DNA of 64,000 nucleotides from Nymphaea colorata. Its lineage: Eukaryota > Streptophyta > Magnoliopsida > Nymphaeales > Nymphaeaceae. Made by a program: the position numbers and the translations under genes. Positions 1 to 64,000 of the stretch are shown piece by piece. Where the stretch lies: NCBI RefSeq assembly GCF_008831285.2, contig NC_045148.1, positions 11,264,183 through 11,328,182 of the forward strand, read 5' to 3'. The notes under the pieces were generated by a model that saw nothing but the letters and a program-made list of their open reading frames with translations, made no database searches and was not told the origin of the DNA. The stretch's first letter is position 1; every line of letters begins with the position of its first letter.

Positions 1-1763
1 ATCCGAATATAATACGCCTTTGACCGATGGAGGACGCTCACGTCGTTTTGATGCAAGAGCAGGGCGATTTCCGTCAACTAGAAGTTTTCGACTCCATGGA
101 AAAAATAACGAGAGTGAAATACGTCCAAAGGGAGAGGGGGCCGGCCGTCGCCCGTCGCCCGTCGGCCGCTGGCTGCCGAGGAGAAATGGGAACAACGGGA
201 GCGAGGAAAGCACGTGGAGCACCACAAGTTCGGATCCACCAACCGCTTAGGTCGCTTTCGAGCCCGCTCTCGTTGAAAGAAAGATGCCCGAGCCGGGTCG
301 GGCTAGGTCGGCGAGCCCCATTGTGAATTTTGATTTCCCCTTGATCTATATTAAGATATGTGCAACTAACAAGCTCGAGCTCACTGAGCCTAGTCGAGTT
401 TGAGTTCACAAACTCAGCCTGACCTGCTCGAGTTAACTCGGCATGATTTGAACTCGACTCGACTCAACTCAACTCGTGAACACTCTGAGATCGCTACGCT
501 TTTCCTTGATGTTGTCCTCGTAAGGCTTGGTGGTCACAAAACTCGCTCTCAATTCGAAAATATACTTTTATATATTGATGCCACTTGTAGCTTTTTCAAA
601 ATCAACATGTGGCTTGAACCAGGCGACATGCACGACTTGCTTTATTATAATATTAGTCGTAGCTGCGCTTTAAGCAAAACTTTTCTAAATTAAATTATTT
701 CTAGGGACTCATGCTTATTTCTTGCTTCAATTCTAAGGTTTTAAGTTCAACAGCCATGTTCTTGGGTTGACATTTTTTTTTGAAAAAAACAAAAAACCAT
801 CCTGCAAAAAGAAGCAAAAGTATGGTCATTATTCGTCCAATAAATACATAAATAAATAGATAAAATGTAGATATCCCGTTATAAACAGACCGACATGTGA
901 ACTTGAAGTATATTGCTTTGGATCCAAATCAAATTTACTTTGGATCACCAGATCCAGATCCGCTCTGTTTCCTGTCCATTGTGGTGCTTTCAGTATGATG
1001 ACCTTGATGACGAAAACCGCCCATCCCCTTCACGGCCGATCCGTCGTTTTCAAAAGGATTGATTCAATGGAGCGAGAAGAAAAGGAAAAACTCAATGATT
1101 CAGAGAAGTTATGTTCTGTCAAATAATAAAAAATTACAACTGAAAATTAATGAATGGGGAGACCCGTAAAAAATTATACATCTTTCTTGTAAAAAACTAT
1201 ATAAAAGTGGATCAAGTGAACTAATATAAAAGATATATTTTGAAGAGAAGAAGTATTTTATACGTTTCTTTCTCTATTATGAGCAACCGATATTTCTTAA
1301 TTGGGGTAACTCTCTTTAAATATGCATATCTTTTTATCATGGTCTGTTTTCGCATCCATGGACGCACGCGCCGCGTTGCCTGCTGTTCCAGGTGGATCCG
1401 GTGAGATCCGGATCCAATTTAATGGTACCCAATTATTTTGAGTTGAATTTTAGACGTACTTAATGCTTCGTACCTGCCACTTTAGTCCAAATTCGAGTCG
1501 GATCCAGTACGAGCATTATCTACAGAATTTCTGCCTATAAAATAAAATTAATATTTCAACATGCTTTTTTTAAAAATATTGACCGTACAATAGTTGAGAT
1601 TGATGAGACTCTACTCCGTGGATCTCCAGATCCAATCTATGAACATGACTTTTTGAAGGCCCCAAATTTTAGGTATCAAGAAAAAACAATTTTTGACAGT
1701 CAAACAAGCTTTTATAAAGTCAATTTTTGTCAACTTAATTCTTGATTATATATATATATAGAT

Positions 1764-2041
1764 AGCAGAAAATTGTCGAAAGCAGCTTAAAGATTGAGAT
1801 TTAAAAGCTTTTGGCGAACACCCAACTATCCAAAATCCAAATCAGTCTCCATTTTGCACAGAAATTGGGATCCATATGTAACAAAAGTTTGGATCTGGAT
1901 ACAGCAGAAAATTGACAAAAGCAGCTTCAAGATTGAGATTTAAAAGCTTTTGGCGACACCCAACTATCCAAAATCCAAATCAGTCTCCATTCTGAACAGA
2001 AATTGGGATCCAAATGTAACAAGACTTTGGATCTGAAGTCC
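1764..2041. repeat. Tandem duplication, two units of about 139 bp
   Basis: Both units start with AGCAGAAAATTG and share GAGATTTAAAAGCTTTTGGCG, the CCAACTATCCAAAATCC block and GAAATTGGGATCC. The first unit is about 1764-1902 and the second about 1903-2041. Only scattered substitutions separate them, so the duplication looks fairly young. No coding function is apparent. Confidence 0.8.
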
Positions 2042-4620
2042 AGATCTAAAGTGGTCCTGAGAAGTGGAGGATCCACTTTTCCACCCCATATCTGAGCAGG
2101 TGATTTGGTGGCTCCCCATTGCTTTCAAATATGATTCTTTGATTTTTTTGTTCTGAGTGGACCTCCTTTTTGTCACAAAGGGGAGGGAGTTTGGTTCTCT
2201 CTGCCTTTTCTATCCTTCTCCCCTTTCCTTACAAATTTCTCCCTTTCCTTTCCCTTCTGTTTTCATCTTCCTTCTTTTTTGAATGAGAACAGGTTTGGGT
2301 GGGTGAGCTTTTGTAAAGGACAGGTTGAAGCTTCCTCATTGTCCTCTCAACCACCCATGGTGGAACCAAACAGTGCCAACACTGGTCCACCTCCTTTCTC
2401 ATTCATGCAAAAGTTGACTCAAGCACATGCTTGGTAAAAGATAGGGCCCCAAAAGAGGGTTCCGGCCGCCGGAATCCGGGGTCCGGCCGCCGGCATCGTC
2501 ATCTATCATAATAAAGACGATTTTATCGCTACATAATCGGCAGAGGATTTGAGATTAATTACCATGGCACTTATTAAAAAACAAGGGACTTGTGGGCAGG
2601 AGTGGGAAGGAAATGACAAGTTTTGCTGAAAATATAATTATATGAAAGAAAACAAAACTTATACTACTGCATTTGGTTGTGCTGGCATTAACCCTTTTCT
2701 GTAAACTATAATATTAGTGCAACCAAAAGTAGTATTAGTGTTGTTTCTATTTCCTAATGATTAAGCAATAGTTTAGTTTGTTGGTTGGTCATTGTTCGAA
2801 AGGTTTATGTATTTAATTAGCATGGCAGATCATGCTTTCTTTACTATTGTATGTTGTTACTATTTTAAGCCATAAGCCTTATGAATCCATTTTTAAAAAT
2901 TTTGTGGAGGCTTTATGTTCTTGGTTGTATATGAGAAAATGCACCTAATGAATGGACTCCAAACCCGAAATCCAATCTCGTGGTGTGGTTTGAACATACC
3001 GATTCCAAGTCCAGATATCATCCGAAAAGAACATGACAAGGATGGGATGAGCCCGGTCGGATCGGATGCCTTTCAAAAACCAATTCAAAATCTACTTGCG
3101 TGCTATTCGGGTCCAATATCCAACACAAACCCGATCCATGGAAGCCAGTTGGGGTTACGTAATAGGTGGGACCCGCGCCGGCGCCAATCAGAATCGGATT
3201 CCAAATAAAAGCATCCAATGAAGGCAGTCATCCTCCACGAGCGTGGGCCCACCACCGGCGACCTACCAAAACCGGCGGCATCCCGGGGATTTTCTTCGTC
3301 CCTCCGCCTTTTCATATTTTATTCAAAAGACGGCGATGAGAGGAAATTAAATAAATAACTGGGACCCATGCAACAGATATTTCTCTCTTCAATGTTCTGG
3401 GCACCAAATGTGGTTCAACTCTGGATCGGATTAAATTAATTTTATTGTTAAGTGACATACAAATTACAGTTAAAAATTTAAAAGTTTTGTTTTAAATGGA
3501 GGATTATTACTTCTAAAATATTGTAGTTCCGCTCAAAGAGAAGCTTAGATCTAAGCTGATCTGAAATCTGTGGAGATTTGAAAACCCCAAGTCTTTCCTT
3601 GGACCCCTCCCTCTGATCTTAGATCAGCTTTGGATCTCAAGAAAACCGAATTATTTCAAGAATAAATGGAAAAGTCGCTTTTTAGTTATGTTCTTTTAAT
3701 CTATTTATTTCTTATGCTTTTCCACTTTGTCTTGGCTGTAGTAATTGTTTTTATTTTTTCTCACATCAATGCATGTAGTGATTCCTTTTTTGTTCTTTTA
3801 AAAGATTCTTTTATTTAGTACACTATAGAAACGAGATCATTAACCTTCATTGTGTTTGATAGCTTCAGATCTCGGAACTAATGCTGATTTGAAATGTCTT
3901 TTAGGTTGTGTTTGATTACTCTCAATCCCAAAACCGCGGTTTTGAGGTTATAACTCCCCATTGGATCTCAAATCCATTTTTTTTACACTATTGCATGGAT
4001 TTAAGATCCATGTTGGGGGTAGATGTTGAAATCCAAAAACTGTCGATTTCAGATCTCCTCGGACCTGAGATCTGTGAAGAATCAAACGCAACTTTTATAT
4101 ATAAGATCCATAGAATAAACAAATACCGGATTTCATCGCTGTGTAAAAAGGAAGATCTTATATAGCCAAAACCCCAGGTTTGAGGTTGGATGAAGAGAAT
4201 CAGACCTCAAGTTTTCAGTTCTGAGATCCTCAATGACCTCATATTACCTTGGATCTCGAATCTGAAGTAAACAATTGCCCCCTTAATGGATCCGCTCATC
4301 GAGAGGTCAACTCCTCTTGATAGCCATCAACATCAAATCTCCCTTATTGCCGCAAAAAGATAAGTTTTTTTATTTCATTAAATATCTTATTAATTGGCGT
4401 TTAAATGAGAAACCTGTATAATTGCCCAATAATTAGTTGGAACTATGTTCAAGGTATCCACCTCAAAAAAGAAAAAAGAAAAAAAAAAAAAAAGCCTTTA
4501 CAAAACTCATTGCACTTGCTTCCATCTATTTGACATCTTACTCTTTCTCATGTTGCTTCTTCCTGGTTTCTTTATGTACTCCTTCAGTATCATGAAAGCA
4601 ATGCTATTCTATTAACTGTT

Positions 4621-4640
4621 AGAGAGAGAGAGAGAGAGAG
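4621..4640. repeat. (AG)n microsatellite
   Basis: Ten uninterrupted AG units directly follow GTTAG. It is a simple sequence repeat with no other function visible. Confidence 0.9.
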
Positions 4641-7600
4641 TTGGTAGGAAACTGGTAGCATAATGGTCATCATCATCATCAGCAACCACCACATACTAAA
4701 TTTGCACTACCACTCTCTCACAGCATCATCAACAGCATCAGCATCATCAGTACAAACAGTCTTCCTCATCAATTCACCTTCTTCAAATTGCCATCGCTGG
4801 CATCATCAAGATCATTATCATATACATATATTGATGGTATGTCTGATACCAAACATGCTGCATACTGCCGCCTGCTAATGTCACCATCATTAGTTAGCCA
4901 AACATGCTTCCTATTGAATTGGCTAAAATGCCAACATCCCCATCACCATTCATCAGCCCTGTTGATGGCTACAGAGCATGCAACTTGAGTCTATTCCTCC
5001 AATGCCATCGTCATGAAGCGTGCAAATGCCCTGTTGGACAACCTGAATTCTTAATGTTGCAAACCTGGGATCCCATCTAGTTGGTTAAATATTTTCTTCC
5101 CTGAACAGAGATGGGATTCTTCTCTGGATTATGCCAGAGCCAAATCTGAATCCAAGTACCAGAATTTGATCTAAATCTGACTTCATATTGAACCAGATCT
5201 AAACCTGAAATGTGTGTTTCTGTAAGGCAAGCTTCCATGAAAGTTAGAGAAGACAGACAAGCTTTTCCAATGCTTAGGGGTCTGTTTCTCTGATCAGAAA
5301 AGACTAAAAGAGAAAGAACAGTAGTTTTCTTTTATGGCCTCTGACATATATATGACATCAAATCCTGGTGCTCAGTGTTTCAGAGCCTTGTTCCTTGCAT
5401 ATTCCATGTTGTGACTACAACTGTGAGTCCTGTTTGGGACACTGCATTGAAGAGAGGCTGACTTTCTGATGCTACCAAACCTACTTGCAGAAAAAGGCTG
5501 CTTCTTTGTGGAATTCATCTTGGGCACAAGGCACCCATCTCAGATACGAATTTCAAACCTTAGGGAGCAGGTTTCAAACTAATTGACGCTCAACTTCCAT
5601 TGATGACTGAACTAAGAAATTAAGCGGCTCGACTCGCAGCAAGTTTATCTGTGATCGTCATAAACATGAATCAGCCAAGTAGAAAAAGGGCTCTTTGCTC
5701 TTCTGTATATGCGTATGCCATCATGATTCATGAGTAGCTACCAAGCCTACCATTATCTCTCTCGTTAATGATCAACCTATTGATTCCGTTCGTTCTGTCT
5801 CTCTTTACAATTCCTTGCTTCCTGACAGATGTATTCAAGTTTATGATCCTAGCAAGATGATATCTAACAGTGAAGCTCATTTTCCAAAGTCTGAGAGAAT
5901 AGATGCTGAATTCAATCATATTCATCTTATGCCCACTTGAAGGCCTTCACCTCCTCTGCATAAAACCAAGTTCTGCAGATAGGGTGGTCCGTCCCTCTCT
6001 GATCATCTGCAGGGCATCTGCGCTAATTTTACAGAGGATAACGATGCACAGTATATGTCTAGAAACTATAAATCTCTAGAAAGTATAAACCCTTCGGACA
6101 ACAGTCTATCTATAGCTTGGCACTTCCAACGCAACTAATAACCTATTTTCCTTCTATGTTTCCGAAACAGCAGGTTTATTTGGGCCATCGAACTTGTCAA
6201 TTCTGGGATTTTCTTTCTATGGAAAGGAACAATGATCCAAGGACTGGACCACTTGACGAGTAGGTAGCCAGTAGGGGAACCCCAACCACCACGTTCTATA
6301 AGGACAAGATACATGTATCATGATCCCCTTTGGTTGTCTTCTAGTGTAGAACCTCCAGCATTGTCTTGGCTACTCTGGAAGGTTCACGTTGCTTAAAAAT
6401 TGTACCACAAGTTCCTTCAACTTATGGGGAATGTTTGATGGCATGAATGAATCCACCAAACTACTATGCACGATAGATTCATTAAGAGCTCGACCTTACG
6501 TATTTCACTGTGTGTGTGTGAGTGAGCATGTCTGTTTGTGTTGCATGCATGTGTAGCAAGCACCATGAATCATTGTTGCACCATAAAATGCGCTGATAAT
6601 CCCATAGTAACCATTTTTCTAGAAACCCTTTTAATTTTTGGCCATCTGTCATACAATCCCAATGAAATTATCTCTACACGCATGCAGATATATGCACACC
6701 ATGATATACGTTGTTGGTGTACATATATATATATAAGTAGATTTATCGTCCACGTAGGATTGTTATTGTTTTTTTACTTTTGTTTTCTCGTAAACTTAAT
6801 TTTCTTTCTCTTTCAGTTTATTCTGAGTTCAAGAATAACTTCTGACCTTGAAGTTGGCTGTTGAACAGCTCCCAATGGATAGAATTCGAGCTATCGAAAG
6901 CTAGCCCAACCGCTAGTTCTAGCCCCATTGTGATCTTTAAAACATCGTCTTCAAGTTAATTTGGAATAACCAGAAAAGCAAAGGGAACTCCTCTTGGGAG
7001 GTTAACGCTCTTCTCCCCTTCGAGCTAAGAGCGAGGGACAGGCTGAACCCATGCCACTAAAATAGGGCCCTCAGGCCCAACAATATATATGAAAATATAT
7101 TTTATAAATACATATTTATATATTAAAGTTATATATTTTAGATGTTTTTCAATTAAAACTGGGTCGGGCAGGGCCGGAATGAGCCTGACTTTCAATTGAC
7201 CGATAAGGAGCCATGTGCTTTTCTCTTTTGACCATGTAAATCCAGCTAGTTCGAAACCCTTTTTTTTCCTGCGTAAATATCATTTTGTTGCAGCAAATAC
7301 CCGACGCAGGAGGTTTTCCTGGACAGCCAGAAAAGCCAGGCACCCCAACAGGGAATAGAACCCCAAGGCACCCAGAAAACCAGTCACGAGATTGTTGGGA
7401 GACAAAACGAAACTTTTAAGCTCAACAAACAGGGTAGATGGGCAGTATCAGCCCCATAAAGATCAGTCAGTGCCCAACGCAAGGAAGTTCAGCAAACAAA
7501 GAGCATCACTCTCGAATAATTTCATGTACAGAATATACGTAACTCAGTCATGTGGAGTACACACTAAGAAGAGTACTTTTAGAATGTTGGTTTTTGTGAT

Positions 7601-7641
7601 GTATGAGGAGGAGAACAGACAGAAGTGATATTCCTGAAAGC

Positions 7642-7831
7642 CTACCGATCACCACCCCTCAGCACCTGGAGGATTGTGATTGAGTATGTCAAGGTAAAGA
7701 ACCACGGATGCCCATATGTACTCATCGTAGTTGAATCGCTTGTCAGTGTCATAAACAATGTAGGCAGAGAAAAGCATAGCACCGAAGCCGCCATAGAGAG
7801 CAACTGCAGCCGAACCAAGAGGGAAGAACGC
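7642..7831 (-). pseudogene. Broken last exon of a BI-1/LIFEGUARD-like gene
   Basis: On the minus strand, after a plausible acceptor (CATGTGGCAG), the translation has FFPLG, a membrane segment (ALYGGFGAMLFSAYIVYDTD), YDEYIWASVVLYLDILN and, in a second frame, TILQVLRGGDR. This is the C-terminal end of the Bax-inhibitor-1/LIFEGUARD family (multi-pass ER or Golgi membrane proteins that modulate cell death). Two lesions are visible. About three codons are missing after YDTD, where the family normally has NLI. About 8 bp are missing after DILN, which shifts the frame so that the reading runs into TGA. No other exons of the gene were found at higher coordinates. I infer an orphan pseudogene fragment. 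A sequencing error could explain the frameshift but not both gaps. Confidence 0.72.
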
Positions 7832-7849
7832 CTGCCACATGAAAGAAAG

Positions 7850-7868
7850 AGAGAGAGAGAGAGAGAGG
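7850..7868. repeat. (GA)n microsatellite
   Basis: A GA run sits just upstream (minus-strand sense) of the LIFEGUARD-like exon fragment, within what would be its last intron. Confidence 0.85.
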
Positions 7869-8614
7869 GAGAGCCTAAGTCATACGCATATTGGCACAGG
7901 TAGGTATGCACGCATGAGCGCACAGGTATATGCAAAATTAATACAATTCAGGTGGGAAAAATGCAAAATTAATACAATTCAGGTAACAAAGCGTTCAAGA
8001 AATTCAACCTCTCAAAACTCCAAGCTCAAAAGTTGCATCGTTTACAAACAGAGTTTCTGACTTATATACAAGAGCCAATGACTCGGTTCTTAAGCACATA
8101 GAACCGGTCCAAATAAAGGAATCGAAACACAACCCGTCTTGTATTTACATCTATGGAAAAGCAAAAAACTTAGAAACGAAATGCATAATAAAAAAACGGG
8201 CCTAGCGCCCAACTCAAACCAAATCGCCCTTGAGCCTTGCGAGCCCAAGGTGGGGACCTCGTTCGGGTAACCGCCTGAACTTCAGATTTTGGATCCATGC
8301 TAAGTCTGAGTGACTTAGCCCATTTGCCTAGGAGCTTGGTCCTAGATCGCCTCAAGAGGCCAAGGGTCTGAACTCGCATTAGGTTTAGACTTGTCTATCT
8401 CGGTGAGTCCTACAATAAGTTCAAAGGGGCCTTGAGGAATATCCTTTCGATGCTCACATTCGGACCTTGTTGCTCCACCCACTCCTCCCACTGCAACATA
8501 CTCGAGTGTTGCCTTAGCCTCCTTAGGCATTTCCGAAACACCATGTAGTGTCTGAGCCATCATAACCGTGGTCCTGCACAAGCGGTGACTGGGTTCGGAC
8601 CTAGAGTATGGTCC

Positions 8615-8617
<3 letters not shown>

Positions 8618-8677
<60 letters not shown>
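8618..8677. repeat. (TA)n microsatellite, about 60 bp
   Basis: About thirty uninterrupted TA units. The left end of a dispersed repeat copy starts directly after it. Its translation as an Ile-Tyr run is an artefact. Confidence 0.95.
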
Positions 8678-8679
<2 letters not shown>

Positions 8680-9324
8680 TTGTCAAATGTAGTTAGGGGG
8701 CTAAACATTTAAAAGTTATGGTCAAGTATATCATAAATAGTTGCTAAAACCAGCACAAACAATCATTACAATATATACTATTGCTACTTCTTCCGTTGTT
8801 TAGTTTTAAATAACTGTTTTTTAAATATTTTGTCATTCAGTAATATCAACTGACTGGTTTTAATTCATCTACATATGTATTTCAAATAACATGTCTATCT
8901 TCAAATTTTACCAAAAACCAACTCACTCAGAAATAATTCACTTGTCTGATAATGATAGAAACAAGATTTGTAGGGGTAGCATGTTAGGCACCGACCTCTC
9001 CTTTCCATGTCTCACACACACATATATATATATATAATGAAAGATTTCGGTTAGATGGTTAGGTGACTTAGTGAGAGCTGTTATTAACTCACTATATATG
9101 TATACATATATTTGAATCTATAGATTGCAAATGCAGTTAGATGACTAAACATTTAAATGTTATGGTTAAATATATCATAAATTGTTGCTAAAAACAGCAC
9201 AAACCACCGTTATGCTATAAACTATACCTGTTGCTTCTGCTGTTTAGTTTTTTAACAAATTTTTAAATATTTTGTCATCCAGCAATATCAACTGACTGAG
9301 TTTAATTCATCTACATACATATTG
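8678..9324. repeat. Pair of diverged direct repeats of about 200 bp
   Basis: The block at about 8678-8883 and the block at about 9123-9324 share, in order, a start like GATTGTCAAATG/GATTGCAAATG, ACTAAACATTTAAA, TATATCATAAAT, a GCACAAAC block, TGTTTAGTTTT, AAATATTTTGTCAT and AATATCAACTGACTG. They lie in the same orientation 445 bp apart. They look like copies of a dispersed non-coding element. A weaker relative may lie at about 40520-40640. Confidence 0.7.
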
Positions 9325-9451
9325 TGTGCGTGTGCTTGACAAAGTATTTGATGGGTTCTAAGTACATTAAAGGCATATATCATGTAGGCTAGTTTCATCT
9401 AGAGTTAACAAATAAGCTTGATCAAACTCAGTCAAACTCGTATAAGTAAGT

Positions 9452-9645
9452 GAGTTTGTCGAGTCTTAATCGAGTCAAGCTCGAGCTCAACACACAATGA
9501 TGAATATCAATTCTATTCAAATGAGTGTGTCGAGCCTTAATCAAGTCGAGATTGAGTTCAACACACAATGATGAATATTAATTCTATTCAAACGAGTTTG
9601 TCGAGCTTTAATCGAGTCAAGCTCAAGCTCAACACGTAACTGTTT
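9452..9645. repeat. 71-bp tandem repeat, about 2.7 units
   Basis: Units start at 9452, 9523 and 9594 with GAGTTTGTCGAG-like sequence, followed by TAATCGAGTCAAGCTC and AACACACAATGATGAATAT. The array then runs into a patch rich in CGAGCTCGA-type palindromes that reaches about 9750. A similar CTCGAG/ACTCG patch occurs at about 370-480. Neither has coding potential. Confidence 0.8.
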
Positions 9646-9759
9646 GCTTCTGTCGAGCTATTTTCGAGATCGAGCTGAGCCGAGCTCGATGTTTCATTAG
9701 TCGAGCCGAGCTTGAGCTGATTGAACTCGGGTTCGACTCGGCTCGTGTTTACCCCTGTG

Positions 9760-11280
9760 TATGAGTGTCTCTTAAAGTTTGAAATTTAAACTTAAAGTGC
9801 CCCTCAACTATAAATTTCTAGCTCCACCATTAACAAAAATTTAAGTTTGCATTTTTTGTCACAAGGGAGTCTGTTTTATAAAAAGCATTTTTGGAAATAT
9901 CAGCATCAAGTTGAAACTCAATGTGTTCTGGCTTAATGCTCACATGTATTACCAACAAATCACATATTTTAATATTCTTTTGACGTTGTTCATTGGCACC
10001 ATGTAAGCATTGTAAACAATTAAATGGTACGCTACATTGGTTCATATGGGACATATTGATTTATAAAACTGCCTCGGGTACTCGACCAAAATAAACTAAG
10101 TTTATGCTGATAAATAATTAGAATGTCAAGTTTCATTTAGGTTTAAGAAGGGCACACTTATTATTTTTTTTCATAACTCTTTTTTATGTTATATGGACCA
10201 ATTACGCAAAAGGTCTCATTGAGAATGGCTAGATAAAGAGCTCATAGAGTTGATATTCTAGTCATAACCATACTCAATTTATTAAGAGCCGTTTGACAAC
10301 ATTATATGAAACATTTGTGATAGTGTTTCATGAATCTTCATCATTTTTTTAAAACAAGTTGATGTGATAGTAACAAAGTGTTATTGTTGCCAAATAATAT
10401 CTGATTCATGAAACACTAGAACTACATGTCCACAAATCTACTTTAATATTTAAGACATATTCATAAAGCACTCACAAAATCTTTCATTTATCAAACAATC
10501 CCCCACAGGACAAAGTGGCTATACTCATTTTTTTTTTCACCATTTTCGACTGTCTTTTTACCGTGTACACAACAACTATACATGATCATGTAAGCAATTC
10601 AACCGATATTAAAGAGCACACATCTTATCATTTCATCCAAAGACATACAAATAATTATGCATTCGCATAGATTTTCAATTCCAGCATTGCATATGTGCTT
10701 AGCGACAAAATGTAAAACTTGGGTTTTTTGTAATCTGCTTGGGCGTTTTTTTCTAATTTTTTTTGGACAAGAGAATAAAGGATTTCAAAAATGTTTTATT
10801 CAACATTGAATATACATATTTCTTTCATTTAAATTTTACTCCACATATAATCTAAGGATGACAACTTGGGTGTTAATGTTAAGGCATTTCATCTGTCACA
10901 ACGAAATACCTGGCTACACATGTCAAAACTTGCTGCATAGCATTAAACGATGGGGGCAATCTGTCTCGGATGAAATGTCCTAGGATAGTTAAAAATAATT
11001 AAACTTAAAGCAGGTTACTGTCATTCCACTTAAACTCGAACGTGTTTTTGTAAAATTTTGACTTAGTACTTGGATCGGGCCCGCATATGGACCAGGATCT
11101 CGTTTCCAGGCTGTGAATAAAGTGGACGCCGCTGTAGATAAGGGCTCTGAACGTGGGCTTTCTGGGAAGATCTTCCAAAGCGGCTATGAATGGAGAAGCC
11201 CCCTTCCGTCTCACTCCAGGTTCCCGTTTCCCCGTAAGCCTTTCCGTTCGCCATTTCCCTCCATCCGTCTCTCTCCCGTC
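9760..11280. other. Intergenic stretch upstream of AP5M
   Basis: AT-rich sequence with no gene recognised. Part of it (about 10280-10500) has ends resembling GCCGTTTGACAA and TTATCAAACAATCC, which could be a decayed small inverted-repeat element. The last 200 bases should hold the AP5M promoter and 5' leader. I see no decisive TATA box. Confidence 0.4.
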
Positions 11281-14200
11281 ATGCCCGGTTGCAGCATCAG
11301 GGCCCTCTGGATCCTCAACAACCAAGACAACGTCGTCTTCTCCAGGTTCGACTCTCAGATTCTTCTTGCAGTTTAATGTTTATTTTTTTTCTCTCGTGCT
11401 TCCATATTTCGACGACGGTGTTTCGTTATCTCTGTTGTGGATGATAAAATCACGTGGTCTAAGGTCCGATTTATGTCGTTTCGGGCTTGAGATCTACCTT
11501 TGATAGGGAAATTCTGCAATGGTCGCTGTATTTTTTGGGGTCTTCCTCGCAACTATCTAGTTATGCACAGGGATTGATATTTTCTCCTTGTATGATATGC
11601 TAATGCAATTATGCATTCTTTGTCTTGAAGTGCTGTCTTGTTAGTTTTTGATTCGCATTCAGTGGTTGCGACAAAACATCTGGAATTGCAATCAGAGTGT
11701 AAGCTTACTGAATGTTGAATTTGGGACAACGGGAATACGCATAGCTAGTATCGCGTTGAGGATTAAACACGGCGTAGAAATTGTAATTCTAATTTTAGAG
11801 GAAAATGATGATAGGAATAGTTAAATCGCTGTCCAAAATGGGCGTCGAATGTAAGTAAGTAGCGGACTCACAAATCTTTTCCGCGTGACACTTCAGCATG
11901 TTTTTTGGTATTTTCTTTCGGTTCAGTACTTCATGTCTACAGCAATTACTATTTTTATTGTTACAGTTATTATTATTATTGTTGTTGTTGTTGTTATTAA
12001 TGGGATGTTTTTGCTTGACTATCCAGACGGTTTCCCGTGGTAGAAAGGCGATGGCATTTAGCTTGCCAGAAAGAGTATGGGGCATTGTACAAGGAAGATA
12101 AACGATTTGGAATTTCTTTTTTGCTTCCAGGTGATGCGGAGATTGCATCGGCATTTTCTACTAGAAAGCAAAGGTTAGTAGCGAAATATATTTCCACTTG
12201 TTGGGTGAATATTAGCAAGTGCCTAGTTGCTAAACTAGCGACTACTCGGTCTAGTCACCAGACTAGTTCCGGCCTCCAAATCGTTAGGGCTTAATCCGTT
12301 GACTCGGGAAATTAGTGTTATTATTGTTTAGAATTCCTGTAAAGTTGTTCAATATATATTTGTGCATCTGTTTAATTTTGTTTGTCATGAACTCAAGTAT
12401 GTGTTTGATTGCTCGAGGCAATGTAAATGCGTTTTGTACCTCATTATTGATTTTATTTTAGTCAACACCAGTCCTGACTAGTCCATTTTGGGCCTCGACT
12501 GACCTGTGGCCGACGTCTCATTTTGACAGTTTAGCCAGAAACTGTTTGATTAATTATGGGGGAAGATATGTTTGTTTGTGTTAACTGTTAACTGTTAACT
12601 ATCTATTGGCACTGTCGTGACCTTACTTATTGATCTACACTATGTATAGCCGGTGTACACAGTCCTGCATTTTCTTTTAAGATATTTTTTTGTAGTTCAT
12701 GCTTCATACACCAACTGTTTAAAATTGACGGAAAGATATGTGCATGAGCATCACTTGTTGACATTTTCATGACCAGTATTGTTCTTGTGCAGTGAGGGTT
12801 CAGTACGGGGTTACGGGATACGTGTTGCATCATCAGCTCTTGGTTCTGATTCATGGGTTGATGATCCAATAACTCGACATGTTATTAGCCTTCACATTGA
12901 GAAAGAAGAGGAAGAAATGAGTACTTTGCTCTGGCCTCTCATATTGCATACAAAAGGCCCTTATCGCATTCTTATCTTACCCTTGGTTGAACCTGCCCAC
13001 TTAGAAGCATATAAAGAAATGCTGCAAAGACCAGATTGTGGAAACTCTGTTGGAATGGAGGAAGGCATATCTTCTCTTCTTCTTGATCTTCCTTGCATCA
13101 CAGGGTATGGTAAGTTTCTTCTTGCTTAATTTTAAGTTCAATGATGACATAGGCTTGAACTTTTCTGTTGAAATATTCATTTTTAATTTTTGTTACTACT
13201 TCTATTGATGCTTTTTTGCATACTAGGATTTTCTTGTATTGTTGCTGGAGCAGAAGTTTGATTACATTTTCCATGATAGAAAGTTTAAGGAATATAACTT
13301 GGTTTATTCAGCACTTTATTTTGAAAGCGTGAATGAGTTTTTTCTTTTAATTGCAGCAGTATATTTGGTGCTGGAAAGCTTTAGTCGTTATCTTTTATTC
13401 TTAAATTAGGATCAACGTTCATCTCCCTACTGAAATAAGTAGAAAAAGAAAAAGGAGAAATAAAAGGACTCGACAGAAACTCCATATCCTTGACAAAATT
13501 GAAAATTCTGCTTGTGGAATCTGTAACGTTAGTTTTGCAGGGACTTTTCAGTAGGACATGTGTTGGGCTGTATCATTGTTGGATGAGGATCAGTCTTCCT
13601 CACTTTACTGAAATAAGTAAAAAAGGGAAAAAATTAATAAAATAACTTGAAAGAAATTCCGAATTTCTTGTTTAAAAAATCTGCTTATGGAATGTGTAAC
13701 TTGTTTTACAGAGCTTTTTTGGTGGGACATGTGTTGGGCGATATCATCGTTGGTGACGCTCAGGAACCAGAAGTTTTTGTAGCGGCATCTCCTACAGTGG
13801 GAGGGTTGTTGGACTCTCTAACTGGTAGTATTGGAATATCAGGCATTGCTGCTAGGTCAAAACCTGTGGCTGCACCAGTTGCAGCTACAACTGGTACAGG
13901 CTCTGGTGCTGCTGGTGTCGTTGTATCTGATGCTCCAAGAAATAGTTCAAGGCTACTTGACAAAGAACTTTTACGGACTTTTATAAGCAGCTCAATGCCT
14001 TTTGGTTGGTAATTTCTGGTCTGCTGTTTCTCATCTTAAAATTTTGATTCATGTTCTGTACTTGCAATTAGCATAACTCTGCCACTTGATATTTGCTATT
14101 GGTGTATACAGGAACTCCTCTGGATCTTAATGTCTCCAACATACTAGCTGTCAAGGCAAATGGTTTCCAGTCTTCAGATTTGCCACCAACGGATCTCAAG

Positions 14201-17200
14201 CAACCTGCTTGGAAGCCTTATCTTTATAGAGGAAAGCAACGGATTATGTTTAGCATTCTTGAAACAGTTTATGCAGCAATGTATGACAGAGACGAAATAC
14301 CAGATACCGTATTGATTTCAGGTCAGGTTAACTGCAGAGCAGAGTTGGAAGGATTGCCTGATGTGTCTTTTCCTCTGGCAGGATTAAGCACTGCTCATAT
14401 TGAAGTTCTGTCCTTCCATCCTTGTGCTCAGGTTCCGGAACATGGCGTAGATAAGCAAGCATTAATGTTCTCTCCTCCACTTGGGAATTTCCTTTTGATG
14501 CGCTACCAAGCATACTGCAGCCTTGGCCCTCCCGTAAAAGGGTTTTATCAGCTTTCAATGGTTTCCGAGGATGAAGGTGCCTTCTTGTTTAAACTAAGGT
14601 TAATGGAAGGCTACAAGGCTCCCCTAGCAATGGAGTTCTGTACCATAACAATGCCATTCCCACGAAGAAAAATTGTGTTTTTTGATGGAAATCCTTCTCT
14701 TGGTACTGTTGCAACAACAGAACATGCTGTTGAATGGAAAATTATTCCTAGTGGTCGAGGTGTTCCAGGTAAAAGTGTCGAGGCAACTTTTCCTGGAACC
14801 ATTAGGTTTTCCCCAAGAGCCACTATGAAATCTCATGGTTCATTGTCATTTGGGAAGGGTAGCATGGTTGATGATGAGAGTGATACAGAATCAGAAAATT
14901 TAAACAATGTAGTCAACATTGAGGATTTTTTGATGGAAAAGATGAATAAGGACCTTCCGCCAGTTGATATGGAGGAGCCATTCTGTTGGGATGCATATAA
15001 CTATGCCAAAGTAAGCCCTTTTGGCATTTTGTGCTTGTCCTTGGTTTCTTCCATGGTTATGTAGAACGTATACATTGTGAAGCCATCAAATTTGTTCAAC
15101 TTTTCTTAACATGTTGGACTTCGTGCAAAAAATGTTGACATCTAATTTGACATGGCCATTAGGTGATGATTGAAACTGTTGTCAAATATCTAGTTTTGCT
15201 GGTCCAAACTTTTTGTTTCGTTATAGGTTCTGCTGTCCTTCAGTTTTAGTAACGATTATCATCTATTTGCTGAGGGCTGCATGAGTAACAGATCCAAAGT
15301 CCAAACGGTGCATGCTTATGTCTTCGGCAGTGTCATGCATTGATTATCGATATCAACATCATCGCTCTCTTACCTTCTTCAAATATCATGAATGAGTGCT
15401 GGAGATAGAATGCTGTGCATGCCATAAACCTTTCTAGTTTGTTATCACTATTTCTTGCTGACATTGAATTAGGTTCTGGTTACTATCTTAATGTAAGTCA
15501 TGATTGTGTTCTATGTTGATTGAAGAGATTAGGACCAACAGCTGCAAAAGTTCAAGGTATAACGACCAGAAATTCTTATCTTATTTTACTAGTTCAAAGT
15601 GTAGGGTCACATTACTCTATGTAAAGCTTCAGGACTATAATTTGTCTTCTATCTTGAAAAATAAAAACGTTTCCATGACTTGCACATGTTCTCAAAATCT
15701 TTGAAAAGTATGTTGTCCTTGTGTGCGCCTGCTGTGGAAATAACCATTTGTAGCTACAGATGTCTCTTCTCTCTTTATTTTGTTCAAAATGTACCTTTTG
15801 GCTCTTCATAAGTTGTATATCATGCATTTTGCAGGTAGCATTTAAGATTGTTGGAGGGACATTATCAGGAATGTCAATAGATCCAAAATTGGTATGATTC
15901 ATGCAACATAGACATACACATGCACAGACTATCTTGCTTCTTATTCTAGTTTAAATAATTTGGCAACCATTCATGGGGGAAAAATTAATGTCATGAAAAA
16001 GTCACCTTACCACACTTATTTACAAAACGAACATCTGATTTGTTTGTGAACAATTAATGTCTTAGAATAAGGGTTTCTTCTTTAACCTGTTTCCTGTCTA
16101 AGCCTAAAAGATAGAAGGGGATTGTAGACTTGTTGCTCTAGGGGCATTTGATGGAGGGAAGAAAAATTTTTAGGTGTACCATTTTGGGGTTTATCTGCAG
16201 TGGCAAAATTCTTTTGTGAGAAATTTTTCCTCTTTTACAAAGTCTTATATATGGGTTTTTCCCTATTGTTTTATTCCCACAAATGGGTCAGAATATTTGA
16301 CATGGAAAACTTCTTCCTGCAATCATAGACACCCTAGGTGACATAAGAATGCCAGCATGGGGAATTGAAATAAAAACGACAGCGTTATTAAAAAAAGGTT
16401 TAGTTGAAATGATAGTGCTAGTCATGCATAATTGCGTAACTGTGTCCAAATTATCACAAGATGATCCTTGGCTAGGTCAAACAGCTGTCTATTTTGAATG
16501 GTGCACTTTTTGTGTGCTACTGACATTCTCAATTCTGATCCCATATTAATGGTCATTTAATATTTTGTGCAGGTCAGTATATATCCTGCTGTCAGGGCTC
16601 CAGTAGATTTTTCAGCTCAGGTAGCTTGATGTTTGTGTATTCCTGCTATTGTTTCTCCTAGAATTAAAATTATTAGATTATCAAATTTCCATTTAATGAC
16701 CACTTGATAAATTCTTTTAGGAAACCAATGTCAAGTAAGCCTTAAAAGAGGTGGATCATATGATATTTTCAACAAAATAATCTTGGACATACAAACATAA
16801 GAAAATGAAATTATATATGTATGCCCTCCTCCCTAATAAAGTTTCTGACTCCACCACAGCTCATCACATTAGCTGAAATATCCTTCTCAAAACAAGAATG
16901 TGGTTTGAGAATGAGATAATGACTACCAAGAAATGGTGGCGGATTCTTGTAGTTTATCCGAGTACTGGTGTCATCAGAACCAGGAAGTGCATACAGAAGC
17001 TGCTTCCATAATAATTAATATTTTTGGTTAATGCATCACGGCCACACTGTCTTACCATGGAAATTTAGGATGCTTGCTCACCCTAATGGCTTCCTTGAAG
17101 GTTTTCAATGGATCCTAGTTCTGGATTTCATGCTGGTGTTGTTCTTTGGTCCCTTGTGCTTATCTGATTTTGTCACTTTTGATGTTATACATTACATGAC

Positions 17201-17277
17201 TGCAGGTTGCTTCTGGAGAATACATATTGTGGAACACCTTGGGCAGGTGTCCTTCTGCTGCATCTTCAAAAGTGTAG
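11281..17277 (+). CDS. AP5M: AP-5 complex subunit mu
   Basis: Medium (mu) subunit of the AP-5 adaptor complex, a clathrin-independent coat acting on late endosomes. Exons: 11281-11345, 12027-12173, 12793-13104, 13712-14004, 14112-15010, 15835-15891, 16573-16620, 17206-17277. All junctions are GT-AG and in phase, giving 630 residues. The start MPGCSIRALWIL is the first in-frame ATG. The N-terminus (NNQDNVVFSRRFPVVERRW) fits the longin-like domain. Residues from about 300 to the end fit the mu-homology domain. A Pro/Ala/Thr-rich linker (around SKPVAAPVAATTGTGSGAAG) precedes it, as I recall for plant orthologues. The length agrees with Arabidopsis At2g20790 (about 610 residues) and exceeds animal AP5M1 (about 490). 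Introns 3 and 6 carry oddities listed separately. Family identification is recalled, not searched. Confidence 0.93.
13409..13760 (+). repeat. Tandem duplication spanning AP5M intron 3 end and exon 4 start
   Basis: Two units of about 171-176 bp lie in tandem. Each holds ACTGAAATAAGTA, a purine-rich tract, TCTGCTT-TGGAAT-TGTAAC, a TTTT(G/A)CAG acceptor and GGACATGTGTTGGGC. The downstream unit contains the real exon 4 start (13712). The upstream unit keeps an acceptor (AG at 13539-13540) and an exon-like sequence from 13541 that reads DFSVGHVLGCIIVG in the correct phase and then hits TGA. Confidence 0.8.
16138..16337. mobile_element. Possible MITE in AP5M intron 6
   Basis: The left end CTAGGGGCATTTGATGGAGG and the reverse complement of the right end CTAGGGTGTCTATGATTGCAGG are imperfect terminal inverted repeats about 200 bp apart. 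The inside has no ORF and is rich in AAATTTTT-type palindromic words. I could not identify a clear target-site duplication, so the assignment is tentative. Confidence 0.4.
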
Positions 17278-19183
17278 CCATGATGTTGAGGAAGTCATGT
17301 AGATGAAAAAGGTGGGAGTTCTAATTTTTTTTTGGTGGATGCATTAGCATCCGGTCATTCTGAGCTGGTTTTTCTTTGCTCAGTTTCGACATGTTATCCT
17401 GTTTGTGTTTTGCTCTTATTTTCTTCATTATTAGCCGATACTAGTTTTTAATCAATTTTGGGGTTTGGTCCTCCTTTTGATACCTCACCAAGTAAAGAAT
17501 GTTACCTTTTGTTTTCTGGGCCTGGCAACGTAATCCATTACTTAGTGCTGCACTGTCGAGTCCTATGCGTTGTATTCCACATCAAATCGAGCTTTTCTAT
17601 GTTGAGGCTGTGATGATAATAGTGTTCTTTCGAACTTGGCCATCTGTAAAGAAACCTTTACTGTGTAAAAAACAGTGACGGTTTTTGAAGTATTTGAATG
17701 CCGTTGGCTGGAATACTAACTGATCTAATTTGATTGCTTGTTTCCAAGGGACCTTGTGATTCCAATGGTGAGAAAGTGGGTATTCACTGGTCTGTATGAG
17801 AGAATGATGTCGAAAAAGGTGGTACGGGACAATGTCTAATGGGTCTTCGTAACATAGTTGGCAAATTCGTTGATCCGAGTCAGTTAGGATTATCCATTTA
17901 CTGGGTTACGAGTGAGGAGTCAGCCGGGATCGTCAATTAATTATATGTTCTTTTTTTATCACACCTTGCTAAATATTGAAGTTGTGTTATTTTTAAATTA
18001 TGAAACATCACAAACTTTATTAAATATACATGAAACATGAAGTTCCAACAGGCTTACCTTCTTTATCTATGTATAGAAAAGATGCTCCATAAAAGTTATA
18101 ATCTAATCCAACTGAATCGCAAGTCAAGTCTGACCGGATGACCCAGTCTTAAGCTGATCCAAGTCATGGTTTGCCAATTATGCTTCGTAAGGGTGTTTAA
18201 TTGATGTACATACCAACACGAACGTATGTGTTAAGAACTGTATGTGCTGAATAGAAACGCCAACCCAAGTTCTGTTTGTAGATGATGAGAGCTGGCTACG
18301 CATCAAATTGGTGTATACTTTTTCCTTCAACCTTCTACCTTTTTTTCTAGATTAGTTGCTAACCGCCTTAGAAACTGTTTTCTCAATTGAATTTGGGATG
18401 AAGATAAATGTGGTTATGTGTTAAATATGCAGAAAGGACCCTTTATCCTTACAGTGGCGTGGCGTTTGATGGCCTGAAAATTTTGATTTGAAAATATATT
18501 TCTTGGAAAAAAGGAATGAGAAAAATTTTTCTTATTTGACTGAAAAATATAATTTCAGAAATGTATTTGTTAGTTTGATGAAATAGAAATATATTTTTAG
18601 ATTTTTAGAAATTTATTTCTTGGAAACATATTTTCAGATTTACATAATCTTTTTGATATAGTTTCTTAAACACACGGATAAATAATAAACCATCTACCAA
18701 ACTTCATCCCTAAAAAAACTTGAAAGTTTTTAATTCAAAGAAGTTTTTAACTTGGTCTTAACAAAATTTTGGCACGTGAGGGCCAATAAAGTTGAGGAGG
18801 GACGGGGGTTGGGAGGGAAGAAGAAGAAAATAAAAGAGACAACAGAATGAATTATAACCACACCAAATAAATAAATAACCAACAATGCCCAGTCTTATTA
18901 GTACAAGTTATAAACCCTCCAAGAAGCAGGGAATCGTAATCACAAACAACCATTGAGAACAAGAAGCATCATACTGTTCAGTTGCTTCAGTTCTAAATGC
19001 TGTTGCCCATTAAGGTTCAATGGCGGCAAACTATTTTACAAACACAAGCATCACAATGCCGGGCTGCCAATTGTTGCCCAAGGTGCTAGCTTGAGTAGAG
19101 CCTGTTACGAAAATGCATAGTTCTGAATTTGACATTATATAAAGAAGTTCCACAGATATGCTTTCTCAACAGCAAACTTGATA
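17278..19183. other. Intergenic stretch downstream of AP5M
   Basis: No gene recognised. It holds the AP5M 3' UTR followed by AT-rich sequence. About 18480-18660 is dense in AAATATATTTC and TTTCAGAAAT words, suggesting a decayed fold-back element. The last 200 bases may be the 3' UTR of the minus-strand exon that follows. Confidence 0.4.
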
Positions 19184-19324
19184 TTAAAGAGGAACAGGTT
19201 CACGAGTTTTGCTGCTGCTACCTGCAGGAGCAAGACTTTCATGGTACTCAACCAGAACCTTCCAGCCACCTGGGCACATGAATCCATTAGGTGGATTCTC
19301 TCTATCTTTTGCAAGCATCAGCAC
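19184..19324 (-). CDS. Unrecognised C-terminal exon (partial gene)
   Basis: After an acceptor (TTTCACAG at 19332-19325) the minus strand reads 46 residues and a TAA. Only phase 0 stays open. The peptide includes LAKDRENPPNGFMCPGGWKV and then VEYHESLAPAGSSSKTREPV. It has a hydrophilic, Cys/Trp/Gly-containing composition typical of a real exon rather than chance. I do not recognise the family. A second possible exon of the same gene lies at about 20904-20952 (acceptor CCCAG, donor AAAG|GTAAAC). It ends in phase 1 or 2, so at least one further exon would be needed to join them. No start codon was located. This could be the end of a real gene whose other exons I missed, or a remnant. Confidence 0.45.
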   Translation of the reverse strand: MLMLAKDRENPPNGFMCPGGWKVLVEYHESLAPAGSSSKTREPVPL

Positions 19325-19483
19325 CTGTGAAATTTCAAAGCTACATTAGCCAACAAGTTCATAAATAAGTCCAATAACATTTCTAAAGTTCTAATCACAT
19401 GAGTTGAAAATCAAAGACGATGGTAGCAAGTTTCAGCAAGGCAACCTCGACTACTTAACCTGCTAGATAATACTTAAGAGTAT

Positions 19484-19800
19484 GCTTTGTTAAGGTGGGA
19501 GCTTTTAAACTATCTATGTTCTCCATAAGCAAGTTCATGCTGGACCTCATGAAAGAACCATCGAGGCTAAACCATTAAACAGCAATTGAAGAATGTCATC
19601 AAAGATAAAAGGTTCGTGAATACAGATACAGGAACAGATGCATATGCAGAAGCACTGGCAGCTTCCATGTTGTACAAGATTGCAGGCAAATGGCTATAAA
19701 AATGAAGAGATTAGAAGGCTCAAAAATGACTCGTTTTAACAGAAGACAATTCAACCTAAAATTGATTATATTAGTTTAAAAGCTCCCACCTTAACAAAGC
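19484..19800. repeat. 317-bp element with 28-bp perfect terminal inverted repeats
   Basis: The sequence at 19484-19511 (starting GCTTTGTTAAGGTGGGAGC) is the exact reverse complement of 19773-19800 (ending GCTCCCACCTTAACAAAGC). The interior has no ORF. This is the structure of a MITE or fold-back element. I see no convincing target-site duplication. It lies upstream, in the minus-strand sense, of the unrecognised exon and may be in one of its introns. Confidence 0.75.
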
Positions 19801-22081
19801 AAAAGCGAGATCAATGTAGATTTCATCAATAGCATTATGGTTGTAAACAATTTAACATGCTGATGTGCAAGAAATAGAAACTAGAAGAGTCTTTTAGTCC
19901 AAAAAATAACTCTATGTAGTCTATTGTCTTACAATGACCACCTAAATTGAAAAAAAAAAACTTGAAAAATCAAAGAGGATCACATTCATCAAGACAGATT
20001 TCACCAACTTAATTGTAATTGAGAGAGCTGAACGACCAAAAAAACAGATTTCACCAGTACGATCATCAAAATGGAATTGTTCTAATGTTCATAGTTCACA
20101 TAAATCAACCCACGCCCATAGTATTAAGTCTCATGATGCTCACAAAATATCAGATATACTCGAAGCCTGGTGACATATAGAGGCCGAAGTTGTGTAGAAA
20201 GATCTCTTATCTAAAAAAGGCTGGTGAAAGGACAAGCAATGACCAAGTTTGAATCATGCCAAACAACTTAAACCAATAGAAATTTCTTGTTACGAATAGA
20301 GCTCACGACAAAAGAAGGCATATATAGTGCACCATTAAAGTACATTGCCATCTAAAGCATAATCATATCAGAGTAAACGTGGTCATGTTTCTACTAGTAT
20401 TATTACATGGAAATGGTGGTAACATTTTCCAGCAGATTACACATTTACTGGATAAGAGAATGCTTAGCATTCCCCAAATAGGTATCAAGTGTCCTTGAAT
20501 ATCATGATCTCAGCTTCTGGCAATCAAAATACATTTCAGACAATTATAACTTGGTCAAACACATGATTAAGAAATCATTTACTTAACTCTTTCTTAATAA
20601 TAGAATCTCAAGATAGTTGAAGAGAATGGGTCATCATATTTGACACCAGAAGTGACTTAATTTAAGCCATCCAATGGTTCAAACAGTATATTTGAAAGTA
20701 GAACAGAAATTACATATATTCTAAAAAATATAGGAAATAACACAATGATATCATACCAGAATTGGTGCTTCCAAATTTTTGCAAGTTATGCTTTAGAAAA
20801 ATGTCCCAGAACTACATTGATCTTGGCAAAGATGAGTCTCAAGCCACAAGATTAATTAAACAAATAAAATAGTTTTGAGAAGGGGACTCTACGCAATGTT
20901 TACCTTTGTTGTTGCCGTAAATATCTACAAATTGCTTCTTTACAACCAAAGGCACTGGGAAATAATGAGATGAATGGTAAGGGAGCAGCTAGCATATAAT
21001 TCCCAATTTGATTTGAAGGAGAATGCAGCAACATAGGAGGAAGGAAAGCCTCTCTGGTTGTTCAAAGCAAAGTGACCAGTGGGAAAAGAAAGGGCAACAA
21101 ACATATAATTTAAAACCAAATTGGAATCCAACTCAAATGAAAAAAAGACAAATCTGATAAAGCAGCAGATGGGTCCGAACTTAACGCCAAAGCATTCTCT
21201 TTCTATCATGTGGAGAGCTTGCGATGATGCTAAGTTGCTGACCAGTGGGAAAAGAAAGACAGATGTTCATTGCATTCAAGGGAAACAGGTGAAAATTTTT
21301 CCGTTCCTCATGACTAATCCTGGAATCCTACTCCCAAAACCTACTTGAGGACAATTTAAAAACCAAAAATCCTAAACAAATTAAATACAAATATCTACCC
21401 GGCTGGACAGAACCGGGCGCAAACCCAATAGATAAATGAATACAAGCAAGAGGTACTCGAAAAACCTAACTAGGCTCATCTTACTACAAAAAGGTTAATT
21501 TCTCATTGTGGTAATTTGTTCTTAAAATATCAACATCTACTTGTTCTTAAAATATCAACATCTACTGCGACGGCAACAGGAGCGTGGTTTGGTAATACGT
21601 CGAGTTGGCCACTACTAGCAAACGAAATGATTTCTTGTGAATCCGGTTGAGCTTGAGCAAAAATTGAAGTTTTTCAAAAAATTTACACACACACTCGCAT
21701 GCACACGAACACGCTCTCTCTCTCTCTCTCTCTCTGCCGATTCGATTTTTAACTATGATCATAGTCACCCCCTAATCAAATCAGCTGCCTAGCATGTCTC
21801 CAAAAGCCGCGAAAGATGCTCATGGAATAAAAGGGGTTCATGGGATCACCGTCTTTACGGATCGATTATTCATCCTTACCAAGTTAGGGTTGTTAGTTGG
21901 AAATAAGGAGTTGGTAAAGGAGAACCCGAACGTTGATACACAGTTTGATGACCTTGAAAAAAAAAAAAATTAAAGAGGGATCACTAGCTCTGCTTCTACT
22001 TTTCTCTCCTGCAGGAGGCAGTACTTCACAAATGGACAGTTAAATTAGTTATAGTCCTAGTTGGGTGCGTCCTGGGGAGCC
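19801..22081. other. Gap before the PPR gene
   Basis: No gene can be supported with confidence. A short possible minus-strand exon lies at about 20904-20952. A (CT)n run is at 21714-21735. A 59-codon ATG ORF at 21794-21973 sits just upstream of the PPR gene but resembles nothing I know. An A-run lies at about 21957-21969. The PPR promoter and leader must lie in the last few hundred bases. Confidence 0.4.
21714..21735. repeat. (CT)n microsatellite
   Basis: Eleven CT units, about 350 bp upstream of the PPR start codon. CT runs are common in plant promoters and leaders, but no role is shown here. Confidence 0.9.
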
Positions 22082-24445
22082 ATGGCGTCCAGTTGGTCGT
22101 CTGTCTCGCATCGTCCCTCCTTCCTGAGAAGCCTATCCCGCTATCTCTCTTCTTCCCCCACCATTTGCCTCTCTCCCCTTTCCCCTTCCATCCCAGTTGA
22201 AGAGCAGGAAGAAGAAGAAGAAGAAGACAAGATCACGGACAAATCGTATTGGTCCCGGAAGATTCATAGCCTCTGCCTTTCCGGCGGCGTGGATGAGGCC
22301 TTGTCTCTGATGGGTCGCCTTTACCTGAGCGGGTTTCGCCCTGATTCCTTAAACCTGAGCAGCATCATCCATTCCCTCTGCAACTCGTCTAGGTACGCGG
22401 AAGCCCACCACCGCCTCCTCTTCTTCATGCACAACTCCGGCTGCATCCCAGACGAGCGCACCTGCAATGTTCTACTCGCCCGTCTCCTGGATGCCAATTC
22501 TCCATCCCTCACGTACCCAGTTTTCAAATTTTTGATTTCTGTGAAACCACATTTTGTTCCGTCGATCACCAACTACAACCGCTTGATCGATCTCCTCTGC
22601 CGGCACGGCCGCACCGGGGAGGCCATGGACCTCTTCCTGGACATGAAAAAGAGGGGCCAGAGGCCTAATGCTGTTACTTATACCTCCATGATCCAGGGAA
22701 TTTTCAGATCAGGTGGGATTAAAGATGCGCACCAACTATTTGACGAAATGATCCAACAAAAAGTTATTCCGAATTCTTTAACGTTCAGTGTTCTTCTTCG
22801 AGGGCTTTATCGAAGCGAGCGCAGGGTTGATGCTGGGAGAGAACTGATGTCCAGGATGTGGGGTAGGATGAGCGAAGAAAGTGATCGTTCTGTAAACTCG
22901 GCGGCTTTCAGTAATCTGATTGATGGGTTATGCCGAGAGGGGTTTTTCCATGAGGTTTATCGGATTGCTGAAGAAATGCCTCAGGGAAAGAATGTTCCTG
23001 AGGAGTTTGCTTATGCCCAGATGATAGATTCACTTTGTAGGGCTGGGCAAAATCATGGGGCGTCTAGAATTCTGTACATAATGAGGAAGAGGGAGCTACT
23101 TCCTAGCATGGTCTCCTATAACTTCATAGTTCATGGCTTAAGCAAGCAGGGAGGTTGTATGAGAGCCTTCCAGTTGTTTCAGGAAGGGATTCCGCTAGGC
23201 TATGTGCCGTCAGAACCAACATATAAAGTCTTGGTTGAGGGGCTATGCAGAGAGTTTGATCTTGGTAAAGCTAAGAAGCTATTGGAATTCATGTTGCAGC
23301 AGCGAGGAATTGATAAGACTCGCACGTATAACATCTTCTTGAATGCCCTCTGCTTCTCGGAGGACTCGACTGAACTCTTGAACGTCATGGTAGCGATGCT
23401 GGAGAACGGATGTCAGCCAGATGTCATCACCCTAAATACTGTGATTAATGGCTTGTGCAAGGCAAGAAAGGTTGATGAAGCAGGGAAGGTTTTAAATGAC
23501 ATGTTGGAGGGGAACTTCTGCAGTCCTGACGTCATTACTTTTACTACCGTAATTTGCGGGCTTTCAGATCAAGGAAGGACAGATGAGGCCATGGACCTTT
23601 TAAGGAAGATGCCGGAGAAAGGCTGTAACCCAAGTCTTGTAACTTACAATTCAGTTTTACATGGCTTGCGCATATCTAAGAAGACAGGTGACCTGTTGAG
23701 ATTTTTTGCTGAAATGATGAGTAATGGTGTTTCTGCTGATAGTACGACCTTTACCATCATCATCGATGGACTGTGTGAAGCTGGCAGGCTCGATGAAGCT
23801 AAGAGATTCTGGGAAGAAACAGTTTGGCCTTCCAAAATTCATGATGATTTTGTTTACGTTGCAGTCTTGCGAGGAATGTGCAATGCAGGCAAGTTAGAGG
23901 ATGCATGTAATTTTCTTTATGAATTAGTAGACGTAGGCGTTTCTCCTAAAGTTATCAGTTATAACGTGCTTATTGACAATGCCTGCGAACTTGGTTTAAA
24001 GCGAGAAGCATACAGGATTGTGGCCGAAATGCGGAAGAATGGTTTAGTTCCTGATGCGGTGACCTGGAGAACACTACAGAAGCTGCATGACAACCACAAT
24101 AGAAACAATGTTTGCAATTTCAACTTCCCGAGTGTGGCAGGTAATTCTACAGCGGAAATAAATTCGGAGGATGATGGATCTCTGTCGTTGTTCAAGCACG
24201 ATAAAGGCAGCGAAGAAGTAAATTTTGAAGCCATATCAGAAAGAAGCGATGAAAGGAAAAATCTAAACGTTGAAAATGATGAAGTTCTATTTGAGTGTAA
24301 CAGTGACATGTTTCATGTGGAAGAAGAAGAAGACATTATGAAGGAAGAAAGCCTGGAAAGCAGGACTTCAAACACGGAGAAGAGATCAACTGAAAACAGG
24401 GAACCTTTATCGAAGATGGCACGAAGGGTTTTTGGACTGCTTTAG
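22082..24445 (+). CDS. P-class pentatricopeptide repeat protein
   Basis: Intronless gene for 787 residues. The start is ATG at 22082 (context GAGCCATGGCG). The frame is open a little further upstream but has no earlier ATG. The N-terminus is rich in Ser, Arg and Leu (MASSWSSVSHRPSFLRSLSR), fitting an organelle, probably mitochondrial, presequence, and is followed by a Glu run. From about residue 55 to 660 there are roughly 15-17 repeats of about 35 residues with the P-class pattern (for example VTYTSMIQGIFRSGGIKDA and VITLNTVINGLCKARKVDEA). PPR arrays bind single-stranded organellar RNA, one base per repeat. There is no E, DYW or SMR domain. The last 120 or so residues form a polar acidic tail. 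It resembles Arabidopsis At3g18020 from memory, with moderate certainty. The RNA target is unknown. Confidence 0.92.
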   Translation: MASSWSSVSHRPSFLRSLSRYLSSSPTICLSPLSPSIPVEEQEEEEEEDKITDKSYWSRKIHSLCLSGGVDEALSLMGRLYLSGFRPDSLNLSSIIHSLCNSSRYAEAHHRLLFFMHNSGCIPDERTCNVLLARLLDANSPSLTYPVFKFLISVKPHFVPSITNYNRLIDLLCRHGRTGEAMDLFLDMKKRGQRPNAVTYTSMIQGIFRSGGIKDAHQLFDEMIQQKVIPNSLTFSVLLRGLYRSERRVDAGRELMSRMWGRMSEESDRSVNSAAFSNLIDGLCREGFFHEVYRIAEEMPQGKNVPEEFAYAQMIDSLCRAGQNHGASRILYIMRKRELLPSMVSYNFIVHGLSKQGGCMRAFQLFQEGIPLGYVPSEPTYKVLVEGLCREFDLGKAKKLLEFMLQQRGIDKTRTYNIFLNALCFSEDSTELLNVMVAMLENGCQPDVITLNTVINGLCKARKVDEAGKVLNDMLEGNFCSPDVITFTTVICGLSDQGRTDEAMDLLRKMPEKGCNPSLVTYNSVLHGLRISKKTGDLLRFFAEMMSNGVSADSTTFTIIIDGLCEAGRLDEAKRFWEETVWPSKIHDDFVYVAVLRGMCNAGKLEDACNFLYELVDVGVSPKVISYNVLIDNACELGLKREAYRIVAEMRKNGLVPDAVTWRTLQKLHDNHNRNNVCNFNFPSVAGNSTAEINSEDDGSLSLFKHDKGSEEVNFEAISERSDERKNLNVENDEVLFECNSDMFHVEEEEDIMKEESLESRTSNTEKRSTENREPLSKMARRVFGLL

Positions 24446-25982
24446 AAGAGGCATGAAAGGCGTCTTAGATTTTGCTTCATTCAAAGTCTAAGCCGTTCGT
24501 TTGGATCAAGTCATCAAACCAAAGTTCGTCAACAAAAGTTGGGAGACGAGAAACCTTCTCAGATTGTAGAAATAGGTTGTAAACTAAAAAAAGGGGAGTT
24601 CGGCAAATTCCACATTTTTTTTTCTTTTAGATTGGAAAATCTCTCTCTCTCTCTCTCTCTAAGAGGTGACTTTGGATTCTATTGATGAAACCAAATTCTG
24701 GATTGCACTGTGGATGCAGGCCCAGAGGTGTTGGTCTGTTTCGTGGACTAGGCTTAACCTGGACATAAGCCACCAGAGAAGCTTACTTTCCCCGCTCAAC
24801 TCATTTTGCACGATCAGACATAATCAGCCTGAAGCAACACAACCAAACTGTGATACGAAATGTTGGGTCACATCTCATCCAGAAAATGAAGAAAAACGGA
24901 ACATCGAATCAGATGATTCATATATTCTCCGCAGATGCCATGGTCACAGTCTGGACATGAAATGGGGCGCTAACAAGCTGGCTCATACATTCAAGAATAG
25001 AATTTAGAGCTCTCTCCTTCACTACCACAATGAACTTTGACTTGATAATGATAGGTTCTTCATCATAATTACCCTTTACAGCAGCTTCTAAGAAAGGGCC
25101 TTCTCATCTATCATATGCATGTTACAAAAGACGGTCACCAACTAATTCCGTTATGGACCAATTAGCCAAGTTGCTCAAAGACGCAGCGCACTGCTCCACT
25201 TACTGAGAATCTATGTGATCTCAGCCGACGTGATATCAAACCAAGCACCGGCGGTACGGTGAGATGGCCACGAGGATTCCTTTCATGTAGCGGCCTGTGC
25301 ATATACAAGTGCTCATCCACGACTAGCTTGAACTCACCTGTTGAAATTGAGAATCAAGAAAACTTCATGGTGCAACTTCTCCACGTTCCAAGGGCTAGCA
25401 AGAAAATGCTACCATTAAACCAGGTAATCATTTTGAAGGGGAAGATTTTGCTCATTGACCAATAATATTCAAAGCCCATGCTGCTGTATCTAAAGTCCAA
25501 CTTCGAAGCTGCATGTGCAACTCATTACAAATTTTGCTAATCACTCAGTCGCAGCTGCCTGAACAATTGAAACAGGTAACATCACAAACAACGGGCTTTA
25601 ACTTTGCCGGAATAACTGCTGCTCAATCAATGTAAAAAAAATCTAAAGGTTTAACATGCATTCTCTTGGCCAACGGCATCAGCACAAATCATGAATATTG
25701 AGATGCATGGATCCAAACGGAACCAAATTCCTGAATCTAGGAGTTGAACCGAGGCCTAGCTCAGTGATGGACACGGTGTCGTGCTGAATACCTTTCAAAA
25801 TATAACTATTAGTACAGGGTAACCACTGGGCTCTTGATAAAGGTTGCTGAGTATAAAAAATTACCGAGCCCACCATCGACTACAAAAGAATGTGGCAACG
25901 ACAGAACTATTGTTAAATGTCCATGAAGAGAAAGTACATCACCTGCAACGAAAATAGCTACCCTTGATCCTTAGCCAGCCAA
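24446..25982. other. Intergenic stretch downstream of the PPR gene
   Basis: A (CT)n run is at 24641-24660. A 113-codon plus-strand ORF at about 24666-25007 has no recognisable motif. A peptide reading LLHVPRASKKML near 25370-25410 faintly recalls the zinc-finger region of Copia polyproteins but is too short to call. Otherwise I see nothing. Confidence 0.4.
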
Positions 25983-26227
25983 TCAAGAACTCCCACTTTT
26001 TGACGTTCTTTCCTGCTCTTGCTCCTCCTTTCGTAGTCTGCCAGTATAATCATCCACCATTATGGCTCTCACTGTTCCACCAGGTAATCTTGCAATGTCA
26101 TTTGTTTTAACCTTCAATGCCAGTCATGGTAGCCATCTCTTGCTGATTGATGATATCAAATCCAGGTTTTTTGCAAGATTTAATAACTCGCTCTGAACTT
26201 CAGGGATACAATCTGTTTTGGCGTTCC
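25983..26227 (-). pseudogene. Unrecognised exon with an in-frame stop
   Basis: After an acceptor (TTATCAG, AG at 26229-26228) the minus strand has one frame open for 81 codons except for a single TGA at 26126-26124. The first part includes CIPEVQSELLNLAKNLD and ends SISKRWLP. After the TGA it reads VKTNDIARLPGGTV and DDYTGRLRKEEQEQER before a final TGA. Both halves look protein-like and share a frame, so this may be a decayed exon. Alternatively the first TGA is the true stop and the rest is 3' UTR. A strong donor (CCCG|GTAAGT, exon ending at 27419) upstream on the same strand could belong to the same gene, which would be divergent from mTERF4. I do not recognise the family. Confidence 0.35.
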
Positions 26228-28290
26228 CTGATAAGATTTCAAGTGTAACATGTCGAGAAAATGCAGAAACGCTAAAATTGCACGGATAGTAAGTAACCTT
26301 GACTGCAGAAAACTCTCAACCAAGAACATCCAAATTCTTACTTCCTCTAACAAATAAAACTTTGCCTCAATAAGTAGTCAGGCTAGGGGCACGAGAAAAA
26401 ATGTCTCCAGTTCAATCAGGGGCAGGGGTGGGCCCGCCTAGGCCGTGGCCCCATCCCAACTAATAGAAAAAAAAAATTGTATTACAAAAATTAAAAAAAA
26501 AATTGTTGGGTAATGTATTTTTTAGATTCGAGTTTAGTTTAGTCCTACCCGGATAAGTTTGATGGACTGTTTGGCCCGCCTCTGAAACAAATCCTTGCTC
26601 CACACTTGGTTCAATTCTTATAAGTGTTATGATTTTGCATCTTAAGTGGTAAGATACAATACCTAAGTTGAATAGTATGCTGCTGCTATCATTTATGTCA
26701 TTGTAGCCCACAACTTTGGAGGCATAAGCCATTCGGAATTGGTGAGGGGCCTTTGTAATCTAGGCACACACCAAGTTGTAATCTTCTCCCTGGAGCGGGT
26801 AACACTGCATGCAGCCGTTCTTTTAAGCAGTAGAACAAAATGGAAGCATTGGAAGTGGTCCAACTAGCTGAAACAGCAGCAGAAGAAACTCCAGAACTTG
26901 GAGGATATACTTAAAGTGAACTCAGAAAAGTTGTTAGAAGCCAGAGTTGGATAAGAAAAAAAAAGAACAAATCTTAAAAAAAGTCAGAGTACGTTCAATG
27001 ACATGACTCAAGACACTATATCTCCAGTAGTATTTAAATCATTTCTTAGTTGGTTCTAGTTTTCTCTCAGAAAACTATTCTCCCTGCCTACTTGAACGTC
27101 TTTTTTTAAGTAGTGGCTTGGTAATACTCCCACTCATCGAAATAATTTTAGGCTTTTAGCAATTTCATATACCCGTAAGTATTCATTTTAGTTGTTTAAC
27201 GTATTAAGTGATACATGTGGGTCAAAACCACCAAGTCAAATGTGCAGTTCCACGTAATAGATAAATACAGCAGCAACTAAGCTGAATTACTATTCATGTC
27301 AATTACGATAAAGAATCAAAATTAGGAAATGAAAGCGATTTCTTTGGTAACAAATCCAACAGAAGAGAGTCTCAGATAGGCCAGCGTGGTCAGAGTCGAA
27401 GGCGAGTTCAAGACTTACCGGGTGGAGTCGCGGAGATCTTTGCAGAATTAGAGACGAACCGAATCGACTACTGTCGTAGATCCTCTCTCCTTCGGAAAAT
27501 AGCCTGGATCTGGATAAAACCCGTATTGTCTTGGACTTTGCTTCCTGTCATAGATATGGGGATTGAAGCCTGAGGATAGATGAACGCCGCAAGACGGAGT
27601 TGCTGCTTTCTCCTTTGCCATAAACCCCATGAGCCACTTCCGATTCTTTCATACCGCCAGTCTCAGGTAGTCTCTCTCTCGATGTTGTTTTTGCGTTTTT
27701 TTTTTTTACCTTGTTGCATTGCTTAAACCTTAAGCCCTTGTTGGCGCCGGTCATTTTTTTTTCTCGCCATGCCCTTTTAGCTTGCTGAATTCAAATTTTA
27801 TAGAAAATCCAACTCAAATGCTTAATTTTTTAGGGTAGGAATTTTCACTATCAGGGACCTGTTTACTGGAGATTTTCTGTTAACGATAGCTCAACCACCA
27901 GTATTGGCGTTCATAAATTTGTTTATCGGATTTCCAGCATTGGCCTGCAAATGGACGTAAATGAAGTTATAAAAACTTAATTCAGGGTCCATTGGTCGAT
28001 GGTGCTGTTATTGTGAAGTTGGAGTTAGATGGTGTTGTCTTGTCGCGCTGAATCATTTCTTCCATTTTAGGTGTTTTTTCATTTTATGATTCGTAAACCA
28101 TCTGTCGGTTTCATGTGATGGAGTTATCAGGCGATGATTTCTGCATATCTTTATTTTGGCGGCTTTAGTTTGGAGAAGGCAAAAAAGACTTGAACGAAAT
28201 GGAAGCAAATTAGGTCGTCGCGTCCAATTCACGTGATGCACTCCGAATTGCAAGTAGATTAGTGGTTTGATCGTTTTCCGGTCTCAACAT
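26228..28290. other. Region upstream of mTERF4
   Basis: About 26380-26770 contains GGGCCCGCCTAGGCC and CCATCCCAACT words often seen in plant repeats. A minus-strand exon-like segment, about 27420-27690, ends in a strong GTAAGT donor and may be the first exon or leader of a divergent gene. The mTERF4 promoter should lie between that and 28290. Confidence 0.35.
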
Positions 28291-29862
28291 ATGTCAAACA
28301 TCATGATGATCAACTGTGCTGGCGTAACAAAATCTGGGTTTTGGTGTTCGCGCTCTGAGGCTTCCATCCTTGGTTTCAACTTTGCACATCTCAATCCGCT
28401 TAACAAAATCCTTTTCACAATTGAGAGGAGAAATGTCCTTCAAGTCGGAGTTGGGTCTGCTATTTCCCAAAGAATGTACTCGGCGGCCTCCTCAGGCTTG
28501 GCTTCAGCAAGTGACCGTTCTGATCGAAAGCCTGCCGGTAAGTCGTCTCTTTATGCCAGGCCCAGTTTGCTCCAAATGCAGCAGGATCGGCTCAAGGCAC
28601 GTGAAACTGTTTATGAGTTTCTGAGGAGTCTTGGAATAGTTCCTGATGAGTTGAACGGTCTTGAGCTTCCTGTTAGTATCGAAGTCATGAGGGAAAGGAT
28701 AGATTTCCTGCACAAACTAGGTCTTACAGTCTCGGACATCAACAACTATCCTCTTGTTCTGGGTTGCAGTGTGAAGAAAAACATGATTCCTGTACTTGAT
28801 TATCTTGGAAAACTGGGTGTTAGGAAATCCACCTTTGCAGATTTCTTGAGGCGATATCCACAAGTTCTTCATTCGAGTGTAGTAGTGGATCTTCAGCCTG
28901 TTGTGAAGTACCTCCAGGGTCTGGATATCAAGGAGAATGATATTCCAAGAGTTCTTGAGAGGTATCCAGAGGTTCTAGGATTCAAACTGGAGGGTACCAT
29001 GAGTACTTCTGTTGCATATTTGGTTGGCATTGGGGTAGGAAGAAGAGAAATTGGACCAATTCTTACCCGGTATCCAGAGATATTGGGAATGAGAGTGGGA
29101 AGGGTGATCAAGCCATTTGTGGAGATGCTTGAGAGCATAGGGGTTCCAAGGCAAGCTGTTGCAAGATTGATTGAGAACCGACCTCACATGCTTGGTTTTA
29201 GCTTGGGAGATCAGGTGAGACCAAATATAGATGCTTTGATTGAATTTGGGGTGAGAAAGCAAAGTCTGCCCTCCATCATAGTTCGCTATCCTGAGATTGC
29301 AGGACTTGATCTAAGGTCAAAGCTTCTGTCTCAGCAGAATTTCTTTAAGTACAATCTTGATGTGAATCCTGAAGAGTTTGGTGGAATTGTGGAAAAGATG
29401 CCACAGGTTGTTAGCCTTAACCAGACTCCAATAATGAAGCACATTGATTTCTTGAAAGGCTGCGGCTTCTCACAGGAAGATATGAAAACTATGGTCCTTG
29501 GTTGTCCTCAGATTCTTGCATTGAACATTGACATCATGAAACTAAATTTTGACTATTTTCAACATGAGATGGAGAGGAAACTGGAGGATATTGTCGCATT
29601 TCCAGCTTTCTTTACTTATAGCTTAGAGGCAACTATCAAGCCTAGGCATAAGAGGATTGCTAAGAAGGGTCTGAAATGCTCGTTGGGCTGGCTTCTGAAC
29701 TGCAGTGATCAGAAGTTTGATGAACGGATGAGCTACGACTTCATTGACATCGAGGAAATGGAAGCTGAGCCTTCATTTGATATGGAATCATTTTCACGGC
29801 CAAAGGAATATGAATCATCTTCGGAATATGATGACGACAGTGAGGATGATGATGACATGTGA
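28291..29862 (+). CDS. MTERF4: Transcription termination factor mTERF4, chloroplastic
   Basis: Intronless gene for 523 residues. It corresponds closely to Arabidopsis MTERF4 (BSM/RUG2, At4g02990, 541 residues), which localises to plastids and mitochondria. The maize orthologue promotes group II intron splicing in chloroplasts. The start is ATG at 28291 (MSNIMMINCAG). Upstream in-frame sequence has no ATG. The first 85 or so residues are a Ser/Arg-rich targeting region. Then come tandem mTERF motifs (about 30 residues each, for example FLRRYPQVLHSSVV, VLERYPEVLGFKLEGT and ILTRYPEILGMRV) that form the nucleic-acid-binding superhelix. The conserved block with PAFFTYSLE and RHKRIAKKG follows. The tail is acidic (EYDDDSEDDDDM), as in the Arabidopsis protein. 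Confidence 0.94.
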   Translation: MSNIMMINCAGVTKSGFWCSRSEASILGFNFAHLNPLNKILFTIERRNVLQVGVGSAISQRMYSAASSGLASASDRSDRKPAGKSSLYARPSLLQMQQDRLKARETVYEFLRSLGIVPDELNGLELPVSIEVMRERIDFLHKLGLTVSDINNYPLVLGCSVKKNMIPVLDYLGKLGVRKSTFADFLRRYPQVLHSSVVVDLQPVVKYLQGLDIKENDIPRVLERYPEVLGFKLEGTMSTSVAYLVGIGVGRREIGPILTRYPEILGMRVGRVIKPFVEMLESIGVPRQAVARLIENRPHMLGFSLGDQVRPNIDALIEFGVRKQSLPSIIVRYPEIAGLDLRSKLLSQQNFFKYNLDVNPEEFGGIVEKMPQVVSLNQTPIMKHIDFLKGCGFSQEDMKTMVLGCPQILALNIDIMKLNFDYFQHEMERKLEDIVAFPAFFTYSLEATIKPRHKRIAKKGLKCSLGWLLNCSDQKFDERMSYDFIDIEEMEAEPSFDMESFSRPKEYESSSEYDDDSEDDDDM

Positions 29863-32800
29863 TACTTTATCTGAAGTTTTAAATTTGATGCTTAGTGCAT
29901 CGTCAGAAAAAGGTATCTGCTTTAACAGGGGAGGTAGAACAAAATTCAATGATTAATTTGTTATTTATGTGCACTCTTTGGCAGCCTATTTCCTTCCGAA
30001 TCAAGCAATCCTTTGTAAAATTTGTAGCATTTATACCTTTATTTTGTATTGCTCACTACTTCACTCTTGGTTCTCTCGCATCATTTTGTCCAATATTAAA
30101 AATGAAGGGCTTGATTGGAATTCCGTAGTTACTAGTTAATTGACTCAGTGCTACATTTGGTGAGACATGAATTTTGTTATTTGAACTGATTAAGGGATTG
30201 TTTTACTTGTTAAACTAGCATTATATTGCTGAAGGCAATAGGCTCTGTGGGACTTGAGTCTTTGTTTGCATAACTCAGTAAGCAATACAGCGATCGAGAT
30301 ACTAACAGCCACCGAATAATGTCTATGTGCTGATCCATAATGAATTATTCTTTTCTGCCCTCCTTATACTTTTGCAATCTGTTACAACCCCTTATTTTCC
30401 ATGTCACCTTTACACCTTTTTTGGATGCTCCAAATAAAACCAAATCATAACTGTATTTGATTCCATATATCATGTCCTATGGTGCAGCTTCCAGTTCAGA
30501 GTAGTATGATCAAATCCAACTGTCATATCTACATGATCGTCATTGAGATGTTTATCTCTGTACTGAGCATCATATGTGCATCAGCTGCTTCTCCACTGTC
30601 GAGCTTGACCAATGACAAATTGTACATATGCTTGTGGAAATCAAATGATTAAGAAGCACTTGCATATATTGTGAAATTGTAAAGAAAAATCTTGCTTGTG
30701 CTGGTTGTATGATCGTAGTAAACTTTTTCTGCATGCTGCCTCTTTTCTTCATCCTTTTGAACACATACTGCAGTAATAAGGATGAAGGGAAATGCCCTTT
30801 TTCTCTCACGCTATGACAATGTTAATGTAGATACCAATGCCGGAATCCTTGAAGAATAACTTTGAGATTGTCAGAGTTGAATACTCGAACTTGCTACTCT
30901 GGATTGCAGATGCATTATGACTTGGGAACACATTATCTGCTTCATGTACAAAACCCCTTTATTTCAGCAGAACCAAGGGCTCGATAATTTAAAAGGTGCC
31001 TTAATTGGTCACATGGGCCACTGACTGGCTGCATATATTTGGAAGATTCAAGCCTGTGTTTAACCTTATATATTGTGCATTACATGTTCATCCATGGGTT
31101 AAATTTTGATATTTTTCCAAGGCACAGCTTATCAATCTTCACGATTGAGAGGATGATACATCCAGTTAATTTGCAAAGGGACCGCATTAGTCACCAACTG
31201 GTATCAGGCTTTGGATGTGAAATTTCATGTTCGATGTAGTGGATATATGCACAAGCACATATGCACTCACATGCGAAAATGCTTCTGAGTATCGTTTTGA
31301 TAAATATGGTTCTCCCTGTTAGATCTGGTTTAATTTAAGAGTAGGACTATGCATATATGGTCCTGCTGAATTACACGTTTGATCGGTGCTTTACCGAGTT
31401 GTAGCCGTAGCCCCACCATGTACACGTAAGCTCCATCAGAAAAACTACCAAGTACAGTTCTCTTTCTTGTATTATTTTGGAGTTTGGATTGCTTCTCATG
31501 GGGATTGGCTTCTGCTGTTACCAATTCTACCTTTGCAATAGGGTTTTGTTGGTGAATGGATCTGCTATCATGTCAGTTTTTAGATGTTTGTCACTGAAAT
31601 TTTTGAGTAAAAAATCGGAGCATGCTAATGAATTAGCTTTTTGAATAAATATCTTAAAATTCAAGCATTTTTCAGCACAAAGTTGTGGAGAATGACGCTG
31701 ATTCTTGCACTGGAGTAGTATTCGATTCTGAAACCCTTAGTTGAAACTCATAATTGAGTTTTTTTTTTTGGCCCAGTTGACTATGTGAATTCCATCACTA
31801 TATAATTAGAAATTTACATTTGACATGTAAATTAGATTTTATGACAGTCTAACGTCAGTTGTCCAAGCTCTTCTAGTTTATAAGTTAATAAATTTGAAAA
31901 ATTGATGCAAAAGCTGGTTTCTGTGTCTGGCAATGCAGATCGCATTTACACAGTTCATTGGCACTTATTTGGTAATCCACGTTAATAATCTGGGTTGTTG
32001 CATCTTCCAGAATTTAGATAGTTAATCTGTTAATTGAACTAAGTTTTGGCAATACTAGTGATGGCTACACTTGGAACAGGTGACAAGCCGTCACCAGAGC
32101 TACAAAAAAAATGGCAAAAGAAAAGACCACACAAGAAAAACACAATAAGAGAGAGACGAGGGAGAGAAGCGAGAAAAAGAAGAGATTTTCGTGAGAGTTC
32201 TATGGGGAGGTTTGACAATAACACTAACCTGGTGTTCCATGTCTTAAAGAGTGAAGCAGATTCATGGAGCGCTCATGAACCTATCCAAAGGTTAAAAGGC
32301 AAATTCATGAAATGCTAGAACTCATATTTCCATGAATCCCTAAATATTATGTTCTTGTTGCCAAGACCTCCTAAAAATTACTTTACCTGATCCTAATTGC
32401 ACTCTTCATCCATTTGAGCCTCTTCAGTGTCGACAGTTTCAACAGGTCTTCGGTAGGGCACAACCTTTTATATACCTATCCTTACTGTTTGATTGCAACG
32501 CAAAAAAGATATGAAAGGAAAATTCCCCTATGCGTACTTTGCATTGCTAAGGAGAAGAAATTATCCCATTAGTTTTTTTCCAGCGACAGATGAACTTGAA
32601 AAAAAACCACAGAAGTTAGTAGAAAGCACCTGATTTTCAAATGAAAAAAAAAAAAAAAAAACCTCTCGTAGTTGGAAAATTTTCAATCCATTTTTTAGAA
32701 TAGAAAGTGAATGCGCAGCCAAGCTAAAGATGATCTTGCTTGGGTGCACTTGAAAGACAAAGGCACTCTGAAGTGCAATTTCCCTACTTCCAAACACTAG

Positions 32801-33319
32801 AGAATGAAAGTTCGCTTCTTTGATTTGATATTTCTTAAATGTAATAACTTTTTTTTCCTCCTATACGTCGTAAAATTTTGTTCATAATTCCATAAGAGGT
32901 GTAACCTTAATAAAGACAAAGAATGAAGGAATGCAGGGCCTTCATGTTGTACAGTTAAAAAATCTGGCTTCATCGTTTTATTCCTTTGGTTTGATAGCAT
33001 CAATTCCCAAGATGCGTTTGATAGCCTTAAATAACTTCGCATCTTGGATTTGAACCTGTGTTTTAGGGGATCCTCCGTTTAATGAAAAAATCTAAAGTCC
33101 TCATTGTACAACTATAACTTTCTATTGTTTTTGGGAAAAATAAAGAGGGTGGGCCTCCAAGTTCTCAGCGCCCCAGTTCCTCCCGTCCCATTTTATGGGT
33201 TAGGTGCACTCTTTCGGACGCCTCCCTTTCTGTAACCGCCCTCCATTGCCAAACTATTTAAGATTTAAAGCTGCCAATTTCAATCCTCTGGCAGATTTCT
33301 TCGAAACCAAGAGACGACG
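29863..33319. other. Intergenic stretch between mTERF4 and MSRB
   Basis: No gene recognised on either strand. The sequence is AT-rich with short ORFs only. It includes the mTERF4 3' UTR, an A-run at about 32644-32660 and, immediately before 33320, the MSRB promoter and leader. Confidence 0.45.
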
Positions 33320-35804
33320 ATGGTTTCACCTGGTCCGGATAACAAGACCGAGGAGGAATGGAGGGCCGTCCTCTCGCCGGAGCAGTTCAGGATTCTGAGA
33401 CAGAAAGGCACAGAGTAAGTTTGGAAGATGAAAGTCGAGCTTTCTATCCTTGGTCTGTGAAATTTAGTTCTGTTCCTTCTTCATCTTCTGCCGCATCTTT
33501 TGTGCCGACCGACACATGTTCGGTTCGTGGTATCTTGTTTTAGCTTTTCTCGTCGAATTTTGGCCCATTTTGTGTTTGACCAAGTGACTGATTCTGTGGT
33601 ATTGTGCTGCGACTTTCTGTTTGTTCTTCTTTCCAGAAGTCATGGTCGTCACTACCTTTTTTGTTTTTCCATCTTTTGGGTTAATTCATGCCCGTCAAAG
33701 TGAAGAATTCTACAGCTTTCTGCTGAACTGTGGTTCCTAGATCTTGTGTGATTTTTTCCGTCATCGTGGTCATCGTTACGTGACCAATCGACTGTGGTGG
33801 TATGTTTTGGAGGCCAGAAGTTTATTTTCATGGCGCCAGAAAATTGTTCAATTTTTACTTGTCATTTAGGTTGTCACTGCCTGATGTCAGTCGTTAAGAC
33901 CTTCGACTTGCTTTCTTTTCCAGTAAAAATATCCGCTGCGTGATTTTTTGTAGTTTCCTTGCTGAATCTTGGCCTCTGAGCTCTGCTCTGTTGAAATCTT
34001 CATGGCCATGAATCGTTTCTCATCTCTATAGTTCACAAGTGTCTTCACACGAGACGGTTCCTTTTCTCTGATTTCTAATTCTGATGTTCGCATGGCGGCA
34101 TGTGCATTTCTGCAGTTGCCTTCATTTTATGGGCACGTCTTAATTACCACCAGTCCATCTGTAGATTTGAGCACCTCCACGTTTTCAAATTAATGTAATA
34201 GTTTATTTATCAGCCCCTACTTGGTTAGTATCCGGGCAATAGATTATAATTGTTGCATTATGCTTTGGTTGATTTTTAGTTATTGGAGGAGCTCCACCTT
34301 GATTTGGTGGATTGGAATGATATTAGCTGCTCTCAGATCAGGAACAATAGAGATTTTCCCTTTTCTCCACTTAGATTTTTTTTATATATCAATAAATCTC
34401 AACATATTGTTTAAGCATGTCAACGTGTACCTTCTCCTGTAACACATGGGCGTTTCACTTGACATTTGTTATACATGTTGGCATTAGAAGACTTTATGGA
34501 CATAGCTACATCGTGGAATTGTCTGATTTCTCTTGTGATTTTGATTGTTTATATTTCTTGTTTCATGTAAGTAACATTTCAATTTCGACTTAGTTTTATG
34601 ATTTTATGTTTTAAGGTACAATGACCTAGAAATGTTGCTCAAGAGTTCGTGCTTGAGTTGATATTCATGCTTCATTGCTTTGACACGGACACAAACACAT
34701 GCACAGACAAGCTCACATTTGGGTGTACAATCTTCAGGGTTTCAAAAGTTGGCCAAACGTTTCCTCTGTGATCGAGGGTTTAAGGGGAAAAAGAAAAACA
34801 GAACTATACACGGTGACGAATTCATGTAGGCGAATGTGTCAACTGTTACTGGAGAAAAACTGAAGTGACTCACCTCAACCCTATCGCTGTTTAGAAACAT
34901 TGCTCTGTGCATAAATGTTACCTCCGCCCTTTCATAAGCCTGATGCATTGCATCATTATATGGGATTCTGCCATTGTTATTTTTAGCTATACGGTATTTA
35001 ATCTAAGCTGACTCAAGATTTGATGCTCGGCACATCCATTTCCACTTTCCTGCATTAATGAGCGTAAATGAATCTGTAGGTTACGAGGCACGGGGAAATA
35101 TGACAAATCCTTCGAAGATGGCATATACAGCTGCGCAGGTTGCGGGACTCCACTTTACAGGTCAACTACTAAATTCAATTCCGGATGTGGGTGGCCTGCA
35201 TTTTATGAGGGACTGCCTGGAGCTATCAATCGCAGCGTAAGTTCTCTCTTCCATCTCAATACTGAACACAGTTTACAGTTAGGGCTTTGAGCCAGTAATG
35301 CCGGGGCATGTTGAAGCTGAACCCTTGAGTAGTGCGTGGTCTTATCTAGACCATGAACCGACTAGTCACTAGACACAATCTCATATTACCATTTTGCTCT
35401 CCGAGGTACAGGGTAGTTTGTTGTTTGATATTTGTATGGCTGGTTTAACCATCCCGAGATTATCTGCTATTGCCTAGGGCAAGCGTTTACTAGAAAACGA
35501 GACAAGTCTTCTTGAGAATCAGTTGTTTTAGGCTTGAGTACTGAAGTCCTTAGCATCTCTTACTCTTGACTCTGTGAGAAACCTCCCCTAACTGCATTCA
35601 GCTATTTTGAACTCCTGGCTTGCAAATTTTCAGCCTGACCCTGATGGGAGGAGGACGGAGATCACCTGTGCAGCCTGTGGTGGGCATTTGGGGCATGTGT
35701 TTAAAGGCGAGGGTTTTATTACACCTACTGATGAGCGGCATTGTGTCAATAGCATTTCTATCCAGTTTGCCCCGGCGGCTCATACACATGTAAAAGCTCA
35801 ATAA
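33320..35804 (+). CDS. MSRB: Peptide methionine-R-sulfoxide reductase B, cytosolic type
   Basis: Reduces the R form of methionine sulfoxide in proteins back to methionine, repairing oxidative damage. Exons: 33320-33414, 35080-35236, 35634-35804, giving 140 residues. Zinc-binding pairs are C50/C53 (CAGC) and C96/C99 (CAAC). The catalytic cysteine is C121 in [12 protein letters not shown]68 in SGCGWP is a candidate resolving cysteine. The hallmark GGHLGHVF is intact. There is no targeting peptide ahead of the domain, and the size matches cytosolic plant MSRBs (Arabidopsis MSRB5-9 group). The three-exon layout with phase 2 and phase 0 introns gives an uninterrupted frame. It is convergent with the AT74-like gene. 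Which MSRB paralogue it corresponds to cannot be decided by eye. Confidence 0.94.
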
Positions 35805-36155
35805 TGTCTTGATGAGGAAACAATTAGTTTGCTGTGTGTATGATCACTTAAACGCTTTACAAGTATCATGTGTACCGTCTACATAAGCTTGGAAAGGCTG
35901 TGTCGTTACAGAATACACATGTAGACGTCCTACAATGCCGTCAGGAGTCCGTGCATTCTGTCTTATACTGCACAGCTTGGTGTTGTTCTGTTGCTTCTCT
36001 TTATCCCATCTTCTGCTGTAATTGTCCTTTGACTGTAGCGTTCGTAGACTGCTACGAATCTTCTTGTCGCAGAGTTTCTGACATGCTATGTTGGTCCCTT
36101 TTGCTTCAAACAAGTGTATTACACAACCTCTTTAAAGATGAATTGTACGCTTCTG
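35805..36155. other. Convergent 3' region between MSRB and the AT74-like gene
   Basis: About 350 bases between two stop codons on opposite strands. It should contain both 3' UTRs and possibly overlapping polyadenylation regions. No further gene seen. Confidence 0.6.
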
Positions 36156-38113
36156 CTAGGAGCAGTCTATGCTTCTGTCTCCAATCAAGTTCAAGCTATC
36201 CTGTTGGTCTTCTTCTAAACAGTCAGCTTCATCAGACTCTCTCAAGTGCTGAAAGAAGTCATTGAGATGCCATGGGCAATCATCTATCCAGTCACTCTTC
36301 TTGGCAGTTGCCCGCATTTTCTGGTCAGTTATCATCTCTTGAGACAGTCCCCATCCCTTCATCTCTTCGTCACTGTGATGAATTGCTAGGCTGTACTCGC
36401 CGCCTGCGCCCAACTGCATGACCCGCACCTGGCAGTTGGTTAGATTGTGTAGGCGTTCAAACTGCTCGACGGTCCACCTGAACCACTTCATGAGGAAGAC
36501 CCGGGAGGTGACGCCATGGGAAACAATAACGATGTTAAAATTTGAGATACCACATCGATTGATCCGATTCATGTCAATATCCCTCCAGAGTGACTCCAAG
36601 AAACCTGCAGTTTTACACCCATGTCACAATCTCCCAAGTCTGTGCCATAAATAAGAAAACTTCACGGAATTGCGTTCGATTTTTGAAGGCTAACAGATAG
36701 ACACTCGAGTTTTGACCTGAATTATACAGCAAAAAGCCATTAGACGAACGAAATTTTAACTCAAGCCTGTTTTTGCTATACGACCTAAAGTCGGGTGTTT
36801 TTTGATAGATTACAAGATATTGGCTACACTGAGTTTATTCCAAACCTATGAATGAAATGTTAATTGGTTTCAGTAAAACCTGATTGACCTGATTACACTC
36901 ATTAAACTGATACAATCCCGGTGTATATGAAGGAAAGAAGCCCGATTTAGTGGGGGAAGTTTGAAGGTTTCAATTTAGTTGAGTTGGGGTATGTGCCGTA
37001 TCAGGTTTTCTAGTATCTGTCCAGACTCTAGAGTCTAAATAAGATATAGTCGAGTTCAAGTACCTGCCTCGAATCATATTTTGGTAAAGACAATCTTCAC
37101 AATTTTGAAGGGCATTTAGAGCATGCCTCATACTAGTAAACATATAAAATTCGCGGGGTAACCACAGGTACATCCACAAATTCCATAATGCCGGTGGATG
37201 ACATCCTTCCATTCATAAATTTCTGAGATCTTGGATTCAGGGTCAGTTGTATATCCACCAAGTAGATTGATCAGATCCATTCACATCTCTACAGTGGGGG
37301 TGACTTCAGAAATTTCATGGCACATCCTAGTCCAAGAATTGACTCAGTCCGCAACTCTTGAATGCAAGAGAGATGGAAGATGGACCTCTATCTCCAATTG
37401 ACCGGAAACTTTCATGGGCTTCCGCTCATGTGCTCTCATTAATATAATTTCGCTTCTATACCAGACAACCTAAGTTTTGCTGCCAATCTGGTCAAGCAAA
37501 CGAAGTGAAAACCAGCTCCAACCGCAAATACCTTTGGATCTGGGAGGAGGGAGGAGCTAAACAGACCCATCTCGACGCCATTTTCAAGTCGGATATCCAA
37601 TCCAAACCCAAGCTACCGAACCCCTATTCTGTGCCACAGGGAAGAGAAGGGGAGAGAACGAAAGAGAGACGTACTGGTGACTCGGTCGTAGACGTCGGCA
37701 GCCGACTCGCCCTCCGGGAACCGGAAGAAGAACCGTCCGAATCGTTGCCGTTTCTTCTTGTCGGCCTGCATCTTCTTCTCCTCCTGGAAATTGCCGAAGT
37801 CCTGCTCCCTGATCCGGCACTCCTCCCTCACACCGGCGATCTCTCTCCGGCTGAAGCTCCGGCCTATCTCCGACAACGTCGCCCTGGTGCGCGCGTACGG
37901 AGACACGTAAAAGTACACTCTCCAGTCCTCCTCCGACCAGGCGACTATCCGGCGAATCTCGGCCCCCGCCTCCCGCGCCTGACGGACTCCGGCCGCTGTT
38001 AGCGGGATACGGTGGTCGGCGGTGGTCGTGTAGGCGGCGTTGTCGAGGTTTCCCTGGCTCTCGCCGTGGCGGACCAGTATGATCCGTTTCGGAAGTATCC
38101 GGTTCGATCCCAT
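36156..38113 (-). CDS. Phosphoglycerate mutase-like protein AT74-type
   Basis: Histidine-phosphatase superfamily protein of 295 residues. Exon 1 is 38113-37675 and exon 2 is 36604-36156, with a GT-AG phase 1 intron of 1,070 bp. The start MGSNRILPKRIILVRHGESQ is the first in-frame ATG. Visible catalytic elements are the RHG motif with phosphate-accepting His16 (LVRHGESQGN), the arginine in SPYARTRAT, and the second histidine His176 in VSHGVTSRVF. From memory it matches the plant AT74/AT74H group, whose substrate is not firmly established. A true glycolytic mutase role is unlikely. The C-terminus is acidic and polar. The 5' part is notably GC-rich compared with its surroundings. Confidence 0.9.
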
Positions 38114-39701
38114 CGCTCCTCCGCCTAGGGTTGTTACTTGCTTCTTCTCTGCGGATTCTCGCCTTCCTCGTTTCTCTTCCCAATCATTCTTCACCCATTT
38201 TATTTCTGCCTCTCTCTTTCTGTGTTCAACATCGATTGACGCTTTCTAACATGCAAAAGTCAAGCCCACGGCATCTTCTGTTGCCACCTTTCAGGGAGCC
38301 GGACGTCCTTCCGAAATTGTGTCCGTTTACTTCACTAAATCCCATTAAACAGAAAACCAGTGAAATTAGTTGCTAAGTCACTGGCTTTCTGTTAGAATGG
38401 GATTTGGTGAGAAAAACATGGAAAAATTAGTATTCAACATTTTTTTTTGGTTGTAAAGAAGTCAAAAGAATGAAAATTGGAAATAAAAGCACACTACATT
38501 TTTAATAGATTTTTTGACAAAAATTCCTTTAGAATTCGAAGACATAGCATCTTACTTTTTCTATTAAAAGTTCTGTCTTGAACCTTTTTTTTGGTTGGCT
38601 TGCCAGTGTGTTATCAATGGTATATGAACCAATAAGTGTTTGGTTCTCCACTCTTTCATTAACATCTTTGTTTATTCAAGTTGATGAAAGGTAAAGAGTT
38701 TCAATATTGGAAGTGGATCTTTTGTTGGCTAGGTTGGTGGCAACCTGCCAATCTGAAAGAGAGATTTGTTATAATCCAATATTCAATTGAAATATGAATT
38801 CAAGTAGTTGGATTCATTTAGAAAGTTCCAGTCATGTATGGTCTATTATGTTACTGTGAATAGACAACCACCAACATGCAATTATTCAATATTTCTATAT
38901 ACAGAGTTCCAATCCAACTTCGAATCTAATTACGCAATGCTTTTGCAAATTCGTTGGATGGATTTAACATTTTTATAATCAGTTTCATCAATCCGTATAC
39001 CCCGTGAGTGCGGCATTTGATAGCTCTTGATCTACTTGATACAACATCTTTGGGTTTTTTTTGTTACTCTTTTATGAATCTGCCCAGTAACAACAGTTAT
39101 TACTGTTATCAAACATGCTTTTAAGATTTGAGATCTGCGAATTTAAGATGAGTCCTCATCTCTTTGCTTTTGGATTAAACCTACTGGTTACTGGCCGGGG
39201 TCGGTGCACCAAACCCCTCTTTAAGGTGTTGCTAAGTTGAATGAGAAGGCGCAAAAGGATAAAAATAAGTAGCAACCCTGTTTGATTTAGGAAGTGCATT
39301 TATTGACATGTAACTCCACCAATTCGAGCAGTTGCATTAGTTTTCAAATACCTGGCTTTGAAACCCAAGTACCTAAGATTTCGGATCCGAATCCAATACA
39401 CCTATAACCACTAGAGGAGCTGCAGGACCCTTCTTATTTAGTTGTTTATGTGTTGATGTTCCCATATAATTTAGTTTATTACATATCGGTACCTCTCAAA
39501 TCTAAAAGCTTTTGAAGGATCTAGAATTGGGTCGCGGTATATATTAGTGCCCTTCAATCAAAAGCTGCATATAACTATATCTGATCTAAAAGGCATTCAT
39601 ACCCTCTCTCTTTCTCTCTCTTGTGTTCTTAAGTGACTTACTTGTCACTCAATTTTGTTAATAAATTTTCATTTTGTCGGCCCTCTCTCTCTCACAAACA
39701 C

Positions 39702-39720
39702 TGTGTGTGTGTGTGTGTGT
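39702..39720. repeat. (GT)n microsatellite
   Basis: A short uninterrupted TG/GT run beside a CT-rich stretch. Confidence 0.85.
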
Positions 39721-41097
39721 TTCACCTTTTGTTCCTGCCTCTTATTTCTTTCCAGTAATTTTTTTTACTGTTCGTGTGGCCGGAACAGGGGAGTTTGTTG
39801 ACCTGCCAACTCTTCCATATTATTTTCAAAGTTCACTTTAAAGAAGGAAAAAAAAAATCAACGGCATCAAGTATGAACAAAGGGGAGGGAACTATCTCAA
39901 AGCTAAACAATCAACGCTCACAGAGGCAATGAGAACATCTAGTCCTAGCAAATGCTGTGGCGGCCATGGGAGACCACTTTGAAGGTTTTTTCGTACGCTC
40001 CTCAACAAGATTCAAGGGCACCAACCAGTGGTGGAATAGGAAGTTTTTAAATGAAAGGCACTACTTCAAAAAAAAAAAAAAAAATACTCTACAACTAGAT
40101 AGTAAAACGATTGAAGGGCTCCATCTATAGATAAGTAAATAATTGAGGCCAACCAATACATAGATAAATGAATATTATAGGATTATGTAAGCAACTGCCC
40201 ACACAATTTCACTGTGAGTTTGCCCCTTTGGCACCAAACGGCATTCTGCTGATATTTATCGGCCTCGCTGGAGTTACTTCTCTTGTTTTATTTTAAAAGA
40301 TGTTTAACAAATATATTGAAATATTTAATAAAAAAAAATCTTTCAGGACATGCTTAATCATGAAATGCTGGATCCTGAGTGTACTTTTACTAAAGTATAG
40401 TTTAAACCCAAAATTAATTGAAGAAAGCTGGACCCCTTCATACACACACGCATATAAAAAATTGAACTATGTCAGTTGCTGGATGTTGCAAGACAACTAA
40501 ATATTTATTGTACTGTAAACTGTTGCTAGAACTGCATCATAAACTATCACTGTACCATACACTATTGCTTGTGCTTTGGTTTTTGACAATAGTTTTTATA
40601 AATATACTGTCATTGGATAACATTTTGCCAGTTGGCTAATGTCAATTGCTTTATATATATGCAGCATGACTGAGTCTATATGGTCAGCAGGGATTCCATC
40701 CAAGCGGAAAGTGTTCTCCTGTCTACCATTTTATCGAAATTGAGTTGCGTGCACAGAGGTGTGCACACAACAAATATGCACCAAAGGAGAGTATGAGCTT
40801 TTTTGAAATGTTTTATACAGGAAGTGGACATTTCAGACTGTTACACTTTTTTACAATCTTTTTTCACCCTTTTAAAAAGTTTTTTCATTATTTGAATGAG
40901 AGTATTTTGGTCATTGCTACTTCTGCTAACCAATTTTTTGTGCACACCATTAGCTTCGGTTCTTCTGCCTCTACAAACAATGTACGAGAAAGTTTACAAG
41001 CACATTTGAGAACCAAAAAGAATGGAGAGATAAAATGCTACTAGGGATGTAAATATAGATCAGATATATAACACCAGTTAATGAGAAACACCACTAT

Positions 41098-41233
41098 AGG
41101 GTCATTTGGCAATGGCAGTAATAAACTGTTTCATGAGACAGGCAGATTCATAGAGCTCTATGCTACAATATTCTATGAATTTGGAAAGATTCAAAGACGA
41201 GTTTATTGCTCTTCCTATTACCAAACAGACCCT
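41098..41233. mobile_element. Small fold-back MITE-like element, 136 bp
   Basis: The left end AGGGTCATTTGGCAATGGCAG, continuing to AATAAACT at 41126, is mirrored on the right by AGTTTATTGCTC (from 41200) and CCAAACAGACCCT. The interior contains a second inverted pair around CATAGAGCTCTATG. Ends of the AGGGTCTGTTTGG kind are common on small plant MITEs. I see no convincing target-site duplication. Confidence 0.55.
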
Positions 41234-42590
41234 CTAGGTCACTCATAAAATTTGTTAATTTTGATGGTTGTTAGGTTATGTAAAAGTACTTCTAGAAGTA
41301 TTTGAGTTGGAAATGTTGTGAACCTTCAAAAATCTTCGTCGATTGTTATGAATACGTAATTGCTTGATCTTCATGACGCAGAAACTGCGAGAGAGTGTCA
41401 TCTTTGTGCATCATTTTGCCTTCAATGGAGGTTTCTTTACTGTTGAAAAATGATGGTATGATATAAAGATGCACTTTTAAGGCAGACCACTTGTCTGGTT
41501 CACTATTTCTTTTCCCAACGTTATCAAACGAATCTCATAGATATCATAGCTGTAAAGTTGCCTCCCATTTAATTTGTTGAACTGCTACATGACATGTTCA
41601 GTCTCGTCATGCCGATCAAGTCTCTGACCTTTTATGATGATTGTTTCATTTAATCAGGAAACAAGTGGTTATTAAATCTTTGAGATGCTTAGTTTCTGAA
41701 TTGTGATTCCACTGTGCTTGTTTAATTGAATATATAACGACCAGATATTTATACAGTTTCTCATTCTTAAGGAGAAAATAAGTTGAAAATGTCGTCTAGT
41801 ACTAAAGGAAATCAATATTAATTTTCTAAACTTATGTTCACCAAGTTATGCCTTAAACTCTGTGTGTGTGTGTGTGTCTATTACATATACACATATAAGC
41901 TAGATGTTGACAAATAGTTGTTAGGAACAAAAACTTTTTTATCTTTTATTAGTATGCCGGGTTCTGTTTACCAGTGCTCTTATCGGGCTAGAAATTTGGA
42001 AGCAGACCCATGAACGCCCCGAAATGAAAAGTTCATATTAAGATATTTACCTTTTTGGTTTCAATATTATCAGCCCAAGTCTTCTGATAGATATTTACGG
42101 ACAATTATCATTTTACCACGCACTCACAGTTTTATGCTAGAAAGCCAGCCAATTTATCTATCCTATGTGGATTGAACAGAAAATACTAATCAGGTTGAAC
42201 TTTTTCTTGTTGTCTGAAACTAAATCGTTTTCGATCTGTTAAGATTATATAAATAAAATTTCTTTCTGCAAAAGTCAATGCTGTGTATACTTTTTCACAA
42301 ACAAGGCTAATGAACTCATATGGGTTTTTCTTTCCGTTATTGAAAAAAATTAAGCACCTTCACTCTGGAATTAAGATACAATTATTTCAATTTTGTTAAT
42401 CATGGATCAAAGCGTGCTACAATCAGCATCCTTTTTCTCCACGTAAAATCACGTGAAGGCAGACATCATTCTAATTCATGAGATTTGAGCGGCATTGCTA
42501 TCGCCGTGCTTGAACAAGTTAGTGATGCAGAGCCAGACAGTTTGACATGGGGGATCAAGGGAGGGAGATGCAAGACGATTTTTCACTATG

Positions 42591-42598
42591 TATAAATA
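42591..42598 (+). promoter_or_regulatory. Probable TATA box of the GH9 gene
   Basis: TATAAATA lies 52 bases upstream of the start codon at 42650. This spacing implies a transcription start near 42620-42625 and a short leader of about 25-30 nt. Confidence 0.6.
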
Positions 42599-42643
42599 CA
42601 AATGCCACTGTTCCTTCACATACAGAAGAATTGGTCAGACTGA

Positions 42644-48610
<5,967 letters not shown>

Positions 48611-49617
48611 TCATGGTGATATTAATGACTGCGTAAAAAATAAATGTAGAAGTGAACACAAGGAATAGTATTAAGCACTACCTGTGGCCTATCTCCATGT
48701 TTTTGTTATGCATCTGTACTTCTGCATTTGACGTGAAATTAAGAAATGCATAGTATGTTGCTTGATTCTTCCAGATACAGTTATGATATATGGATCAGAA
48801 TGCAGCATGCAAGATTTATTCAAAAACTTCCATACAGTGAAAAATTTGTTGCGGTAAACAACCAAACAAAGAAATTGACCAAAACATGTATAAACCAAAA
48901 AATTACACAGTATGGATGTAATTCTTGTTCACATGCCCGGACTACCAAATTTTAAAAAGCTGTAAATGTAAAACAATCTTGTACTAATCCAGTTTATTAT
49001 TCGTTGGCCTTTCTTGAAAGAATACGGCAACCTTGCCAGCCATTTTTATAAGTTCAGGGTAGGATAATAGATGTGCTAAGATCTATCACTACTTTTCCCC
49101 GGATATTTTAAACTAAATCTAGGTTCCAGATGCATGGTGACATTCAGTGGAAGTAATCTGTCAAAGAACCAAATGGATCAAGCAAGTTTCAGCATTAAAC
49201 CAAGATAGCTGCTTGTAAGCATGAAAAGGGTGAGAACCTCATGCCACCAGCTGCTACGGATGCCAGATCACAAGCAAATCAATATCACCAGCGGAGTCAC
49301 TGATAGGTTTCTAATCCTTTCTCCTATAAGATCAGGTCAGCCGCTTAGTTACAGAACTGGGTGCCAGTATTGAAATGCTGATTGCTTCATACTACCATTA
49401 AAAGCAAATAGTATAAGCTTCTGAAGTACATCTTATTCTTTATATCTGAGACAAAATGGAAAAGAAAAGTTCACATGCGCTTCAATGCGGTATTTAACAT
49501 CAAAAGACAACTCAATGGTGCTGAGAGGGTAGCATCTATCCATGGAAATTTTTATTAGAAAAAAAATCGCCAATCGGAACTGTCCTTTGCAATTAGAAGT
49601 AGCAATGAGCAGGAGTC
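48611..49617. other. Convergent region between GH9 and COA4 genes
   Basis: About 1 kb between the stop codons of two convergent genes. No further gene recognised. Only short ORFs with no motifs are present. Confidence 0.55.
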
Positions 49618-50387
49618 CTATTTCGATTTTCCTTTGTCCATTTGCTTCTCGTGGCAGGCTTTTAACGCTTGAACTTCTGTTTTCACCCAACAAAAAAAAC
49701 AAACTCCGCCTCAGTCAACACGAAGATGATCACGGAATCAAAGAAAAAGAAGCCAAAAAAGGCATGTCCCAAGTGATCGGAGCAAAAAGAAAGAAAAGGA
49801 CAAAAGAAAAGGAGATAAGGAAGTTTCTCAGGGTATATATTATCCTACTTAGTAAGGAAGAAACGTTTGGCATGAATACTTCCATAGAAGCAACTGAGCA
49901 AATATATACGTTCAAAAGAAATCACAGAAAACTCAGAGTGAACGCGCTTCTACCAATGATATTGAAGCTACCAACAACGAAATTATCGATTTCCCGAACA
50001 AACACGTCATCGGGGAGGATGGGCGGGATGAGAATTCAAGTACCTGATTGGCAGGACCTCCAATCCCGATTGCTATTAACCAAGCAATCCTGCAAACGAC
50101 AGATCGCCTAATGATTATGGGGTCCTTTTTTTTAACCATGGTGGAACATTGTGAAGCATATGCACATCTGACTCAAGACATGAGAGAGAGACAGAGAAAG
50201 ATACCTGCAGAGCCAAATATAAGGAGGCACACTGCTTGAGCTGCTTCACGTTCTCGTCGTCTTCGTCGGCATCTGTCTGATGAAGTGGAGGAGAAAGGGG
50301 GCCCTCTGGACGCTGTAGTGGTGATGCCGATGTCGGTGGTGGTGCTGATGTCGATGGCGAAGAAGGCTGTGATGACGATGAATCCAT
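49618..50387 (-). CDS. COA4: COA4-like twin-CX9C mitochondrial protein
   Basis: Probable homologue of cytochrome c oxidase assembly factor 4, a small intermembrane-space protein of the twin-CX9C class. Exons: 50387-50205, 50089-50044, 49676-49618 (minus), giving 95 residues. Introns are phase 0 and phase 1. Cysteines C53 and C63 (CASLYLALQDC) form one CX9C, and C74 and C84 (CQSEVQALKAC) form the second, separated by LVNSNRDWRS. The DCLVxSNRDWRSCQxEVQAL pattern is that of plant and animal COA4. Such proteins are imported and oxidatively folded by the MIA40 pathway, with no cleaved presequence. The first 45 residues are a Ser/Pro-rich then acidic extension. The twin motif is divided over three exons, so no single ORF reveals the gene. 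Family assignment is from pattern memory. Confidence 0.87.
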
Positions 50388-51629
50388 CCTCCCCGCGTCT
50401 CCTCACTGGGAAATCGAACTAGCTGCTACTAGCCGTATTTCTATGCGAGCAGGGACGTTAGTCAATATATTGGCATGCTTCAGCCCGCTCCCTGACTTGG
50501 AGCTGTTGGTTCGAGTCTTTCTGAGGGTTGCATCATGACCACCTCGGGCAGAGAAAATGGGGCTGCTGGTCTGGAACTCTGCAAGCGTCATCACAAATTG
50601 CATCCATATGATTCGGCTAGATCTAGTATGATCGCTAACATGTCACACGAAGATGCAATTTTTAGTTATAAAGAAATGGAAGAAGAATCGGTCACATATT
50701 TTCCAATCTATAGTTCAGCTGCTACAAGTCAAAGAAGTTCAAACAATTGACTCCGAATTCCGAAATCTTCCAAGATTTGTAGGTCCATTTCAACGGATCC
50801 AAAGGGAGGATTGTCTATCTTCAGGTATTTTAGTATGCCAAACATTTTGTCCTCTTCATTTTAACGATCAACTCTTTAATACCGAACCGCTTAATAGTTT
50901 TGTTGTTCGAAAGGAGAACTTTTAAGGCGTCTTTGGTTCCTGATAACCAGTTTAAGAAGTTGAGATGTCTATACCGCACGATACTAATTTGAACAGAATT
51001 GAAAATATCTTGAATTTATTCTCCCGATTTGACGCGTGAAGCGAATGGTTCTCTTTCACGGATTGCGGGAAAGAAACAAAATGAGACCATCAAACATGGC
51101 AGTCCAATGGGTGAGACATTCTTGACATGAGTTGAATAATGTTCCTCTCGTGAAACAACGGTATACACCACAGATTATTTTACCGGAAAGTTTAATGTTA
51201 TTATTGGGATGGCTAAAATTTTAAAAATGATCGCTAAAAACTATTACTAGATTGACATTAATTATGATCATGGAAATTTTTGTAAGCTTTATACAGCGAT
51301 TTTTAATTTCTCAAAACTAAAGGAGCCATGGGGTCTGCTGGCTCCCCCTTGCTCCGCTGTTGCTTTTTTAGACTTTAGCCATCTACCAACTATCCAGCAC
51401 ACAGCAGCATTGATTTTTCCTACTTCGCCTATTTATGTTACTTGGAGAGAGAGAGAAGGAGAGAGAAAGAGACACCCTCTAAGTAAGTCTCTATTATTGT
51501 GCCTTACCAAAACAAGACTGTAGAAAAGCTAGGGCACAAAAAGGTAAGACTTGAACTTGTCCAAAGTCCTCACCTTATTACCATGTAGTCTTTATATCAT
51601 ATAAGCAATTGAAATAAATAAAATTATGC

Positions 51630-51697
<68 letters not shown>

Positions 51698-52675
51698 AAG
51701 AGGGTGCTTCACCATAAAGAAATAAGGCTTGCTGGAGGAGTGGCACTAGACCCCACGTAGCCATTCCCTTTCACAAAGAGGATAGTGCTTTCCGACGGGT
51801 TTCTCAATCGTGCCCAGAAGCTTATAAAAAAGGAAAGTTACTCACTTCCAAACAGATAGTCAGATACCCGTCCAGGGATCAGATGACTCAGATCAGGTGC
51901 TTTTGAGATTTTCCAATATTTAGAAGTATAAAAGCTTTAGTATTTCCAAAATTCTTGTGAGTTTTAAAAGTGACATCTCTGTGCATAGTTTGAAATTTTC
52001 AGATTGTCGAGTTCTAGATCTTAACCATCGGATTTGCGCATTTAAAGCAGCTACCCCAATAATGTATCCCTTCAATTTGGATCACAGGGGATCACATTCG
52101 TGCAGTTGAAAATTTAGGAAAAGCAATTTGAATTGGCGTTACGAAGTTTAATTAAACAAAAAGAACGCAATTGCACTCCACCTGGTCTATTCCCGTTCGC
52201 CCACAGCACGAAACTGTAAACACAATGAAAGTCAGGGAAAGTATCGCAGCAAATAATTAGAAACAAGCCCAAAAAGAAGCAATAACTGCCAGCAAAAAGA
52301 ACAGAAAGAACAGTTGCACACTTGCACTGAAGAAGAGCATAAAAGAAAGCCCTCAAACTTGTATAAAAATACAATAAATCAGCAAGATTTTGAATATGAA
52401 ATACAGTATAAGAGCACATGCTTTTAACATTGCTAAGCTAGACATTGTCCATGCAACCCAGCTCCCTAATAAGGAGATAGGGAGAGATCTTCAGCTCTAT
52501 CTTCCAATGAAATATCTAAAACCCCAACCTGGATGAGAGTGAGCGACTAAGAAAGATATTCAACCGTGTTGTTATATATGAACAATTGACGGTGCAGCTT
52601 TCGCTTCCATTCATCACAATCATGAATCAGGAGCCTTTCTCGTGTCAGTAGCAGACTTCACTTGTGCACCATGCC
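50388..52675. other. Intergenic stretch between COA4 and RPH1
   Basis: No gene supported. It holds the COA4 promoter at the left, GA-rich patches near 51444-51475, a compound (TA)n(GA)n microsatellite at 51634-51698, and the RPH1 3' UTR at the right. Short ORFs at 50535-50925 show no motifs. Confidence 0.5.
51634..51698. repeat. Compound (TA)n(GA)n microsatellite
   Basis: About 20 TA units pass directly into about 12 GA units. It is likely to be highly polymorphic. Confidence 0.95.
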
Positions 52676-54679
52676 TCACTCTGTCTTCTTCACCCAACCG
52701 AGCTGTGGAGACAGATGATCACCACTTTAGAGTGAGAGTAATATAAGAAAGATATTGCTGCGAATTAATCTATCTGCTCTACCAAAGAGGGGCACTCAAA
52801 AACATAATCAACTGGAAGCTTCTGATAAGCCAAATTTCCAATGAAAACATGTAGATCTTGAAGTGGGAGCCTGAAGAAGGACCAAGCTTAACCCATCCAC
52901 CTGAGGTAAGCCTACATCTAAAATTTGATGTGGATGTCAAGATTAACAGAATAACCTACTGATTCAGACATAATTAAATTACTGTCATGAATTTTCTCAA
53001 TCTAAGTAGACCTCTTGTGTAGAATCTGTAACATGAAGAACAATCTTCAAGTTCTTATTTGATGCACTTTTGTTAAACATGTCTGCTCAATCGCCACAAA
53101 GGCTTCGGAAAAAGAAATGCCGCAACAAGCGTCCAATTTTGCAAAACCCCAAGTAACTACCCTAACATCTAAGACCTTGATAGAGTGGCCTACTGCACGA
53201 ACAGGCTAAATCACAATCCTATATCGCATGGTGTAGCAGATCATATCTGATCGGGGAAATAAATGTTCATCCTTACAACTAAAGGATATCAAAAGTTAGA
53301 GGCGTACCTTCCAGGCGTACATCAAAAAGAAGGCAACAGTATCAGCTGACCAAACAACTGCGAAGGATTTCCAAAAGAATGGAAGCAAAACATTAAGCAA
53401 TGGGATCAAAAGAAAGAGATAGTTCAGGGCTTCCTTTTCATTCTTGGAACAATCTCGTGCTCGGAGCGAAGGAATTGCTGCAAGATAACAAAGATTTAGA
53501 GTCAAATTGACTTGCACAATTTTACAGCAGTACATATCATGCAGATACTGAGAGTTTTTCAAGTACTTTCGAAACTATAGTAGTCTGACAACTCCCCTTC
53601 ACGATCTTCTCCGATTAAGAACAGACACGAGGTATCAAAACTCAAAAGAACAACTTACTGAACATCCAGATGGACCACATCCCCATAAGTCGCCATATAT
53701 CTGGTTCATTTGATGGAAATATCAGATTAAAAGAAAGAACTCCTCCCAGAAACATGGACGCATAACCTTGAACTTCAAATACAGTATACAAGGTTGTTCC
53801 TGGAACTGCAGGATTCTTGGTCGCAGTGGAGGCCCTTGGAGCAAAGGTTGCTGCAGTCTTCTGGACAACCTATCAAAGGTCAAAGGATCAAAGCGTAGAT
53901 TAACCATCTTCATTGAGAGGCAACCCAATGAACAGAGGAAAGTTCCTCAACTCCATCCAGTTACCTCAGGAATCAAAATAGATTACTTCACAACCTATAC
54001 GCTCACTATTTCGTCCATTAATGTGCCTACAGGTCCTTAAAAAAACACAGTCAGAATGAATGTCTCTAAAGTTTGAGCTCTACAAGTCTTTAGATAACCA
54101 ACGCCCGAACGCCGGGTTCTATGAAGAACACTCACGATCTCTATGAGTCCAACATTAACAAAGACAGACTAGCAAAAGAGTCATCAATTCTTAAAATATC
54201 AAAGACCAGCCGATATAGGTAACAAGTTGAAAAAACCACGATGGATACTAGATTGTTAATTAACAGCTAAAAATCCTACTTCAATTGCATCTGCTATCAA
54301 GACCAATACAAAGACCACATGGAAACCCTATAAAGAGCATAATCAGCAACCCGGAGACTGTCGAATTGTGAAGAATGAAAAACAACAAAATTCAGGAGAA
54401 ACGAACAAGGGGGGACCCATGCCATGCAATTCTTACCTTCTTCAGGTCCTTATCAATGGGAGAAGAAGTCGATGCTAGAGGAATAGGATTCATTTCGTCC
54501 TTGTTGGGATCCTTCTCCTCGCACTCCTCGACTGTGGGGGCGTCGACGCCATTGGAATTTGCGGCGATTCTTCGTCTGCCAGCAGAAGTATTGGCCCTGA
54601 TCGATGGGCATACGGCGGGGAGCTTCCATAGGCGGGAGGCGTTGCAGAGGCACGTTCCCGCCAACGTTGTCGATATCAT
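52676..54679 (-). CDS. RPH1: RESISTANCE TO PHYTOPHTHORA 1, chloroplastic
   Basis: Small conserved plastid membrane protein. In Arabidopsis (At2g48070) it is required for resistance to Phytophthora brassicae. Exons: 54679-54437, 53869-53659, 53477-53308 and a 27-base last exon 52702-52676 (LGWVKKTE, stop), giving 216 residues. The start is the ATG at 54679 (MISTTLAGTCLCNASRLWKL). The first 80 residues are a plastid transit peptide plus a variable linker. The conserved core begins DLKKVVQKTAATFAPRASTA and continues with EVQGYASMFLGGVLSFN, RLMGMWSIWMFTIPSLRARD and SFAVVWSADTVAFFLMYAWK. It has about four hydrophobic segments. The core agrees strongly with the Arabidopsis protein as I recall it. 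The biochemical function is unknown. It is divergent from PIEZO, its neighbour. Confidence 0.93.
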
Positions 54680-56847
54680 CTTGGGACCTCCTCGCTTCCC
54701 TCCCTTCTTCACCTCATTCTTGCCGCTCAGTACCGTTCTCGAAGCGATAAGGCCGTTGATACTTGATAGCCAAAAACGGATCGGATCCCGTTGAAACTCC
54801 GGAACCGACTCGGATATGTGGCTTATTTTGTGCGTGGGCCCACAACCACGTAAGCCATCAAATCAGAAATACATATAGGTTTTTTAATTTTTCATGAAAA
54901 ATCTTAAATATTTGTGAAAAGTAATAAAGTGAAATAATAGTTTACAGAAACATTTCTCTTAATCAAAATTATCTTTAAAAAGAGAAAACTATTGAGAAAA
55001 TCATGCATGTTTTTTATTTGTTAAAAAATGAAGAAGCTTTTTAATGTTATTTCAATTTCATGTTTTTTTCTCATGAATACTAAACTTTATTTGTCATTGA
55101 ATTTTCACCTTTTAAGATGGGTCCCTCCTTCGACGGATTATAACTTTTACCGTAGTTATGTGATACACAAAATAAAACAATATCATTTTGATATTTGAAT
55201 CGCTCAACTTTTCAGGGCATCAATGCCATTTCATTAGATGATCAATGTACTTTGCATGAATAAACAAGTAATTGAATTTGTACCAAGAACTTTTTCCTTA
55301 TAAATAGAATATTTAGCGTTTTTTTTTTCTTAAGTTTCAGGAGCACGTTATTTATTAGGGCATTCCACTGCCACCCAAGTTACCCTTGGTTAACTTTGTC
55401 TTATTTAAAATATATAAATATATATGGTAATGAGACAACTCAATATACATATTTTTTTGGTCCTATGATTTGATGACACTGAATTGAAGTATAAAAAATT
55501 ACTCTTAATGTTCCAAATGGTCTTTTCAGGATTAATATATATGACTCTAGTCATCAACTCTAATATTTAATTTTGAAACTAAAAAGAGGAGGGACACTTT
55601 GCCATTTATGGGTTTTTTTTTTAAATAATCTTTTAACTGATGTGCTGCTTACAATAATTGAATAAATTGTCACCTCATAGGCATCCCATCAAAATTGGAA
55701 TTGAACAATGCGTCTTCTATTGGGAATGCACTTTTTGGATAATTAGAGTGTTTGATCTAAACATTTGTCGGTTCCATTAACAAAACACCGTCAGCTAAAA
55801 TGGTAAGAATGCGATCTACCAAAATGAGTTCGATTTTCATGAAAAAAAAAATGCAGCTAGAAGTTTTTCGACTCATATATTAAGCTAGGTTCATTTCAGT
55901 AATTTGTTTGTTATTTTCACGAAAAAAATATGACTTAAAAAAAAAAACATCTTAAATTATAGGCAAAAGCAGTACCCAAAGCCAAATTTTATTTGCTAAA
56001 TCATTGGATGAATGTATTCAAATTGGTTATAGTATTGGATTCCCATCAATGTTTGCAAATGAGTTATTCAATTGTTGGCCATCACGTGGATTCCTATCAA
56101 TATTCGTAAATTTGCAAATGGTTATTCATGTGTTATTACTATCAAGCATTGTTGCAATCATTTCATCCTCTATAAGATTTATTGGTCGTTTTAATATTTG
56201 AAAATTATGTTAAAACTTTAAGAAAAGTATTTTTATAAAAAAGTGGAGAGCTCTTACTTTAATACAAAATATTAAATAATGAACTTGGTTTTTCCCTTTA
56301 CAACTATCTTCCTCACTTTCAAAACAGAATTTGTTTCCCATTAAGAACCAGTAAGCGGATAAGTCTTGTTTATCTGATTTATTTTTTACAGGCTTCCATC
56401 GTATTAAACGTAAATAAAAAGAGTGACGTGCAAGTTTTCTTTGAATCGAACATATTTTACACCGCTAGATTGTCAGACAAGCTTTATTGCCAGCTGGGGC
56501 CCGCATGAGTTTCTAGTTTGCCCTGTTCTCCGCCACCGCGCTTCGCCCTTCTCCACCACCACCCTCCGCTTCTTCTCCATCGTCGTCAACTGCCACTGTC
56601 GTCCTCCCCCCGTTCATCGTGCGCCATTCCGATCTTTTCCGTAGAGACCTCATTTTTTCTAGACGATTATCCCGGCATGCGCACGGGAAAATAAAAGGTG
56701 GAAAGGTTTCGTGGATCAAATAATCAGCCGAAATGGTTGTCATGGAAAATTTCCTGTAAAAGTTTTTATGGGGAATCAAATGGCGGTTTGAATTTCAAAT
56801 TCTACAGGGCGTCGAACGCCTCCTATTCTCTAGTTATCGTTTCGTCA
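54680..56847. other. Divergent intergenic region between RPH1 and the PIEZO unit
   Basis: About 2.2 kb. The left end should be the RPH1 promoter. 54840-56420 is very AT-rich with no coding signal. 56500-56640 is CG-rich (CCACCACC, CGTCGTC words) and may be a promoter or leader for the rightward transcript. No gene supported. Confidence 0.5.
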
Positions 56848-58483
56848 ATGGGGAAAGAAGCTCGTCAGCAACAGAGCTCCGAGAAGGCCAAGGTACGGTT
56901 TCCCTTTATTCACAAGTTGTGAATTGTTTCCTTCGGGTGTCATTGCTGTAAAATATTTGTTCGTGGTATTTTCCCCGTTCTTGGTAATATGAAGATTGTC
57001 GTCATCTTGGTGCTGTTGTTTTCTTCCTATTCCCCAAGCCTTTTTGGAGTTTTAAGCGAAGGAGATCATAGAAGAAATGTTCAAGTACTTTTTTTTTTTG
57101 GAAATTTGGATGAGAAGGGTGCCATTTAGGTGGTTGGAAATTCAGGATTTGATGCCTTTTTCATCGTTTTTTTTTTGTTTTTTTAACTTGGGTGTTTGTT
57201 CTTAATGACATTTCTGGAGCATATATGAGATTGTTATTCTGATAAAATTTCGGTTCATTGACGCCTGTTATGTAGCTTCGTTTTTCCCCAGTAATGAAAA
57301 AAATGATCATTTCCTCTTCTTCTTCTCATGACGAGGTTTCACTAATTCTGGAGTTTTTTTATTTGCTTTTATTTATCTTCAATTTTTTGTTTTTCGATTC
57401 GTTCTCTTGTGAGTTCGTTCCACGCATCAAGATTGTGGTCCTATAGGCCATTGAAGAAAAAGAAAACATGAGACATATTGACAAAGTTCGTAAAAACGCT
57501 TCCGACATTAGGATAGGATGCCATCTCCATACCTTACCGGGGAATAAAGTTTAATTAAGATAGTCAATCAAACTTAATTGAAGAAGAATGTCAACGGTGA
57601 CCGTTGTTTATCCCCTTCCTACCAGTACCATTCTTCCCATGTTTAAGATTGTGAAGATCTTATGTTAGGCATATGCCAATTCTATCTATTGAAAAAAAGG
57701 ATGTATGCTTATTCTGATACATAGGTATAGAATGAAAAAGGGTATTCCCTTTGTGATACCTAGTATTTTCTCAATCGAACTGAACTGCCGTGCTGATTGC
57801 TTTTTTCGATTTGGGAACTGCAGATTCAGTTATGGAGCCTTTTGGTGACGTTAACTTTTAGGTGCCATCCGGCATGTTGATGTTAGAATTAATCTAGGAG
57901 CCTAGGTTATTCTTAGGTGCAATTTTTTGACTCCATAACTATTGATATATCAATAGACATAACAAAATACTAGTTGGCAGGTATGGTTTTAGATGAGACC
58001 AGGCCTTTCATTTTATGTCCTTTCAGGACTGCAGGAAAGATAGTCCAAAGATGTAAGAGGAATTTTATTTGGTTTCATATGCAACACTTTGTATTAATCT
58101 TTTGTTTGAAAATTTTGGAGTCTTTTATATATGACTGAGACATGCAAAAGCATCATAAATTCTTTTAGGGCATTTACAGGACTTGATGTGGAGATTTAAC
58201 AGATGGAGCTGACTACATGTGTCCTTCTTTATGAAGACTTACTACCAATATTTTGACATGGTTTTTGTTAAATTCCACTAAAACAAGTATCAGTGACAAA
58301 TTAATTAAGCATTTTGAACGTGTTTGAGTCTAGAATAAGTCTGTACCTTGTTTTTGCTTTTAGGCATCCATAACTCATGGTTTTGATTCAGTCTCTGGTC
58401 TACCCACGAAGATTCTGGTGGGTTTCATGATGCTGATTGTATTGTTGTGGAAGATAAAGAGAAGGATCATCCTGGAATGGTGA
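56848..58483 (+). CDS. Candidate spliced 54-residue membrane micropeptide upstream of PIEZO
   Basis: Two exons, 56848-56892 and 58364-58483, join in phase 0 (donor AAG|GTACGG, acceptor TTTTTGCTTTTAG|G). The result is a 54-residue peptide: a polar N-terminus (MGKEARQQQSSEKAK), the segment ASITHGFDSVSGLPTK, one membrane-spanning stretch (ILVGFMMLIVLLW) and a basic end (KIKRRIILEW). The stop lies only 42 nt before the PIEZO ATG at 58526. It may therefore be an upstream ORF on the PIEZO mRNA, or a small gene whose 3' end overlaps the PIEZO promoter. The ATG has a weak -3 base (T) while the PIEZO ATG has A at -3 and G at +4, which would suit leaky scanning. I do not recognise the peptide. Splicing and coding status are inferred only. 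Confidence 0.42.
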
Positions 58484-58525
58484 CACTCGATTGTTGAGCG
58501 GTGGGCCTTTGGAAGATAGAAAAGC

Positions 58526-61500
58526 ATGGCGGATTTCTCACTTGGTTTTCTCTTGCCTTTGTTGCTCCTTATAGGTACTTGTCTCGCTAACCATTCGGTA
58601 TGAGCCATTAGTTTTTTTTTGCGTCATGGATATGTTAGCCGATGATTTTAAGGAATTAAATTTAGCAGCTTTACACATGATTTTCAGGTCATGTGGAAAC
58701 TGTCATTGGACATGAACCCATTGATTTTCGTGCTAACCATGTTTCATAATTGGTACTTTTGCAGAATTTTGTTTTATGCATTAATCTCTTCTTGTAACTT
58801 AGCCAGTTTATGAAGTATACATGGAAGAATACATTGATTGCATGCTTGGAATTTTACGTTGTTTATCTTGATGATGGTTAGCGATATTGAAACTGTGGAT
58901 GCTTGCTTCTGAGGAAGTAAATTCTGATTATAAGCAAGTAATCTCCAATGCTTGTTAACATCTTGTTGTTTATATGTTGTGTTTGAAATATGTATTTGGT
59001 TTGAAAAAGCCGCTAATTTAGATCAAAATTCTTCAATGTGTTAACCGTTGCACTCTAGTGAAGCAATGGTGTGACTGGTTTTAGGTTATCATGAAGATTA
59101 GTTTTTAAAGTGTAATTCATAATACTCAGATTGGTCTAGGGCCATTTCTCATTTGTTTGTTTAATTTTATGTGTTGTGGTTATAGCAGTGGGAGTGACAC
59201 AATATTAGGGGAGCTTTATTCAGTATGTCTTCCCACTTTCAGGATCTGATGTGTGCATGTGGGGATAACTGTGTTTCGGTGTGCGTGAAGATAACTGTAT
59301 AATAATTATGTCAGCATGTTCTGTGGAAGGGATGCATTCACAATGTCTACCTTTTCAGGGATCCAATCTGTGCATGTAGGGATAACTCAATTATAATTGT
59401 GCAACATGTTCATATTTTCCTTCAATGTAGGCTGGAAAATGAAGTAATTTGTCCATAACATCTTTTGGCTGTGTCAGAACTGATTTCTGCCATTTATGTC
59501 TGAATCAGTGAATCTGTGGATATCTCCTGCTAATTTGGAGTATTGTGACATTGTTTTCTGTGTGCAGGTTCATTGCTTAACTGGAGCTTGATTTCTTTCA
59601 TCAATTTGTTGGCTTTTCTCATCATACAGTATGTTGGTCCAAGAAGAGGTTCGCAATGCACACTATTATATTTTCCTTATAAATTGCCCAAAATCGATCT
59701 GATTGCACATGCTTGAATTTTGAATGAAGGGTATAGGTTAAGCCCTTCCTGATGAATGCCTTCCCAGGCTTTCCTTTTCTTTGATTCTTAGGTTGTTGAA
59801 TGTCATTATTTCTTTCATGACAACATTGTTTTTTTTTTCTTTGTTTAACAGGAATTCATTCCCGGCTGAGGTCTCTTGTGCTGCTAGTTTTGTTCATTTT
59901 CTCAGCAGTTACTGTTCTATCGGAAACTATGTTTTATGGAATTTGGCTGATTATGGGGAAAGAGTGGAGTTTAGCATATAGTTGGTGGGCAAAGCTTATT
60001 GGATTTGTTAGGTAACAGTCATGCCTTTGCTTTTTCTTGTTTCACTTATTCATTATCCTTTGGCTTTTAGACAACTAACTAACTAAGTCACTTGTGTTGG
60101 TTGAAGCCTGATTGTTTTCCTGTCTCATGACTCCGTTGTGACAAGAAAATCTTTAATTTTTTCAATGCCACCATTCCTCCTTTGTTCATTAAGAAAAGTT
60201 CACAGTTCATGCTTCTATGAAGTTTACGTAAATAGCTTCTTTTATTATCAAGCTAGCTTGCAAGAAAATTCTTGAGTTGTTATTCATAATTTTAAGAAAT
60301 ACTAACAATATGCACTTCAAAGTAGAATGTTTTTCTATTTATTGAGGGTTCATCAGAGGTTATGCTACTTTTGTCATCAATGTAACATGACAGATATGCT
60401 TCTGATTTCTTTGATGAGTCTGGGGTTTTATTTGGTTGTTTTAATGTGTATTATACAATGTATGTGTACTGCAGATTTATATATGTACTTATGTATGTCT
60501 GCATTCATATGCATAAGGTAACTGGAATATGCATATTTACATACATACTAAGGTCTGAGGAGCTTCTCTTCTTTTTGTTGGAAGTAGCCACATGGATGTG
60601 AGTTTAGAGATTGATTTTTAAGCATCAAAATTGGAGTTATCCGTTAATTGGTATTTATAACTTATTAGGCTTAAAAATCAATTACCTTGATATATATTTT
60701 TCTTGAATACTGAAGCCCCAAATAATTGAATCTTCACTGGAAACACAAATTGATTGCTAGCTTCAGGATCAAATTTGTGAAAGGAGGCAAGAGACATGCA
60801 GTTATTCCAGTACATTTTTGTACCAACACACACCCACATAGGGAAACACGTTGAGTCCCTTTGGTTAGGTCCCATTTTTGAGATTGTCAAAAAGTTTAAC
60901 TGCTGATTTTTTTAGTGCAGCCTGAACCTATAGATGTGTTTCTTATTGTTATTTGCCATGGGATATACTTTGGAGTCCAGGTTCATTTAGCTTAAAAGAA
61001 AAGGTTGGTCTTTTTAACATCAGCTTTTAGTGCACTATCAACTGTTGATTTTTCACTCTTAAAGAATGTGGGTCTCTAAGATAACCAATCTATACATGTC
61101 TGCTGCTAAATATAACATATGAAACACATAACTTACTACTAAAGCACCTTTGGGAGAACAAATTTGGTGGGGCCTACATTTGCACCTAACTAAAGATTCA
61201 TGGACCAGCACATTCATGTGTAAATTTGTATACGTACATGAATGCATTTTCTTTAGTTTAGGTACCATGTAGGCTTCTAGATAAAGGGATGTTCTTATCA
61301 CTTTCTAAGAACTGTTTTGGCTTGCACTCTTAACCAATGTTATCCACATCATACGTTATGCATGTGTATCATACGATATGTATCGTATAGGTTTAGAAAA
61401 CCTATACGGCACGCTTACGATACACGATACGCTCGTGTATCGTAAGCATATCGCCCGTATCATACAATACGGGGAAAAATACAAAATTCGTTATGTTTTA

Positions 61501-64000
61501 AAGTTTAAACACTTCTCCCTTTCTCTATTCTTGTGTTTAAAGGCTCCAAGAGACGTGGGAGGGAGAGATTTTGCCTATTTTCATAAAAGTAACTGAGGAT
61601 TCATCGATTTGGTAGATATTATTGTTGAATCATGAAAGATGATAACCACATGTTTTGAACTTATGAAATTGTGATGTAATCTAAGTCCTAACACTCCAAG
61701 TCCTAAGACTGTAAGTCCTAAGATTCTATAAACTTTTCAAGTTTAAAATTGTGATGGGTGCTTATTATGTTATTTTGAATCTCTGATTTTTATTTTTGAA
61801 TGTGTTGTTGATAGTTGATACACATGAATGTTCCTTATGATCTTTTTTATATTTGAATACATTTTTCTTGATTTCTGATTTGTTGTTTATTTTTTCAGTT
61901 TTTTATGATTTTTCTCTATTTTTTATGATTTTTTAATATTTTTAAATTAAAAAATTAATTTTACGATACACTACGCTATGTTTGCGATACGTTACGAGAC
62001 GGCGTATAGGTCGGCCCTGACCGATACGCGTTGTTGGTTGACCGGGTATGCATGATTCATAATCCAGATGAAATGTTTTTTAGATATGTGATGTACACCT
62101 TTTACAACATTGCTCTTAACGATGAAAGAATATGATGCCTCCATTTAAGAATTCTTTTGTCCTGGTTGTTTAATGTACATTTATTTGTTAGCTCAGTCTA
62201 GTTGCCGTATAGACTTGTTACACAGAGATCATTTATAATTTCAAAGTTTTAAACTGTTTCCATGTTCATTTTTCACTTGTAATGATCAAATAATGCAATT
62301 TCTCCTCTGAATTTTTAGTTTTATTTTTAAAAGTACATTTTATTGTTTCATTCCCCACAAAGAATGAACGTCTAATCATTAGCTTAGTTAGCATAGACGC
62401 TGCAAACTAGGCTAAGAACTCATCATGAGGTTTTGTTAATTGGCCATTTGAACATTGAGGAGTCTTTGATATGAATTCTTTCTTTCGTTTCTTATATTTT
62501 GCATGTTATCCTGCATGGTCCTGTTGTTGTTATCTAAATCATATTTTGTCATTAGTGGCTTTTTGCAGTTTCTCTTCAGTCGATCTTAAATGTTTTTTTA
62601 TTAATCCTTTTTTTTTTTCAGGCTTGAACCCACAAAATCTCCTGGAACTATTGTTTACTTCTTGGTTATACAGCTTGTGGTCGCTGCAATTTCTTTTTTT
62701 GAAGTTCGCAGAATTAGGTTTGGTTATGAAATTCTGGAAGGGTCATGTTGTTGGGGAAGTAATTTATTTATGCAATCTATTGGTATGTGCTCTAGTCTGT
62801 CCCTTTTCTCTCTAATTCTTATGAAATCTGTGCCTGGTGTGAACTAAAAAAATATATTAAAAGTTAAATCGGTGGAATAAGAGAAATCTTTTGCAGACCC
62901 TTTATCAGGATTTGGCATTTGATAAAAAATTACTAGCAAAATTTATTTCTCTGGTTTGGAAAACAAGTTCCAAGGCCCAAATACCTATGTTTATAACATT
63001 TAACTTTATCTTGGGAGCCCAACTGGTCTATCCATTGGTTACATTTTATTTACATATGAATTGAGGGCAAAAGTTCCACCTTATTAGAAAAGTTCCTGTG
63101 TAAATGACAAAAAACTTCACGAAGGAAAACTGTGTTATGAGTGTTAGTTTTTTTTTCCATTCAAATAGTAGCTGTAGATGCATTTTCCATGTTGCAAGTC
63201 TTCTATAGGGATTTGTTACAAACATCTAAAGTTGAGAGAAACTTACATAATTGATGCTGTCCATATTTATAAGTAGCTTGGAAGGCAGACCCTTTTTACC
63301 CTGATTTAAAATGATTCAGGTAACGTGTAGCTGGCGAAGAACTTCTATTGGCTGCTTAAAAATAAATTAGAAAATATATTATAATGTCTCCATGGAGTGG
63401 AGTCCTTGCTTCAGTCATACCTTAATCAACTTTCTATCAATGGATCAAAATTATTCCACCAATAATAAGCAGCTGAGACATCTGCACAAATGGAGTAAAT
63501 TCACATAGAGAAAACAAATATCTGATTTCCAGTGCAAGTTTATTGGTACGAATGATTCTGGTAGATAATAATTTTGAAAGAGTTTAGAGAGTCTTCTTTT
63601 GCCAATGAAAAATTAGCATTTCTAGTTGGATTATGGTAAATAATTTGCTTTACTTTAAAGTTTTATTTCTCCTCATTTTTGTTATCTATAAATGCTCAAA
63701 TTTTGTTCTTTTTTTTTTCTTCTCAAGGTCAAGTTATACTGCAAATTTGATGCTATTGAATTTTATCATTTCCACATGAAGTGGAATCAGAATGCAAGAA
63801 TGCTCTTAGCTTCCCTATGTGGGACATTTGTGCCATTGCCGCATGTTTGTGTTGAATCTCTAATTTTTTTGTACATTCCATCTGGTTTTATTCCTACTAT
63901 ATGTCAATGCAGGTTCTCGCCTTAGGATCACTTGCTGCCTATTATTGCCTCCTGTCCAGTTAGTTGTTGGCATTACTCGTCCCTCTTGGGTTTCTCTTCC
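58526..64000 (+). CDS. PIEZO: PIEZO mechanosensitive channel, N-terminal part (gene continues past the window)
   Basis: Large multi-pass mechanosensitive cation channel, known in plants from Arabidopsis At2g48060 (about 2,480 residues). Exons seen: 58526-58574, 59568-59648, 59852-60011, 62622-62782 and 63913 to the right edge, about 179 residues. All phases agree. The start MADFSLGFLLPLLLLIGSLL runs into NWSLISFINLLAFLIIQYV, matching the family N-terminus. Exon 3 has a hydrophobic helix around VLLVLFIFSAVTVL. Exon 4 has SPGTIVYFLVIQLVVAAISF. Exon 5 reads GSRLRITCCLLLPPVQLVVG and PSWVSLP, which closely match the Arabidopsis protein. The pore module lies outside the window. Intron 3 contains a MITE copy. 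Intergenic-looking ORFs between these exons are intronic. Confidence 0.9.
61335..62112. mobile_element. hAT-like MITE, copy 2 (PIEZO intron 3)
   Basis: A 778-bp non-coding element starting CAATGTTAT and ending ACAACATTG. A perfect 8-bp target duplication CTCTTAAC flanks it (61327-61334 and 62113-62120). It shares with copy 1 the left fold-back (GTATCGTATAGGT, then AACCTATACG), the middle TGCTTATTATGTTATT and the right AATTAAAAAATTAATTTTACG, GTATAGGTCGGCCC and TTTTACAACATTG. It encodes no protein. The perfect duplication suggests a later insertion than copy 1. Confidence 0.82.

Follow-up and report, generated by a model that had tools for sequence, protein, structure and literature searches.

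A candidate 54-codon upstream open reading frame in the predicted spliced 5' leader of PIEZO in Nymphaea colorata

Upstream open reading frames (uORFs) are an already known kind of plant element, as are CPuORFs, the subset of plant uORFs with conserved peptides (PMC2075485; ESUCA, PMC7106846). It is standard in plants for uORFs to attenuate main ORFs via leaky scanning, limited re-initiation or stalling, and for alternative start sites or splicing to take uORFs out of the transcript (PMC11062462). As reported in the passages of PMC11062462 that cite Lorenzo-Orts et al. 2019, the CDC26 uORF (CPuORF homology group 30) belongs to a bicistronic plant transcript and shows that the peptide of a uORF may itself be a protein. 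In green algae, bicistronic loci that depend on leaky scanning have short leaders with few ATGs before ORF 2, and small membrane proteins, OST4 and TOM22 among them, occur as partners at ORF 1 or ORF 2 (PMC11892635). Our search of the searchable literature returned neither a PIEZO uORF or micropeptide nor any account of a uORF that controls PIEZO translation in plants, and the main text of ESUCA (PMC7106846) makes no mention of Piezo.

Here we describe a short ORF ahead of PIEZO in a stretch of 64,000 nucleotides from Nymphaea colorata (C11:11264183-11328182, hereafter the window), which we compared with the whole genome assembly (408 Mb, 783 contigs). Two segments, 56848-56892 and 58364-58483, join in phase into an ORF of 54 residues whose translation is MGKEARQQQSSEKAKASITHGFDSVSGLPTKILVGFMMLIVLLWKIKRRIILEW*, in agreement with an earlier note on this DNA that had proposed such an ORF with a hydrophobic stretch and a basic tail. 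The distance of 42 nt that the same note had given between the ORF and PIEZO was borne out as well, since the TGA ends at 58483 and the PIEZO ATG stands at 58526. An in-frame stop lies 5' of the uORF ATG at 56692. Not mentioned in the earlier note is that the uORF and PIEZO share a reading frame, in which two stops (TGA and TAG) separate them within 46 nt; we saw no intron of realistic size in the sequence that would remove both. The coordinates of these features and of the neighboring genes are collected in Table 1.

Table 1. Features of the PIEZO leader and neighboring genes, in window coordinates; a slash marks the exon-intron boundary
Feature	Position	Strand	Details	Basis or condition
uORF exon 1	56848..56892	+	ATG GGG ... 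AAG, 15 codons, phase 0 at donor	translation
predicted intron in PIEZO 5' leader	56893..58363	+	1471 bp, GTACGG...TTTTAG	top-ranked donor, joint-top acceptor, low GC
uORF exon 2	58364..58483	+	39 codons, TGA stop; hydrophobic core I32-W44, basic tail KIKRR	
spacer from uORF stop to PIEZO ATG	58484..58525	+	42 nt, no ATG, contains in-frame TAG	
predicted first PIEZO coding exon segment	58526..58574	+	MADFSLGFLLPLLLLI plus first base of next codon; donor TAG/GTACTT at 58575	
three short uORFs	56677..56791	+	ATGs 56677, 56733/56742, 56768/56780	in mRNA only if transcription starts 5' of them
alternative acceptor AG	58025..58026	+	score equal to 58363	uORF of 24 codons if used
adaptor-complex medium subunit gene	14090-15064			
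PPR protein gene	22061-24445			
mTERF protein gene	28258-29862			
histidine phosphatase gene	37613-38245	minus		
glycosyl hydrolase family 9 gene	43458-48610			

The downstream gene is assigned to PIEZO because exons that match Pfam Piezo_cap lie ~14-16 kb past the window end on the same strand (window-equivalent positions 77799-79559). Support for the predicted start at 58526 comes from the first coding exon, which joins in phase to the acceptor at 59567. Elsewhere in the genome, the sole plant-like trace of PIEZO, on the minus strand at C11:11245708-11245977, ~18 kb before the window, is a partial copy of the PIEZO exon at window position 59568 together with intron flank (73% identity over 282 columns), with no copy of the leader. 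Farther into the gene, a PIEZO intron (window 61341-62060) holds many short motifs resembling CGATA, TATCG and CGTATC in both orientations, perhaps a small mobile element.

The case for a spliced leader comes from a ranking of splice sites that was blind to the reading frame and used generic plant weights from the textbook consensus, with no training on this genome. The uORF's donor, AAG/GTACGG at 56893, ranked first among the 52 GT sites in 56500-57200, and its acceptor at 58363, which reads TTGTTTTTGCTTTTAG/GCA (also written TTTTGCTTTTAG/GCA), was joint top with 58026 among the 52 AG sites in 57700-58526; the scores of both fall within the range of PIEZO's own splice sites. The earlier note had not mentioned this tie. 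Since a ranking that ignored the frame put this donor and acceptor first, PIEZO likely has an intron in its 5' leader, which is the simplest reading of the sequence. The GC content is high over 56460-56900, low across the intron and higher again over 58320-58620, so that both uORF segments look exon-like. Because the best donor and acceptor are those of the uORF itself and the GC content is exon-like, a single transcript across both ORFs is the simplest reading, which supports in part the suggestion of the earlier note that the PIEZO mRNA may be bicistronic-like; the five earlier uATGs and the four ATGs between the two starts, which that note does not mention, speak against a clean bicistronic design. 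The other splice forms that we tried, with other donors or acceptors, gave uORFs of only 18-25 codons, among them a 24-codon uORF from donors 56966 or 56984. The tied acceptor at 58026 may constitute an alternative-splicing switch that shortens the uORF to 24 codons.

The same exon structure bears on the proposal, also made earlier, of a separate small gene overlapping the PIEZO promoter. Its two exons could stand alone, and a poly(A) site of its own in the first PIEZO coding intron is possible in principle through intronic polyadenylation. Nevertheless, its stop lies on the same exon as the PIEZO ATG, 42 nt ahead of it, so that such a gene would need to have its end within PIEZO. Around 56.6-60.4 kb, AATAAA occurs no more often than in shuffled sequences, and the genome holds no homologue elsewhere. 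Nothing specific speaks for this gene, and we regard it as very improbable.

We favor instead, at about even odds, the view that these 54 codons form a uORF of the ordinary, attenuating kind on the PIEZO mRNA, which makes this the most likely single reading of the sequence. The leader would start near 56.5 kb, a start placed from GC content only, and removal of one leader intron of 1471 bp would assemble the uORF. Scanning ribosomes would then meet three short uORFs with five ATGs (56677-56791), which the earlier note had omitted, followed by the 54-codon uORF; the presence of the short ones agrees with a generally uORF-rich leader. As the earlier note had it, the uORF ATG stands in a weak context (TCAATGG, with T at -3) and the PIEZO ATG in a strong one (AGCATGG, with A at -3), G being at +4 in both, and part of the scanning ribosomes may initiate at the weak ATG. 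Re-initiation after a 54-codon uORF across 42 nt is expected to be inefficient. Few ribosomes would consequently re-initiate at PIEZO, whose output would come mainly from ribosomes that leak past the uORF to the strong ATG. With re-initiation scarce and PIEZO dependent on leaky scanning, the net effect of the uORF would be to attenuate PIEZO translation and perhaps to tune it, and the choice of a different acceptor or transcription start would alter the uORF. On this view the peptide would be either a by-product or a membrane-binding helix that does not last long. The sequence itself shows the ORF, its phase and spacing, and splice sites of the highest rank, and from these we infer that the leader is transcribed and spliced, that the uORF is translated and that it affects PIEZO. 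Use of the acceptor at 58026 or of the donors at 56966/56984 would count against an attenuating uORF of 54 codons, and a promoter within the predicted intron would eliminate uORF exon 1.

Such changes of start, donor or acceptor are what a third reading supposes, namely that the 54-codon frame is absent from the true PIEZO leader and is a construct of chance. The length of the uORF says little by itself, since 42% of shuffled leaders contain somewhere a closed uORF that reaches or exceeds 54 codons. In 5.2% of dinucleotide shuffles of exon 2, the exact phase-0 frame stays open over 39 codons or more and closes ahead of PIEZO, a figure that speaks for chance, and the tied acceptor at 58026 would break the 54-codon frame. 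Codon usage is equally compatible with chance: a model trained on local genes gave a likelihood ratio of ~1, which is neutral. A coding-like codon signal obtained with GC-rich kinase and transporter genes as training sets was rejected, because these sets are unrepresentative and the signal vanished with local genes. Against a chance construct stand the top ranks of the donor and acceptor, reached without use of the frame, and a hydrophobicity far above that of the shuffles; on balance we hold this reading to be unlikely.

An ORF this hydrophobic is improbable in shuffled sequence. Among the shuffles with such an open frame, a 13-residue Kyte-Doolittle mean of at least 2.92 was reached in 0.1% and a 19-residue mean of at least 2.07 in 1.2%, so that an open frame and a hydrophobic stretch occur jointly in about 0.005-0.07% of shuffles, with the reservation that both hydropathy measures were selected after the peptide had been seen. 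The plant DNA examined has 92 acceptor-like sites that are strong, and four frames at these sites passed the open-and-hydrophobic filter: a leucine simple repeat, a real PIEZO exon, the decayed PIEZO exon copy and uORF exon 2. The rarity of a hydrophobic open frame, by a measure chosen post hoc, hints at real coding, and the improbability of so hydrophobic a stretch likewise hints at something more than a neutral uORF.

The peptide has a pI of ~10.3 and an overall mean hydropathy near zero. Its core (I32-W44) consists of 13 uncharged, mostly hydrophobic residues with lysines on both sides, followed by KIKRR. AlphaFold2, run on the single sequence, predicts a helix over residues 27-53 with block-mean pLDDT of ~80-89, preceded by a low-confidence helix. 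We found no family or structure match for the 54 residues in Pfam, NCBIfam or the PDB, and no second copy or paralogue in this genome. A match to an antibody light chain (E 0.93) was weak and judged to be noise. An SMCO4-like identity (PF15012) was discarded, as the weak PF15012 matches in this genome do not include the locus and hmmscan returned no family.

These properties could suit a functional membrane micropeptide, a bicistronic product of the PIEZO mRNA with a single helix and a basic tail, selected as a peptide; it would work in trans, on PIEZO or at another place in the same membrane, or else in cis, as a nascent peptide with a regulatory role. In its favor are the joint rarity of the open frame and hydrophobic core in shuffles, the fact that the other frames passing the filter at the 92 acceptor-like sites were a PIEZO exon, its decayed copy and a simple repeat, and the confident AlphaFold2 helix; the plant CDC26 uORF and the small membrane proteins found as ORF 1 in green algae provide precedents. 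On the other hand, the codon usage is neutral, the peptide has neither paralogue nor family, a hydrophobic core of only 13 residues is short if it is to cross a membrane, the uORF sits among many other ATGs, and the hydropathy statistic is post hoc. Between the uORF start and the PIEZO start lie four ATGs where 5.4 are expected from shuffles (P(<=4)=0.27), so that ATGs are not significantly depleted between the two starts; the presence of these four ATGs speaks against a locus tuned to yield two products. We therefore consider the micropeptide doubtful, and its most specific form, a conserved single-helix membrane micropeptide that shares one spliced mRNA with PIEZO, is expressed together with it and acts on PIEZO or its membrane, to be a long shot. 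If true, this specific form would give a plant PIEZO its first described peptide partner.

With the peptide and the PIEZO N-terminus as queries, scans of contigs from viruses and prokaryotes yielded no relatives, as expected. Several small contigs (C136, C152, C269, C415, C483, C508, C577 and other small ones) carry Kinase or Piezo_cap matches with in-frame TAA or TAG and almost never TGA, as if TAA and TAG encoded glutamine, and they are therefore probably ciliate contamination of the plant assembly. No uORF relative was found beside the contamination-like Piezo_cap matches on C508 and C483. A sigma-70 promoter scan was set aside as not applicable to a plant.

The uORF at PIEZO is a testable prediction from one genome. 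If used, an attenuating uORF would offer a simple handle on PIEZO dosage, and conservation of its peptide would make that peptide a candidate partner of PIEZO. Compared with the leaky-scanning bicistronic loci of green algae, the locus shares a weak context at ORF 1 and a strong context at ORF 2; unlike these loci, which have few ATGs before ORF 2, the predicted PIEZO leader is long, shows no significant ATG depletion and holds four ATGs between the two starts as well as five earlier uATGs. Like the CDC26 uORF, as presented in PMC11062462, it is a short ORF that shares one plant mRNA, here a predicted one, with an unrelated longer ORF behind it; CDC26 differs, by the same account, in being conserved and tested for function, whereas the PIEZO uORF is a candidate from sequence and has no family match. 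CPuORFs are defined by the conservation of their peptides, and the uORF described here is known from one genome. What the locus has in common with plant uORFs, CPuORFs included, is its layout: both the start and the stop fall within the predicted spliced 5' leader, and a main ORF with a stronger start lies downstream.
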